NCBI RefSeq assembly: GCF_025290835.2
Contig: NZ_JAOCQD020000001.1
Location: 496,001 to 560,000 of the forward strand
Source: Aquabacterium sp. OR-4
Lineage (GTDB): Bacteria > Pseudomonadota > Gammaproteobacteria > Burkholderiales > Burkholderiaceae_C
DNA length: 64,000 nt
Direction: 5' to 3'
Both the position numbers and the translations under genes were made by a program. Positions 1-64,000 of this stretch are shown here, in pieces. Position 1 is the first letter of the stretch, and each line of letters starts with the position of its first letter. The notes under the pieces were generated by a model. It did no database searches and had not been told where the DNA came from. It saw nothing but the letters and a program-made list of their open reading frames with translations.

Positions 1-1
1 G

Positions 2-4606
<4,605 letters not shown>

Positions 4607-4609
<3 letters not shown>

Positions 4610-4624
4610 GCGCCCAGGCGCTCA
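4607..4624. terminator. Palindrome containing both convergent stop codons
   Basis: TGAGCGCC-CA-GGCGCTCA is a perfect 8 bp inverted repeat. The left arm starts with the TGA of the kinase gene and the right arm ends with the complement of the soxZ TGA. It may be a bidirectional terminator, but there is no T-tract and the 2 nt loop is too tight to fold without opening a base pair or two. Confidence 0.4.
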
Positions 4625-4939
4625 ACCGGCGATCACCGCGGCCTCGTCGCTGCGCCGCTCGCCGCGGTTGTCAACCCAGCTCACGCCGATGCGGTCACCC
4701 GGCTTGGCGCCGCGCAGCGTGAACTGCAGAAAGGGGTTGCGCGCCACCGACGGGCCGCACTGCGCGGTCAGCACCTGGCGCCCGTTGAGCGTGACGCTGA
4801 TCTCGCGGATGTGCCAGGCCGGCACCAGGCGGCCGGTGGCGTCCTTGCGCTGGCCGGTCTCCATCTCGTGGGCCATCAGCACACGCACGACGGTCTTGTC
4901 GCCCGTGCTGCGGGCGCGGATCAGGGTCGGGTCGGTCAT
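4622..4939 (-). CDS. soxZ: Thiosulfate oxidation carrier complex protein SoxZ
   Basis: A 105-residue protein, the usual SoxZ length, starting MTDPTLIRARS and containing the family features LMAHEMETGQRKD, PAWHIREI and NPFLQFTLRG. SoxZ partners SoxY to form the periplasmic carrier on which thiosulfate sulfur is handled during Sox oxidation. It has no signal peptide of its own, as is normal, because SoxYZ is exported together through the SoxY Tat signal. The gene follows soxY on the same strand after an 84 nt gap. No soxXABCD gene lies in the window, so the partner enzymes must be elsewhere or absent. Confidence 0.93.
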   Translation of the reverse strand: MTDPTLIRARSTGDKTVVRVLMAHEMETGQRKDATGRLVPAWHIREISVTLNGRQVLTAQCGPSVARNPFLQFTLRGAKPGDRIGVSWVDNRGERRSDEAAVIAG

Positions 4940-5023
4940 GGGGCGTGTGGCGGCTGGGGCTGGGGCGTTGTCGGGTGGCCGGGGTGGCGGCTGGCGGCTG
5001 GGTGATGCGTGATGGGTGCGGTG

Positions 5024-5482
5024 TCAGCCGCCGCAGCCACCGGCCGTGACCTGCACCTCGCGCTGCGCAAACAGCACGCGGCCATCGGCCGTGACGGCCA
5101 CCGCCAGCACCCGCGACGACTGGCTCATCTTCACCCGGGTGGCGATGTCGGGCACCAGGCCTTCGCCGGGCTCGAACATCGCGCACAGCGGCGACGGGTT
5201 CTTGTCCACCAGCAGCATCAGCCGGCGCACGCCCGCCAGGCTGCTGGCGCAGCCGAGCGCCACCGCGGCGCCGTTCTCGGCCACATCGGGGGCCGCCAGC
5301 GTGACCTCGCGGCTTTCCACCGGCGCCGACAGGCCCAGCACGCGGGCCAGCTCGGCCAGGTTGCGGGCCTCGAAGGCGGCGCTGTTCCAGGCGGCCTGCG
5401 CCACCTCGGGCAGCAGGCCCAGGCCGCCCAGCAGGCCGGCGACGGCGGCACTGCGCTGCAGCATCTGTCGGCGGTCGGGCAT
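5024..5482 (-). CDS. soxY: Thiosulfate oxidation carrier protein SoxY
   Basis: A 152-residue protein with an N-terminal twin-arginine-type signal (MPDRRQMLQRSAAVAGLL, cleavage near AQA-A at about residue 31) and the diagnostic C-terminal tail GGCGG. Its cysteine is the swinging-arm residue that carries sulfur intermediates in SoxY proteins. The ATG at 5482 was chosen over an ATG 17 codons upstream because CTGGAGA lies about 10 nt before it and the Tat signal then starts properly. soxY and soxZ form a two-gene unit. The upstream neighbour is divergent and the downstream one convergent, so the pair stands alone. Confidence 0.92.
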   Translation of the reverse strand: MPDRRQMLQRSAAVAGLLGGLGLLPEVAQAAWNSAAFEARNLAELARVLGLSAPVESREVTLAAPDVAENGAAVALGCASSLAGVRRLMLLVDKNPSPLCAMFEPGEGLVPDIATRVKMSQSSRVLAVAVTADGRVLFAQREVQVTAGGCGG

Positions 5483-5582
5483 CGGGCGGGTCTCCAGAGG
5501 GCGGGCGAGAAGGGGCGCGGCATCGAGGGCCACGCCCGCGGACGGCCCGCTACGCTACCACCGGGCGGCGCCGGGCGTTGGC

Positions 5583-5588
5583 TAGACT
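5583..5588 (+). promoter_or_regulatory. -10-like hexamer TAGACT close to the start of the DUF2214 gene
   Basis: TAGACT ends 7 nt before the ATG at 5596, and no purine-rich ribosome-binding box fits between. A transcript starting the usual 6-8 nt downstream would begin at or next to the start codon. Confidence 0.35.
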
Positions 5589-5595
5589 CGGCCAC

Positions 5596-6051
5596 ATGTA
5601 TGCCGACACCGCCTTTGCCGTCCTGCACCTGCTGGCCATCCTGAGCTGGGTGGTGTTCTTGTCCAGCACCGCGGCGCTGGCGCGCAGCGAGTGGCTCAAT
5701 GCCGCGGCGCTGGCCCGGCTGGTGGTGGTGGACCGGGTGGCCTTCATCGCCGGCTGGGTGGTGCTGGCCAGCGGCCTGCTGCGCATGGCGGCCAGCCCCA
5801 AGGGCCTGGCCTGGCTGGCCGGGCAGCCGCTGCTGTGGGCCAAGTGGGCCTTGATGGCGCTGATGCTGGCCGCCGCCTGGCGCACCCATGCCGAGCTGCG
5901 CGCCTGGCAGGCCACGCACCAGGCCGGTGGCGGCCTGCCGGCCGAGCCGGCGGTGCAGGCGCTGCGCCGCCGCGTGATGCGCGCCTCGCACCTGATGCTG
6001 GTGCTGCCGCTGCTGGCGGTGCTGCTGGCGCGCGGGGTACTCACGCGCTGA
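5596..6051 (+). CDS. DUF2214-like integral membrane protein
   Basis: A 151-residue protein with four predicted hydrophobic segments at about residues 5-25, 45-66, 77-98 and 131-149 and short polar loops. The pattern of an N-terminal LHLLAILSWVVF helix followed by VVVDRVAFIAGWVVLASG fits the DUF2214 family, distantly reminiscent of CopD-type membrane proteins. The function of the family is not established. The start at ATG 5596 is preferred over the TTG at 5578 because the latter lies upstream of a -10-like hexamer. The gene is monocistronic, divergent from soxY and convergent with the psiF-like gene. Confidence 0.72.
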   Translation: MYADTAFAVLHLLAILSWVVFLSSTAALARSEWLNAAALARLVVVDRVAFIAGWVVLASGLLRMAASPKGLAWLAGQPLLWAKWALMALMLAAAWRTHAELRAWQATHQAGGGLPAEPAVQALRRRVMRASHLMLVLPLLAVLLARGVLTR

Positions 6052-6090
6052 TGCCATGCCGGCGCGAATGCCGCCGGCGGCCAGAAATGC

Positions 6091-6116
6091 CAAGGGCCGG
6101 CGCAGGCCGGCCCTTG
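6091..6116. terminator. Hairpin between convergent genes (11 bp stem)
   Basis: CAAGGGCCGGC and GCCGGCCCTTG pair perfectly around a 4 nt loop. It sits between the ends of the DUF2214 gene (6051) and the psiF-like gene (6195), so it could end transcription in both directions. There is no clear T-run. Confidence 0.6.
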
Positions 6117-6122
6117 CAGGCA

Positions 6123-6144
6123 CAGCCGGGGCGCACCCCGGCTG
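6123..6144. terminator. Second hairpin between convergent genes (9 bp stem)
   Basis: CAGCCGGGG and CCCCGGCTG pair perfectly around the 4 nt loop CGCA, directly following the first hairpin. Tandem hairpins between convergent genes fit a bidirectional terminator. Confidence 0.5.
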
Positions 6145-6194
6145 CCGGGCGCACCGTCAGCGCCCCGGGGCGCCGGCGGTCGCCATGTCGCCGA

Positions 6195-6479
6195 TCACTT
6201 GGCGTCGGACACGCACTTCTTGACGAAGCTGTTCTTGGCCGCGCCATGCAGCTTCTTATCGCCAGCGGTCTTCTCGCAGGCGGCGGCGGCCGGCGACGAG
6301 GCCGCCTTGGCCGCGCCACCACCCGAGCACTTCTTGACGAAGCTGTTCTTGGCGGCACCGTGCAGCTTCTTCTCGTCGGCCTGCTTCTCGCAGGCGGCCT
6401 TGTCGTCGGCGGCATGCACATGGCTCACGCCAGCAGCCAGGAACAGCGCAACGACGACGGTGGACAACGGCTTGAACAT
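6195..6479 (-). CDS. PsiF-repeat periplasmic protein
   Basis: A 94-residue protein with an N-terminal signal peptide (MFKPLSTVVVALFLAAGVSHVHA) followed by two near-identical PsiF repeats. Each has the pattern AACEKxAxxKKLHGAAKNSFVKKC. The repeats are joined by a short Ala/Ser-rich linker. PsiF is annotated as phosphate-starvation inducible in enterobacteria, but its biochemical role is unknown. The start is supported by GGAAGAGGA 8-9 nt upstream. The two pairs of cysteines suggest one disulfide per repeat after export. A CRP-like palindrome lies about 130 nt upstream. Confidence 0.88.
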   Translation of the reverse strand: MFKPLSTVVVALFLAAGVSHVHAADDKAACEKQADEKKLHGAAKNSFVKKCSGGGAAKAASSPAAAACEKTAGDKKLHGAAKNSFVKKCVSDAK

Positions 6480-6610
6480 GGTGGGGTCCTCTTCCTCGGG
6501 TGTGTGTGATCGGCCAGACGGCCGAGCCGATTGGAGCAGAGGGCCTGCCCAGCGGCAATGATTCAACGCCGGGCTGTGGCGCGCCGTGCACCTGCGGCCC
6601 TGTGAGCGGG

Positions 6611-6626
6611 TGTGACCGCTGTCACG
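6611..6626. promoter_or_regulatory. CRP/Vfr-like palindrome
   Basis: TGTGA-CCGCTG-TCACG matches the CRP half-site layout (TGTGA-N6-TCACA) with one mismatch. It lies in the 172 bp between the end of the kinase/cNMP gene and the start of the psiF-like gene, both on the minus strand, in position to act on the latter. Confidence 0.4.
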
Positions 6627-6651
6627 GCCTGGGCGTCCGGCCCGGTCGCGC

Positions 6652-8040
6652 CTACAGAATGCGCCGTGGGTGGTGCAGGGTTTCGTGCGCGGCGTGCAGC
6701 CGGCGCACCAGCACGCGGATGAAGGCGGCATCGAACAGGTGCCGGGTGCTGGGGCTGAAGGTGTCCATGGCCTCGGGCGTGAACGAGATCGTGGTCGCCG
6801 CGTCGGACACGATCACATCGGCCGCATGCAGGCGCAGATCGGGGCTGGGCGCCAGGTAGGCCATCTCGCCCACCGAGGTGCCGGCGCCCAGGCGCGCCAC
6901 GCGCTGGCCGTCGCGGTACACCTCGATGCGGCCCTGGGCAATGATGTGGAAGGTGTTGCCGGACTCGCCCTTGCGGTACAGCGCCGTGCCGTGGCGGTGG
7001 CGCAGCCACTGGGCGCGGTGCACCACCTCCCACAGCTCGACATCACCGAAGCCGGTGAAGAACTCCAGCGAGCGCAGCAGGTTGAAGCGCTCGGAGTCGA
7101 GCACGTCCTGCTGCCGGCCCAGCGGCACCTCGGCATTGGCCACCAGCAGCGCCCACTCGCGGGCAAAGCTGTCCCAGTCGGCCGGGCGCTCGTCGCGGTT
7201 CTTGGCCAGCGAGCGCATCAGCAGCGCTTCCATGCGCGGCGGCACGCCCTCGCGCAGGCTGCCCAGCGGCTGCGCCTGCTGGTGGTAGATCAGGTTCATC
7301 AGCGCCACCTGGTTGGGCGCCTCGAAGGGCGGGCGGCCCGCCACCAGGTGGTACAGCACAGCGGCCAGCGAGTAGATGTCGGCGCGCGCGTCGAGCGTGC
7401 TGCCGTCCAGCTGCTCGGGCGACATGTAGGCCAGCGAGCCGACGCGGAACACCTGGGTGCGGTCGCTGGTCTGGTCGAACACGCTGCCGAAATCGGTGAT
7501 CTTGATGTCGGTGACCAGGTCGTTGTGCAGCAGCGCCAGGATGTTGGCCGGCTTCACGTCGCGGTGGATCAGGCCCTTGCGCGCCACATAGCCCAGGGCC
7601 ATGGCGCACTTGAAGCCGATCTCCACCACCTGCTCGAGCGACAGCAGGTTGTCGGGCCGGCAAAAGCGCCGCAGCGTGCTGCCGGCCACGAACTCCATCA
7701 CCAGATAGGGCTGCACGGGATCGGACACCGCGTCGAACATCTGCACCACATTGGGATGCTGCAGCTTGCCCACCAGTGCGGCCTCGGCGGCAAAGAAGCG
7801 CTCGCGGTAGTGCAGGTCGTCACCGAACTGGCTGGCCGCGGGGCGCGCGCGCTTGATCGCCACTTGCCGGTGGTGGAACTCATCCTCGGCGAGAAAGACC
7901 TCGCTGGTGGCGCCCTCGCCCAGTCGGCCGATGACGCGGTACTTGCCGATGCGCTCGGGCAGGGCCTGGCCGCCGGCCATGGCGGGCGGGGGGCACTCGG
8001 CGGGGGCGCTGAGTTCGGCGAAAGCGGAGGTTGAGGCCAT
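6652..8040 (-). CDS. Serine/threonine protein kinase fused to a cyclic-nucleotide-binding domain
   Basis: A 462-residue protein. Residues about 30-300 form a Hanks-type kinase: glycine loop GEGATSEVF (41-49), ATP-site Lys63 in VAIKRA, catalytic loop HRDVKPAN (159-166), DFG at 183-185 and MSPEQ in place of APE at 206-210. All catalytic residues are present, so it should be active. Residues about 325-445 form a CAP_ED-type cNMP-binding domain ([26 protein letters not shown]). No membrane segment follows the kinase, so it is cytosolic and probably gated by the effector domain, by analogy with related fusions. The start ATG gives MASTSAF. Targets are unknown. It is transcribed divergently from argS. 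Confidence 0.9.
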
Positions 8041-8148
8041 GACTGCTGCGTTGTCAGCCCGTATCTTCGGCAGCGCGGTGGGGCGGCTGTAGCCCGGCGG
8101 CGCGGCGCAATTGCAACCAGTCGTGCCGGCGGCGGCCCGCCGGGCCGG

Positions 8149-8220
8149 CCCTTCCCAGGGCGCCGGCTGCCAGCCACCCGGCGGGCCCTTCCCAGGGGCC
8201 GGCTGGCCGCCACCCGGCCC
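8149..8220 (+). repeat. Two-copy GC-rich repeat in the argS upstream region
   Basis: CCCTTCCCAGG begins at 8149 and again at 8186, each followed by a GCCGGCTG-type box and a CCACCCGG box, giving a period of about 37 bp. The composition recalls the dispersed start-codon element found elsewhere in the window, but the match is loose. It lies between the divergent kinase and argS genes. Confidence 0.5.
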
Positions 8221-8221
8221 G

Positions 8222-8227
8222 TAGAAT
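8222..8227 (+). promoter_or_regulatory. -10-like hexamer TAGAAT next to the argS start
   Basis: TAGAAT ends 8 nt before the argS ATG and no Shine-Dalgarno box is visible in the CCTCCGCC spacer. The hexamer fits the sigma-70 -10 consensus well, and no good -35 is recognised. Confidence 0.4.
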
Positions 8228-8235
8228 CCTCCGCC

Positions 8236-9975
8236 ATGATCCAAGCCAAGCAGGAGCTGCTGGCGGCACTCGGCGCCGCAGTGCAGCAGCTCGCGCCCGA
8301 TACCGCGCCCGCCTCCCCGTTCACGCCCGCCTTCGAGTCGCCCAAGCAGGCCGCCCACGGCGATTTCGCCATCACCGCGGCCATGCAGCTGGCCAAGGCC
8401 GCCAAGCGCAACCCGCGCGAGCTGGCCACCGCGCTGGTCGAGGCGCTCAACGCCCAGCCGGCCGTGCAGCAATGGGTGGAGGCGCTCGAGATCGCCGGCC
8501 CCGGCTTCATCAACCTGCGCCTGAAGGCCGCCGCCAAGCAGGCCATCGTGTCCGAGGTGCTGGCCGCCGGCACCGGCTTCGGCCGCCAGCCGGCCAACGG
8601 CCGCAGCGTGATGGTCGAGTTTGTCTCGGCCAACCCCACCGGCCCGCTGCACCTGGGCCATGCGCGCCAGGCGGCGCTGGGCGACGCCATCTGCAGCCTG
8701 TTCGGCACCCAGGGCTGGGCGGTGACGCGCGAGTTCTATTACAACGACGCCGGCGTGCAGATCGCCACGCTGGCGCACAGCACCCAATGCCGGCTGAAGG
8801 GCCTGAAGCCCGGCGACGCCGGCTGGCCCGAATCGGCCTACAACGGCGAATACATCCAGGACATCGCCGACGCCTTCCGCGCCCGGGCCACGGTCAAGGC
8901 CGACGACCGCGAGTTCACCGCCAGCGGCGACGAGAACGATCTCGACGGCATCCGCCAGTTCGCCGTGGCCTACCTGCGCCACGAGCAGGATCTCGACTTG
9001 CAGGCCTTCGGCCTGAAGTTCGACCACTACTACCTGGAGAGCGGCCTCTACACCAGCGGCCGGGTCGACGCGGCGGTGCAGCGCTTGGTGGCCAATGGCA
9101 AGACCTACGAGTCCGATGGCGCGCTGTGGCTCAAGAGCACCGAGTACGGCGACGACAAGGACCGCGTGATGCGCAAGTCCGACGGCTCGTACACCTACTT
9201 CGTGCCCGATGTGGCGTACCACATCCACAAGTTCGAGCGCGGCTTCAGCAAGTGCATCAACATCCAGGGCACCGACCACCACGGCACCATTGCCCGCGTG
9301 CGCGGTGGCCTGCAGGCCGCCGATCTGGGCATCCCGCAGGGCTTTCCGGACTACGTGCTGCACAAGATGGTGCTGGTGATGCGCGGCGGCCAGGAGGTCA
9401 AGCTGAGCAAGCGCGCCGGCAGCTACGTGACCCTGCGCGACCTGATCGACTGGACCAGCCGCGATGCGGTGCGCTTCTTCCTGGTGAGCCGCAAGGCCGA
9501 CACCGAGTTCACCTTCGACGTCGACCTGGCGCTGAAGGCCAACGACGAGAACCCGGTGTTCTATGTGCAGTACGCGCATGCGCGCATCTGCTCGGTGCTG
9601 GCCGCCTGGCATCAGAAGCAGGGCGGTGCCGTGGCCGCCGCGCCCGACCTGTCGCGGCTGACCGCGCCCACCGAAACTGCGCTGATGCTCAAGCTGGCGG
9701 CCTACCCCGACATGCTGGGCGCCGCCGCGGCCGATCTGGCGCCGCACGACATCACCTTCTACCTGCGTGATCTGGCCGCCGCCTTCCACAGCTGGTATGC
9801 CGCCGAACGCTTCCTGGTCGACGACCCGGTGCTGGCCGGCGCGCGCATGGCGCTGCTGGCCGCCACCGCCCAGGTGCTGCGCAATGCGCTGGCGGTGCTG
9901 GGCGTGAGCGCGCCCGAGGCCATGGCGCGCGAGGCGGCGGTGGCCGACGTTGCCGCCGACGGTGCATCGGCATGA
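8236..9975 (+). CDS. argS: Arginyl-tRNA synthetase
   Basis: A 579-residue class I aminoacyl-tRNA synthetase that charges tRNA-Arg. It has the N-terminal Arg-tRNA-synthetase additional domain (about 1-95), the HIGH-type motif HLGHARQ at 139-145 preceded by [11 protein letters not shown], the KMSKS-type motif KLSKR at 389-393, and a C-terminal DALR anticodon-binding domain ending in [16 protein letters not shown]. Length and motifs are normal for the bacterial enzyme. The start is fixed by the conserved [10 protein letters not shown]-terminus. It is followed on the same strand by the SPOR-protein and dsbA genes, an order common in Burkholderiales. Confidence 0.98.
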
Positions 9976-9992
9976 GGCACTGTTTGTCAGCC

Positions 9993-10078
9993 AGCGGGAC
10001 GAGCGCCGGGCCGCTCCCAAGCCGGCCCGCCATCCCCATGGGGGATCGGCCCATGTCCCCGTGGGACGAGGGGCAGAC
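9993..10078 (+). repeat. Dispersed start-codon element, copy A (before the SPOR gene)
   Basis: About 86 bp shared with copies at lptB and before nudJ. It contains CGGGCCG...CGGCCCG (hairpin 1), ATCCCC-AT-GGGGAT (hairpin 2), CCCA...TGGG (hairpin 3), then GAGGGG at 10068-10073, five nt before the ATG at 10079. The element fills nearly all the gap between argS and the next gene and has the same orientation as that gene. Confidence 0.75.
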
Positions 10079-10816
10079 ATGATGAAACCCGTGCCGCGCG
10101 GCGGCTTTGCGGTGGGTCTGGTGGCGGGCCTGCTGATCGGCCTGGCGGTGGCGCTGGCGGTGGCGCTGTACGTCACCAAGGCACCGATCCCCTTCGTCAA
10201 CAAGCTGCCGCAGCGCACCGCCGAGCAGGACGCCGCCGAGGCCGAGCGCAACAAGCACTGGGACCCCAACGCGCCGCTGGGCGGCAAGAACGCGGCACCG
10301 CGCGCCGCGGCGCCGGCCTCGGGGGCGCAGGCCGCGTTGCCCGGGTCGGCCACCGCGCCGGCTGTCGCCACGGCCGCTACGCCGGCGACCACCCCGGCGC
10401 CCGCCGCCGGGCCGGCCGCGCCGCCCCAAGCCGCCGCCACACCGGCTGCCACCTCGGCGGCCACCTCGGCCGCCACCACGCCCGCGCCAGCGCGCAGCCC
10501 GGCTTCGGCAGCCGCCGCGGCGCGCGACCCCGCGGCCATCCTGGCCGGCCAGGGCGGCGGCGCAGCGCCTGCGGCCAAGCCGGCGATGTTCTTCGTGCAG
10601 GCCGGCGCCTACGGCAGCCCCGACGACGCCGAGGCCCAGCGCGCGCGGCTGGCGATGTCGGGCTTCACGGCCAAGGTGATGGCGCGCGAGCAGACCGGCA
10701 AGACCGTCTACCGCGTGCGCCTGGGCCCGTTTGACGAGCGCGATGCCGCCGACGACCTGCGCGAAAAGCTCGGCGCGGCAGGCGTCGAGTCCACGCTGGT
10801 GCGCGTGGAGCGTTGA
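10079..10816 (+). CDS. SPOR-domain membrane protein (FtsN-like)
   Basis: A 245-residue protein with a short cytoplasmic N-terminus (MMKPVPRGG), one membrane helix at about 11-32, a long Ala/Pro-rich periplasmic linker (about 60-165) and a C-terminal SPOR domain (about 172-245: MFFVQAGAYGSPDDAEAQ, VYRVRLGPFDERDAAD). SPOR domains bind denuded peptidoglycan glycans at the division site, so a role in cell division or envelope remodelling is likely. FtsN itself is the closest architecture, but identity is not certain. The ATG pair at 10079 was chosen because a GAGGGG box supplied by the repeat element lies 5 nt upstream. Confidence 0.88.
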   Translation: MMKPVPRGGFAVGLVAGLLIGLAVALAVALYVTKAPIPFVNKLPQRTAEQDAAEAERNKHWDPNAPLGGKNAAPRAAAPASGAQAALPGSATAPAVATAATPATTPAPAAGPAAPPQAAATPAATSAATSAATTPAPARSPASAAAAARDPAAILAGQGGGAAPAAKPAMFFVQAGAYGSPDDAEAQRARLAMSGFTAKVMAREQTGKTVYRVRLGPFDERDAADDLREKLGAAGVESTLVRVER

Positions 10817-10891
10817 ACCTGTGGCGGCAGGCCGAGTCCATGGCCCGGTTGCCACCTGAAACTGCATGCCCTGCCGGGCAAAGGAAGTCGA

Positions 10892-11530
10892 ATGAATCGT
10901 CGTGACATCGTGATCGGCCTGCCGGCCGCCGGCCTGCTGAGCGGCCTGTCGCTGCCCAGCCTGGCCCAGGGCGGGCCGGTCGAAGGCCAGGATTACAAGA
11001 AGCTCGACAAGCCGCTGGCCGTGGCGGCGGGCAAGATCGAGGTGGTCGAGTTCTTCGGCTACTGGTGCCCGCACTGCAATGCCTTCGAGCCCACGCTCGA
11101 CGCCTGGCAGCGCAGGTTGCCGGCCGATCAGGTGGCGTTCCGCCGCGTCGCCATCTCGTTCCGCCCCAACCAGGAAACGCTGCAGCGCCTGTACTACGCG
11201 CTCGAGGCCCTGGGCCAGGTCGAAGCGCTGCACCGCAAGGTCTTCCACGCCTATCACGTGGAGCACAAGCCGCTGAACACCGACGCCGAGGTGGCCGCCT
11301 GGGCCCAGGCCAACGGTGCCGACGGCGCCAAGATCGTCGACGCGATGAAGAGCTTTGGCGTGGCCACCAAGGTGCGCCTGGCTCGCCAGCTGGCCGAGGG
11401 TTACGCCATCGACGGCGTGCCCACGCTGGGCGTGCAGGGGCGTTGGCGCACCGCGCCGTCGATCGCCGGCACCGAGGCCCGCGCGCTGGCCGTCACCGAC
11501 GCGCTGATCGCGATGGCCCGCCGCGGCTGA
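10892..11530 (+). CDS. dsbA: Thiol:disulfide interchange protein DsbA
   Basis: A 212-residue periplasmic disulfide oxidase. It has a cleavable signal (MNRRDIVIGLPAAGLLSGLS, ending SLAQG), a thioredoxin-fold CPHC active site in FFGYWCPHCNAF (Cys59 and Cys62) and the cis-proline loop GVPTLGVQG. CPHC is the classic strongly oxidising DsbA motif. The signal has two arginines and may be Tat- or SRP-targeted. AAGGAAG lies 6 nt before the ATG. It is third in the argS - SPOR - dsbA run. An imperfect hairpin follows it. Confidence 0.95.
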   Translation: MNRRDIVIGLPAAGLLSGLSLPSLAQGGPVEGQDYKKLDKPLAVAAGKIEVVEFFGYWCPHCNAFEPTLDAWQRRLPADQVAFRRVAISFRPNQETLQRLYYALEALGQVEALHRKVFHAYHVEHKPLNTDAEVAAWAQANGADGAKIVDAMKSFGVATKVRLARQLAEGYAIDGVPTLGVQGRWRTAPSIAGTEARALAVTDALIAMARRG

Positions 11531-11543
11531 TCCTGGTAAAAAC

Positions 11544-11581
11544 CCTTGGTTTCTGACGCCGCACTGACGGTGTCACCAAGG
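11544..11581 (+). terminator. Two-part hairpin after dsbA
   Basis: CCTTGGT (11544-11550) pairs with ACCAAGG (11575-11581), and GACGCCG (11555-11561) pairs with CGGTGTC (11568-11574) with one G-T wobble. The stems are separated by a 4 nt bulge and the apical loop is 6 nt. It probably ends the argS-SPOR-dsbA transcript, though no T-run follows. Confidence 0.45.
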
Positions 11582-11639
11582 CCCAGCGGATGCCACAGAT
11601 TTGGCATCGGCCACTTCCGCAGCGGTCGGCTCTTGGGCC

Positions 11640-11645
11640 TAGAAT
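11640..11645 (+). promoter_or_regulatory. -10-like hexamer TAGAAT for lptA
   Basis: TAGAAT lies 24 nt before the lptA ATG, which would give a leader of about 18 nt. It marks the likely promoter of the lptA-lptB-rpoN-methyltransferase run. Confidence 0.4.
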
Positions 11646-11669
11646 GATCTGCAAGTTCTGTGCCGATCA

Positions 11670-12329
11670 ATGCCCAAGCCGACCTCCCCCCCATCGATCA
11701 CCGCCTGCCTGAGGCGGGGCGCCAGCCTGGCCCTGGGGCTGGCCGCGATGCTGCCGGTGCAGGCCGAGCGCAGCGACCGCACCAAGCCGATGGCGCTGGA
11801 ATCCGACCAGCCCTGCGTGGTGAACCTGGCCAAGCAGACCAGCGCCTGCGCCGGCAACGTGGTCATCAGCCAGGGCTCACTGCTGCTGCGCGCCGACAAG
11901 CTCGAGGTGCGTGAGACGCCCGAAGGCTGGCAGCAGGTGCAGGCCAGCGGCAGCGCCGACAAGCCGGCCCGCGTGAAGCAAAAGCGCGACGGCGTCGACG
12001 AGACGGTCGAGGGCCAGGCCCAGCGCATCGATTACGACAGCAAGACCGGCACCATCCGCTTCGACGGCGCGGCCGTGGTGCGGCGCCTGCGCGGCGCGGT
12101 GGTGGCCGACGAGATCCAGGGCACCCGCATCGTCTGGGACGGCCAGGCCGAGACCTTCAATGTGCAGGGCGGCGGCAACACCACGCCCAGCAACCCGGGC
12201 GGCCGGGTGCGCGCCGTGATCACGCCGCGCCCCGGCACCGAAGCCGCCGCCGCCATGGCCGCCGAGTCGGCCTCGGCCCCCGCGCCAGCCCCGCTGAAAA
12301 CCACGCCGGCGCTCGGGGAGCGGCGTTGA
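11670..12329 (+). CDS. lptA: Lipopolysaccharide transport periplasmic protein LptA
   Basis: A 219-residue protein with a signal peptide (hydrophobic core [14 protein letters not shown]), then an OstA/LptA beta-jellyroll (about 38-180) with typical pieces [34 protein letters not shown] and [16 protein letters not shown]. LptA forms the periplasmic bridge that passes LPS from the LptBFGC complex to LptDE. The C-terminal 40 residues are Ala/Pro-rich and probably disordered. It overlaps lptB by one base (TGATG). lptC, usually just upstream, is absent here and dsbA lies there instead. Confidence 0.93.
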
Positions 12330-13306
12330 TGCAACAGGCCCGGCCCACCGCCATCCCCCAGGGGGATCGCCCGACGGCCGCGGTGGGCGAGGGGCTCGCG
12401 GTGAGCGGGCCGAGCGCCGGGCCGCTCCCAAGCCGGCCCGCCATCCCCGCGGGGAATCGCCCGACGGCCGCGGCGGGCGAGGGGCTCGCAGTGAGCGGGC
12501 CGAGCGCCGGGCCGCTCCCAAGCCGGCCCGCCATCCCCTTGGGGGATCGCCCGACGCTCGCGGCGGGCGAGGGGCTCCATGTCACCGGTTTGCAAAAACG
12601 CTACGGCTCGCGCCAGGTGGTCAAGGATGTGCGCCTGGCGGTGGGCGCCGGCGAGGTGGTGGGCCTGCTAGGCCCCAATGGCGCGGGCAAGACCACCACC
12701 TTCTACATGGTGGTGGGCCTGGTGCGGGCCGATGCCGGCGAGATCCACATCGATGGCGTGGCGGTGCAGGCCAAGCCCATCCATCAGCGCGCGCGCATGG
12801 GCCTGAGCTACCTGCCGCAGGAAGCCTCGATCTTCCGCAAGCTCACGGTCGAGGAGAACGTGCGTGCGGTGCTCGAGCTGCAGGTGGGGGCCGATGGTCG
12901 GCCGCTGGGCGCGGCCGAGATCCAGCAGCGGCTTGACGGCCTGCTGCACGACCTGAGCATCGAGAAGCTGCGCGAATCGCCGGCGCCGGCGCTGTCGGGC
13001 GGTGAGCGGCGGCGCGTGGAGATCGCCCGCGCGCTGGCCACGCAGCCGCGCTTCATCCTGCTCGACGAGCCCTTTGCCGGCGTCGACCCGATCGCGGTGA
13101 TCGAGATCCAGCGCATCATCGGTTTTCTCAAGCAGCGCGGCATCGGTGTGCTGATCACCGACCACAACGTGCGCGAGATGCTGGGCATCTGCGACCGCGC
13201 GTACATCATCAGCGAAGGCCGTGTGCTGGCCGAAGGCACGCCGTCCGAGATTGTCGAGAACGCCGACGTGCGCCGGGTGTATCTCGGCGAGCACTTCAAG
13301 ATGTGA
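12329..13306 (+). CDS. lptB: LPS export ABC transporter ATPase LptB with a repeat-derived N-terminal extension
   Basis: The last ~240 residues are a canonical Lpt[10 protein letters not shown] Walker A, Q-loop LPQEAS, signature [15 protein letters not shown], Walker [13 protein letters not shown] and the switch His in ITDHNVREM. It powers LPS extraction with LptFG at the inner membrane. The total is 325 residues against about 240 in the family. The extra ~83 are Pro/Gly-rich and encoded by the tandem 90 bp repeat (unit [21 protein letters not shown]...). The ATG at 12329 overlaps the lptA stop (TGATG). Other in-frame starts are GTG 12401 and 12491, both inside the repeat. The ATG at 12579, next to the repeat's GAGGGG box, is out of frame. 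The true N-terminus is therefore uncertain; the core assignment is not. Confidence 0.93.
12338..12578 (+). repeat. Dispersed start-codon element, tandem copies B (inside the lptB reading frame)
   Basis: One partial and two further copies repeat with a 90 bp period (GTGAGCGGGC at 12401 and 12491). Each has ATCCCC...GGGGAT, CGCCCG...CGGGCG and GAGGGGCTC boxes as in copy A. Because 90 is divisible by three, all copies read in the same frame and form the N-terminal extension of LptB. Confidence 0.85.
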
Positions 13307-13325
13307 GCTTGGGCGGAAAGCAGTC

Positions 13326-14870
13326 ATGAAACCGTCCCTACAGGTCCGCCTGTCGCAGCACCTGGCGCTGACGCCCCAGCTGCAGCAATCGATCCGCCTG
13401 CTGCAGTTGTCCACGCTGGAGCTGCACCAGGAAATCGAGCAGATGCTCGAGGCCAACCCCTTTCTCGAGGCCGAAGAGGGGGGCGACGATTCACTGGCCT
13501 ACGGCCTCGAGCGCGTGGCCGCCACGCCCGAGAGCGGCGCCGGTGCCGAGCGCGAGAAAGAGCGCCAGAGCGAGCGCGACGACGCCGGCACCGAAGAGCC
13601 CGCGGGCGTGGATGCCGCCGAGTTTGGCGCCACCGAGCGCGACGACTGGGAAAACGGCACCGAGCGCGACGACTTTGATGGCATCCGCGAGGCCCCGTCC
13701 AACAGCCCCTCGGGCAGTGGCGGCGACGACGATTTCGAGCCGGTGGACGCCGCCAGCAGCGGCCCCTCGCTGCAGGATCACCTGCGCCGGCAGCTGCTGG
13801 GCATGCGCCTGTCCGACGAGGACGCGGCCACCGTGATGGTGCTGATCGAAAGCCTCAACGAGGACGGCTGGCTGGCCGACCCGCTGGAGGAGATCGCCGC
13901 CCGCGTGGCCGACAGCCTGGGCGTGGCCGAAGACGACCTGGAAGAGCGCGAAGACCTGTTTGGGCGCCTGCGCTGCGGCCTGAAGTGGCTGCAAAGCCTC
14001 GAGCCCACCGGCGTGGGCGCGGCCAATCTGGGCGAGTGCCTGGTGCTGCAGCTGCGCGAGCGGCCCGCCAGCCCCGCGCGCAAGCTGGCCATGCGCGTGA
14101 GCGAACAGCACCTCGATCTGCTGGCGCGGCGCGACATGAAGAAGCTCACGCAGGCCACCGGCGCCGATGAAGCCCTGCTGCGCGAGGCGCAGGCGCTGAT
14201 CCTGAGCTGCGAGCCCAAGCCGGGCCGGCCGTTCACGCGCGCCGAGGCCAACATCATCGTGCCCGATGTCATCGTGCAGAAGGCGGGCCGCGGCTGGAAG
14301 GCCGTGCTCAACCCCGACGTGATGCCCAAGCTGAAGATCAACGATCTGTATGCGCAGGCCATTCGCGGCCAGCGCAACGGCTCGGCGGGCGGGCTGTCGT
14401 CGCGGCTGCAGGAGGCGCGCTGGTTCATGAAGAACATCCTGCAGCGCTTTGACACCATCCTGCGCGTCAGCCAGGCCATCGTCGAGCGGCAGAAGGGCTT
14501 CTTCACCCATGGCGAGATCGCGATGAAGCCGCTGGTGTTGCGCGAGATCGCCGACGAGCTGGGCCTGCACGAGAGCACCATCTCGCGCGTGACCACCGCC
14601 AAGTACATGAACACGCCGTTCGGCACCTTCGAGCTGAAGTACTTCTTCGGCTCGAGCCTGAACACCGAGGCGGGCGGCAACGCCAGCTCCACCGCCGTGC
14701 GCGCGCTGATCAAGCAGCTGGTCGGCAACGAAGACCCGGCCAAGCCGCTGTCGGACAGCCAGCTCTCGGACATGCTGTCCGAGCAGGGCATCCAGGTGGC
14801 GCGGCGCACGGTGGCCAAATACCGCGAGGCGCTGAAGATCGCGCCCGCCAACCTGCGCAAGGCACTTTGA
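13326..14870 (+). CDS. rpoN: RNA polymerase sigma-54 factor
   Basis: A 514-residue RpoN. Region I is the Gln/Leu-rich N-terminus (MKPSLQVRLSQHLALTPQLQQSIRLLQLS) that contacts enhancer-binding activators. Region II is a long acidic stretch (about 55-150). It is followed by the core-binding domain and the DNA-binding domain with the near-invariant RpoN box ARRTVAKYREAL close to the C-terminus. It directs transcription from -24/-12 promoters. The start at ATG 13326 follows GGAAAG and lies 19 bp after lptB. The lptB-rpoN linkage is typical of proteobacteria, although hpf and ptsN do not follow here. Confidence 0.97.
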   Translation: MKPSLQVRLSQHLALTPQLQQSIRLLQLSTLELHQEIEQMLEANPFLEAEEGGDDSLAYGLERVAATPESGAGAEREKERQSERDDAGTEEPAGVDAAEFGATERDDWENGTERDDFDGIREAPSNSPSGSGGDDDFEPVDAASSGPSLQDHLRRQLLGMRLSDEDAATVMVLIESLNEDGWLADPLEEIAARVADSLGVAEDDLEEREDLFGRLRCGLKWLQSLEPTGVGAANLGECLVLQLRERPASPARKLAMRVSEQHLDLLARRDMKKLTQATGADEALLREAQALILSCEPKPGRPFTRAEANIIVPDVIVQKAGRGWKAVLNPDVMPKLKINDLYAQAIRGQRNGSAGGLSSRLQEARWFMKNILQRFDTILRVSQAIVERQKGFFTHGEIAMKPLVLREIADELGLHESTISRVTTAKYMNTPFGTFELKYFFGSSLNTEAGGNASSTAVRALIKQLVGNEDPAKPLSDSQLSDMLSEQGIQVARRTVAKYREALKIAPANLRKAL

Positions 14871-16330
14871 CCAAGACCCCACGCCCGCCGATCGGCGGCT
14901 ACAAGACGCAGCGCCACGACGAGGCGCGCGGCCCCGGCGCACGCCCCGGCCCCGGCGCACAGCGCGGGCCGGGCGCCCCGGTGCGCATTCCGGCCAAGGC
15001 CATTGCGCCGGTGGGCGACACGCCGGTGTCGCTGTTTCTGCCCTGCGCCGCGGGCGTCGAGCCGCTGCTGGCCGACGAGGTGGCGGCCCTGCTGGGCGTC
15101 GACCGGGCCGTGGTGCCGGCCGATCCGAGCCGGCGCCGCGTGGTCGAGCAGCGTGGTGGCGTGCAGGTGCTGGGCGATGCCCGCGTGGCCATGCAGCTCA
15201 ACCTGCACAGCCGCCTGGCGCAGCGCGTGCTGTGGCCGCTGGCCTTCGGCCCCTACGACAGCGAGCACGACCTGTACGACCTGGCGCGCCGCGTGCCCTG
15301 GGCCGACTGGATCACGCCCGAGCAGACCCTGCGCATCGACACCAGCGCGCAGCGCAGCCCGCTGCACAGCCTGAATTTCGCCACGCTGCGGGTCAAGGAC
15401 GCGGTCTGCGACACCCTGCGCGAGGCCACCGGCAGCCGCCCCAGCGTCGACACCCGCCACCCCGATCTGCCGCTGGTGCTGCACCTCACGGCCGAGACCG
15501 CGTCGCTGTATGCCGACACCTCGGGCGAGGCGCTGTTCAAGCGCGGCTGGCGCGACGAGCGCGACGGTGGCCTGAAGGGCGAGGCGCCGCTGAAGGAAAC
15601 CCTGGCCGCGGCCATGCTGGCGGCCGCCGGCTGGCGCGGCCGCGCCGAAGACGGTGCGCTGCTCGACCCCTGCTGCGGTGCCGGCACCATCGCCATCGAG
15701 GCCGCGCAGATCGCCTGCGGCATCGCGCCGGGCAGCAAGCGCCGCTTCGCCTTTGAGCGCATGCTGCCGTTCCGCAGCCAGCTCGCGGCCTGGGGCCAGC
15801 TGAAGGCCGATGCCCAGGCCCAGGTGCATGCGCCGGCGGTGGCCATCCATGCCGGCGACGTGAGCTTTCGCATGACCGACTTTGCCGCGCGCAATGCCCA
15901 GCGCGCCGGCGTGGCCGAGGCCATCCAGTTCAAGACCGCCGATGCCCTGCAGCGCCCGCCGCCGGGCGAGCGCGGCGTGCTGGTGTTCAACCCGCCCTAT
16001 GGCGAGCGCATCGAGGCCAAGGGCTCGCGCGGTGAGCGCGGCGCCGAGCGCGCCATGCGCGAGGGCTTCGATGCCGCACCGGATGCCGCACCCGGCGCGG
16101 CGCCGGGTGCCGACCCGGCAGGCGCCGCGTTTTTCAGCGGCCTGGCCGCGCACTGGAAGCGCGCCTACGCCGGCTGGACCGCCTGGGTGCTCAGCCCCGA
16201 CATGAAGCTGCCCCAGGCCCTGCGCCTGAAGGAAGCCCGCCGCGTGCCGATGTGGAACGGCCCGATCGAGTGCCGGCTGTTCCGCTTCGACCTGGTGGCC
16301 GGCTCGGCACGCGAGCCGCGCGCCGAGTGA
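14867..16330 (+). CDS. THUMP-domain 23S rRNA guanine-N2 methyltransferase (RlmL N-domain/YcbY type)
   Basis: A 487-residue SAM-dependent methyltransferase. A basic, Gly/Pro-rich leader (about 1-50) is followed by a THUMP RNA-binding domain (FLPCAAGVEPLLADEV..., GVQVLGDARVAMQLNLHSRLAQRVL) and a Rossmann methyltransferase with SAM motif DPCCGAGTIAIEAA and catalytic NPPYGER. This matches the m2G2445-type enzymes of the Trm-G10/RlmL group, without the RlmK half. The start is a TTG overlapping the rpoN stop (TTGA), implying translational coupling. GTG codons near residue 50 are alternatives. A low-complexity Ala/Pro insertion lies at about 395-420. Confidence 0.85.
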   Translation: MTKTPRPPIGGYKTQRHDEARGPGARPGPGAQRGPGAPVRIPAKAIAPVGDTPVSLFLPCAAGVEPLLADEVAALLGVDRAVVPADPSRRRVVEQRGGVQVLGDARVAMQLNLHSRLAQRVLWPLAFGPYDSEHDLYDLARRVPWADWITPEQTLRIDTSAQRSPLHSLNFATLRVKDAVCDTLREATGSRPSVDTRHPDLPLVLHLTAETASLYADTSGEALFKRGWRDERDGGLKGEAPLKETLAAAMLAAAGWRGRAEDGALLDPCCGAGTIAIEAAQIACGIAPGSKRRFAFERMLPFRSQLAAWGQLKADAQAQVHAPAVAIHAGDVSFRMTDFAARNAQRAGVAEAIQFKTADALQRPPPGERGVLVFNPPYGERIEAKGSRGERGAERAMREGFDAAPDAAPGAAPGADPAGAAFFSGLAAHWKRAYAGWTAWVLSPDMKLPQALRLKEARRVPMWNGPIECRLFRFDLVAGSAREPRAE

Positions 16331-16361
16331 GCGTGCTCAGCGGTTCAGCAGGCCGCTGAGC
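16328..16361. terminator. Hairpin at the convergent methyltransferase/YidB gene ends
   Basis: GCTCAGCGG (16335-16343) pairs perfectly with CCGCTGAGC (16353-16361), and a smaller palindrome TGAGC-GT-GCTCA (16328-16339) holds both stop codons. It can serve as a bidirectional terminator, with the larger stem lying inside the end of the YidB-like gene. Confidence 0.5.
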
Positions 16362-16774
16362 CCACCGAGCAGGCTGCCCAGGTCGGGTTGGGCCATGGCG
16401 CCGGCGGCCGGCAGGGCGCCGTTGGGGGTGAGCTTGTCCACCACCTGCGGCAGCAGCTGCGACAGCTGGCCGGCCAGATCACCGGTGTTCAGGCCGGTCT
16501 GCTGGGCCAGCTGGCCGATCAGGTCGCTGCCGAGCGCGCCCTGCAGCGCCTCGGCCGATACCGGCAGGTTGGCGCCGGTGCCGATCCACGACTGCACCGC
16601 ATCGCCCAGGCCGCCCTGCTGCAGCTGCTGCACCAGGCCGCCCAGGCCGCCCACCGGGCTGTTGTTGCCGAGCAGGCCCACCACCAGCTGCAGCAGGTCG
16701 GGCGCGCCGCCTTGTCCGCCCTGGCCCTGCAGTGCGCCCAGCGCGCCGCCAATCACCGAATCGAGCAAACCCAT
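16337..16774 (-). CDS. YidB-like (DUF937) protein
   Basis: A 145-residue Gly/Leu/Gln-rich protein beginning MGLLDSVIGGALGAL, with QSWIGTGANLPVSAEALQGALG in the middle and a second LxQLLPQVVDKLTPNG segment. These are hallmarks of the YidB/DUF937 family, whose function is unknown. No signal peptide or long membrane helix is seen. The start ATG at 16774 has AAAGGGAG about 9 nt upstream and gives the conserved MGLLDSV start, so an ATG three codons earlier was not used. It stands alone, convergent with the methyltransferase gene. Confidence 0.85.
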   Translation of the reverse strand: MGLLDSVIGGALGALQGQGGQGGAPDLLQLVVGLLGNNSPVGGLGGLVQQLQQGGLGDAVQSWIGTGANLPVSAEALQGALGSDLIGQLAQQTGLNTGDLAGQLSQLLPQVVDKLTPNGALPAAGAMAQPDLGSLLGGLSGLLNR

Positions 16775-16888
16775 GTCGTGCACTCCCTTTGCCTTGCGGC
16801 GCTGCCGGTCTTGCGCACCCGACCACCGGGCGCGATGCCGGCCGATTGTGGCCGCCGCGGGGGATGCCGCCCTGCGGCATCGGTCACG

Positions 16889-18106
16889 TCAGTGCGCTGG
16901 CGTGGTGGCCAGGCGCTGCGCGCGCGGCAGCCACAGCAGGGCCAGTCCCATCAGGGCCAGCGGCAGCAGCGCGCCCAGGTTCATGGCGCGCCAGCCCCCG
17001 GTGGTGACGATCACGCCCGAGGCAAACGAGGTCAGCGTCATCGTGGTGTAGACGCAGAAGTCGAGCGCGGCCTGGGCACGGGTCTTTTCCTCGGGCCGCC
17101 AGGTCTCGGTGGCCAGTGTGGTGCCGCCGATGTAGAGGAAGTTCCAGCCCAGGCCCAGGGCCATCAGTGCACCCAGAAAGTGCATCACCTCGTTGCCGGC
17201 CAGCGCAAACACCACGCAGGCCAGGTTGAGCAGCAGGCCCGCGGCCATGATGGCGCCGACGCCAAAGCGCTGGATCAGCCGCCCGGTGACGAAGCTGGGC
17301 GCAAACATGGCCAGCACATGCCACTCGAGCACCAGCGCCGCGGCAGTGAACGGGTGCTGGCACTGCGCCATCGCGATGGGTGTGGCGGCCATCAGCAGGT
17401 TCATCACGCCATAACCGATGGCGCACGCGGCCACGGCGATGATGAACAGCGGCTGGCGCACGATCTCACCCAGCGGCCGGCCCTGCGCTGCCGTGCTGCC
17501 CTGGCCGGGCAAAGGCGGAAAGGGGATGAAGCCCATCACCACCAGGCTCAGCGCCGCCACGGCGGCCAGCGCCAGGTAGGCGCCGGCAAAGGGCGCGCCG
17601 GCCAGCAGGTCGCGGCTGGCGGTGGCCAGGTTGGGGCCCACCACCGCGCCCACGATGCCGGCCGCCAGCACCCAGGAGATGGCGCGCTCCTTGGCCGCGG
17701 GCGGCACCAGCTCCACCGCGGCAAAGCGGTAGAGCGCGCCGTTGGCGTTGTAGAAGCCGGCCAGCAGCGTGGCCGCGCACAGCAGCCAGAAGCTGCCACG
17801 CGCCGCGGCCCAGGCGCACAGCGCGGCACTGACGATGGCCACCAGCAGGCCCAGCTGGAAGCTGCGCTGCCGCCCCCAGCGCCGCTGCACGCGGGCCACG
17901 ATGCCGGTGGCCAGCGCGCCGCCGGCCACATAGCCGGTGATCGGCAGCGTGGCCATCCAGCCCTGCGGTGCCAGGGCCAGGCCCACCAGGCCGTTGATGG
18001 CGATGAAGGTCACGTTGTTGACCATCAGCAGGCCCTGGCAGGTCACCAGCAAGGCCAGGGCGCGGTTCATGGCGGGGTGGGCATCGGTTGGCGACCGGGC
18101 GGCCAT
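16889..18106 (-). CDS. MFS transporter
   Basis: A 405-residue protein with about 12 hydrophobic segments and a basic motif after the second helix (RVQRRWGRQRSF), the major facilitator signature. Halves are separated by a cytoplasmic loop around 205-220 (PGQGSTAAQGRPLGE). The substrate cannot be told from sequence; the overall look is that of drug/metabolite-efflux MFS proteins. The start ATG at 18106 follows the rsmE stop with no gap (TGAATG). An internal ATG 12 codons on (MNRALALLV) would also suit the first helix. It probably forms an operon with rsmE. Confidence 0.88.
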   Translation of the reverse strand: MAARSPTDAHPAMNRALALLVTCQGLLMVNNVTFIAINGLVGLALAPQGWMATLPITGYVAGGALATGIVARVQRRWGRQRSFQLGLLVAIVSAALCAWAAARGSFWLLCAATLLAGFYNANGALYRFAAVELVPPAAKERAISWVLAAGIVGAVVGPNLATASRDLLAGAPFAGAYLALAAVAALSLVVMGFIPFPPLPGQGSTAAQGRPLGEIVRQPLFIIAVAACAIGYGVMNLLMAATPIAMAQCQHPFTAAALVLEWHVLAMFAPSFVTGRLIQRFGVGAIMAAGLLLNLACVVFALAGNEVMHFLGALMALGLGWNFLYIGGTTLATETWRPEEKTRAQAALDFCVYTTMTLTSFASGVIVTTGGWRAMNLGALLPLALMGLALLWLPRAQRLATTPAH

Positions 18107-18856
18107 TCAGGCGCCCGCGGCCAGGGCGGCGATCACCGCCAGCGCGGCCAGCGGCGCGGTGTCGGCACGCAGCACGCGCGGGCCCAGCGACACCGGCGCA
18201 AAGCCGGCGCGGGCCGCGGCCTGCTGCTCGGCCGGGCTCAGGCCGCCTTCGGGGCCGCTCAGCAGCACCCAGTGGGTGCCCGCAGGGGCCGCGTCGACCA
18301 AGCTGCGCAGCGGTGGTGCGGTGGCGTCCAGGCTCAGCTGCAGGCCGCGGGCGCCGGGCCCGGCGGCGGCCAGTGCGCCGGGCAGCCAGGCGGCCAGCGG
18401 CTGCGGCGCGGCAATGGCGGGCACGCGGTTGCGCCCGCTTTGCTCGCAGGCCGACACGGCCACCGCCTGCCAGTGCGCGGCCTTGCGCTCGGCGCGCTCG
18501 CCGGCCACGCGCAGCACCGAGCGCTCGGTCATCAGCGGCACGATGGCCGCGGCGCCCAGCTCGGTGGCCTTCTCGATCAGCGTGTCCATGCGCTCGTTGG
18601 CCGGCATGCCGGGCGCCAGCGTCACCGGCTGCGGCAGCTCGAGATCGCGGGCCTCGTGGGCAATGGCGCGGGCCGTCACCTCGCGGCGGCCCATGGCCAG
18701 CACCTCGGCCTGCCACTGGCCGCCCTGGCCATCGAACAGGGTCAGCGCATCGCCGGGCTGCAGGCGCAGCACCTGCACGTGGCGGGTGGCATTGGGGGGC
18801 AGCGCCAGTTCGGCGCCAGGGGCGAGCGGGGTGTCGACGTGCAGACGGGGCGGCAT
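18107..18856 (-). CDS. rsmE: 16S rRNA (uracil-1498-N3) methyltransferase RsmE
   Basis: A 249-residue SPOUT-class methyltransferase. An N-terminal PUA-like domain (MPPRLHVDTPLAPGAELALPP, HVQVLRLQPGDALTLFDG) is followed by the SPOUT domain with ATELGAAAIVPLMTERSV, SACEQSGRNRVP, a VLLSGPEGGLSPAE SAM-binding knot and a final LGPRVLRADTAPLAALA motif. All family landmarks are present. It methylates U1498 of 16S rRNA in the 30S subunit. The next gene begins immediately after its stop. Confidence 0.96.
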   Translation of the reverse strand: MPPRLHVDTPLAPGAELALPPNATRHVQVLRLQPGDALTLFDGQGGQWQAEVLAMGRREVTARAIAHEARDLELPQPVTLAPGMPANERMDTLIEKATELGAAAIVPLMTERSVLRVAGERAERKAAHWQAVAVSACEQSGRNRVPAIAAPQPLAAWLPGALAAAGPGARGLQLSLDATAPPLRSLVDAAPAGTHWVLLSGPEGGLSPAEQQAAARAGFAPVSLGPRVLRADTAPLAALAVIAALAAGA

Positions 18857-18878
18857 AGGGCAGGCGCTTCGGAAAATC

Positions 18879-19919
18879 TCAAACCACGAATCGACGCAGG
18901 ACGGGCGCCTTCAAGGCCCCTCTGACAAGGACCCCGGAGATCACCATCACCCAGGCCACGAAGCCAAGCTCCCAGGCGGCCGAGTCGACGGCCAGCCGGG
19001 CAGGCGTGAGCGCGCCGATGACTGGAATGTGCATCAAGTAGATGCCCATGGACATTCTGCCCAGGGCCGGCAGCGGCGTGCCGGCGCCGAAGTTCGGCCT
19101 CTGCCGCGCCACGGCCAGCACGGCCACGCTCAGTGGCAGCGTGGCCAGCAGGTAGGGCCTTTCACGGAACGCCTCGCCGTGCAGGGCCGACAGGAGCGTG
19201 GTCTCGACGAACATCAGGGCCAGCGGCAGGCCCAGTGCGGCGACGGCGCCCATGCGTCGCGGCGGTGAACGCGCCAGGGCGTGGCCGGCCAAGACAAACG
19301 CGGTGGCGATGAACGGGCCGCGATGCTCGAGAAGCTGCGCCGTCGTGGCGCTGCCGATGGGCACGGCATAGGCACCCATGGCCAAGGCGGCCAGGTAGGA
19401 CAGGGCCGCGATGGCCGCCATCCAGGCGCGGGCCAGGCCGAGGCGGACCAGCAGGGCCAGCACGCTGACCGCCCAGATCAGCGAGACGAGAAACCAGAGC
19501 GGCGTGGCGCTGGTTCTGAACAGGAACAGATCGGGGCGATGGACGGCAAACGAGGGGATGGCCAGCGCGTTCCACAACAGCGGCTTCACACTGCCGGCCT
19601 GCCAGACATGGAAGAGCCAGTTCCCCTGGAAGCAGCCGTTGACGAGGGTCCAGGCGCCCAGCAGCAGGGCCAGGCGCCTGACATAGCGTTGCCAGACCGC
19701 ACCGGGCGCGTGGCTGCCCATGCGCTCGCTCAGCAAGAAGCCGGCAGCCAGGAAGAAGAACGGCACCGCGAACGACGCACATTGCTGGATGACATGGCCC
19801 GCCAGCTGCCAGCTGGCCGAGGCCGGGCGGGAGCGGTGGAACGGTTCGGTGTGGATCGCGACAACCGCGATCAGCGCCATGCCCTTGACTGAATCGATCG
19901 ATACCACCCGGTCTCGCAC
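18879..19919 (-). CDS. Acyltransferase family 3 membrane protein
   Basis: A 346-residue protein with about ten hydrophobic segments and the N-terminal acyltransferase-3 signature VVSIDSVKGMALIAVVAIHTEPF, where the His after the first helix is the likely catalytic residue. The C-terminal LGRMSMGIYLMHIPVIGAL is also typical (S-x-GIYL-x-H). Such proteins O-acylate surface glycans or other exported acceptors, but the acceptor here is unknown. The reading frame appears slightly less GC-rich than its neighbours. It is followed by rsmE on the same strand after 22 bp, so cotranscription is possible. Confidence 0.85.
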   Translation of the reverse strand: MRDRVVSIDSVKGMALIAVVAIHTEPFHRSRPASASWQLAGHVIQQCASFAVPFFFLAAGFLLSERMGSHAPGAVWQRYVRRLALLLGAWTLVNGCFQGNWLFHVWQAGSVKPLLWNALAIPSFAVHRPDLFLFRTSATPLWFLVSLIWAVSVLALLVRLGLARAWMAAIAALSYLAALAMGAYAVPIGSATTAQLLEHRGPFIATAFVLAGHALARSPPRRMGAVAALGLPLALMFVETTLLSALHGEAFRERPYLLATLPLSVAVLAVARQRPNFGAGTPLPALGRMSMGIYLMHIPVIGALTPARLAVDSAAWELGFVAWVMVISGVLVRGALKAPVLRRFVV

Positions 19920-20045
19920 ATGCCCCCCCGAAGCGCAGCCTGAACCGCGCAGGGGCAGGGTATCGGAGTCAGTGGCAGGCAGGCGTCACGGCTGGTGTCC
20001 GCCGGCTGCATGCCCGGGGCACTGCTGCCGCAGCGCCGCGGCAGC

Positions 20046-20105
20046 GACCGGCCGTTCAGCGATCGGCCGTTCAGCGGACGGCCGCTCAGCGATCGGCCGC
20101 TTCGG
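20046..20105. repeat. 15 bp tandem repeat x4 at a gene 3' end
   Basis: Four units of GATCGGCCGTTCAGC-type sequence run without spacers. On the minus strand three units each end in an in-frame TGA, so the stop codon of the unknown gene (20086) is backed by two further stops in register. Confidence 0.8.
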
Positions 20106-20694
20106 GTGCGGCCAGGCCCTCGGCCAGCGCCTGCGCGGCGGCATCGCCCGCGGCCTCGCGCACCTGCTCGACGAAGCGCAGCGCCAGCGTGCGGGCTTCG
20201 TCAGGGCCGGCGCAGCGCTCCATCTCGAGGATCAGCTTGTAACCCTTGATCAGGCCCAGCTGCGGCCGGGCCTGCGCGGTGATGCGCTCGTACAGCGTGC
20301 GGTAGCTCAGGCTGGCCAGCGCCTGGGACAGCGGGATGCGTGGCGCAGCAGCCGCCGCAGCGGGCGCGGTGCCCGTCACCACGGCGGCAAGCGCGGCCGG
20401 CAGGGCCGGCGTGGCGGGCCGGGGCGCGGTGGCATCGGCCACGCCCACCAGGCCGGCGGCCAGCAGCGTGCGCAGCGCCTCGGGGCCGCAGCCCTGCACC
20501 ATGGCCATCCAGGCCGCGGCCGGCCGGCCCGGCTCGATGATCAGCAGCAGATTGCGCGCGCCGCGCGACAGCGTCAGCGTGCGGCCACGCACCTCGGCGT
20601 GGCCGGCATCGGTCTTGGCATAACGCGCACCGGTGTCCGGTGCGGGCTCGTCCTGCGGTACCGCGGCTGGCGAATCGGCGGCGGCGGCGCTCAC
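20086..20694 (-). CDS. Uncharacterised protein translationally coupled to fadD
   Basis: A 202-residue protein I do not recognise as a named family. The first ~40 residues are Ala/Pro-rich. Residues 40-95 (VRGRTLTLSRGARNLLLIIEPGRP...LRTLLAAGLVG) resemble small winged-helix-like modules seen in betaproteobacterial regulators. An Ala-rich linker follows, then an alpha-helical C-terminus (SYRTLYERITAQARPQLG, YKLILEMERCAGPDEARTLALRFVEQV). No signal or membrane segment is present. The start is a GTG overlapping the fadD TGA (GTGA), which fixes it and implies coupled translation. The 3' end lies inside a 15 bp tandem repeat. Confidence 0.7.
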   Translation of the reverse strand: MSAAAADSPAAVPQDEPAPDTGARYAKTDAGHAEVRGRTLTLSRGARNLLLIIEPGRPAAAWMAMVQGCGPEALRTLLAAGLVGVADATAPRPATPALPAALAAVVTGTAPAAAAAAPRIPLSQALASLSYRTLYERITAQARPQLGLIKGYKLILEMERCAGPDEARTLALRFVEQVREAAGDAAAQALAEGLAAPEAADR

Positions 20695-22367
20695 TTGGAG
20701 GGTTGCCGCAATTCGCGCCGCAGGATCTTGCCCACATTGGTCTTGGGCAGATCGGCGCGGAACTCGATCACGCGCGGGCGCTTGTAGCCGGTGAGGTTGC
20801 TCTCGCAGTAGCTGCGCACATCGGCCTCGGTGAGCGCCGGGTCCTTCTTGACGATGACCACCTTGACCACCTCGCCCGACTTCTCGTCGGGCAGGCCCAC
20901 CGCCGCGCATTCGAGCACGCCGGGGCACTGGCTGAGCACGTCCTCGACCTCGTTCGGGTAGACGTTGAAGCCGCCCACCAGAATCATGTCCTTCTTGCGG
21001 TCGATGATGCGGAAGTAGCCACGCTCGTCGACCAGGCCCACGTCACCGGTGCGGAAAAAGCCGTCGGCGGTCATCACCTTGGCGGTCTCGTCGGGGCGCT
21101 GCCAGTAGCCGGCCATGACCTGCGGGCCACGGATGGCGATCTCGCCGGCCTGGCCGGGGCCGACCTCGCGGCCGTCGTCGTCCAGCAGCGTGAGCTCGGT
21201 GCCCGGCATCGGCAGGCCGATGGTGCCCGAGTACGAGGTGGCATCCACCGGGTTGCAGGTGGCCGAGGGGCTGGTCTCGCTGAGGCCGTAGCCTTCGCAG
21301 ATCGGGCAGCCGGTCTTGTCGAGCCACAGCTTGGCGGTGCCGGCCGTGACGGCCATGCCGCCACCCACGCTGATCTTCAGGTGGCTCCAGTCGACCTTGT
21401 CGAAGTCAGGGTGGTTGGCCAGCGCATTGAACAGCGTGTTGACCGCCGGAAAGCTGTGGAAACGCTGGCCGGTCAGGTCTTTCAGCAGCGAGCCGAAGTC
21501 GCGTGCATTGGGAATCAGGATGTTGCAGCCGCCCATGCGCAGGCCCAGCATCATGTTGGCCGTGAAGCCGAAGATGTGGTACAGCGGCAGCGCGCAGACG
21601 GTGACGATCTGCTCGCCGCTCGGGATCTTCTTGAGCGCCGGCTGGTACCAGGCCTCGGCCTGCAGCACGTTGGCCAGCAGATTGCGGTGCAGCAGCACCG
21701 CGCCCTTGCTCACGCCGGTGGTGCCGCCGGTGTACTGCAGCACCGCGATGTCGTCGGGGCCGACCTTGGCGGCCGTGAAGGCCTTGCTGCGGCCCTCGGC
21801 CACGGCGTTCTTGAAGCGCACCGCGCCGGGCAGGTTGTAGGCCGGCACCATCTTGCGCACGTTGCGCACCACATGGTTGACCAGCATGCCCTTCACAAAG
21901 CCCAGCATGTCGCCCATGGCGGCCAGCACCACGGTCTTGGTGGGCACCTGCTCGATCACCTGCTGCAGCGTGGCGGCAAAGTTCTCGAGGATGATGATCG
22001 CCTTGGCGCCCGAATCCTTGAGCTGGTGCTCGAGCTCGCGCGGCGTGTACAGCGGGTTGACGTTGACCACCACCAGGCCGGCGCGCAGGATGGCCGCCAC
22101 CGCCACCGGGTACTGCGGCACGTTGGGCATCATCACCGCCACGCGGTCGCCGCGCTCCAGGCCGCTGGCCTGCAGCCAGGCGGCCATGGCGCGCGAGGCC
22201 TCGTCAATCTCGCCGAAGCGGATCGACCGGCCCATGAACAGGTAGCCGGTCTGGTCGCGGTACTTGCTGAAGCTGTCCTCGATCAGCGCCACCAGGGACG
22301 GATAGGCGTCGGTGGAGATGGTCGCCGGAACGCCAGCGGGATAGTGTTTGAGCCAGGTCTTTTCCAT
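20691..22367 (-). CDS. fadD: Long-chain fatty-acid-CoA ligase
   Basis: A 558-residue adenylate-forming enzyme that activates fatty acids to acyl-CoA through an acyl-AMP intermediate. It shows the phosphate loop YTGGTTGVSKGA, the adenine motif YGLSETSP, the TGDVG motif with FFRTGDVGLVDERGYFRIIDRKKDMI and the C-terminal lysine region ERADLPKTNVGKILRREL-like sequence. The length matches FadD. The N-terminus MEKTWLKHYPAGVP is family-typical, which fixes the start. It lies alone downstream of pntB with a 203 bp gap and heads a coupled unit with an unknown gene. Confidence 0.95.
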   Translation of the reverse strand: MEKTWLKHYPAGVPATISTDAYPSLVALIEDSFSKYRDQTGYLFMGRSIRFGEIDEASRAMAAWLQASGLERGDRVAVMMPNVPQYPVAVAAILRAGLVVVNVNPLYTPRELEHQLKDSGAKAIIILENFAATLQQVIEQVPTKTVVLAAMGDMLGFVKGMLVNHVVRNVRKMVPAYNLPGAVRFKNAVAEGRSKAFTAAKVGPDDIAVLQYTGGTTGVSKGAVLLHRNLLANVLQAEAWYQPALKKIPSGEQIVTVCALPLYHIFGFTANMMLGLRMGGCNILIPNARDFGSLLKDLTGQRFHSFPAVNTLFNALANHPDFDKVDWSHLKISVGGGMAVTAGTAKLWLDKTGCPICEGYGLSETSPSATCNPVDATSYSGTIGLPMPGTELTLLDDDGREVGPGQAGEIAIRGPQVMAGYWQRPDETAKVMTADGFFRTGDVGLVDERGYFRIIDRKKDMILVGGFNVYPNEVEDVLSQCPGVLECAAVGLPDEKSGEVVKVVIVKKDPALTEADVRSYCESNLTGYKRPRVIEFRADLPKTNVGKILRRELRQPSK

Positions 22368-22570
22368 GCTGCGGATTCTTGCGGATTCCTGACGCTTGGC
22401 GTCTCAGGGTAGTCGATAGCGCGTCTAGGGCGATCTGTCTATCACCCACCCCGCCAGACACCGAGATTGCACTGTCGCCGAAATCACGCCGGCCGGCTTG
22501 CGCGGGCCCGGCCGGGCGGCGGCCGCAGGCTGTGGCGCACAACCCGGCGGCCGGCGCCGCGGGAGCCCGC
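22368..22570. other. Intergenic region between fadD and pntB
   Basis: About 200 bp. It must hold the fadD promoter and the end of the pnt transcript. On the minus strand CCTAGACGC and TATCGACT lie 60-75 nt before the fadD start and may include a -10. The pntB-proximal half is rich in GGCCGG/CCGGCC self-complementary runs that could fold, but no single convincing terminator stands out. Confidence 0.35.
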
Positions 22571-23989
<1,419 letters not shown>

Positions 23990-24023
23990 GCTGTCCGTCC
24001 TTGCTTGTTGTTCTTGTGCTTCG

Positions 24024-25610
24024 TCACTTGCGGAACATCGCCAGCATGCGCCGCGTGACCGCGAAGCCGCCGAACATGTTGACGGCGGTGAGCGCCAACG
24101 CAAACACCGCCAGGCCCAGGATCAGCGCATTGGGCCGATCGGTCACCCCGCCGCTGAGCGGCGGCGCCACCTGCACCAGCGCACCGATGGCGATGATCGA
24201 GCTGATGGCGTTGGTCACGCTCATCAGCGGCGTGTGCAGGCTGGGCGTGACGTTCCACACCACCATGTAGCCGATGAAGCAGGCCAGCACGAACACCGTG
24301 AAGTGGCTCAGGAAGCTGGCCGGCGCGTACAGGCCCACCAGCGCGAACAGCACCGCGCCGATGCCGAACACCGTGGCCAGGCTCTTGCCCGACATCGGCT
24401 CGCCCGGGCCATGGCCATGGCCCTTCTTGGCCTCGGGCACGGCGGCAGCCGGCTTCTTGGCCGGCGGCGCGGGCAGCTTGAGCGGCGGCGCGGGCCAGCT
24501 CAGCTCGCCGGCCTTGACCACGGTGAGGCCGCGGATCGCGTCGTCGTCGAAGTTGACGTTGAGCTGGCCGTCTTTGGCCTTGCACAGCTCCTCGGTCAGG
24601 CGCAGCAGGTTGTTGGAGTACAGCGTGCTGCTCTGCTTGGCCAGGCGGCTGGCCAGGTCGGTGTAGCCGACGATGGTGACGCCGTGGCGCACCACTGCCT
24701 CGCCGGGCACGGTGAGCTCGCAGTTGCCGCCCTGCTCGGCAGCCATGTCGACGATCACGCTGCCGGGCTTCATCGACTCGACCATCGCCGCGGTGATCAG
24801 CTTGGGCGCCGGCTTGCCCGGGATCAGCGCGGTGGTGATGATGATGTCGCACTCCCTGGCCTGCTGCGCGTACATCGCGCGCTGGGCGGCCTGGAAGCCT
24901 TCGCTCATCACCTTGGCATAACCGCCGCCGCCCGAGCCTTCTTCTTCGTAGTCGACCTTGACGAACTCGCCGCCCAGCGAGACCACCTGGTCGGCCACCT
25001 CGGCGCGGGTGTCGTTGGCGCGCACGATGGCGCCGAGATTGGCCGCGGTGCCGATGGCCGCCAGGCCGGCCACACCGGCGCCGGCGATGAACACCTTGGC
25101 CGGCGGGATCTTGCCCGCGGCCGTGACCTGACCGTTGAAGAAGCGGCCGAAGGCATTGGCCGCCTCGACCACCGCGCGGTAGCCGCTGACGCCGGCCATC
25201 GAGGTGAGGGCGTCCATCTTCTGCGCACGGCTCAGCTGGCGCGGCAGGCAGTCGATGGCCAGCACGGTGAGCTTGCGCGCCTGCAGCTGCTGCATCAGCT
25301 CGGGGTTCTGCGCCGGCCACACAAAACCGATCAGCGTGCTGCCCTCGCGCAGCTGGGCCACTTCGTCCGGCGTGGGCACACGCACCTTGAACACCACGTC
25401 GGCCTGCGCCAGCAGCGTGGCGGCGTCGGGCAGCACCTCGGCGCCGGCGGCGCGGTAGGTGTCGTCGGCAAAATTGGCGGCTTCACCCGCGCCGCTTTGC
25501 ACCGCCACCCGGAAACCCAGCTTGATGAGCTTTTCCACCACCTCGGGCACGGTGGCCACGCGTTTTTCGCCTGCCGCCGTCTCCTTCGGCACGCCAATCA
25601 ACAAAGCCAT
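24024..25610 (-). CDS. pntA: NAD(P) transhydrogenase subunit alpha (fused form)
   Basis: A 528-residue subunit with the soluble NAD(H)-binding domain I ([54 protein letters not shown]) joined through an Ala/Pro/Lys linker (about 385-420) to the C-terminal membrane segment (about 430-528, four helices, ending [16 protein letters not shown]). Many related bacteria split this into pntAA and pntAB; here it is one chain as in E. coli. GAGGAGAT lies about 7 nt before the ATG. The 265 bp upstream also holds the nudJ leader on the other strand. Confidence 0.97.
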
Positions 25611-25636
25611 GTACGGATCTCCTCGGATGGTGGGTT

Positions 25637-25654
25637 GCCGGCTAGCGTGCCGGC
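25637..25654. repeat. Inverted repeat in the pntA leader
   Basis: GCCGGC-TAGCGT-GCCGGC forms a 6 bp stem with a 6 nt loop about 27 bp upstream of the pntA ATG. It might fold in the pntA leader RNA. No regulator is known for it. Confidence 0.3.
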
Positions 25655-25783
25655 TTGTTGCCGCAGCGGGTGTCTGCAAGAAGCTTACCTGACTTCACTC
25701 TTTCAGCCGTCGCTTGCGTGATAGAGCGCACGCCCCACAGACACTGCATCATGGGCCCCATGCAAACAAGGCTGTCGATCATC

Positions 25784-25875
25784 GCGAGCGGGCCGGGCGC
25801 CGGGCCGCGCCCAGGCCGGCCCGCGGCCCCCCTGCCGGGCAATCGGCAGGCCTGCCCGCCAGACGAGGGGCGGGC
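25784..25875 (+). repeat. Dispersed start-codon element, copy C (before nudJ)
   Basis: A diverged copy beginning GCGAGCGGGCCGGGCGCCGGG and ending CCAGACGAGGGGCGGGC directly against the nudJ ATG. Hairpin 1 (CGGGCCG...CGGCCCG) is kept, and the central part has changed to GGCAGGCCTGCC-type self-complementary sequence. GAGGGG ends 5 nt before the ATG, exactly as in copy A. Confidence 0.65.
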
Positions 25876-26388
25876 ATGACGCGATGGAAGCCCAGCGTCA
25901 CCGTGGCCGCCATCGTGGCGCGCACCGATGCCGACGGCCCGCGCTACCTGCTGGTGGAGGAAAACACGCCCGAAGGCCTGCGCCTGAACAACCCGGCCGG
26001 CCATCTGGACCCCGGTGAATCTCCGCAGCAGGCGGCCATGCGCGAGTGCCTGGAAGAGACAGCCTGTGCCTTCGTGCCACAGGCCTTGCTGGGGGTGTAC
26101 CTGTCGCGCTTCCAGCGCCCCGGCCGGGTGGTTGATGGCCAGGCGCAGGCGGCCGACGACATCACCTTCGTGCGCTTTGCCTACTGCGGCAGCGTGGGCG
26201 CGCCCGAGCCCGGGCGCGCGCTGGATGCGCCGATCGTGCGCACGCTGTGGCTCACGCCCGACGAGGTGCGCGCCAGCGCGGCGCGTCACCGCAGCCCGCT
26301 GGTGCTGCAATGCATCGAGGATCACCTGGCCGGGCGCCGCCTGCCGCTGGACGCGGTGACGGTGCACGCCTCGGTGTGGCAGGTTTAG
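25876..26388 (+). CDS. nudJ: NUDIX hydrolase (NudJ-like phosphatase)
   Basis: A 170-residue protein with a Nudix box at 42-64 (G42, E48, R56-E57, E60-E61 of GX5EX7REUXEEX), followed by an Ala where many members have Gly. The preceding LLVEEN...LRLNNPAGHLDPGESP and the FVRFAYCG strand match NudJ, which hydrolyses nucleoside di- and triphosphates and the thiamin precursor HMP-PP. NudJ often adjoins mnmA, and mnmA is indeed 2.8 kb downstream on this strand. The start is set by the GAGGGG box from the repeat element 5 nt before the ATG. Confidence 0.85.
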   Translation: MTRWKPSVTVAAIVARTDADGPRYLLVEENTPEGLRLNNPAGHLDPGESPQQAAMRECLEETACAFVPQALLGVYLSRFQRPGRVVDGQAQAADDITFVRFAYCGSVGAPEPGRALDAPIVRTLWLTPDEVRASAARHRSPLVLQCIEDHLAGRRLPLDAVTVHASVWQV

Positions 26389-26413
26389 CCCGGGGCCGCG
26401 CGGGCCCAGGCGC

Positions 26414-27598
26414 TCAGGGCGCCGGGCGGCGGCGCGCCAGCGCGCCCAGCAGGGCCAGGCCGCCGGCCATCAGCGCGCAGCTGCCGGGCTCGGGCACGGC
26501 CGAGACCTCCAGCGCAATGAACTGGGTGACCTGGTTGCCGGCAAAGTTGTTGTCGGCGGCCAGCACCAGGCTGCGGTGGCCGTTGGCCAGAGTGTGGCCC
26601 CAGCTGATGGCCTCGATGTTGTCCAGCGTCACGCCCTGGTAGCTCAGCGGCATCTCGAGCAGCAGCTCGCGGCTCATCGGCGTGTAGCTGGCCCCCACCA
26701 GGCTGGCCAGGCCGCTGACATCGGTGGTCTGCGGCGTGATCGTGGTCAGCACCAGGCGGATGGTGTTGCCCACGTTCTGCGCCCAGGCGCGCTCCACCGC
26801 GATGAAGCGGGTTTCGTCCAGCGCCAGCAGCTCGGGCAGGCCGTTGTCGTGCAGCGTGTTGCCGGCCACCGGAATGGCCGGCAGCTGGTAGGCGTATTGC
26901 GCACCGGCCTGGCCGGTGACGGGATCGAGCGCGGTCAGGCGCACCACGCTGCCGGCACCCAGCGTGGTGATGTTGCCGTCCTGGATCAGCGCGTCTTCGT
27001 TGGCGGTGTAGAGCGTGCCGCCGGGCGTGACGGCGAGCGCCTCGAACAGCTTGTTGCTGCGCCCGCCGCTGCTGCTGTTGTCGAGGTAGTTGTAGATCGT
27101 GGGCGTGGCGAACTCGCGCACGAAGGCGCCGTCGGTCGTCATCTCGCGCACGAAGGGCTGGTAGCGGCTGGCCGGGTTGGCGTTCCAGTTGCCCTCGCTC
27201 GACCAGTACAGGTTGCCGTTGGGCGCCACGCGGATGCCCTCGGGGTCGACCGTGCGCGCCTGGGCCGGAAAGCTGCTGCCGTCGGGGCGCTGCATCAGCG
27301 TCTGGCTGTGGATCACCACGGCGTTGCTGGCGGCAAAGCCGCTGGCGTCGTAGTTCAGGCTCAGGCTGTAGAAGCGCGGCGTGCCGCGCTCGCCGCCGCG
27401 GTCGTCCGAGATCGCCCAGTAACGGCCGTCGGCCGCGCGGTCTATGCCCGAGATGCCGCCGAACTCCACCCCCTGGAAGAGCGTGCCGGTGGCCACCGAG
27501 GTGGCGCCGATCAGGCGCAGTTGAAGGTCGGCGGCCGCGGCCGGCAGGGCCAGCGTGGCGGCCAGGGCCAGCAGGTTCAGGGAGCGCGAGATCGACAT
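26414..27598 (-). CDS. Esterase-like phytase-family protein with PEP-CTERM anchor (shorter paralogue)
   Basis: A 394-residue exported protein with signal peptide MSISRSLNLLALAATLALPAAAA, a beta-propeller-like region with FGGISGIDRAADGRYWAISDDRG, DPEGIRVAPNGNLYWSSEGN, LFEALAVTPGGTLYTANEDA and NIEAISWGHTLANGHRSLVLAADNN repeats (the phytase esterase-like fold), and a C-terminal PEP-CTERM tail: VPEPGS, a hydrophobic helix and RRR. PEP-CTERM proteins are processed by exosortase and tend to go to the surface or EPS. No exosortase lies in the window. Its tail is almost identical to that of the next gene. The substrate is unknown. Confidence 0.85.
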   Translation of the reverse strand: MSISRSLNLLALAATLALPAAAADLQLRLIGATSVATGTLFQGVEFGGISGIDRAADGRYWAISDDRGGERGTPRFYSLSLNYDASGFAASNAVVIHSQTLMQRPDGSSFPAQARTVDPEGIRVAPNGNLYWSSEGNWNANPASRYQPFVREMTTDGAFVREFATPTIYNYLDNSSSGGRSNKLFEALAVTPGGTLYTANEDALIQDGNITTLGAGSVVRLTALDPVTGQAGAQYAYQLPAIPVAGNTLHDNGLPELLALDETRFIAVERAWAQNVGNTIRLVLTTITPQTTDVSGLASLVGASYTPMSRELLLEMPLSYQGVTLDNIEAISWGHTLANGHRSLVLAADNNFAGNQVTQFIALEVSAVPEPGSCALMAGGLALLGALARRRPAP

Positions 27599-27660
27599 GG
27601 CTGCGGTGGTGGGTGGGGTTGGGTCGGTGGCGGGGCGGCGCGGCGGGGCTCACTTCGGGC

Positions 27661-29073
27661 TCAGGCCCGGCGGCGGCGCGCCAGCGCGCCCAGCAGGGCC
27701 AGGCCGCCGGCCATCAGCGCCCAGCTGCCGGGCTCGGGGATGGGCGCGGCCAGCGTGATCTTCAGGAACTCGGTGTTGTCGGACGTGAGGGCCCGGCCGC
27801 CGCCACCGGGGAAGTTGTTGTCATTGACCACCAGCAGGGTGTTGGCGTCGAGGATCAGCACGTCCTCGATGGTCACGTAGGGGAAGGTGAACGTGGTGCT
27901 GCCGTCGCCGTTCAGGTCGTCGGGGTCGGCGATGGCCATCAGGTCGACCAGCTCGGTCTTCTTGGCGAAGCCGTCGGCGTCCTTGATGCTGCTGTCGATC
28001 AGGAAGATCTTCTTGAACGGCGTGGTGCCGTTGGTGGCGGTGCCGCCATTGCGCTCGATCACCAGGAAGCGGTGGTCGTCGATGGCCGTCATGTCGCCGA
28101 TGTTGGTGCCGGCGGCATCGAGCTTGTAGCCGAACCAGTTGCCGGTGTAGCTTTCGCTGCCCAGGCTGAACTCCTGCACCAGCAGGCGTTTCTGGTCGGT
28201 GTCGGTGGTCAGCGGGCGTTCCAGCAGGGTGTAGAGCATGGTGCCGCTGGCATTCATGGCCATGCCTTCAAAGCCGCCCGAGCCGGGCAGGTTGGTGGCG
28301 CCGGTGATCAGCGGGCTCGAGGGCGACTGCACGAAGGGGTTGCTGCCCAGGCCCAGCACATTGGGCGTCTGGATCAGCTTCTGCACCACGCCGCTGGCGT
28401 CGGTCTTCACCAGGAAGGGGCCGAACTCCTCGCCGAACCACAGGTTGCCATTGCGGTCACGGCGCACCGATTCGAGGTCGAGGTCGCCGCCGGTGAGCAG
28501 GCGGCCGGCCTTGATCGAGGCGTCCACCGCCACGGTGGCACCCGTCACGCCTTGCGTGGTGAGGCCGGGGTAGTTCAGGCCATCGGCCACGATGCCGAAG
28601 CCCAGCTTGTGGTCCGGATCGCTCAGCGTGATGCGCGAGGCGGCGCTGAAACCACCCAGCACGGCGCCGGTATTGAAATCGGCCGCGCTGACCGTGTGCG
28701 CCGCCCAGTCCACCTGCACCGCATACATGCGCAGCAGTGCGTCGGCCGAGTTGGCCTTGCTGCCGAAACCGTTGTCCACCAGCATCTGGTAGCTGCCGTT
28801 GGCGCCCTGCAGCACGCCCGAGAAGCCCTGCACCGGCTGCAGGTTGACGTAGGGCGGGTTGTTGGCCGGGCTGGCGGCGTTGCTGAACGCGAACTGGCCC
28901 GAGGTGGGGCCGTCGGAGAAGGTGAACGCCGGCAGCCGGGCCCAGCCGCTCAGCGTGTTGACGGCCGGGGCGGCCGGCGCGGCCTGGGCGCCGGCGGCGG
29001 CCAGCAGGCCCAGGCTGGCGATGGCGGCGGCCATGGCGCGCAGCGCGGCGCGGGGGGTGTGGCGGTGAATCAT
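27661..29073 (-). CDS. Esterase-like phytase-family protein with PEP-CTERM anchor (longer paralogue)
   Basis: A 470-residue exported protein. The signal peptide is followed by a phytase esterase-like domain (DLESVRRDRNGNLWFGEEFGPFLVKTD, GGFEGMAMNASGTMLYTLLERPL, IGDMTAIDDHRFLVIERN, TIEDVLILDANTLLVVNDNNFPG) and a C-terminal IPEPGS-helix-RRR PEP-CTERM tail. An acidic DPDDLNGDGST stretch suggests calcium binding. The ATG at 29073 was chosen because GAGGAGGA lies 6 nt upstream, so an upstream ATG 24 codons earlier was rejected. It is upstream of its shorter paralogue on the same strand, with a 62 bp gap. Confidence 0.87.
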   Translation of the reverse strand: MIHRHTPRAALRAMAAAIASLGLLAAAGAQAAPAAPAVNTLSGWARLPAFTFSDGPTSGQFAFSNAASPANNPPYVNLQPVQGFSGVLQGANGSYQMLVDNGFGSKANSADALLRMYAVQVDWAAHTVSAADFNTGAVLGGFSAASRITLSDPDHKLGFGIVADGLNYPGLTTQGVTGATVAVDASIKAGRLLTGGDLDLESVRRDRNGNLWFGEEFGPFLVKTDASGVVQKLIQTPNVLGLGSNPFVQSPSSPLITGATNLPGSGGFEGMAMNASGTMLYTLLERPLTTDTDQKRLLVQEFSLGSESYTGNWFGYKLDAAGTNIGDMTAIDDHRFLVIERNGGTATNGTTPFKKIFLIDSSIKDADGFAKKTELVDLMAIADPDDLNGDGSTTFTFPYVTIEDVLILDANTLLVVNDNNFPGGGGRALTSDNTEFLKITLAAPIPEPGSWALMAGGLALLGALARRRRA

Positions 29074-29156
29074 GGGCTCCTCCTCAGGTGCGGGTGAGCG
29101 GCGGATTCTTGGCAGTGCCCATGTCCTGGCCGTGACGGGGTTCACGCGGGGCGGGG

Positions 29157-29162
29157 GACAAT
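29157..29162 (+). promoter_or_regulatory. -10-like hexamer GACAAT next to the mnmA start
   Basis: GACAAT ends 6 nt before the mnmA ATG. The intervening CGGCCC has no ribosome-binding character, so initiation may be leaderless. Confidence 0.35.
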
Positions 29163-29168
29163 CGGCCC

Positions 29169-30305
29169 ATGTCCCGTGGTTCTGCGTCTCTTCAGCGCGT
29201 GGTCGTCGGCCTGTCCGGCGGCGTCGATTCGGCCGTCACCGCCTGGTTGCTCAAGCAGCAGGGCCATGAGGTGGTGGGCATCTTCATGAAGAACTGGGAA
29301 GACGACGACGACAGCGCGTACTGCTCGACGCGGCAGGATTTTCTGGATGCCGCGGCGGTGGCCGACGTGATCGGCATCGAGCTCGAACACGTGAACTTCG
29401 CCGCCGAGTACAAGGACCGCGTGTTCGCCGAGTTCCTGCGCGAGTACCAGGCCGGGCGCACGCCCAACCCCGACGTGCTGTGCAATGCCGAGATCAAGTT
29501 CAAGGCCTTTCTCGACCACGCCATGCGCCTGGGCGCGCAAAAGATCGCCACCGGGCATTACGCACGGGTGCGGCTGAACACGGCAACCGGCCGGCACGAG
29601 CTGCTCAAGGGCCTGGACCCGCTGAAGGACCAGAGCTACTTCCTGCACCGCCTGAACCAGGCGCAGCTGGCCTACACCTGGTTCCCGGTGGGCGAGCTGC
29701 CCAAGACCGAAGTGCGGCGCATCGCCGCCGAGATCGGCCTGCCCAACGCCAGGAAGAAGGATTCGACCGGCATCTGCTTCATTGGCGAGCGGCCGTTCCG
29801 CGAGTTCCTCAACCGCTACCTGAGCCACGAACCCGGCGACATCGTCAACGAGCGCGGACAGCGCATCGGCCAGCATGTGGGCCTGAGCTTCTACACGCTG
29901 GGCCAGCGCCAGGGCCTGGGCATCGGCGGCGTGAAGGAAAAGGGCGCCGAGCGCGGCGCCGGCGAGCACGCGCCCTGGTTCGTGGCCCGCAAGGATCTGG
30001 ATCGCAACCGCCTGGTGGCGGTGCAGGGCCATGGCCATGCGTGGCTGCAGTCGCCCGCGCTGCAGTTCGACGATGTGGCCTGGGTGGCCGGCACGCCGCC
30101 GGCCGATGGCGCGCTGGCCGCCAAGACCCGCTACCGCCAGGCCGATGCGGCCTGCACGCTGCAGGCCTTGGGTGACGGGCGTTTTGCGCTGGCCTTTGCC
30201 GAGCCGCAGTGGGCCGTCACGCCGGGGCAGTCGGCCGTGCTGTACGACGGCGAGGTGTGCCTGGGCGGCGGGGTCATCGCCAGCGCGCAGGCCCTGGCCG
30301 GCTGA
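29169..30305 (+). CDS. mnmA: tRNA 2-thiouridylase MnmA
   Basis: A 378-residue enzyme that adenylates and thiolates U34 of tRNA-Lys, -Glu and -Gln. It has the PP-loop SGGVDS at 16-21, the sulfur-relay cysteines Cys105 ([12 protein letters not shown]) and Cys203 ([14 protein letters not shown]), the tRNA-binding [13 protein letters not shown] segment and the C-terminal beta-barrel ([18 protein letters not shown]). Length and motifs are complete. A small insertion (about 258-266, [11 protein letters not shown]) sits in a variable loop. It lies downstream of nudJ, but two opposite-strand genes separate them. Confidence 0.97.
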
Positions 30306-30408
30306 CCGGCGGCTCAAGTCGGGGCCGGCGGCGGCCGATAGCCGGAGAACCTGCCCTGCCGGCCTGCCGGCGCGGGCCGGTGCCGTCCGTCTGCGAAACA
30401 CCCCGCCC

Positions 30409-31041
30409 ATGCCCACCCTCTTGCACCCGTCGCCATGCCTGGCCCTGCGCCCGGCCCTGGCGGTTCTGGCCGCCACGCTGGCGTGCGGCGCCGCCGCGGC
30501 CAGCAGCGTGCAGGTGCAGGTGAGCGACGCCGCGGGCAAGCCCCTGGCCGGCGCCGTGGTGTTTGCCGACTCGCCGGCCGCCCGCGCGGCGCTGAAGCCG
30601 GTCAGCGGCGCCGCGATCGTGCAGCGCGAACGGCAGTTCCAGCCCCAGGTCAGCGTGGTGACGGTGGGCACGGCGGTGCACTTTCCCAACGAGGACACGG
30701 TGCGCCACCACGTGTACTCGTTCTCGCCGGTCAAGAAGTTCGAGATCAAGCTCTATGTCGGCACACCGGCCGCGCCGGTGGTGTTCGACAAGCCCGGCAT
30801 CGCGGTGCTGGGCTGCAACATCCACGACCAGATGGCCGCCTGGGTGCTGGTGCTGGAAACCCCCTACAGCGCGCGCACCGGCGCCGACGGCCAGGCCACG
30901 CTGGCCCAGTTGCCGCCCGGCAGCTACACGCTGCGCGCCTGGCACCCCGAGCTGCCGGCCGGCGCGCCGGCCGCCGAGCAGGCGCTCAACGTGGCCGGCA
31001 CACCGCTGCGGGCGGCCTTCAAGCTCGGCCGGGGCCTTTGA
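30409..31041 (+). CDS. Cupredoxin-like exported protein (methylamine-utilisation-protein type)
   Basis: A 210-residue protein with a signal peptide (core LAVLAATLACGAAAA), a first beta-sandwich strand VQVQVSDAAGKPLAGAVVFAD and a cupredoxin-like domain with TVRHHVYSFSP and GCNIHDQMAAW. His100 or His101, Cys136, His139 and Met142 are arranged like type 1 copper ligands (H...C-x2-H-x2-M). The C-terminus (TGADGQATLAQLPPGSYTLRAWHPEL) looks like a carboxypeptidase-regulatory-like beta domain. Homologues are often labelled methylamine utilisation protein without proof. Its stop overlaps the next start (TGATG), coupling it to a c-di-GMP enzyme. Confidence 0.8.
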   Translation: MPTLLHPSPCLALRPALAVLAATLACGAAAASSVQVQVSDAAGKPLAGAVVFADSPAARAALKPVSGAAIVQRERQFQPQVSVVTVGTAVHFPNEDTVRHHVYSFSPVKKFEIKLYVGTPAAPVVFDKPGIAVLGCNIHDQMAAWVLVLETPYSARTGADGQATLAQLPPGSYTLRAWHPELPAGAPAAEQALNVAGTPLRAAFKLGRGL

Positions 31042-33635
31042 TGCGCGGGCCCGGCGAGTCTTCCATGCTTGATGCGCCCGCCGGGCGCCAGCTGCGCGGC
31101 GACGGCGCGCACCCCGGTGCGGCAGCCGAAGCCGCCGGCGCCTTGGCCGAGGCGCCCACGACCCCATCGGCCACCCCGCCGGCCACGGCGCTCGCCACCG
31201 CGACAACGACCGCCACCGCGCCGGCGCCTGCGCCACGCTGGCTGCCGGCGCCGCTGCGGGCCTGGTGGCACGACCGCGGCCTGGCCGCCCGCCTGGTGAT
31301 GATGACGCTGGGCCTGCTGCTGCTGGTGCAGCTGGCGGGCTTCTCGGTCATCCACCAGGGCGTGCAGGCCAGTGCCCACCGCCTGCTCGACGAACGCATC
31401 ACCTTCGGCACGCAGGTCTGGCAGCGCCTGCTCGACCAGCGCTCGGCCACCTTGCACCAGGGCGCCGCGCTGCTGGCGGCCGACTACGGTTTTCGCGAGG
31501 CGGTGGCCAGCCGCGATCTGGCCACGCTGCGCTCGGCGCTCGACAACCACCGCCAGCGCATCGGCGCCGCCCAGGCCGCGCTGCTGGACACCCAGCTCGC
31601 CGTGGTGGCCACGCACGATGCCGGCGACGCGCCGCTGGCCGCCGCGCTGCGCGGCCTGGCGCCCGAGCTCGTCAAGCGCCAGGGTCGCAGCCTGGTGGCG
31701 CTGGTGGCTGGCCGGCCGCTGCAGCTGGTGCTGGTGCCGATGCGCGCGCCGGTGGTGGTGGGCTGGGTGGCGATGGGTTTTCCGCTCGACCGCGCGCTGG
31801 CCGACGACATGCATGCCGTCTCGGGCCTGCATGCCGGCGTGCTGGGCCAGCCGCAGCGTGGCCCAGCGCGCGTGCTGGTGAGCAGCCTGCCGGCCGGCCT
31901 GTCGGCCCAGCCGCTGGCCGAGCAACTGGCCGATGGCGACCTGCAGCTGGGCCACGAGACTTGGCTGGTGCGCACCGTGCCGGTGGCCGCCGGCGCCGAG
32001 GGCCGCGTGGTGCTGCGCCTGGCCGGCTCGGTGGATGCGGTGGTGGCGCGCTTTCGCACGCTGCAGTGGACGCTGGCGCTGATCACGCTGCTGGGCCTGG
32101 CGCTGTTTGGCGCTGGCAGCCACTGGCTGGCGCGGCGCATGACCCGCCCGCTGCGCGAGCTGGCCGAGGCCAGCGACGCGCTGGCGCGCGGCGAACGCGA
32201 CGTGCCGCTGGCCCACCTGGATCGCGGCGACGAGATCGGCGAACTCAGCCGCGCCTTCGACCACATGCGCCAGAGCCTGGCCGCGCAGCAGCAGGCGCTG
32301 CGCGACCTGGCCTTTCGCGACCGGCTGACCCAGCTGCCCAACCGCAGCGCGCTGCGCGACGCCCTGCAGGGCGACATCGGCCGCAGCGACCCCACCCGCG
32401 ACGGGCTGGCGGTGGTGATGCTCGACCTCGACCGCTTCAAGCATGTCAACGACGTGCTGGGCTACGACTTTGGCGACCGCGTGCTGTGCAGCGTGGCCGA
32501 GCGCCTGCCGCACCTGGTGCGCCAGGGCGACCTGGTGGCGCGCCTGGGCGGCGACGAGTTTGCGCTGCTGCTGCGCGGCGCCGGCATGGCCGACGCCGCC
32601 GCGCTGGCGCAGCGCCTGGCGGTGTGCTTCGAGCAGCCGCTGACGCTGGACGACCAGACCATCGATCTCTCGGCCGGCGTGGGCATTGCGCTGTGGCCCG
32701 AGCATGCGCTCGACGCCGACGGCCTGCTGCGCCGCGCCGAGGTGGCCATGTACGCCGCCAAGCGCCAGACCGGCGGCGCCCAGGTGTACGACCCCACGGT
32801 GGACACCGCCAGCGCGCAGACCCTGTCGCTGCTCAGCGAGCTGCGCCGCGCGGTCGAGCACGACGAGCTGCGCCTGTACCTGCAGCCCAAGATCGACATC
32901 GCCACCGGCGTGGTCTGCGGCGCCGAGGCCCTGGTGCGCTGGCAGCACCCCGAGCGCGGCCTGGTGCCGCCGCTGCAGTTCATCCCCTTTGCCGAGCAGA
33001 CCGGCTTCATCCGCCAGCTCACGCTGTGGATGGTGGACCAGGCCGCCGCCGCGCAGGCCGCGCTGGCCCGGGCCAATGTGCGCCGCGTGTCGGTCAACCT
33101 CTCCACGCGCGACCTGATGGACCAGGAGCTGCCCGACAAGCTCGATGAGATCCTGCGCCGCCACCGCGCCAAGGCCGAGGGCTTCTGCCTCGAGATCACC
33201 GAGAGCGCGATCATGGACGACCCCGAGCGCGCCGAGGCCACCCTCAACCAGCTGGCCAACCGCGGCTACAAGCTGTCGATCGACGACTACGGCACCGGCT
33301 ACTCGTCGCTGGCCTACCTGCGCCGCCTGCCGGTCAGCGAGCTGAAGATCGACAAGAGCTTCGTGATGGGCATGCAGCGCAGCAGCGGCGACGCGACCAT
33401 CGTGCGCTCGACCATCGACCTGGCCCACAACCTGGGCCTGACCGTGGTGGCCGAGGGCGTGGAGAACGAGGCCATCCTGGCCCTGCTGCACGACCTGCGG
33501 TGCGACGAGGGCCAGGGCTACCACATGAGCAAGCCGCTGCCGCTGCCGCAGTTCCACGACTGGGCGCAGCGCTGGCAGGCCGTGCCGCCGCAGCTGCTGG
33601 CCGGTGCCGACCCGGCCGGCGCATTGCTGCACTGA
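31041..33635 (+). CDS. Membrane GGDEF-EAL protein with periplasmic sensor domain
   Basis: An 864-residue protein. A disordered Ala/Thr/Pro-rich N-terminus (about 1-70) precedes a membrane helix (about 85-107), a periplasmic Cache-like sensor (about 108-335), a second helix (about 345-365), a HAMP linker (RRMTRPLRELAEASDALARGERD), a GGDEF domain (intact GGDEF at 503-507) and an EAL domain (EAL at 629-631, DDYGTGYSSLAYLRRLP, EGVEN). The motifs suggest both diguanylate cyclase and phosphodiesterase capacity. The ATG at 31041 overlaps the previous stop by one base. Pairing with a putative copper protein suggests the sensor reads metal or redox state, which is inference. Confidence 0.92.
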   Translation: MRGPGESSMLDAPAGRQLRGDGAHPGAAAEAAGALAEAPTTPSATPPATALATATTTATAPAPAPRWLPAPLRAWWHDRGLAARLVMMTLGLLLLVQLAGFSVIHQGVQASAHRLLDERITFGTQVWQRLLDQRSATLHQGAALLAADYGFREAVASRDLATLRSALDNHRQRIGAAQAALLDTQLAVVATHDAGDAPLAAALRGLAPELVKRQGRSLVALVAGRPLQLVLVPMRAPVVVGWVAMGFPLDRALADDMHAVSGLHAGVLGQPQRGPARVLVSSLPAGLSAQPLAEQLADGDLQLGHETWLVRTVPVAAGAEGRVVLRLAGSVDAVVARFRTLQWTLALITLLGLALFGAGSHWLARRMTRPLRELAEASDALARGERDVPLAHLDRGDEIGELSRAFDHMRQSLAAQQQALRDLAFRDRLTQLPNRSALRDALQGDIGRSDPTRDGLAVVMLDLDRFKHVNDVLGYDFGDRVLCSVAERLPHLVRQGDLVARLGGDEFALLLRGAGMADAAALAQRLAVCFEQPLTLDDQTIDLSAGVGIALWPEHALDADGLLRRAEVAMYAAKRQTGGAQVYDPTVDTASAQTLSLLSELRRAVEHDELRLYLQPKIDIATGVVCGAEALVRWQHPERGLVPPLQFIPFAEQTGFIRQLTLWMVDQAAAAQAALARANVRRVSVNLSTRDLMDQELPDKLDEILRRHRAKAEGFCLEITESAIMDDPERAEATLNQLANRGYKLSIDDYGTGYSSLAYLRRLPVSELKIDKSFVMGMQRSSGDATIVRSTIDLAHNLGLTVVAEGVENEAILALLHDLRCDEGQGYHMSKPLPLPQFHDWAQRWQAVPPQLLAGADPAGALLH

Positions 33636-33710
33636 GCAGCGCCCGAACGCGGGGCCATGACCGCGTTGCACCCGAGCCGAGCCGGGCCGGGTGCGCATCG
33701 GCCCATCAAA

Positions 33711-33716
33711 TATAAT
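33711..33716 (+). promoter_or_regulatory. Consensus -10 TATAAT of the fecI-like operon
   Basis: A perfect TATAAT in a short AT-rich island of an otherwise GC-rich window, 57 nt before the sigma-factor ATG. No good -35 is seen at the usual spacing, which is common for activator- or repressor-controlled promoters. Confidence 0.55.
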
Positions 33717-33732
33717 ACGAACCATTCTCATT
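33714..33732. promoter_or_regulatory. Fur-type operator
   Basis: Read on the minus strand the 19-mer is AATGAGAATGGTTCGTATT, which matches the ideal palindrome AATGAGAATnATTCTCATT at all but about three positions. It overlaps the TATAAT -10, as expected for iron-dependent repression by Fur. Confidence 0.65.
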
Positions 33733-33772
33733 AAGAAAGAGCGTGGCGCTGCCGCCGAGCTCTTGCCGCACC

Positions 33773-34288
33773 ATGTCGGCCGCCGAACTGCCCCTGCAGC
33801 GCGAAGTGCGCCTGCTCTACCTCGACCACCATCACTGGCTACAGACCTGGCTGCGCGGCCGTCTGGGCGATGCCGCCACCGCGGCCGATCTGGCGCACGA
33901 CACCTTCGTGCGCCTGATGGCCGGGCGCCAGGGCCGTGAACACGGCAGCCTGGGCGCGCAACCTCGCGCACTGCTGACCCACATCGCCAAGGGCCTGGTG
34001 GTCGACCACTGGCGCCGGCAGCAGGTGCGGGCGGCCTGTCTGGAGGCATTGGCCGCGCTGCCCGAGGCCCAGGTGCCTTCGCTGGAAAGCCAGGCCATCG
34101 TCGTGGAGACCCTGCTGCAGATCGACCGCCTGCTCGACGGCCTGCCGCCGCTGACCCGGCAGGTGTTCCTGCTGGCCCAGCTCGACGGACTGACGCTGCA
34201 GCAGATCAGCGATCGGCAGCAGATGCCCGTGATCACCGTGCGGCGCCACATCCAGCGTGCTCTGGTGGCCTGCATGTCGGCGTGGTGA
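33773..34288 (+). CDS. ECF sigma factor, FecI type
   Basis: A 171-residue sigma-70 family factor. Region 2 is LLYLDHHHWLQTWLRGRLGDAATAADLAHDTFVRLM and region 4 is LPPLTRQVFLLAQLDGLTLQQISDRQQMPVITVRRHIQRAL, both typical of FecI factors. It would direct transcription of the TonB receptor operon when relieved by its FecR partner. The ATG at 33773 gives MSAAELPLQ; an in-frame GTG ten codons earlier is possible but less like the family. Its stop overlaps the next start (GTGA). The operator upstream points to control by Fur and iron. Confidence 0.9.
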   Translation: MSAAELPLQREVRLLYLDHHHWLQTWLRGRLGDAATAADLAHDTFVRLMAGRQGREHGSLGAQPRALLTHIAKGLVVDHWRRQQVRAACLEALAALPEAQVPSLESQAIVVETLLQIDRLLDGLPPLTRQVFLLAQLDGLTLQQISDRQQMPVITVRRHIQRALVACMSAW

Positions 34289-35262
34289 GCGCGGCGATGC
34301 CGGCGCTGGAGCATGCGCCCGATCCGGCGGTCATGGCCGAAGCCGCCGACTGGGCGCTGACCCTGCAGCAGGGGCCACTCGATGCGCCCACGCAGCATCA
34401 GTTCGAGGCATGGCGCCAGCGCAGCCCCGACCATGCCCGGGCCTGGGCGCGCGCGCAGCAGGTGCTGGGCCTGTTCGGCCAGGCGCCGGCCGCACTCGCC
34501 CGGCCGGCCCTCGACGCGCTGACCCAGCAGCGCCGCCAGCGGCGCCGTGCTGGCCTGCTGGGCCTGCTGGCCGTGGCCATGCCGAGCGGCTGGCTGGTAT
34601 GGCGCGAGCGTGCTGCGCTGGACGCCACCACCACCCTGGCCACCGCAGTGGGCCAGCGCCGCAGCATCGCGCTGCCCGATGGCTCGCAGCTGCTGCTCAA
34701 CACCGGCAGCCGGGTGCAGATCGTCTTTGACCAGCAGCAGCGCGGTTTGCACCTGCAGGCCGGCGAATTGCTGGTCAGCACCCAGCCCGACCCGGTTGTG
34801 CCGGCGCGGCCGTTTGTCGTCGGCACCCCGGCGGGCGAGGTGCAGGCGCTGGGCACGCGCTTCTCGGTGCGACTGCTCGACGCCGGGCAGGTGCGCGTGG
34901 GCGTGTACCAGCATGCGGTGCAGGTGCGCCCGCATGCCGCTGCCGCGCGCCGCCTGCAGGCCGGTGAGGGGCTGGACTTCACGGCCCAGGGCTACAGCAA
35001 GCCGCGGCTGCTGGACGACAGCGCCACCCTGTGGCGCAACGGCATGCTGCTGGCGCGCAACATGCGGCTGGCCGAGGTGGCGGCCGAGCTGGCCCGCTAC
35101 CGGCCGGGCGGATTGCGCTGCGAGCCGGCGGCCGCTGAGCTGCGGGTCAGCGGTGCACTGTCGCTCGATCGGCCCGACGACGGCGTGGCCCTGCTGCTGG
35201 CCACCCAGCCGCTGCGGCTCGACAGCACTGGCCACGGGCCACCGGTGTTGCGCCGCCGCTGA
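34285..35262 (+). CDS. FecR-family anti-sigma/sigma-regulator
   Basis: A 325-residue protein with an N-terminal cytoplasmic DUF4880-type domain (DPAVMAEAADWALTLQQGP, FEAWRQRSPDHARAWARAQ), one membrane helix at about 90-106 (LLGLLAVAMPSGWLVW) and a periplasmic FecR domain (TAVGQRRSIALPDGSQLLLNTGSRV, FVVGTPAGEVQALGTRFSVR). It is expected to hold the FecI factor and relay a signal from the receptor's N-terminal domain. The GTG at 34285 overlaps the sigma-factor stop (GTGA), so translation is coupled. An ATG four codons later is an alternative. Confidence 0.9.
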   Translation: MSAAMPALEHAPDPAVMAEAADWALTLQQGPLDAPTQHQFEAWRQRSPDHARAWARAQQVLGLFGQAPAALARPALDALTQQRRQRRRAGLLGLLAVAMPSGWLVWRERAALDATTTLATAVGQRRSIALPDGSQLLLNTGSRVQIVFDQQQRGLHLQAGELLVSTQPDPVVPARPFVVGTPAGEVQALGTRFSVRLLDAGQVRVGVYQHAVQVRPHAAAARRLQAGEGLDFTAQGYSKPRLLDDSATLWRNGMLLARNMRLAEVAAELARYRPGGLRCEPAAAELRVSGALSLDRPDDGVALLLATQPLRLDSTGHGPPVLRRR

Positions 35263-35365
35263 TCACTTTTCAGCGCTCGTGCGGTGTACCTGGCATGGCG
35301 CCGCGGGACTCGGTCGGGTCGCGTGCGTGCGCCCGCTGTCCGCCTGTTTCCGGAGTACCCGTCTG

Positions 35366-38293
35366 ATGAGTCGCCCTGTCCCCGGCCGCGCCCGCCGCGC
35401 CTGCCACACCTCCGCCGCCTTGCCGGCCCTGCCCACGATGCCGCCGGCACTGCGCCGCAACAGCCTGTCGATGTGGGTGTCGCTGTGCTTGGGCGGCGCC
35501 GGCGCCGGTCTGGCGCCGCTGGCCCTGGCGCAGCCTGCGCCGGCCGCGCCGGCCGCTGCCGCCGCGCTGCGCGAGCATGCGCTGCCGGCCGGCCCGCTGG
35601 GCGATCTGCTGATGCGCTATGCCGCCGCCGCCGGGGTGCAGCTGGTATTCGACCCGGGACTGCTGCAGGGGCGCAGCAGTCCCGGCCTGCGTGGCCGCTT
35701 CAGTCTGGCCGGCGGATTCGAGCAGCTGCTGCGTGGCAGCGGCCTGGTGCTGGTGGCCACACCGACCGGCTACACGCTGCGTGCGCAGCCCGCGGCACCG
35801 GTGGCACAGCGTGGGGTCGAGGTCGCGGCGCCTGCTGCGCCCGAGCGTCAGGCGGCGCAGCTCGACGAGGTGTATGCCCGCGCCGCACGCCTGAGCGACC
35901 ATGGTGGCAGCCAGCAGATCGATGGGCGCACGCTGCGCAGCTTTCCGCTCGTCAACGGCGACGTCACCAGCGTGCTCAAGCTCAACCCGCAGGTGCAGTT
36001 CGACAACGCCCAGCTCTCCTCCTTGACCCAGGGCGAGATCGCCGCGGCCGAGATCTCGATCAACGGTGCCAAGCCCTACCAGAACCTGTTTCTGCTGGAC
36101 GGCATGGTGCTCAACAACGACCTCGACCCCGCCTTTGCCCGCACCGCCACCAACAGCAACCACTATGCCGACGTGCCCGGCGCGGCCCAGGGCATGCCGC
36201 TGGACCGCAACCTGGTGTGCTCGGTGGAGGTGCTCGACAGCAACGTCTCGGCGCGGCACGGCAACTTCCAGGGTGGCGTGGTGCAGGGCGAGCTGTGCGA
36301 ACCGCGACGCCGTGAACTGCATGGCCGGGTCAGCTACAGCGTGGCGCGTGAGCCCTGGAGCACGCTGTTCGTCGACCCAACGCGCGAGAGCGAGTTCGAG
36401 CTGTCCGACGATGCTGCCATGCAGCCGCATTGGCGCAAGGAGGCGCTGAGCCTGAGCTTGCAGGGTCGGCCACACGAGCAGCTGGGCATCACCGCCCAGC
36501 TGGGCTTGCGGCGATCGACCATTCCGCTGCGCGGCTACGTCTCCACGCAGACGCCCAACGACAGCACGCTGCTGTCCAAGACCCAGACCCGCGAGAACTT
36601 GGATGCACTGGTCAAGTTCGACTGGCGGCCGGTGGCCGGCCAGCAGGCCTGGCTGACCCTGCGCCACCAGCCGCTGGACGACCACTACTTCGTCACCAAT
36701 GCCCGCGACTCCGGCTTCGACATCCGCGGCGGTGGCCAGTCGGCCGCCGCGGGCTGGCGCCATGCGCTGTGGGGCATGGACCTGACGCACCGGCTGCAGG
36801 CCTCCGAGATGCGCCAGTCGCGGCGCGGCGAGGTGCCCTATTTCCGCACCTGGTCCTGGTCGGCCACCGACAAGAACTGGGGCAACGGCACGCGCGGCAC
36901 CAGCTCGACCAGCGTCGAAGGCGCCTGGGGCGATGTCGACACCGAGCAGCAGACCCTGGGCTACAGCCTGCAGGCCAGCCTGCAGGCGCTGCCGCCGCTT
37001 GGCGGCGCCCGCCAGCAACTGGTGTGGGGGCTCGATCTGAACCAGCGCGAGGCCCGCTATGCCCGCCCGCGGGATCACCATGTCTACCTGGCCAGCTACC
37101 GGGTCGCCACTAGCACCTGCACCTCGCCGCTGGGGGTGGTGGATCTCGAAAACTGCTCGCTGGCGCCCAGCCTGCGCCACACCGGCACCGGCCAGTACTT
37201 CCGCAGTCGCGATGTCTACCGCGCAGGCGAGTTCTCGCTGCGCGCCGCCCAGGCCGCGCTGTGGCTGGAAGACGAGTTGCGCTGGCAGACGGTGAGCGTG
37301 CGCGCCGGCCTGCGCGCCGACCGCGACGGGCTGTACGACCAGATGGTGCTGTCACCGCGCCTGGCCGCCACCTGGGTGCTGGACCCTGCGCACGACACCG
37401 CGCTGAACGCCGGCGTCAACCGCTACCACGGGCGCAGCCTGTTCAATGCCGCGCTGCGCGAGAAGCGCGAGACGCTCAAGCTCACCGGGCAGGGGCGCAA
37501 TGTCGACTGGAACTGGACCGGCGGCACCGTGGCCAAGCCGCTGAACCGGCTGGACGAGTTGGCCGTGCCCTTCGACGACGAGGCCATGCTCGGCGCCCGG
37601 TACGGCTGGGGTCCGGCCCGCCTGAGCGCGAAATGGGTGCATCGTGAATCGCGCCGCCAGATCACCCGGCAGACGGTGACCGACACGCGCTGCAGCACCA
37701 CCAACCGCTGCTACGTCTACAACAACCATGGCCAAGGCAGTGCCGACACGCTGAGTCTGGAGCTCGAAGGCAGGCAGGCCGCGCTGCTGCTGGCGGGCCG
37801 CCACGACTGGAGCCTGTCGATCAGCCGCAGCCAGGTGCGCAGCAACCACGCCGACTACGACGACTCGCTGACCGACGCCGACAGCGACCGCCTGATCAGC
37901 TGGCGCGGCCAGATCATGCGCTTCAACGAGCGGCCGGCCGACAACTTCAACCGGCCCTGGACCGGCCGTGCGAGCCTCAGCTCGTACTGGCCGGCGGCCG
38001 ATCTTCGCGTGGTGCACTTCGCCCGCTGGCAGGCCGGTTATCGCCAGATCGTGCAGGGCGCCGACGTGATGCACGAAGGCACCAGCATCGACGCCTACGA
38101 CGAGCGCGCCCTGCCGTCCACCTTTTCATGGGACATGAGCCTGACCTGGCAACCGCACTGGGGCCGCCACCGGCCCTTCGTCACGGTCACGGTCGAGAAC
38201 CTGAGCAACCGGCGCAACCTGGTCACCAGCGGCACCTGGGCGGTGTACGAACGTGGGCGCAGCGTCAGCCTGCAGCTCGGCCATGAGTTCTGA
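35366..38293 (+). CDS. TonB-dependent transducer with STN domain (FecA type)
   Basis: A 975-residue outer-membrane receptor. A signal peptide (RRNSLSMWVSLCLGG...LALAQ, about 30-56) is followed by a secretin/TonB N-terminal signalling domain (about 60-140: HALPAGPLGDLLMRYAAAAG, GLVLVATPTGYTL) that contacts FecR, a plug domain (about 165-290, ISINGAKPYQNLFLLDGM) and a 22-strand-type barrel ending in a C-terminal Phe (SVSLQLGHEF). The STN domain and the fecIR genes upstream show a surface-signalling role. The ligand, an iron or other metal chelate, is unknown. The ATG at 35366 was used (CGGAG upstream); ATG 35438 would give a more standard signal length. Confidence 0.9.
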   Translation: MSRPVPGRARRACHTSAALPALPTMPPALRRNSLSMWVSLCLGGAGAGLAPLALAQPAPAAPAAAAALREHALPAGPLGDLLMRYAAAAGVQLVFDPGLLQGRSSPGLRGRFSLAGGFEQLLRGSGLVLVATPTGYTLRAQPAAPVAQRGVEVAAPAAPERQAAQLDEVYARAARLSDHGGSQQIDGRTLRSFPLVNGDVTSVLKLNPQVQFDNAQLSSLTQGEIAAAEISINGAKPYQNLFLLDGMVLNNDLDPAFARTATNSNHYADVPGAAQGMPLDRNLVCSVEVLDSNVSARHGNFQGGVVQGELCEPRRRELHGRVSYSVAREPWSTLFVDPTRESEFELSDDAAMQPHWRKEALSLSLQGRPHEQLGITAQLGLRRSTIPLRGYVSTQTPNDSTLLSKTQTRENLDALVKFDWRPVAGQQAWLTLRHQPLDDHYFVTNARDSGFDIRGGGQSAAAGWRHALWGMDLTHRLQASEMRQSRRGEVPYFRTWSWSATDKNWGNGTRGTSSTSVEGAWGDVDTEQQTLGYSLQASLQALPPLGGARQQLVWGLDLNQREARYARPRDHHVYLASYRVATSTCTSPLGVVDLENCSLAPSLRHTGTGQYFRSRDVYRAGEFSLRAAQAALWLEDELRWQTVSVRAGLRADRDGLYDQMVLSPRLAATWVLDPAHDTALNAGVNRYHGRSLFNAALREKRETLKLTGQGRNVDWNWTGGTVAKPLNRLDELAVPFDDEAMLGARYGWGPARLSAKWVHRESRRQITRQTVTDTRCSTTNRCYVYNNHGQGSADTLSLELEGRQAALLLAGRHDWSLSISRSQVRSNHADYDDSLTDADSDRLISWRGQIMRFNERPADNFNRPWTGRASLSSYWPAADLRVVHFARWQAGYRQIVQGADVMHEGTSIDAYDERALPSTFSWDMSLTWQPHWGRHRPFVTVTVENLSNRRNLVTSGTWAVYERGRSVSLQLGHEF

Positions 38294-39455
38294 GCGCCGG
38301 CCGGTGCCCTGGCCGGCAGCGTGGCGCGCGGCATGGCTGGCCGCGTCGCTGGTGTGCTGTCTGGCTGCCGCAGCGCCGCCGGCCCGCGCCGCCGATGCGG
38401 CCGCGCCCCAGGCGCTGGCGGGTGATGTGGCCGATTGCCTGCAGCGCCTGGCCCAGCCCGGCGCTGAGCGCCAGCACCCGCAATGCCTGCAGCAGGCCTA
38501 TCAGGGCGCCAGCGCGCACTGGCCGGCAGCGGCCGTGGACGCCGGCGTGCGCTGGCAGGAGCTGGCACCGCGCCGCGTCCTGCCGCCCCAGCCACCGGCC
38601 CTGGTGGCGCTGGGCGAGCAACTGTTCTTCGAGCGCGGGCTGTCGCGCCAGCGTGATCTCAGCTGCGCCAGCTGCCATGCGCCGCACCTGGGCTTTGCCG
38701 ATGGCCGGCGCGTGGCTGTGGGCCATGAGGCGGCCGCCGGGCTGCGCCACACGCCGCACCTGATGGGCGTGGGCCATGTGCCGGCCGGCGCGCTGATGTG
38801 GGACGGCCGCGCCCGCGACCTCGAGCGCCAGGCCCTGCTGCCCCTCACCCACCCGCAGGAAATGGCCATGGACCTGCCCACGCTGCTGCAGCGTCTGGGC
38901 CGTGATGCGGTCTATGCCGGGCGTTTTGCGGCAGTGTTCGGCGACGAGGCAGTGACCATCGAGCGCCTGGGCCAGGCGCTGGCCAGCTACCAGCGCACGC
39001 TGCAGGCGCCGCGCAGCCGCTTCGACGAGTTCATCGAGGGACGGCGCGAAACGTTCAGCCCGCAGGAGCTGCGCGGTCTGCATCTGTTTCGTACGCGCGC
39101 GCGCTGCATGAACTGCCACAGCGGGCCCGAGCTCACGCAGCATGAGTTCCACCAGATCGGCATCAGTTTCCTGGGCCGCCCGCGCGAGGACAGGGGCCGC
39201 CAGGCCATCACCGGTCGCGCTGACGATCTGGGCAGCTTTCGCACACCCTCGCTGCGCGGCGTGGGTCGCACCGCGCCCTACATGCACCAGGGCATCCTGA
39301 CCACGCTGCGCCAGGTGCTCGACCTGTACAACCAGGGCATGGTGGCGCCGCCGCAGCGAGATCCACCGCTGCCGGGACCCTCGCCGCTTATCAAGCCCCT
39401 GCAGCTGACGCGGCCGGAGCTCGACGACATCGAGGCCTTCCTGCGCACGCTGTGA
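38283..39455 (+). CDS. Di-haem cytochrome c peroxidase/MauG-family protein
   Basis: A 390-residue exported protein. After a signal peptide (core AWLAASLVCCLAAAAPP) it has two c-type haem sites, CASCH (128-132) and CMNCH (275-279), in the family frame QLFFERGLSRQRDLSCASCH, WDGRARDLERQALLPLTHPQEM and RTAPYMHQGILTTL. An N-terminal extension (about 45-95) holds an extra Cys pair (52, 68). The family covers H2O2-reducing peroxidases and MauG/MbnH-like oxidases; which applies is unclear. The start overlaps the receptor gene by 11 nt, so it belongs to the same Fur-controlled operon. Confidence 0.88.
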   Translation: MSSERRPVPWPAAWRAAWLAASLVCCLAAAAPPARAADAAAPQALAGDVADCLQRLAQPGAERQHPQCLQQAYQGASAHWPAAAVDAGVRWQELAPRRVLPPQPPALVALGEQLFFERGLSRQRDLSCASCHAPHLGFADGRRVAVGHEAAAGLRHTPHLMGVGHVPAGALMWDGRARDLERQALLPLTHPQEMAMDLPTLLQRLGRDAVYAGRFAAVFGDEAVTIERLGQALASYQRTLQAPRSRFDEFIEGRRETFSPQELRGLHLFRTRARCMNCHSGPELTQHEFHQIGISFLGRPREDRGRQAITGRADDLGSFRTPSLRGVGRTAPYMHQGILTTLRQVLDLYNQGMVAPPQRDPPLPGPSPLIKPLQLTRPELDDIEAFLRTL

Positions 39456-39497
39456 GCCGGCCGGCCTGCGGCTGCGCGCTCAGCGCCGCGGCAGGCC
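39453..39497. terminator. Hairpin at the convergent peroxidase/transglycosylase ends
   Basis: GGCCTGC (39463-39469) pairs with GCAGGCC (39491-39497), with extra GC pairing inside. The outer arms TGAGC (39453) and GCTCA (39478) contain the two stop codons. It is a possible bidirectional terminator. Confidence 0.4.
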
Positions 39498-40553
39498 CGC
39501 AGCGTCGCGCATCAGCGGCAGTTGCGGCGTGGGCGCGGTGATGCGGGCATCAAACGGGTGGCGCGCGCCGTCGCCCAGCAGGCCCAGCACCTTGCGCACA
39601 TAGGCGCGGGTCTCGGCATAGGGTGGCACGCCGCGGTAGCGCACCACCGCGCCTTCGCCGGCGTTGTAGGCCGCGGCGGCCAGCAGCACATCGCCCTCGA
39701 AGTAGGCCAGCAGCCAGCGCAGGTAGGCCATGCCACCGCGGATGTTCTGCGCCGGATCCATGATGTTGCGCACCTGGAAACGCCGGGCCGTGTCGGGGAT
39801 CAGCTGCATCAGGCCCATCGCGTTCTTGGGCGATTGGGCATTGGCGTTGTAGGCCGACTCGGTGGCGATGATGGCCAGCACCAGCTGCGGCGCCAGCTGG
39901 TACTCGGGCGCCACGATCTTGACGAAATCGACGATGGGCTTGGGCGCCTCGTCGAACAGCGGATGCCAGGCCGCGCGCGACAGCGGCACGCGTGCCGCCG
40001 TGGTCCGCGACGGCAGGGCGGCGGCCGGGTTGGGCCGCGTGGTGGCCGGCGGTGCGGCCAGGGCCAGCGCGCGGTCGGTCTCGGGCGGGCGCAGGCACAC
40101 CGGCAGCTCGCCGCGCGGCTCGCCCAGGCGCCTGGCCATCTGCTGGGCCTGCGGCAGGCCCTGCTCGGCGGCAGCGGCAAACAGGTGGGCGGCGGCCACG
40201 TCGTCGCGCTGCACGCCGCGGTCGTTGGCCAGCATCCAGGCCAGGTTGAACTGGGCCTCGGCGTCGCCATGGCGTGCGGCCTGGCAGTACAGCGTGGCGG
40301 CGCGCGCCGGGTCGCGATCCAGGCCGTTGCCGCCGTGCTCGAGCTGCTTGGCCTCCTCGCGCCAGCGTTCCACCGTGGCTGGCACCACCGGGCCGCCGGG
40401 CGCGCGCGGCGCCACCATCGGCAGCGCGGCCACGCCGGCATTCAGCGCGGCGTCAACGCCCGGCACCTGGGCTGGCGCATGGCCGGCCAGCAGGCACAGC
40501 GCGGCGCTGCACAGCAGGCGGGCGGCGAGGCGGTGGCGGGACGGCAGGGGCAT
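39480..40553 (-). CDS. Lytic transglycosylase with Sel1-like repeats
   Basis: A 357-residue exported protein. A signal peptide (MPLPSRHRLAARLLCSAALCLLAG) is followed by Sel1-type repeats (about 65-130: DPARAATLYCQAARHGDAEAQFNLAWMLAND) and a C-terminal SLT domain (about 215-320) with catalytic Glu in IIATESAYNANAQSPKNAMGLMQL, GGMAYLRWLL and AYNAGEGAV. It should cleave peptidoglycan between MurNAc and GlcNAc. The Sel1-SLT combination suggests partner binding. The ATG at 40553 gives a clean signal peptide; an in-frame GTG at 40604 just after a TAGAGT hexamer is the alternative. Confidence 0.88.
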   Translation of the reverse strand: MPLPSRHRLAARLLCSAALCLLAGHAPAQVPGVDAALNAGVAALPMVAPRAPGGPVVPATVERWREEAKQLEHGGNGLDRDPARAATLYCQAARHGDAEAQFNLAWMLANDRGVQRDDVAAAHLFAAAAEQGLPQAQQMARRLGEPRGELPVCLRPPETDRALALAAPPATTRPNPAAALPSRTTAARVPLSRAAWHPLFDEAPKPIVDFVKIVAPEYQLAPQLVLAIIATESAYNANAQSPKNAMGLMQLIPDTARRFQVRNIMDPAQNIRGGMAYLRWLLAYFEGDVLLAAAAYNAGEGAVVRYRGVPPYAETRAYVRKVLGLLGDGARHPFDARITAPTPQLPLMRDAAGLPRR

Positions 40554-40760
40554 GGGGATCGGGATCAGGCGGGTGCGCCAGGCAGGCGACGGACGGTTTG
40601 GCACCGCGGAAAACCCGCCACTCTAGCCGCGTGGCGCGCGGCAGGCGGGGCGGCTGTCCCGGAAACGCGGGGGCGCCCGGCCAACGCGCACGCCGGGCCT
40701 GCCGCGGATTTCACGCATCGATGCGCGTTCTTCGCATGCCGTGCCGCTGCAGCATGGGCC

Positions 40761-40766
40761 TAGACT
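40761..40766 (+). promoter_or_regulatory. -10-like hexamer TAGACT upstream of metY
   Basis: TAGACT lies 50 nt before the metY ATG, in a 263 bp gap between the divergent transglycosylase and metY genes. It is a plausible -10 for metY. Nothing else in that gap was recognised. Confidence 0.35.
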
Positions 40767-40816
40767 GGCCGGCTGCCGCGCGGCGGCGAGCTTTGCCAAC
40801 CCATGCAGGAGTAGAC

Positions 40817-42109
40817 ATGCCCCGTGACACCAGCCAGTGGCGCTTCGAGACCAAGATGGTCCACGCCGGCTACCAGCCCGAACCCACCACGCACGCCGTG
40901 GCCGTGCCGCTGTACCAGACCGTGGCCTACAGCTTCGACAGCGCCCAGCACGGCGCCGACCTGTTCGACCTGAAGGTGGCGGGCAACATCTACACCCGCA
41001 TCATGAACCCCACCCAGGCGGTGCTGGAGGAGCGGGTGGCGGCGCTGGAAGGCGGCATCGCGGCGCTGGCGCTGGCCTCGGGCCAGGCGGCCATCACCTA
41101 CGCCATCCAGACCATTGCCGAGGCGGGCGACAACATCGTCAGCGCCACCAGCCTGTACGGCGGCACCTACAACCTGTTTGCGCACACGCTGCCGCAGTAC
41201 GGCATCAGCACGCGTTTTGCCGACGACCGCAACCCGGCCAGCTTCGAGCCGCTGATCGACGCGCGCACCAAGGCCATCTATGTGGAGAGCCTGGGCAACC
41301 CGCGCGGCAACATCACCGACATCGCCGCGCTGGCGGCCATCGCTCACCGCCACGGCGTGCCGCTGATCGTGGACAACACCGTGCCCAGCCCCTACCTGTG
41401 CCGGCCCTTCGAGCATGGCGCCGACATCGTGGTGCACTCGCTCACCAAGTACCTGGGCGGCCATGGCACCAGCATCGGCGGCGCCATCGTCGACTCGGGC
41501 AAGTTCCCGTGGGCGCAGCACAAGGCGCGCTTCAAGCGCCTGAACGAGCCCGATGTCAGCTACCACGGCGTGGTCTACACCGAGGCGCTGGGCGCCGCGG
41601 CCTACATCGGCCGCGCCCGCGTGGTGCCGCTGCGCAACATGGGCGCGGCGATCTCGCCCTTCAACGCCTGGCAGATCCTGCAGGGCGTGGAAACGCTGGC
41701 GCTGCGCATGGACCGCATCTGCAGCAACACGCTGGCCGTGGCGCAGCACCTGAGCCGTCACCCCAAGGTGGGCTGGGTCAACTACGCCGGCCTCGAAGAC
41801 CACCCCGACCACGCGCTGGTGCAGCGCCAGATGGGCGGCCGCGCCTCGGGCCTGCTGACCTTCGGCGTCAAGAGCGGCCGGGCCGGTGGCGAGCGGTTTC
41901 TCGATGCGCTGCAGCTGTTCACGCGCCTGGTCAACATCGGCGATTGCAAGAGCCTGGCCACGCACCCGGCCAGCACCACGCACCGCCAGCTCTCGCCGGA
42001 AGAACTGGCCAGGAGCGGCGTGAGCGAGGACACGGTGCGCCTGTGCGTGGGCATCGAGCACATCGACGACCTGATCGCCGACCTCGACGCCGCGCTGGCG
42101 GCCAGCTGA
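40817..42109 (+). CDS. metY: O-acetylhomoserine aminocarboxypropyltransferase (MetY type)
   Basis: A 430-residue PLP enzyme of the Cys/Met metabolism family that makes homocysteine from O-acetylhomoserine and sulfide. It has [26 protein letters not shown], the phosphate/PLP motifs [16 protein letters not shown] and [17 protein letters not shown], the Schiff-base lysine K211 in [16 protein letters not shown] and the C-terminal [20 protein letters not shown] segment (IGDCKSL). The insertion pattern and the 430 length fit MetY rather than MetB/MetC. AGGAG lies 6 nt before the ATG. Confidence 0.94.
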
Positions 42110-42214
42110 GGCTGGCAAGGCCGGCAAGGGCGGCCCGACACTCCCCAGCCCGGAGGATGGGCGGCCAGGCAGGCAGGTTTATGCTGCGCTGCAGCAAACA
42201 ACCTGGAGAAGGCC

Positions 42215-43519
42215 ATGCGATCGCTGTCGTCTGCGCAGTGGCGTCTGGTGAGGTCGATGGGTTTGTGCCTGGCGGTGGTGGCCGCGGTGGCGGCCATCGC
42301 CCGGCCCACGGCACCGGCCGAGCCGGCCCGGCCCGGTGCGCCAGACCCGGCGGCCGCCAGCGCGCGCAACAGCCGGCCCGCCGCCGCGCCGCAGCGCCTG
42401 CCGGCGCTGGGCCTGGCGGCCGAGGGGCTCACGGTGTCGGGCCTGTCCTCGGGCGGCTACATGGCCGGGCAGTACCAGATCGCGTTTTCGTCGCAGGTGG
42501 CCGGCGCAGCGGTGCTGGCCGCCGGCCCCTACGGCTGTACCCGCGGCCAGGTGACGACGGCGATGCGCGAATGCTCCTGCCCGGCCGACATGGCGGCCTG
42601 GCTGCGCGCGCTGCCGGCCTGGACCGGCCTGGGCTGCCGCGTGCCCACGCCGGGCGAGCTGGCGGTGCGCGCCGAAACCGCGCTGGCGCTGAACCGCCCG
42701 CACCTCGACAGCCCCGCCCACCTGGCCCGCCACCGGGTGTGGCTGATGCAGGGCGAGCGCGATCCGGTGGTGGCGCCGCCGCTGGTGGCCGCGGCGGCCG
42801 AGGTCTACCGCCAGGCCGGCGTGCCGGCCGGCGCGCTCAGGCTGCGCACGGTGGCCGGTGCCGGCCATGGCCAGCCCGAGCCCGATGCGCCGGTGGCCTG
42901 CGGCAGCACCGCCTCGCCCTTCCTGACCGATTGCGACGACATCGACGCGGCCGGCGAACTGCTGGCCTGGCTGTACGCGCCCGATGGCGCCGGCCTGGCC
43001 GCCGCGGTGCCGCCGCGCGCCGCGGGCCTGCGCCGCTTTGACCAGCGGCCTTACCGCCGCAGCGGCGCGGCTGCACCCTTCGACGGCCTGGACGACAGCG
43101 GCTGGCTGTACGTGCCGGCGGCCTGCGAGCCGGGCGTGGCGGCGCGCGGCACGGCAGCCGGCGCCGGGCCGGCCTGCCGGCTGCATGTGGTGTTTCACGG
43201 CTGCGCGCAGGGCCAGGGCTTTGCCGGCCCCGACGGCCAGCCGCTGGGCGCGCGTTTCGTGGCCGGCGCCGGCTACAACCGCTGGGCCGAGAGCAACCGG
43301 CTGGTGCTGCTGTACCCGCAGGTGCGCGCCTCCACGCCGCCACCAGCCGCCGCCGCACGCGGCCAGACCTACCAGCTCAACCCCGAGGGCTGCTGGGACT
43401 TCTGGGGCTACACCAACCCCGACGAGGCGCTGAGCGGCGTGTTCCGCACCTTCGCGCGGCGCGATGCGCCGCAGCTGGCCGCCGTCAAGCGCATGGTTGA
43501 CGCGCTGCTGGTGCGCTGA
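42215..43519 (+). CDS. Exported alpha/beta-hydrolase, type 2 short-chain PHA depolymerase-like
   Basis: A 434-residue protein with a membrane-targeting N-terminus (core GLCLAVVAAVAAIA), an Ala/Pro-rich linker and an alpha/beta-hydrolase with lipase box GLSSG (76-80, nucleophile Ser78) unusually close to the N-terminus. VTVSGLSSGGYMAGQ, MQGERDP (acid region), GAGHGQ and a later VVFHGCAQGQGF segment match the extracellular type 2 PHB depolymerase/esterase group. Many cysteines suggest disulfides after export. It may degrade polyhydroxybutyrate or small esters; no substrate-binding domain is visible. GGAGAAGG precedes the ATG by 3 nt. Confidence 0.82.
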   Translation: MRSLSSAQWRLVRSMGLCLAVVAAVAAIARPTAPAEPARPGAPDPAAASARNSRPAAAPQRLPALGLAAEGLTVSGLSSGGYMAGQYQIAFSSQVAGAAVLAAGPYGCTRGQVTTAMRECSCPADMAAWLRALPAWTGLGCRVPTPGELAVRAETALALNRPHLDSPAHLARHRVWLMQGERDPVVAPPLVAAAAEVYRQAGVPAGALRLRTVAGAGHGQPEPDAPVACGSTASPFLTDCDDIDAAGELLAWLYAPDGAGLAAAVPPRAAGLRRFDQRPYRRSGAAAPFDGLDDSGWLYVPAACEPGVAARGTAAGAGPACRLHVVFHGCAQGQGFAGPDGQPLGARFVAGAGYNRWAESNRLVLLYPQVRASTPPPAAAARGQTYQLNPEGCWDFWGYTNPDEALSGVFRTFARRDAPQLAAVKRMVDALLVR

Positions 43520-43540
43520 CCCGGCCACCGCCGGTGGCGC

Positions 43541-43602
43541 CATGCGGGCGGTTTGCCGGGCAGATCGGCGGGCGGCTTGGCGGGCGGCTCAGTGGGCGGT
43601 TC
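43541..43602. repeat. 12 bp tandem repeat at the serine-hydrolase 3' end
   Basis: Three clear units (GGCGGGCGGCTT, GGCGGGCGGCTC, AGTGGGCGGTTC) at 43567-43602, with more degenerate units upstream. The last unit runs into the complement of the stop codon of the serine-hydrolase gene. Confidence 0.65.
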
Positions 43603-44923
43603 AGCGCGCGGCCGGTGCCTTCATCTCGATCACCGCGCCGGCCACCAGGTTGCGCAGCAGGCTGCGGTAAGGCACGCGCATCTTCGGGCTCTGCATCATG
43701 AACACCACCGCCAGGTCGAGCGCCGGATCGACCCACATGTAGGTGCCGCCGGCGCCGCCCCAGTAATACTCGCCCACCGAGGCCGGGCTGGCGGCCTCGC
43801 CGGCACTGGTGCGCACCGCCACGCCCAGGCCGAAACCGTAGCCCGGGCCGGGCAGGTACAGCGGCGTGCGCAGCACGCCGGCGCCCAGGTGGTCGGCCGT
43901 CATGAAGGCCAGCGTGGCCGGGCTGATGATGCGCCGGCCCTCCAGCTCGCCGCCATGGCGCAGCATGGCCAGGAAGCGCAGGTAGTCGGGCGCGGTGCTC
44001 ACCAGGCCGCCGCCGCCCGACTCCATGCGTTCCACCTTGCGCGGGTTGCCCACCACGGCGCCCACGCCGATCACGCGGTCTTCGGCAAAGGGCTCGGCCA
44101 GGCGCGCCTGGCGCTCGGGCTCGGGCAGGTAGAAGCTGGTGTCGCGCATGCCCAGCGGATCAAAGATGCGGCGCTGCAAAAACGCGCCCAGCGTCTGGCC
44201 CGAGGCCACCTCGATCACGCGGCCCAGCACGTCGGTGGCGTTGCTGTAGTCCCAGGTGCTGCCAGGCTGGGCGATCAGCGGCATCTTGGCGATCTTGTCG
44301 GCAAACTCGGCATTGCTGATGTCGCCGCCGGCGCTGATGCCGGCCTTTTGATAGGCCTGCTTGACCAGGCCGTCGCCGAAGAAGCCGTAGGTCAGGCCGG
44401 CGGTGTGGCGCAGCAGGTCTTGCACGGTGGGCGGGCGGCGCGGTGCCACCAGCTCGAGCGCCTTGTTGCCCTGGGCATCGGTTTTCTCGACGCCCACCTT
44501 CACGTCGGCAAAGGCCGGGATGTAGCGCGCGATCGGCGCCTCCAGCAGCAGCTTGCCCTCCTCGGCCAGCATCAGCGCGGCCACGCTGACGATGGGCTTG
44601 GTCATCGAGTAGATGCGGAAGATGTCGTCGATCTTCATCGGCGCCGGGCTGGCGGGGTCGCGCTGGCCGATGGCGTCCACATAGGCCAGCTTGCCGCCGC
44701 GCATCACCATCACCACCGCACCCGGAATGCGCTTGGCCGCCACCTCGGCGCGCAGCCAGTCGCTCACGCGGGTCAGGCGCTCGGCCGACAGACCCACGGC
44801 CTCGGGCCGCGCAATCGGGATCTGGGCCTGGGCCCGGGCCGGTGCCGGGGCCAGGCTGGCGGCACCGGCCAGGGCCAGCAGCGTGGCCAGCAGCAACGGG
44901 CGCAGAGTGGGTTGAAGGCGCAT
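43601..44923 (-). CDS. Class C beta-lactamase-fold serine hydrolase
   Basis: A 440-residue exported protein with a signal peptide (PLLLATLLALAGAASLAPAPARA). The beta-lactamase/transpeptidase-like fold is shown by SxxK (Ser106-Met-Thr-Lys109), YSN (WDYSNATD) and, in place of KTG, WGGAGGTYMWV near the C-terminus. The GGG replacement and IPGAVVMVMRGGKLAYVDA start are typical of esterase/peptidase members rather than true beta-lactamases (EstB-like). The substrate is unknown. It lies between two plus-strand genes and is probably monocistronic. Confidence 0.87.
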   Translation of the reverse strand: MRLQPTLRPLLLATLLALAGAASLAPAPARAQAQIPIARPEAVGLSAERLTRVSDWLRAEVAAKRIPGAVVMVMRGGKLAYVDAIGQRDPASPAPMKIDDIFRIYSMTKPIVSVAALMLAEEGKLLLEAPIARYIPAFADVKVGVEKTDAQGNKALELVAPRRPPTVQDLLRHTAGLTYGFFGDGLVKQAYQKAGISAGGDISNAEFADKIAKMPLIAQPGSTWDYSNATDVLGRVIEVASGQTLGAFLQRRIFDPLGMRDTSFYLPEPERQARLAEPFAEDRVIGVGAVVGNPRKVERMESGGGGLVSTAPDYLRFLAMLRHGGELEGRRIISPATLAFMTADHLGAGVLRTPLYLPGPGYGFGLGVAVRTSAGEAASPASVGEYYWGGAGGTYMWVDPALDLAVVFMMQSPKMRVPYRSLLRNLVAGAVIEMKAPAAR

Positions 44924-45049
44924 GCGGTCTCCTGGAGGGTTGTGTCAGCGGGGCCCGCCGCTGCGGTGGCGGCGGGGCGTGGCCGATGATGCCGCCGGCA
45001 GGCCGGCGCGCCGTCACCCAGGTGGCGCTGGCGCCCCGGGGTTTGCCCG

Positions 45050-45055
45050 GACAAT
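45050..45055 (+). promoter_or_regulatory. -10-like hexamer GACAAT next to the histidine phosphatase start
   Basis: GACAAT ends 6 nt before the ATG at 45062 with only GAGCGC between, the same arrangement as at mnmA. Confidence 0.35.
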
Positions 45056-45061
45056 GAGCGC

Positions 45062-45733
45062 ATGACCGAACTCCTCGTGATCCGCCATGGCGAGACCGAC
45101 TGGAACCGCCAGCACCGTTTCCAGGGGCAGATCGACGTGCCGCTCAACGCCCTGGGGCTGGCGCAGGCCGAGCGCCTGGGCCAACGCCTGCGCGACGAGC
45201 CGCTGGACCTGATCATCACCAGCGACCTGAGCCGCGCCCGCAGCACCGCCGAGGCGGTGGCGCGCCAGCACCACGGCGCTGCCGCGCTGCAGCCGCTGCC
45301 CGAGGCCCTGTGGCGCGAGCAGGGCTTCGGCGTGCTCGAGGGGCTGGATCTGGGCGACATCCAGGCCCGCCACCCCGGCCTGTGGACGCAGTGGCTGCGC
45401 CACGAGGCCGACTACGCGCTGCCCGGCGGCGGCGAAAGCAATGTGATGTTCCACGCCCGCGTGATGCGTGCGCTGCAGGCCCTGCTGGCCGCGCATGCCG
45501 GACAGCGCGTGGCGGTGGTGTGCCATGGCGGCGTGCTCGACATGCTGTGGCGCACCGCGCAGGGCCAGTCGCTGGGTGGGCCGCGCCGCTGCGAGATTCC
45601 CAACACCGGCATCAACCGTCTGCGCTGGCAGGGCGAGGCGCTGCACATCGTGCAGTGGGCCGATGCCGAGCACCTGGCCGGCCTGCCGGCGCAGCCCAGC
45701 ACGGCGCAGACCCTGCACCCTGAAGAGCCCTGA
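45062..45733 (+). CDS. Histidine phosphatase family protein (phosphoglycerate mutase-like)
   Basis: A 223-residue protein with the phosphohistidine motif RHGETDWN (His9), the second-site ITSDLSRARSTAE, a Glu region WREQGFGVLEG and the distal VVCHGGVLDML histidine. This is the cofactor-independent branch of the dPGM-like superfamily (GpmB/CobC-like), whose members act as phosphatases on varied substrates, so the exact substrate is open. No membrane or signal segment. The start is fixed by the strand MTELLVIRHGE. Confidence 0.9.
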   Translation: MTELLVIRHGETDWNRQHRFQGQIDVPLNALGLAQAERLGQRLRDEPLDLIITSDLSRARSTAEAVARQHHGAAALQPLPEALWREQGFGVLEGLDLGDIQARHPGLWTQWLRHEADYALPGGGESNVMFHARVMRALQALLAAHAGQRVAVVCHGGVLDMLWRTAQGQSLGGPRRCEIPNTGINRLRWQGEALHIVQWADAEHLAGLPAQPSTAQTLHPEEP

Positions 45734-45797
45734 TCTGCGGCAGCGCACCCGGCCGCGGCCGTCAGGTGCTGGCGCAGCCGACAGGCCGTCCAGGCGC

Positions 45798-47144
45798 TCA
45801 GGCCGCGGCCGGCAGCCCCAGCGCCGAATGCGCGGTGCGCAGACGGCGGGCCAGGCGGCGTGACTGCGGCGCGGCGTTCAGCCGCGGCTGCAGCACATTG
45901 AGCACGGTGGCCGCGTCGCCCGCGCGTTGGGCGGCGTCGAGCCAGAGCTGCTCGAACAGCTCGCGCTGGGCGTGGCTGCCGCCAATGCGCAGCAGCTGCG
46001 GCAGCGCCGCGGCCAGGGCCTCGGCGGCTTCGGCCCAGTGGCCGCGGGCATGGGCCAGCAGGCCGTGGGCGGCCGGCACGGCCACCTGCTGCCAGGCCCG
46101 GCGGGCGGCGGCCGGCGCCTGGGGTGCGTGGGCCACGATGGCGTCGCGCAGCGTCTCGGCCTCGGGCCGGCCGGCGCGCGCCAGGCCGTACAGGTACTGC
46201 AGGTCGAGAAAGGGCAGCACCTGGTCGTGCACGCGCTGGCGCAGGTGCTCGGCCAGGTCCTGCCAGCGCTCACCCACGGCCACGCCGGCCAGCTCGAGCC
46301 GCGCCAGCAGCGACACGGCGCCCACCTGGTCCTGGCTGTAGGTCTTGTCCACGCCCCACACCTGCTGGTCGTAGAGCGCCAGCGCCGCCGCGTCGTCACC
46401 CAGCTCGAGGTGAAACAGCGCCAGGTGCCACCAGTTGTGGGTGCGCATGAAGGAGGTGAGGCCCTGCCACGGCGCGCTGGCGCGGGCCAGGAAGTCGCGG
46501 CCCTCGGCGAAGCGGCCGTCGGTGAGCATCACGTGGGCGATGGCGTGTTCGGCCCAGGGCTCGGCGGCGCGCAGGGCCAGCGCGCGGCGGGCGCAGGCCT
46601 CGGCCTGCGGCAGGTGGTGGCACTGCTCATGCGCAAAGGCCAGCAGGCCGTGGGCGTGGGCCACCTCGGGCGCGGCGGCCTGCGCCGGCAGCGCCAGGCG
46701 CAGCATGGTGGGCGCATCGCCCAGGTTGAAGGCGTGGTACTGGCCCAGCTTGATGGCGGCCAGGTCGCGCGGGTGCTCGCGCGCCAGCTGGGCATGCAGG
46801 GCCAGGGCGCCGGCCAGGTCGCCCTGCACCCAGGCCTGCACCGCGCTGGCGAACTGGCGCTCGCGCTCGCTGCTGGGCGCACCGGCATCCACGCTGGCGC
46901 GGGCGCGGGCCAGGTGGGCGCGGGCCTGGGGCGGGCCGGCCGGCGATTCGCTGAACATCCACAGCGCCGCGGCGCAGGCCTGCACGATCAGGCTGGTGTC
47001 GTGCTCGGCGGCGGCCAGCACGGCCAGGATGCGTGGCTCGTAGGCCAGAAAGCCCTCGGCAAACGCCGCCACCGCGGCCACGCTGTCGCGCCGCTGCACA
47101 TGGATGACGTTGCCGAACGAATCGCGCGCCTGCAGCGTGGCCAT
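45798..47144 (-). CDS. TTC38-like tetratricopeptide repeat protein
   Basis: A 448-residue alpha-helical protein with TPR-like helices throughout (e.g. AQLAREHPRDLAAIKLGQYHAF, QAEACARRALALRAAEPWAEHAIAHVM) and the signature HNWWHLALFHLELGDDAAALALYDQQVWG, which places it in the TTC38-like family. The family's function is unknown in bacteria. No signal peptide is present, so it should be cytosolic. The ATG at 47144 starts 5 nt after the stop of the peptide-binding protein gene, so the two are cotranscribed. Both the spacing and MATLQARDSFGNVIHV support this start. Confidence 0.8.
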   Translation of the reverse strand: MATLQARDSFGNVIHVQRRDSVAAVAAFAEGFLAYEPRILAVLAAAEHDTSLIVQACAAALWMFSESPAGPPQARAHLARARASVDAGAPSSERERQFASAVQAWVQGDLAGALALHAQLAREHPRDLAAIKLGQYHAFNLGDAPTMLRLALPAQAAAPEVAHAHGLLAFAHEQCHHLPQAEACARRALALRAAEPWAEHAIAHVMLTDGRFAEGRDFLARASAPWQGLTSFMRTHNWWHLALFHLELGDDAAALALYDQQVWGVDKTYSQDQVGAVSLLARLELAGVAVGERWQDLAEHLRQRVHDQVLPFLDLQYLYGLARAGRPEAETLRDAIVAHAPQAPAAARRAWQQVAVPAAHGLLAHARGHWAEAAEALAAALPQLLRIGGSHAQRELFEQLWLDAAQRAGDAATVLNVLQPRLNAAPQSRRLARRLRTAHSALGLPAAA

Positions 47145-47149
47145 GGCGC

Positions 47150-48645
47150 TTACCAGCTCAGTGCCGACAGGTCGTTGGCAAAGATCGGCATGTCGCGCGC
47201 CACGCCCTTGAGCCCGGCCCTGGCCACGGTGATGAAGGTGGGCTGGTACAGCCAGGCGGCCACCGCGTCGTCGGCCACCAGGCGCTGGGCGTCGGCCATC
47301 AGCTTGTGGCGCTGGGCGGGGTCGGCCGTGGCCTGGATCTGCGCCCACAGCGCGTTGAACTTCGCGCTCTCGTAGTTCCAGTAGTAGCCCGGCCGCGCGA
47401 AGTTGCCGAAGTCCAGGGGCTCGACATGGCTCACGATGGTCAGGTCATAGGCCTTCTGCTTGTAGACGGCATCGAGCCACTGGGCCCATTCCAGGTTCTC
47501 CTGCTTCGCGACGATGCCCACCTTGGCCAGCATGGCCGCGATCACCTCGCCGCCCTGGCGTGCATAGGGCACCGGCGGCAGCTTCAGGCTCAGCTCCAGC
47601 GGGCTGGCCAGGCCGGCCTCCCTGAGCAGCGCGCGGGCCTTGTCGGGGTTGAAGGCGTTGACCGCGGTGAGATCGACGAAGCCCGGCGCGCCCGGCACGT
47701 AGAAGCTGCCGATCGGCGTGCCGAAGCCGTCGGCCGAGCCATCGACCACGGCCTTGCGGTCGATGGCCATGGCGATGGCGCGGCGCACGCGCACATCGTC
47801 GAGCGGCTTGCGCCGGTTGTTCATGGCCAGGATGGTCTTGGCCCGCGTGCCGCCCACCAGCACCTGAAACCGCCGGTCGGCGCGAAACTGCGGCAGTGCG
47901 CGCGCCGCCGCCACGCGTGGAACAGATCCACATCGCCGGCCAGCAGCGCCGCCACCTGGGCCGCCGCGTCGTTGATGAAGCGAAAGCTCACGCGGCGCAG
48001 CTTCAGCGCCGCGGCGTCGCGGTGGCCGTCCCAGCGGCTCAGCACGATCTGCGCGCCCTTGGCCCAGCTGTCCAGCCGGTAGGGGCCGGTGCCCACCGGC
48101 TGGGTGGCATTGCCGGCGGCGCTCCTGGGCTCGACGATCACGCCGGTGGCCTGGCCCAGCTGGAACAGGAAGTCGGGGTTCACGTTCTTCAGCGTGATGA
48201 CCACCGTGTGCGCGTCGGTGGCCGCGATGTTGACGATGTTGGCGTAGACGGCCTTGTCCTTGTTCAGGCTGTCGGGCGCGGCGGCGCGCTCGAAGGCGTA
48301 CTTCACCGTCTGCGCATTGAAGGGCTCGCCGTTGTGGAAGCGCACGCCCTCGCGCAGGTGGAAGGCCCAGGTCTTGTTGTCGGGCGTCACCGTCCAGCGC
48401 TGGGCCAGCAGCGGGCCGATGCTGCCATCGGGGCGGATGCGGGTGAGCGTCTCCAGCAGGTTGTAGAGCACCACCTCGCCAATGGCCGCGGCCGCGCCGG
48501 TGGTCGGGTCGAGCCCCGGCGGCTCGAGCGTCATGGCCAGCACCAGGCTGTCCTTGCGGCCTTGCGCCAGGGCCGGGCTGGTGGCCAGGCTGGCACCCAG
48601 GCCCCAGGCGGCGGGCAGGCTCAGCAGCGGGCGGCGGCGGATCAT
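47150..48645 (-). pseudogene. Peptide/nickel ABC transporter substrate-binding protein, frameshifted
   Basis: A family 5 solute-binding protein split over two frames. The first part starts with a signal peptide (MIRRRPLLSLPAAWGLG...ALAQG) and runs through LVLAMTLEPPGLDPTTGAAAAIGE to LLAGDVDLF. The second continues with AAARALPQFRADRRFQVLVGG and NNRRKPLDDVRVRRAIAMAID to the end. Adding one G at about 47918 (one C in TTCC-ACGCG on the coding strand) restores a single ~498-residue protein reading GDVDLFPRVAAARAL. The rest shows no decay, so a sequencing error or a very recent mutation is likely. GAAGGAG precedes the ATG. No permease genes are nearby. Confidence 0.85.
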
Positions 48646-48694
48646 CGCGGGCTCCTTCGGTCGTGCGGGCAATCGTGCGTGGGCGTGGGGTGGC

Positions 48695-49084
48695 TCAGGC
48701 CGGCGGCAGCGGCCGCTGCGGCCCCAGGCGCCACACCGCCTGGGCCATGCCCGGCGGCACCGGGCTGCCGGTGGCCAGGCTGCCGTCGCGCAGCGCCTCC
48801 AGCGTGCGCTGCAGCGTGCTGATGTGCGGCAGCAGGGTGCCAAAGAACAGCAGCTGCGCCGGCGCCCGGGCCGCACCGCCGCGCAGGATCATCACGGTGG
48901 GAAAGTTCTCGATCTCCAGCGCATCGTCGCCCAGCGCGTCGCTGTCGTCCTCGATGTCGATCCAGGCAAAGCGGTGCTGCGGCCAGGTGGCGGCCAGCTG
49001 GGCCAGCGTCTGGCGGTAGACGGTGCAGGTGTTGCACCAGGCGGCGCACAGGCAGGCCACCAGCACCTGCGGTTCGGTGTTCAT
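48695..49084 (-). CDS. Thioredoxin-fold protein
   Basis: A 129-residue protein with VLVACLCAAWCNTCTVYRQTL, giving a redox CNTC pair (Cys17, Cys20), the WIDIEDD strand and the cis-proline loop IENFPTVMIL. This is a thioredoxin-like fold with a non-standard active site. No signal peptide, so it is cytosolic. The C-terminus from about residue 90 is an added helix. It lies about 50 bp upstream of the frameshifted binding-protein gene on the same strand. Its reductant and partners are unknown. Confidence 0.85.
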   Translation of the reverse strand: MNTEPQVLVACLCAAWCNTCTVYRQTLAQLAATWPQHRFAWIDIEDDSDALGDDALEIENFPTVMILRGGAARAPAQLLFFGTLLPHISTLQRTLEALRDGSLATGSPVPPGMAQAVWRLGPQRPLPPA

Positions 49085-49129
49085 CGCGGCAGTCTGCCAG
49101 AGCCGCGGGCCGCCCCGAGCCGGCCCGCC

Positions 49130-49193
49130 GACCCGCTGACCCGCTGACCCGCTGACCCGCCTACCCGCCTACCCGCCTACCCGCCTACCCGCC
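49130..49193. repeat. 8 bp tandem repeat x8 at the LysR gene 3' end
   Basis: Four GACCCGCT-type units are followed by four TACCCGCC-type units. The TAG stop of the LysR gene (complement of CTA at 49169) lies inside the array. Because 8 is not a multiple of three, a change in copy number within the coding part would alter the C-terminal residues and the stop used. Confidence 0.85.
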
Positions 49194-50128
49194 CGGCGGG
49201 TGGACCGCGTGCCCGCGGGGCCCGGTGCACGCCAGTACCCGGGATCGCCATAGCACTGCTTGAGGTGGTCGATCCACAGCCGCACGCGCAGCGGCAGGTG
49301 CTTGCGTTGCGGCAGCACGGCGTAGATGCCGTTGGGCGGCGAGGCAAAGCGCTCGAGCACGGGCACCAGCGCGCCGCTGGCCAGGTCGGCCTCCACCTCC
49401 CAGGTGCTGCGCCAGGCCAGCCCCAGGCCCTGCAGGCACCAGGCATGCAGCACCTGGCCGTCGCTGCAGTCGAGCCGGCCGTCGGGGCGCAGGTGCTGCA
49501 CCTGGCCGTCCACCGTGAAGGCCCAGCCGCGGGTCTGGCTGGCATCGCTGCTGAGCGTCAGGCACTGGTGGCGGGCCAGTTCGGCCGGTGTGGCGGGCGT
49601 GCCGGCGCGCTGCAGGTAGGCCGGCGCGGCCACGCACAGGCGGCGGTTGTCGGCCAGGCGCATGCTCACCAGGCTGGAGTCGGGCATGTCGCCCACGCGC
49701 ACGGCCAGGTCGAAGCCCTCGTTGACGATGTCGACCACGCGGTCCGACAGGTTCAGCGACAGGCTCACATCGGGGTGCAGAGCCAGAAAGCCCGGCACCA
49801 GCGTGGCCACGTGGCGGCGGCCAAAGCCGGCTGGCGCGGTGATGCGCAGGTGGCCGCTGGCCTTCACGCCGCCGGCGGTGACGCTGGCCTCGGCATTGGC
49901 AATGTCGGCCAGCACGCGCTGGCAATCCTCGAGAAACGCGCTGCCCTCGTGGGTCAGCGTGATGCGCCGCGTGGTGCGCACCAGCAGCTTGACGCCCAGG
50001 CGTTCCTCCAGCGCGTCGATGCGCCGGCCGATCACCGCGGGCGCCACCTCGGCGGCCTGGGCAGCGGCGGTGAGGCTGCCCTTGGTGGCCACCGCCACAA
50101 ACGATTCGATCTGTTTTAAACGATCCAC
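49169..50128 (-). CDS. LysR-family transcriptional regulator
   Basis: A 319-residue regulator: N-terminal winged helix (MDRLKQIESFVAVATKGSLTAAAQAAEVAPAVIGRRIDALEERLG, residues 1-60) and a C-terminal periplasmic-binding-like effector domain (about 90-300). HTH and dimer helix are complete. It is divergent from glcB with a 173 bp AT-richer gap, the classic LysR arrangement, so it may control malate synthase; the effector is unknown. The final ~10 residues (RRAGRRVGG) come from an 8 bp tandem repeat and are not family-conserved. Confidence 0.92.
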   Translation of the reverse strand: MDRLKQIESFVAVATKGSLTAAAQAAEVAPAVIGRRIDALEERLGVKLLVRTTRRITLTHEGSAFLEDCQRVLADIANAEASVTAGGVKASGHLRITAPAGFGRRHVATLVPGFLALHPDVSLSLNLSDRVVDIVNEGFDLAVRVGDMPDSSLVSMRLADNRRLCVAAPAYLQRAGTPATPAELARHQCLTLSSDASQTRGWAFTVDGQVQHLRPDGRLDCSDGQVLHAWCLQGLGLAWRSTWEVEADLASGALVPVLERFASPPNGIYAVLPQRKHLPLRVRLWIDHLKQCYGDPGYWRAPGPAGTRSTRRAGRRVGG

Positions 50129-50301
50129 AGCCGCAGATTACAGACAGATCAGTCATCAATCAACGACGGAACCATGACGGAGATTATGGTTATTCAGGTC
50201 ATCAATCCAAGAACTATCGGCTACTTAATGGTTGCGGGAGTTCGTAATAGAGTGCGGGCCATGAGGGAGCCGTCGCTCCGTCGCTGCCCAGGAGCCGCCC
50301 C
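50129..50301. promoter_or_regulatory. Divergent LysR-glcB control region with a 10 bp direct repeat
   Basis: A markedly AT-richer stretch between the two divergent genes. GTCATCAATC occurs at 50152-50161 and again at 50198-50207, 46 bp apart on the same strand, which could be paired regulator sites. TAATAG (50245-50250) is a candidate -10 for glcB about 50 nt upstream of its ATG. Confidence 0.45.
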
Positions 50302-52506
50302 ATGAGCGCACGCACCCCGATCCATCGCCTGCAGGTGGCCACGCCGCTGGCCCAGTTCATCGACGAGCAGGTGCTGCCCGGCACCGGTGTTGACCGTGCG
50401 GCCTTCTGGGCGGGTTTTGACGCCATCGCCCACGATCTGGCGCCCAAGAACGCCGCGCTGCTGGCCGAACGCGACCGCCTGCAGACCGAGATGGACGCCT
50501 GGCACCGCGCCCACCCCGGCCCGATCAGCGACATGCCGGCCTACCGCGCCCAGCTCGAGCGCATCGGCTACCTGCAGCCGGTGCCGGCCGACTTCACCGT
50601 GAGCACGGCCAACGTGGATGCCGAGCTGGCCACCCAGGCCGGCCCGCAGCTGGTGGTGCCCATCCTCAACGCCCGCTATGCGCTCAACGCCGCCAATGCG
50701 CGCTGGGGCAGCCTGTACGACGCGCTGTACGGCACCGACGCGATCAGCGAAGACGGCGGCGCTGAGCGTGCCGGCGGCTACAACCCGGTGCGCGGCGCCA
50801 AGGTGATCGCCTTCGCCCGCCAGGTGCTCGACGACCACGCCCCGCTGGCCCAGGGCAGCCACGCCCAGGCCACGCGCTACGCGGTGCACGAGGGCGCGCT
50901 GCAGGTCACGCTCGGCGCGGGCCAGGTCACCGGTCTGAAGGACGCGGCGCAGTTCGTCGGCTTCCAGGGCGATGCCGCGGCGCCGGTGTCGGTGCTGCTG
51001 CAGCACCACGGCCTGCACCTGGACATCCGCATCGACCGCAGCACGCCCATCGGCCAGGGCGACGCCGCCGGCGTCAGCGACCTGGTGCTCGAATCGGCAC
51101 TGTCCACCATCCTCGACCTCGAGGACTCGGTGGCCGCGGTGGATGCCGAGGACAAGCTGCTGGGCTACCGCAACTGGCTGGGCATCCTGCGTGGCACGCT
51201 GACCGAAGAAGTGCGCAAGGGCGGCAAGACCTTCACCCGCGGCCTCAATGCCGACCGCGAGTACCACGGCCCGCGTGGCGAGAGCGTGCGCCTGCACGGC
51301 CGCAGCCTGATGTTCGTGCGCAATGTCGGCCACCTGATGAGCAACCCGGCCATCCTGCTGGCCGGCGGCGCCGAGATCCCCGAAGGCATCATGGATGCGG
51401 TGATCACCACCGCCATCGCGCTGCACGATCTGAAGGGCTTGGGGCAAGCGGGCATCCGCAACAGCCGCACGGGCTCGGTCTACATCGTCAAGCCCAAGAT
51501 GCACGGCCCGGCCGAGGTGGCCTTTGCCAGCGAGCTGTTCGGCCGCGTCGAGCAGCTGCTGGGCCTGCCCGACAGCACCGTCAAGCTGGGCATCATGGAC
51601 GAGGAGCGCCGCACCAGCGTCAACCTCAAGGCCTGCATCGCTGCCGCCAGCAGCCGCGTGGCCTTCATCAACACCGGCTTCCTCGACCGCACCGGCGACG
51701 AGATGCACACCGCCATGCTGGCCGGCCCGATGATGCGCAAGGGCGACATCAAGGCCAGCGCCTGGATCGCCGCCTACGAGCGCCGCAACGTGCTGATCGG
51801 CCTGCAGTGCGGCCTGCGCGGCCGCGCCCAGATCGGCAAGGGCATGTGGGCCATGCCCGACCTGATGGCCGAGATGCTGAAAGCAAAGATCGGCCACCCC
51901 AAGGCCGGTGCCAACACCGCCTGGACGCCCAGCCCCACCGCCGCCACGCTGCACGCGCTGCACTACCACCAGGTGAAGGTGTCGGACGTGCAGCAGGCCA
52001 TCGAGGCCAGTGGCGATGCCGGCAACACCGCCATCACCGACCAGCTGCTGAGCGACCTGCTGACCATCCCCGTGGTGGCCCAGGCCCAGGCCAACTGGAG
52101 CGAGGCCGAGAAGCAGCAGGAGATCGACAACAACATCCAGGGCATCCTGGGCTATGTGGTGCGCTGGGTCGACCAGGGCGTGGGCTGCTCCAAGGTGCCC
52201 GACATCAACGACATCGGCCTGATGGAAGACCGTGCCACGCTGCGCATCAGCAGCCAGCACGTGGCCAACTGGCTGCACCACGGCGTGGTGACCGAGGCCC
52301 AGGTGCGCGACAGCTTCGCCCGCATGGCGGCCAAGGTGGACGGTCAGAACGCCGGCGACGCGGCCTACAAGAGCCTGGTGGCCAACCCCGGCGGCGCCGC
52401 TTTCCAGGCCGCGCTCGACCTGGTGTTCAAGGGCAAGGCGCAGCCCAGCGGCTACACCGAGCCGCTGCTGCATGCCTGGCGCCTGAAGGTCAAGGCCGGC
52501 GCCTGA
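50302..52506 (+). CDS. glcB: Malate synthase G
   Basis: A 734-residue enzyme that condenses glyoxylate and acetyl-CoA to malate in the glyoxylate bypass. Isoform G is shown by the length (about 720-730) and by [90 protein letters not shown] and the catalytic [35 protein letters not shown] lies 6 nt before the ATG. Isocitrate lyase is not in the window. The divergent LysR gene is a candidate regulator. Confidence 0.98.
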
Positions 52507-52520
52507 GCGTCGGTTGCGGG

Positions 52521-52541
52521 GCAGGCCCGGGCCGGGCCTGC
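52521..52541 (+). terminator. Hairpin after glcB
   Basis: GCAGGCCCG and CGGGCCTGC pair perfectly over a 3 nt loop, 15 nt after the glcB stop. No T-run follows. The rest of the 267 bp gap up to the CheB/CheR gene shows nothing certain. Confidence 0.5.
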
Positions 52542-52773
52542 GGTCGGGGCTGCGCGGGCCAAAGCCCGCCGCCACCGGCCCGATCAGCCGCGTTTTGATC
52601 AAGACCACCCTACAAAGTAAGCCGAACACTCCCCACTTCAGGCGCTGCAGTTGTTGCCGCGGGCCTGCCTAAACTTGCCGCGACCTGCTGATCGACAGCC
52701 GCCCATGCCGGGCCGGCGCATCTGACGCCGAGGTGCCGGCCGTACGATCACCGGTCGGGTTGGGGGACGGCCA

Positions 52774-55768
<2,995 letters not shown>

Positions 55769-55776
<8 letters not shown>

Positions 55777-57184
55777 CACCGTGCCAGGCGCCCTGCCGCG
55801 GCCCGAGCTGCCCGCCGGCGCATCGGCCGCCTTTGCCGGCCCCGGCGCCCGGCGCGGCAGCGGCCTGGGCATCACGCAGGAAAACCTGCTGCTGACCCGC
55901 GCCCTCGATGCCGTGCATGCCGGCGACCTGGAAACCGCGCAGGCGCTGATCGACAACAACGAGCATTCGCCGGTCACGCTGGGCGATGTGTTCCGCCTGT
56001 ACCAGAGCGAGCTCGAGACCCGCGCCCAGCAGCTGGCCGAATCGCAGCTGCGGGTGGAGCGCTCGCTCGACTGGTTTGCGCACCTGTTTCGCGCCTTGCC
56101 GGTGGCCGCGCTGCTGGTCGATGGCCAGGGCCTGATCGTCGACACCAATGCCTGCGCCGTCGACGAGCTGGGCCTGGCGGCGGCGCTGCGCGCGCTGCGC
56201 CTGCCGATGCGGCGCCTGCTGGCCGATCCGACCGACGAGCTGCGCCTGGCCCGCCTGCAGCTGCAGCTGCGCGATGGCGGCAGCGTGGCGCTGGACGATG
56301 TGGCCCTGACCACCCCGGATGGCCGCCCGCGCTGGGCCGATGTGCGCGTGTCGCGCGTGCCGGCGGCCGACGGCGCACCGGGCGGCCAGCTGTTCTTGTA
56401 TGTGCTCAACGACCGCACGGCGCGGGTCGAGGCCCAGCACGCCCGCGACGCGGCCAAGCTGGCCGAGCAGCGGCGCGATGTGGCCGAGGCCGCCAGCCGC
56501 GCCAAGACCGACCTGCTCTCGCGCGTGAGCCATGAGCTGCGCACGCCGTTGAATGCGGTGATCGGCTTCTCGCACCTGATGCTCACCGGCCCGCAGCCGC
56601 TGGACGCCAACGGCCAGCGCCGCCTGCAGCTCATCCAGCAGGCCGGCCAGCACCTGCTGGCCCTGGTGGACGAGGTGCTGCAGATCAATCGCGCCGAGGC
56701 CGGCATGCTGGTGCTCGACGCCAAGCCGGTGCCGCTGCTGCAGCTGGCCCACGATGCCGTGGCCATGCACGAGCCGATGGCCCGCGAGCTGGCGCTGACG
56801 ATGGCGGTCGAGGGCGACCCCGCGCTGCCGGGCGCGCCGGTGGCCCTGGCCGATTCACGCCGCACCTGGGAGGTGCTGGTGAACCTGGTGTCCAACGCGG
56901 TCAAGTACAACCGCCGCGGCGGCTGGGTGCGGATCAGCGCCGGCCAGGACGATCACTCGGTCTGGCTGGCGGTGGCCGATGGCGGACTGGGCATGACGGC
57001 CGAGCAGGCCGAGCACTTGTTCGAGCCCTTCAACCGCCTGGGCGCCGACCGCCTGGGCGTGGCCGGCCATGGCCTGGGCCTGAGCATTGCGCGCGCCCAG
57101 GTGCTGGCCATGAGTGGCGAGCTGAGCGTGGTGTCCACGCAGGGCGAGGGCAGCCGCTTTTTACTGCGCCTGCCGCGGGCCTGA
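55769..57184 (+). CDS. PAS-containing sensor histidine kinase
   Basis: A 471-residue soluble kinase. An N-terminal helical region (ENLLLTRALDAVHAGDLETAQALIDNN) is followed by a PAS fold (about 105-220), HisKA with H-box VSHELRTPLNAVIGFSHLM and an HATPase with NLVSNAVKYN, ADGGLGM and GHGLGLSIA. No receiver is attached and no response-regulator gene adjoins it. Its ATG overlaps the CheB-CheR stop by 8 nt, so the two proteins are coupled and probably act in one pathway. The output is unknown. Confidence 0.92.
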
Positions 57185-57214
57185 CGCCGCCGTGGCCGCC
57201 GTGGCCGCGCCGGC

Positions 57215-57595
57215 TCACATCGGCGTGGGCGTGCCGTTCATGCGGTCGTACTTCAGGAAGAACTGGCGCGCATAGGCCACCAGCTGGTTCTCGCTGGGGT
57301 GATCCACCGGCTCGCAGCCGACGATGTGCTTGGCCAGCGCCGGGCGGTGCTTGTCCACATAGTGCCGAAAGTCGGCCAGCGCGGTGTTCGAGCCGGTCAC
57401 CAGCACCTCCTGGATGCCGGTCAGCGCGGTGCACACATCGGCAAAAAACTCGTGCTCGGTGCGCACGCCGCTGCCGTGGGTGCGGGTGTGGCGGCTGCTG
57501 GACCTGACCTTGTGGGTTTCAACATGATCGGCATCGAACTGCAGCACCTGGGCGGTGTGGTGGTCGAGCCAGACGACGGCGTGGAACAGGGACAT
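57215..57595 (-). CDS. Small protein of the eRF1/Pelota-like 'translational machinery' type
   Basis: A 126-residue protein starting MSLFHAVVWLDHHTAQVLQFDADHVETH, with HEFFADVCTALTGIQEVLVTGSNTALADFRHYVDKH in the middle and a C-terminal HIVGCEPVDHPSENQLVAYARQFF. This pattern is found in proteins annotated as translational machinery protein, which resemble the central domain of eRF1/Pelota. Its function has not been shown, to my knowledge. GGAGAA lies 7 nt before the ATG. It precedes no operon partner, and a DksA-like gene lies 86 bp upstream on the same strand. Confidence 0.6.
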   Translation of the reverse strand: MSLFHAVVWLDHHTAQVLQFDADHVETHKVRSSSRHTRTHGSGVRTEHEFFADVCTALTGIQEVLVTGSNTALADFRHYVDKHRPALAKHIVGCEPVDHPSENQLVAYARQFFLKYDRMNGTPTPM

Positions 57596-57681
57596 GGCGG
57601 TTCTCCGGTGTCGGTGCCTGCCAGGGCGAGGCGCCGGGTTGTCAAAACGGGGCTGGGAGCGCGGGCCGAGCCGGCCCGGCC

Positions 57682-58071
57682 TCACAGCGAGGCGGGGCGC
57701 GGCTGGCCGCGCTCGCGCCGGCTTTCGCAGGCCACGCAGCGCAGGGCCTGCGGCTCGAGCTGCAGGCGGGCCAGCGGGATCGCGGCCTCGCAGTCGGCGC
57801 ACAGGCCGTAGTGGCCGCTGCTCAGCCGCTGCAGGGCGGCGTCGATGGCGGCCAGGCCCAGCACCTCGCGGTCGGCGATGGCCAGGTCAAGCTCGCGGTC
57901 GGCGTCGCGCTGCGGCGCGTCGTCGCCATCCTGCAGCAGCACCTCGCGGGCATGCTCGGCGCGGGTCTGGCCGGCCAGATGCTGGTGGCGCTGGGTTTCC
58001 AGCTGCTCGCGGCGCATGGCCAGCGCCACCTGCAGGGCGGCGCGATCCTGGCTGCTCAGATGCTTGTTCAT
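57682..58071 (-). CDS. DksA/TraR-family zinc-finger protein
   Basis: A 129-residue protein with an N-terminal coiled-coil part (LSSQDRAALQVALAMRREQLETQR, EHAREVLLQDGDDAPQRDADRELDLAIADREVLG) and a C-terminal four-cysteine zinc finger (YGLCADCEAAIPLARLQ, LRCVACESRRE). The D-x-x-D-x-A-type tip of DksA is not clear, so a TraR/YbiI-like role at RNA polymerase is more likely than being DksA itself. AAGGAGAG lies 5 nt before the ATG at 58071. It may be cotranscribed with the small gene downstream. Confidence 0.87.
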   Translation of the reverse strand: MNKHLSSQDRAALQVALAMRREQLETQRHQHLAGQTRAEHAREVLLQDGDDAPQRDADRELDLAIADREVLGLAAIDAALQRLSSGHYGLCADCEAAIPLARLQLEPQALRCVACESRRERGQPRPASL

Positions 58072-58148
58072 GGCGTCTCTCCTTGAACCCACTGTGGCAC
58101 CGGGCCGGGGCCCGCAGGTTGATGCCAGTCAAGCCGGATCGGCCTGCC

Positions 58149-58154
58149 TACAAT
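58149..58154 (+). promoter_or_regulatory. -10-like hexamer TACAAT upstream of the flavoprotein gene
   Basis: TACAAT is a near-consensus -10, 37 nt before the ATG at 58192, in the divergent gap with the DksA-like gene. Confidence 0.45.
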
Positions 58155-58191
58155 CGTCCTTCCCACCGCTTTTGTGCACCGCCTTCCACCC

Positions 58192-59493
58192 ATGAATCAC
58201 GCCCTGTCGACGCTGCCCCCGCACTGCGATGTGCTGGTGGTGGGCGCCGGGCCGGCCGGCAGTGCCTGTGCCCAGTGGCTGGCGCGCCAGGGCCTGGCGG
58301 TGGTGCAGGTGGATCAACAGAGCTTTCCGCGCGACAAGGTCTGCGGCGACGGCCTGATCCCCGATGCCCACCACGCCCTGCAGCGCCTGGGCGTGCACGA
58401 CGAGGTGATGGCCCAGGCCCAGGCGGTGGCGCATGTGGGCTGCATCGGGCCGCGTGGCGGGCGCGTGGATGTGCCGGGCCGCCTGGCGGTGCTGCCGCGG
58501 CGCGAGCTCGACCACATCCTGCAGCGTGCGGCCGTGCGTGCCGGCGCGCACTTCTTTGCGCCCTGGCGCTTCGAGGCGCCCTTGCTCGACGCCGCCGGCG
58601 AGCGCGTGGTCGGCGCCCGCCTCAAGGCCCCGGGTGCGGCCGAGGGGCAGGCGCTGCGCGCACGCTGGGTGGTGCTGGCCACCGGCGCGGCACCCAAGCC
58701 GCTGCAGGCGGCCGGCGTGTGCGAGCGCCACACGCCCAGCGGCATCGCGCTACGCGGCTATGTCAAAAACCAGGCCATGGTCGGGCGCATCCAGGCGCTC
58801 GAGGTGGTGTGGCACAAGCGCCTGCGCAAGGGCTATGGCTGGATCTTTCCGTGCCGCGACGGCGTGTTCAACATCGGCGTGGGCCTGGCCCACAGCCACG
58901 ACCAGGCGGTGGACGGCAAGGGCTCGATGCAGGACGTGAACCTGCGCGAACTGTTCAGCGCCTTCACCGAGGTGCATCCGCATGCCGCGCAGCTGATGGC
59001 CGGCGGCAGCGTGGTGGGCGAACTGAAGGGCGCGCCGCTGCGCTGCTCGCTCGAAGGCGCGCGCTGGAGCCGGCCGGGTCTGCTGGTCACCGGCGAGGCC
59101 GCCGGCAGCACCTATGCCTTCACCGGCGAAGGCATCGGCAAGGCCATGGAGACCGGCCTGCTGGCCGCCGAGGCGCTGCTGGGCGACCTCGGCATGGCCG
59201 CGGCCCCCGGCAGCCCGCGGGCCGTCCCCGACACCACGCCGGACGCCGCCACCGACGCCGCGGTGCGCCAGGCCTACGAGCAGGGCCTGGCCGCGCTGAA
59301 GCCGCGCTTCGACCTCTATGAACGCGCCAACCGCGTCAACCACCACCCCTGGCTGGCCGACCTGCTGATCTGGCGCGCCAACAAGAGTGCGCGCATCCTG
59401 CGCCGCATGGCCGGCGTGCTCGAGGAAACCGGCAACCCCGGCAACCTGGTCAGCCTGCGCGGCATCGCCAAGCTGTTCATCCCCAGCCTGTGA
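58192..59493 (+). CDS. Geranylgeranyl-reductase-family FAD-dependent oxidoreductase
   Basis: A 433-residue flavoprotein. The N-terminus has the Rossmann dinucleotide motif CDVLVVGAGPAGSACAQWLARQG, followed by DKVCGDGLIPDA (the geranylgeranyl-reductase-family CGDG motif), VVLATGAAP, GYGWIFPCRDGVFNIGVG and GLLVTGEAAGSTYAFTGEGIGKAMETG. Members reduce isoprenoid chains or act as monooxygenase-like hydroxylases; the substrate here cannot be told. The ATG at 58192 was preferred to the GTG at 58174 for position. The gene is followed 37 nt later by a glutamine amidotransferase. Confidence 0.85.
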   Translation: MNHALSTLPPHCDVLVVGAGPAGSACAQWLARQGLAVVQVDQQSFPRDKVCGDGLIPDAHHALQRLGVHDEVMAQAQAVAHVGCIGPRGGRVDVPGRLAVLPRRELDHILQRAAVRAGAHFFAPWRFEAPLLDAAGERVVGARLKAPGAAEGQALRARWVVLATGAAPKPLQAAGVCERHTPSGIALRGYVKNQAMVGRIQALEVVWHKRLRKGYGWIFPCRDGVFNIGVGLAHSHDQAVDGKGSMQDVNLRELFSAFTEVHPHAAQLMAGGSVVGELKGAPLRCSLEGARWSRPGLLVTGEAAGSTYAFTGEGIGKAMETGLLAAEALLGDLGMAAAPGSPRAVPDTTPDAATDAAVRQAYEQGLAALKPRFDLYERANRVNHHPWLADLLIWRANKSARILRRMAGVLEETGNPGNLVSLRGIAKLFIPSL

Positions 59494-59530
59494 ACCCGGC
59501 CGCGGCCTGATCCGCGAGGAGCCTGTTGCG

Positions 59531-60289
59531 ATGTGTCAGCTGATGGGCATGAACGCCAACACGCCCACCGACGTGATGTTCTCGTTTGCCGGCCTGGCCA
59601 CGCGCGCCAGCGAGCACAAGGACGGCTTCGGCATCGCGTTCTTCGAGGACCGCGGCGTGCGCCTGTTCGTCGATCCCGAGAGCGCGCTGCACTCGCCGGT
59701 GGCCGAGCTGGTCAAGCGCTACCCGATCCGCAGCAGCCATGTGCTGGCCCACATCCGCAAGGCCACGCAGGGCCAGGTGATGCTGCAGAACACCCACCCC
59801 TTCGTGCGCGAGCTGTGGGGCCGCTACTGGGTGTTTGCGCACAACGGCGACCTGAAGGATTTCAGGCCACGCCTGCACGGCAGCTTCCGCCCGGTGGGCG
59901 ACACCGACAGCGAGCACGCGTTCTGCTGGCTGATGCAGGAGCTGGCCAAGGCCCATGCCAGCGTGCCCACGGTGGATGAGCTCACGCACACGCTGGCCGA
60001 GCTGCTGCCGCAGCCCGCGCGCCACGGCACCTTCAACTGCCTGCTGGGCAACGGCCAGGCGCTGTGGGCGCACTGCAGCACCCAGCTGCACTGGCTGGAG
60101 CGCAAGCATCCCTTCGGCGCCGCCCACCTGGCCGACGAGGATCTGACGGTGGACTTCGCGCCGCACACCCGGCCCGGCGACCGCGTGGCCATCGTCGCCA
60201 CCCAGCCACTGACCCGCGGCGAGGACTGGGCGGCGTTTGCGCCGGGCGAGCTACGCGTGTTTGTCGACGGCCAGGCCAGCCGGCGCTGA
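59531..60289 (+). CDS. Class II glutamine amidotransferase (YafJ-like)
   Basis: A 252-residue Ntn-hydrolase. Cys2 (MCQLMGMN) would be the nucleophile after Met removal. It also has RASEHKDGFGIAFFED, HIRKATQG and the glutamine-site FAHNGDLKDF. No synthase domain is attached, as in YafJ/EgtC-like proteins, so ammonia release or gamma-glutamyl hydrolysis on an unknown substrate is expected. The start follows a GAGGAG box about 10 nt upstream. Its 3' end overlaps the convergent VanZ/ligase gene by 39 nt. Confidence 0.9.
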   Translation: MCQLMGMNANTPTDVMFSFAGLATRASEHKDGFGIAFFEDRGVRLFVDPESALHSPVAELVKRYPIRSSHVLAHIRKATQGQVMLQNTHPFVRELWGRYWVFAHNGDLKDFRPRLHGSFRPVGDTDSEHAFCWLMQELAKAHASVPTVDELTHTLAELLPQPARHGTFNCLLGNGQALWAHCSTQLHWLERKHPFGAAHLADEDLTVDFAPHTRPGDRVAIVATQPLTRGEDWAAFAPGELRVFVDGQASRR

Positions 60290-63200
60290 GCCGCGTGGCG
60301 GGCCCGGCCGCGGCCCCAGCGCCGGCACCAGGCACAGCAGCATGAACAGCAGCAGAAAGCGCGGCACGTCGACCAGCGTGTCGATCAGGCCGATGGTGGC
60401 AAAGGCGCCCAGCGCGGCCAGCAGCGCGGCGCCCTCGGTCCAGCCCTCGCGCAGGCGGCGCAGCGCGGCCACCGTGCCGGCCAGCAGCAGGGCCAGCAGC
60501 GCCGCCGTGCCCAGCGCGCCCAGCTCGACATAGGTGCCCACCAGCAGCGACTTGGCATGCCAGGCCAGGTGGTCGTCGGAGGTGAAGGTCCAGTGGTCCA
60601 TGCCGGTCTCGAAGCTGCCATTGGCCAGCCACTGCCGGCCCTGCGCATCGAGCAGCGAGACATCGGTGATCTCCAGCGGCAGCGGCCCGCCGTTGTGCAG
60701 GCTCAGGCGCAGCGGGCGCGGCAGGCGGCCGGGGCCGTCGGCCGGCGCACGCAGGCGCATCGACAGCTGCTGCCAGCCGCCCTCGAGCGGGGTGTGGGTG
60801 GCCCGGCTGCGGCTGCAGTCGAACGAGGCGATGATCCACTTCTGGCACAGCGCCACCTCGGGCCCACCGGGCGGGCGGGCCTTGGCGGCGGCGCTGGCCG
60901 CGGCGGCCGGCGCATCGGTCTGGGCGCGCCAGCGCAGCGTGAGGGCCAGCTCGGTCTGCGCCGGCATGTCGACCACCTGGTCGACAAAGTAGGCGTAGCC
61001 CGAGCTCAGGCGCAGTGCGCGGCCGCCATCGCCCAGCACCACCAGGCGGTGGCTGGCGGTGGGCTTGGCGCCGGTGGCGGCGGCCCGCCACAGCCACAGC
61101 TCGGCAAAGCGACCGGCGCCCATGCCCAGCAGCTGCGCGGCGGGGCTGTTGTCCACCAGGCTCAGGCCGGCGGCCCAGTGGCGCTCGCGGATGCCCACGT
61201 CGGCGTCCAGCGCCGCCAGGCGCTGCTGCGCAAAGCTGCCGCCCAGGATCGGCCAGGCCACCACCGCCACCAGCAGCAGCGCGGCCAGCCCGCTGGCCGC
61301 GCGCAGCCAGCGGCCATGGCCGGCCAGCAGCTGGCCGACCACCAGCATCAACACCGCCAGCAGCCCCGCCGCCTGGCCGCCGCGCGAGTAGGTGACCATC
61401 AGCGCGTACACCGCGCCGGCCAGCAGCGCCAGGCCCGGCAGCAGGCGCCACCACGGCGCCGGCGGCAGCAGGCGCTGCAGCATGAAGGGCAGGGCGCAGG
61501 CGATGTAGCACTCTACATAGGCGCCGCCCAGGCCCATGTCGGAGAACGGCCCCGAGATGCGGTAGTGGCTGCCGAAATCCAGCAGGTAGCTGAAGGCCAG
61601 GCGCTCGGCCAGCACCCAGGCCACGGTGGCGGCCAGGCCCAGGCTCATGCCCCAGCCAAAGGCCGCACCCACCGGCGCGCCGCGCGCCTGCAGCCGGCGG
61701 CCCAGCAGGTACAACAGGCCTGCCCACAGCGCGCCCTTGGCCACGCGCAGGGCATTGAACGGGCTCATGGGCTGGGCGAAGGCATCCACCGGCAGGCCGG
61801 GCCACGGCCACAGCGTGCGCGCCACGCCGATGGCCATCACCAGCAGCACGGCGGCCAGCGCCCAGCTGCTGGCCGAGGCCGCGGGCCGCTGCGCGCGCGG
61901 CATCGGCGGCAGGCGCGCCCAGGCCACGGCCAGGCCCAGCGCCAGCAGCGCGTCGAACTCGTCGGCGAAGCGGCGCCCGCTCCACGGCGCCAGGTCGAGC
62001 ACCGGCAGTGCGGCCGGCACCAGCACGAACAACGCCACCGGGCGCCAGCTCACCAGCAGCGCGGCAGCCAGCAGCAGCCCGCCCAGCGCCAGCGCCTGAA
62101 ACGGGAAACCCAGCAGCCAAAAGGCGCAGCCGGCGGCCACCGCCAGCGGCATCAGCCAGCGCCAGCGCGAGGCGGGTGGCCCGGCCACCCGCGCTGGCAG
62201 GGGCAGGGGCGCGGCAGCGGCAGCGGCAGCGGCTTGCGCAGCCGACACAGGCCGGGGCGGCGAGGCTGGCGCGTTGGCGGGGGCTGCGATTGCGGTTGCG
62301 GCTGGGGTTGGGGTTGGGGCCGCCGCCAGCCCGGCCAGGCGGGTAAGCAGCCAGCGCGCCAGCGCGGCGGCGGCCGCGGCGATCAGCAGATTGCTGGGCT
62401 CGGGGTGGGTGTCGGGCAGCAGCAGGCGGCCCAGCTCCACCGCCAGCGCCAGCAGCGCGGCCAGCGCCGGGGCCAGCAGGGCCGGCAGCCGCCAGGCCCA
62501 GCCCAGCACACCCACCGGGCCGTAGCCCAGCAGCGCCACCAGCAGGCTGAACAGCGCATGCGTCTCGGTGCTGTAGTAGTGGTAGTAGAGCGGCAGCAGG
62601 CGCAGCGCCTGCCAGCGCGCGCCGGCGCCGTCCCAGTCGGCCTGGGCCAGGCCGGCCCAGCCGTAGGCCAGGGCCAGCAGCGGCAGGTGGGCCAGCAGCA
62701 GCAGCGGCGTGGCGCGCCGCAGCAGCGGCTGGCCTTGCGCCAGCGTCAGCCCCTGCAGGCGCGGGGCCAGCGCGGCGCCCAGGGCCACGCCAGCCGCCCG
62801 CGTGAGCACCGAGGCGCCCTGGCTCACGCCCGAGGCGATGGCCAGCTGGCTCAGCTCGATGGCCAGGCCCACGGCCGCGCCCAGCAGCAGCGGCGGCAGC
62901 AGGCGTGGCCGGCGCTGTGCCGCGCCGCGGCGCGTGGCCAGCCACAGGCCCACCGGCGCCAGGGCCAGGGCCTCCACCAGCAGCTGGCCCAGCCGCAGCG
63001 GCCAGGCGCGCGCGGCCCCGCCCGGCGCCAGCCAGGCGCCGATCAGATCGCTGTGCCAGCGCGTCTGCCATTCGGCGGCGCTGAGCAGCAGATCGAACGG
63101 AAACAGCGCCAGCAGCCACAGCAGGGCCAGGTAGGCCGTGCCCAGCCAGGGCCACAGCGCGGGCGTGGCACCGCGCTGCACGGCCTGCCGAACGGGCTGC

Positions 63201-63664
63201 CACAGGCGCTGCAGCCGGCCCGTGGCGGCCACCACCGCCAGCAGCGCGCCCAGGCCGGCGCCGATGGCCTCGGCCAACAGATCGTTGCGCGACACGGTGC
63301 GCGGCGGAAAAAACAGCTGCGCAAACTCCACCAGCGTGGCCAGGCCCAGCGCCAGCAGCCAGGCCAGCGTGGCCGGCCCCAGGCCCGGCCGGCGGCCGCC
63401 GGCCAGGGCCAGCGTGCCCAGCAGACCCAGCGGCAGGTAGAGCACGCCGTTGGCGATCCAGTCGGCGCGCTGCTGCACGCCCAGCTGCAGCATCGGGATC
63501 TGGCTGAAGCGCAGCCAGGCCTCGTCGAGCGGCAGGGCGCGCCATTCCCAGGGCACCAGGCTGCCATAGACCACGAAGGCCGCCCACAGCGCCCAGCTCA
63601 GCCCGGGCGGCGGCAACGCCGCCGCATTCGGAGGCCCCAGGTGGGGAACAGCAGACCGGGGCAC
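60251..63664 (-). CDS. Giant membrane protein: three VanZ-like modules plus O-antigen-ligase-like region
   Basis: About 1137 residues with more than 20 hydrophobic segments. Three VanZ-like units recur: FVVYGSLVPWEW...LVEFAQLFFPPRTVSRNDLL (about 25-140), LALFPFDLLL...LAIELSQLAIASGVS (about 185-300) and ALFSLLVALLGYG...LAVELGRLLLPDTHPEPSN (about 370-435). After an Ala/Pro linker (about 450-500) comes a Wzy/WaaL-type region (about 510-860) with VTYSRGGQ and RERHWAAGLSLVDNSP, then a large periplasmic jelly-roll-like loop (about 890-1030) before the last helices. It probably polymerises or ligates a glycan. The GTG at 63664 was chosen because a TAGACT -10 lies just upstream; the start is uncertain. 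Confidence 0.8.
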   Translation of the reverse strand: MPRSAVPHLGPPNAAALPPPGLSWALWAAFVVYGSLVPWEWRALPLDEAWLRFSQIPMLQLGVQQRADWIANGVLYLPLGLLGTLALAGGRRPGLGPATLAWLLALGLATLVEFAQLFFPPRTVSRNDLLAEAIGAGLGALLAVVAATGRLQRLWQPVRQAVQRGATPALWPWLGTAYLALLWLLALFPFDLLLSAAEWQTRWHSDLIGAWLAPGGAARAWPLRLGQLLVEALALAPVGLWLATRRGAAQRRPRLLPPLLLGAAVGLAIELSQLAIASGVSQGASVLTRAAGVALGAALAPRLQGLTLAQGQPLLRRATPLLLLAHLPLLALAYGWAGLAQADWDGAGARWQALRLLPLYYHYYSTETHALFSLLVALLGYGPVGVLGWAWRLPALLAPALAALLALAVELGRLLLPDTHPEPSNLLIAAAAAALARWLLTRLAGLAAAPTPTPAATAIAAPANAPASPPRPVSAAQAAAAAAAAPLPLPARVAGPPASRWRWLMPLAVAAGCAFWLLGFPFQALALGGLLLAAALLVSWRPVALFVLVPAALPVLDLAPWSGRRFADEFDALLALGLAVAWARLPPMPRAQRPAASASSWALAAVLLVMAIGVARTLWPWPGLPVDAFAQPMSPFNALRVAKGALWAGLLYLLGRRLQARGAPVGAAFGWGMSLGLAATVAWVLAERLAFSYLLDFGSHYRISGPFSDMGLGGAYVECYIACALPFMLQRLLPPAPWWRLLPGLALLAGAVYALMVTYSRGGQAAGLLAVLMLVVGQLLAGHGRWLRAASGLAALLLVAVVAWPILGGSFAQQRLAALDADVGIRERHWAAGLSLVDNSPAAQLLGMGAGRFAELWLWRAAATGAKPTASHRLVVLGDGGRALRLSSGYAYFVDQVVDMPAQTELALTLRWRAQTDAPAAAASAAAKARPPGGPEVALCQKWIIASFDCSRSRATHTPLEGGWQQLSMRLRAPADGPGRLPRPLRLSLHNGGPLPLEITDVSLLDAQGRQWLANGSFETGMDHWTFTSDDHLAWHAKSLLVGTYVELGALGTAALLALLLAGTVAALRRLREGWTEGAALLAALGAFATIGLIDTLVDVPRFLLLFMLLCLVPALGPRPGPPRGSAPAGLAVDKHA

Positions 63665-63695
63665 AGGCAGTGGGCAGGCGGCGAAGTGGCGAATC

Positions 63696-63701
63696 AGTCT
63701 A
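63696..63701 (-). promoter_or_regulatory. -10-like hexamer TAGACT for the VanZ/ligase gene
   Basis: On the minus strand TAGACT lies 31 nt before the chosen GTG. It argues against the earlier in-frame GTG at 63721, which lies upstream of this hexamer. Confidence 0.35.
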
Positions 63702-63713
63702 GCGCAGCACCAT

Positions 63714-63744
63714 GACCCCACCCCCGCACCGCGGGGGTGGGGTC
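63714..63744. repeat. Perfect 14 bp inverted repeat between divergent genes
   Basis: GACCCCACCCCCGC and GCGGGGGTGGGGTC flank a 3 nt loop. It lies between two divergently transcribed genes, where a terminator is not expected, so it may be an operator or structured DNA. Confidence 0.7.
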
Positions 63745-63810
63745 GGCCCGGGCACCGTCCTGGGCGCCGGCCACCCTCTGCGACACTCGTTCACCGTTTT
63801 TTCAGCACTG

Positions 63811-64000
63811 ATGCAGTCCATGACCGCTGTCTCCGTCGCCCCCGCACTGCCCACACCCCGCTTCGACAGCTTCTACCGCCACGCCGAGCTGACGCGGCTG
63901 CTGCAGGACTACGCCGCCGCGCGGCCGCAGCTGGTGCAGCTGGCCTCGCTGGGCAAGAGCCACGAGGGCCGCGACATCTGGCTGCTGACGATCACCAACA
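63811..64000 (+). CDS. M14-family zinc carboxypeptidase, N-terminus only
   Basis: The first 63 codons of a gene cut by the window edge. The deduced start MQSMTAVSVAPALPT leads into FDSFYRHAELTRLLQDYAAARP and then LGKSHEGRDIWLLTIT, the characteristic opening of the M14 carboxypeptidase domain (S-x-G-x-S-x-EGR-x-I). The zinc ligands (HxxE and a later His) would lie beyond the edge. No signal peptide is visible, so it is probably cytosolic. A second in-frame ATG three codons on is an alternative start. Confidence 0.75.
   Translation, partial: MQSMTAVSVAPALPTPRFDSFYRHAELTRLLQDYAAARPQLVQLASLGKSHEGRDIWLLTITN

Follow-up and report, generated by a model that had tools for sequence, protein, structure and literature searches.

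Small repeats are commonly regarded as filler between genes. Rickettsia palindromic elements are in-frame inserts in protein genes, and the term MIRU reportedly stands for the mycobacterial interspersed repetitive units of Supply et al. from 1997. As described in the parts of two sources that bear on them, MIRUs are apparently mobile, insert at start codons and contain an internal ORF coupled at -4 nt (PMC12548453); units of 77 bp and 53 bp occur, and several units can lie adjacent in one intergenic region (PMC4213456). BREs (Hot et al. 2011, PMC3110155) are, according to the section that treats them, about 90 bp long (75-91), GC-rich, betaproteobacterial (Comamonadaceae included) and arranged in tandem; they lie between genes, although some copies reach into the ends of ORFs or fall inside coding sequence, and that section states no function, mini-ORF or start-codon rule. 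REPs spread with RAYT are characterized, in the relevant part of PMC2817692, by a GT(A/G)G head and flanking rayt genes. Our search of the open-access literature returned no description of a start-codon/mini-ORF rule in Burkholderiales, and the terms sought for taxa and start codon were absent from PMC3733652.

Here, we describe a repeat, termed type A, in a stretch of 64,000 nucleotides from Aquabacterium sp. OR-4 (the window), which is part of a genome of 6.63 Mb in 7 contigs. With a probability of roughly 0.78, type A is a non-autonomous mobile repeat, similar to MIRUs, whose insertion targets are start codons and which carries a frame-matched mini-ORF coupled to the gene. It differs from MIRUs, against which it was set by description and not by sequence using the source parts mentioned above, in its three covarying GC-rich hairpins, its SD-like GAGGGG end, a compensation between arm and body lengths, and a sister, type B, which lies antisense behind stops. 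Its host, Aquabacterium, is moreover not a mycobacterium and belongs to another phylum.

Copies of the element in the window and in the genome

The motifs that an earlier, sequence-only reading had noticed at three window sites are present there, in copies at 9994-10074, 12405-12485, 12495-12575 and 25788-25871, all on the + strand. The window copies group as one repeat family; the GC content of the window is 0.72. The core CGCCGGGCCGCTCCCAAG, with up to 2 mismatches, was found in 91 genome copies (41 exact), versus 3 for a reversed control, and is not a chance occurrence; in the window alone, with up to 3 mismatches, 4 copies were found versus 0.98 expected, which is weak evidence.

A covariance model, R1, was built from 20 own-genome copies, with the ATG columns excluded. 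The genome search with such a model, which the sequence-only reading had suggested, gave 103 matches (E up to 1), far above the three copies first seen; weak copies may be missed, because 150 of the 21428 first-look candidates were scored. Two subtypes, with hairpin 1 in common, were distinguished by their tails: 36 matches were of type A (tail CGAGGGGC; GAGGGGC with up to 2 mismatches), 61 of type B (tail CCGGGTGC; GGGTGC with up to 1 mismatch), and 6 of neither type. Most copies had a core of 80-81 nt with a GC content of 0.75-0.84, and tandem copies were spaced 88-90 bp apart. An exact 20-mer was present in 2 of 250 genomes across the order, of which just 7 belonged to the same family (own genome included in both counts), and a 19-mer in 33 of 120 genomes and 15 of 100 genera among relatives.

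Copies in front of the SPOR-domain and NUDIX genes

The first and the last window sites show the same arrangement, as follows:

8236..9975, + strand: argS (TIGR00456 above cut-off), whose terminal TGA shares bases with the start of the mini-ORF (ATGA at 9972)
9972..10082, + strand: mini-ORF of 36 aa through the element, ending in a TGA (10080-10082) that overlaps the SPOR gene's ATG
9994..10074, + strand: type A element, copy 1 (R1, 91.4 bits)
10079..10816, + strand: SPOR-domain, FtsN-like gene behind copy 1 (PF05036, 5.6e-19; the ftsN model is below its cut-off)
25760..25879, + strand: mini-ORF through the element (start at 25760 or 25751), whose TGA overlaps the start of the NUDIX gene
25788..25871, + strand: type A copy at the NUDIX gene (R1, 43.9 bits)
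25876..26388, + strand: NUDIX-domain gene behind the element (PF00293, 1e-14), called NudJ in the earlier reading

The decisive feature, which the earlier reading lacked, is the frame-kept mini-ORF that runs through the element from an upstream start codon. The functional upstream boundary is the ATG (9972; 25751 or 25760) that opens the mini-ORF ending inside the start codon of the gene. The distance of 4-5 nt between GAGGGG and ATG holds at both of these sites, with a gap of 5 nt.

Tandem copies at lptB

12320..12395, + strand: degenerate first tandem unit (R1, 40.7 bits)
12329..13306, + strand: lptB, with a TIGR04406 match from residue 83; its residues 1-82 derive mostly from the tandem elements, translated in frame
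12405..12485, + strand: type A, second tandem unit (R1, 78.4 bits)
12495..12575, + strand: type A, third tandem unit (R1, 90.6 bits)

The stretch 12338-12578, previously read as a single copy in front of a separate ATG, is in fact a tandem of about 90-bp units. The ATG at 12579 is not in the LptB frame, and LptB, which starts at 12329, reads in frame across the copies, so that a separate start codon follows only two of the window's three sites. From the reading frame, the tandem copies at lptB are in-frame coding sequence and not a leader.

A search with the first 88 residues of LptB identified 12 proteins. In the 9 that were inspected, the element peptide was located at the N-terminus in three (P0003, P0011, P0012) and at the C-terminus in five (P0001, P0005, P0007, P0008, P0010); in P0002 it made up much of the protein, which is perhaps a spurious ORF. 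These peptides at the ends of unrelated proteins, together with LptB in the window, are what would be expected of an insert acting at the protein level, as Rickettsia palindromic elements do, with a useful or harmless peptide or linker and incidental ATGA overlaps. We nevertheless consider this explanation highly improbable: at 74 of the 99 distinct co-oriented sites (56 + 14 + 4), the gene keeps a start of its own and a stop falls on it or shortly ahead of it, versus 12 fusions, and the element is read in different frames, giving different peptides. Placement at start codons, with most copies leaving a separate gene start, likewise sets the element apart from Rickettsia palindromic elements.

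Placement at start codons

To call gene frames, we used a codon-usage score whose training set consisted of 162 long ORFs. As had been proposed, the orientation was that of the gene: the best downstream coding frame was in sense in 33 of the 36 own type A copies. Start codons were located for an own set of 39 copies (36 co-oriented; k43, k73 and k86 admitted by hand) and for relatives picked mainly by top score (77 matches in 74 loci, 68 of them co-oriented, out of 165 relative matches counted). Among co-oriented copies, the start codon followed the model end at a distance of exactly 4 nt in 29 of 36 from the own genome and in 53 of 68 from relatives (82/104). The random placement and orientation that would mark an ordinary intergenic repeat was not observed, with 99 of 109 distinct sites co-oriented.

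A Pfam domain was detected in the called frame of 28 of the 30 downstream proteins tested. Of the two misses, the SPOR gene gave a match when its full length was used, and matches were likewise obtained for three more genes, giving 32 out of 33; the called downstream frames are real genes. Their domains included transketolase, glutamine amidotransferase, export protein family 3, thymidylate kinase, D-ala ligase, PCRF, FGGY kinase and others. Some of these downstream genes are usually essential in bacteria.

Phase of the mini-ORF

With M denoting the gene start, the mini-ORF was taken from the first ATG at or after the stop of the upstream gene, or else from GTG. At sites whose start reads xTGA, the ORF stopped at M+1 in 12 of 16 own copies, 38 of 43 copies from relatives and 49 of 57 distinct pooled sites (1/3 expected; pooled p = 2.9e-16); this test excludes 13 own and 5 relative copies without a co-directional upstream stop within 75 nt. 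Among the 109 distinct sites, 56 had a stop at M+1, 14 had a stop 1-8 nt before M, 12 were gene fusions (7 without and 5 with a separate start; LptB and a xanthine-dehydrogenase-like gene are examples), and in 4 the upstream gene itself read through to M+1. Ten sites were antisense and 13 fell in no class. The mini-ORF thus ends on the gene's start (ATGA overlap), ends just before it, or fuses in frame at 86 of the 99 distinct co-oriented sites, a lumped figure that is less telling than the phase test because all three frames of the GC-rich element are mostly stop-free.

Mini-ORFs were about 29-53 aa long in the copies listed. The arm, between the original ATG and the element, measured 2-52 nt and the body 79-84 nt in all but two of the copies listed; this list covered copies with an ORF ending near M. 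In relatives, arm and body lengths added up to the coupled phase at 35 of 40 xTGA sites, with 16 and 18 sites in the two main combinations. Since these two combinations give different peptides, it is the frame rather than the peptide that is conserved. A near-constant insert length could set the phase mechanically in part of the copies. The GC content was 0.56 in the arms and 0.64 in the 25 nt after gene starts.

These features suggest the following course for type A. The original RBS and ATG of the gene would become the start of the mini-ORF, which would run through the three GC-rich hairpins, and the end of the element would supply GAGGGG and a duplicated ATG(A) as the new start of the gene. 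Since the mini-ORF stops on this ATG (ATGA, -4 nt) or a few nucleotides upstream, terminating ribosomes could re-initiate there; otherwise, its frame would be fused to the gene or to the upstream gene. Through re-initiation or fusion, insertion would therefore be tolerated even in front of usually essential genes, a tolerance that may be the reason for the kept frame.

Hairpin structure and the SD-like box

A hand-drawn structure of three hairpins, which is biased towards itself, agreed with 90.3% of the cells in the 20 own copies; for 71 distinct copies from relatives, the figure was 95.7%. The RNAalifold consensus paired hairpin 1 differently. In the 71 distinct relative copies, 12 of 27 pairs (67 cells) had changed on both sides, and none of 500 shuffles reached as high a value on any of five measures, slid controls being far lower; fitting the alignment to the model, as was done here, favours covariation. 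For the own copies (20), 7 and 8 of the 500 shuffles, respectively, attained the observed value on two of the measures. The covariation suspected in stem 3 proved to be real, this stem carrying most of the signal (7 of its 9 pairs changed on both sides in the relatives).

The predicted accessibility of the SD box was 0.29 with the mini-ORF region melted versus 0.26, and 0.24 with a shuffled body, 26 of 53 copies being lower. Folding thus lends no support to structural gating, since accessibility hardly shifts on melting or body shuffling, and gating was rejected as a candidate, the SD box being predicted to be no more hidden than with a shuffled body. A search of the window against Rfam gave no match; at a low threshold, the region 9950-12620 gave 7 matches, all below the gathering score.

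The stem covariation in relatives, above all 500 shuffles on five measures, and the SD-like box at the end of hairpin 3 would fit a cis-acting regulatory RNA (riboswitch- or thermometer-like), whose hairpins control the downstream gene. This explanation is nonetheless very unlikely: the downstream Pfam domains share no common pathway, the orthologous sites are empty in relatives, Rfam gave no match in the window and no SD gating was seen in silico. A simple regulatory RNA, one of the two readings offered earlier, is thus disfavoured.

Empty sites and probable mobility

The junction genes are called hisB and hisH here, names that we assume from sequence; Pfam identifies the hisH-like gene as a glutamine amidotransferase. 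At the hisH-like junction, several relatives have stop-CC-ATG, and the own genome has stop-CC-ATG-arm-element-ATG. R1 found no copy in 29 relative loci of the hisH-like gene. In 34 relative loci around dsbA, it found a single copy (48.7 bits), antisense and directly behind dsbA (L034); the argS/SPOR and lptA/lptB junctions contained in these loci are therefore empty. Judged from these orthologous junctions, the insertion point is the start codon, and since the junctions of relatives are empty, the original start appears to become the start of the mini-ORF.

Five relative copies, including four from a single genome, were identical over 80 nt although their sites are unlike, and three copies with unlike flanks in another relative genome were identical over 81 nt, which is consistent with mobility. 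The idea of a dispersed, probably mobile, structured unit, co-oriented with genes and bearing an SD-like GAGGGG box before their starts, is supported, but its description as REP-like is not. A REP/BIME-like palindrome spread by a RAYT (Y1) transposase, with placement at start codons as a by-product, would account for the dispersed GC-rich hairpins and the tandem copies, and the own genome has one PF01797 gene. However, PF01797 was not found in G251, which has 42 element matches, nor in G264, G252, G255, G257, G260 and G267 (4-16 element matches each; several of these genomes are incomplete). The own PF01797 gene, the one inspected closely, had no element within about 8 kb, the best nearby score being 17.6 bits, so that the flanking described for REPs was not seen here, dispersed palindromic repeats being what the two have in common. 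Placement and orientation, moreover, are non-random. Such an origin is therefore very unlikely, and mobilisation by RAYT found no support.

No mobilising gene was found. The plasmid collection contained no match to type A or B and the viral contigs no exact 19-mer, and carriage by plasmids or viruses was rejected.

Type B and a second repeat family

For type B, the best downstream coding frame was antisense in 58 of 61 copies. In these 58, the stop of the opposing gene lay 0-12 nt behind the element in 35 copies, at 85-100 nt in 16, at 170-185 nt in 5 (tandem) and elsewhere in 2. Type B may thus be a 3' UTR element.

A second repeat, the CGTTCGCTGCCCCCCGAGGGGGC family, was found at the same place at the hisH-like gene of G258 (L294). 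Its core was present in 16 of 60 genomes and absent from the own genome. In 17 of the 19 loci for which a start was called, an ATG 20-25 nt before the core opened an ORF whose end fell between M-6 and M+1; 11 of the 30 loci were without a called start, and some loci overlap. A composed 81-nt query of this family matched 14 records of the plasmid collection (Burkholderia, Paraburkholderia, Variovorax, Rhodoferax, Azoarcus). Six were inspected: in three, annotated genes of one direction flanked the element, and the next start coincided with its end or was close to it; in one, it lay inside an annotated N-terminus; and two were without annotation.

The chances are about even that Burkholderiales harbor a guild of repeats that exploit translation signals, comprising at least two of about 80-115 bp that show no evident relation in sequence. 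Type A and the CGTTCGCTGCCCCCCGAGGGGGC family would capture start codons by means of mini-ORFs in matching frame, and type B, a structural sister of type A, would sit antisense behind stops. If true, one hairpin-1 module would be used for two modes of insertion, one tied to where coding regions start and the other to where they end.

Discussion

As far as the available description of MIRUs goes, type A resembles them in being short and placed at start codons (+4 in 82/104), with empty sites at the hisH-like and SPOR genes, and in having an ORF with a -4 nt overlap (the ORF ends at M+1 at 56 of the 109 distinct sites, plus 4 upstream read-throughs). By this analogy, type A would work as MIRUs do. 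Type A/B also corresponds to the 75-91 bp, GC-rich, tandem, betaproteobacterial repeats of the BRE section, with which it was compared by description only; BREs may be type A/B, the second family or neither, and may overlap with the element.

The anatomy of type A fits harmlessness through translation, in which the start codon is taken over and the ribosome handed back, so that the repeat could spread without silencing host genes. At the level of function, it suggests an interpretation of betaproteobacterial repeats that had been left without an assigned role in 2011, and would explain odd N- and C-terminal tails of predicted proteins, as for LptB here. The copies would also provide dozens of natural translational-coupling cassettes of known phase from which re-initiation rules may be learned.

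Sister subtype and variant copies

The repeat has a sister subtype, type B, with a different tail and the same hairpin 1 as type A, the three-hairpin repeat that lies in sense just before genes. The genome of strain OR-4 carries 61 type B copies (for example, loci L025, L027, and L028), most of which immediately follow a stop codon of the opposing strand; tandem arrangements are frequent.

Some element copies contained long inserts around hairpin 1, of up to 123 nt, and in two further copies hairpin 1 was exchanged for a CAGTCCGCAGGGACTG-like sequence, perhaps through nesting of repeats. These variants include:

Contig C1 of the OR-4 genome, 1600633-1600754 and 1598409-1598531; loci L026 and L185: long insert or replaced hairpin 1

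In four relatives, type A-like copies with similar flanks were antisense (L226, L258, L218, and L240), apparently at the end of one conserved gene; these are an exception to the placement of type A directly before a start codon.

A separate 87-bp repeat pair (92% identical) was observed in the window:

26421-26507 and 27665-27751; each copy codes for the end (PEPGS...ALMAGGLALLGALARRR, PEP-CTERM-like) of one of two adjacent minus-strand genes

Second repeat family

Another family, with the core CGTTCGCTGCCCCCCGAGGGGGC, was found at L294 (beside a hisH-like gene), at L319-L348, and in plasmid-collection records (H1-H14) from Variovorax, Burkholderia, Paraburkholderia, Rhodoferax, and Azoarcus. 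It too carries a mini-ORF, and of the 19 loci with a called start, 17 have this frame ending at the start codon of the gene downstream.
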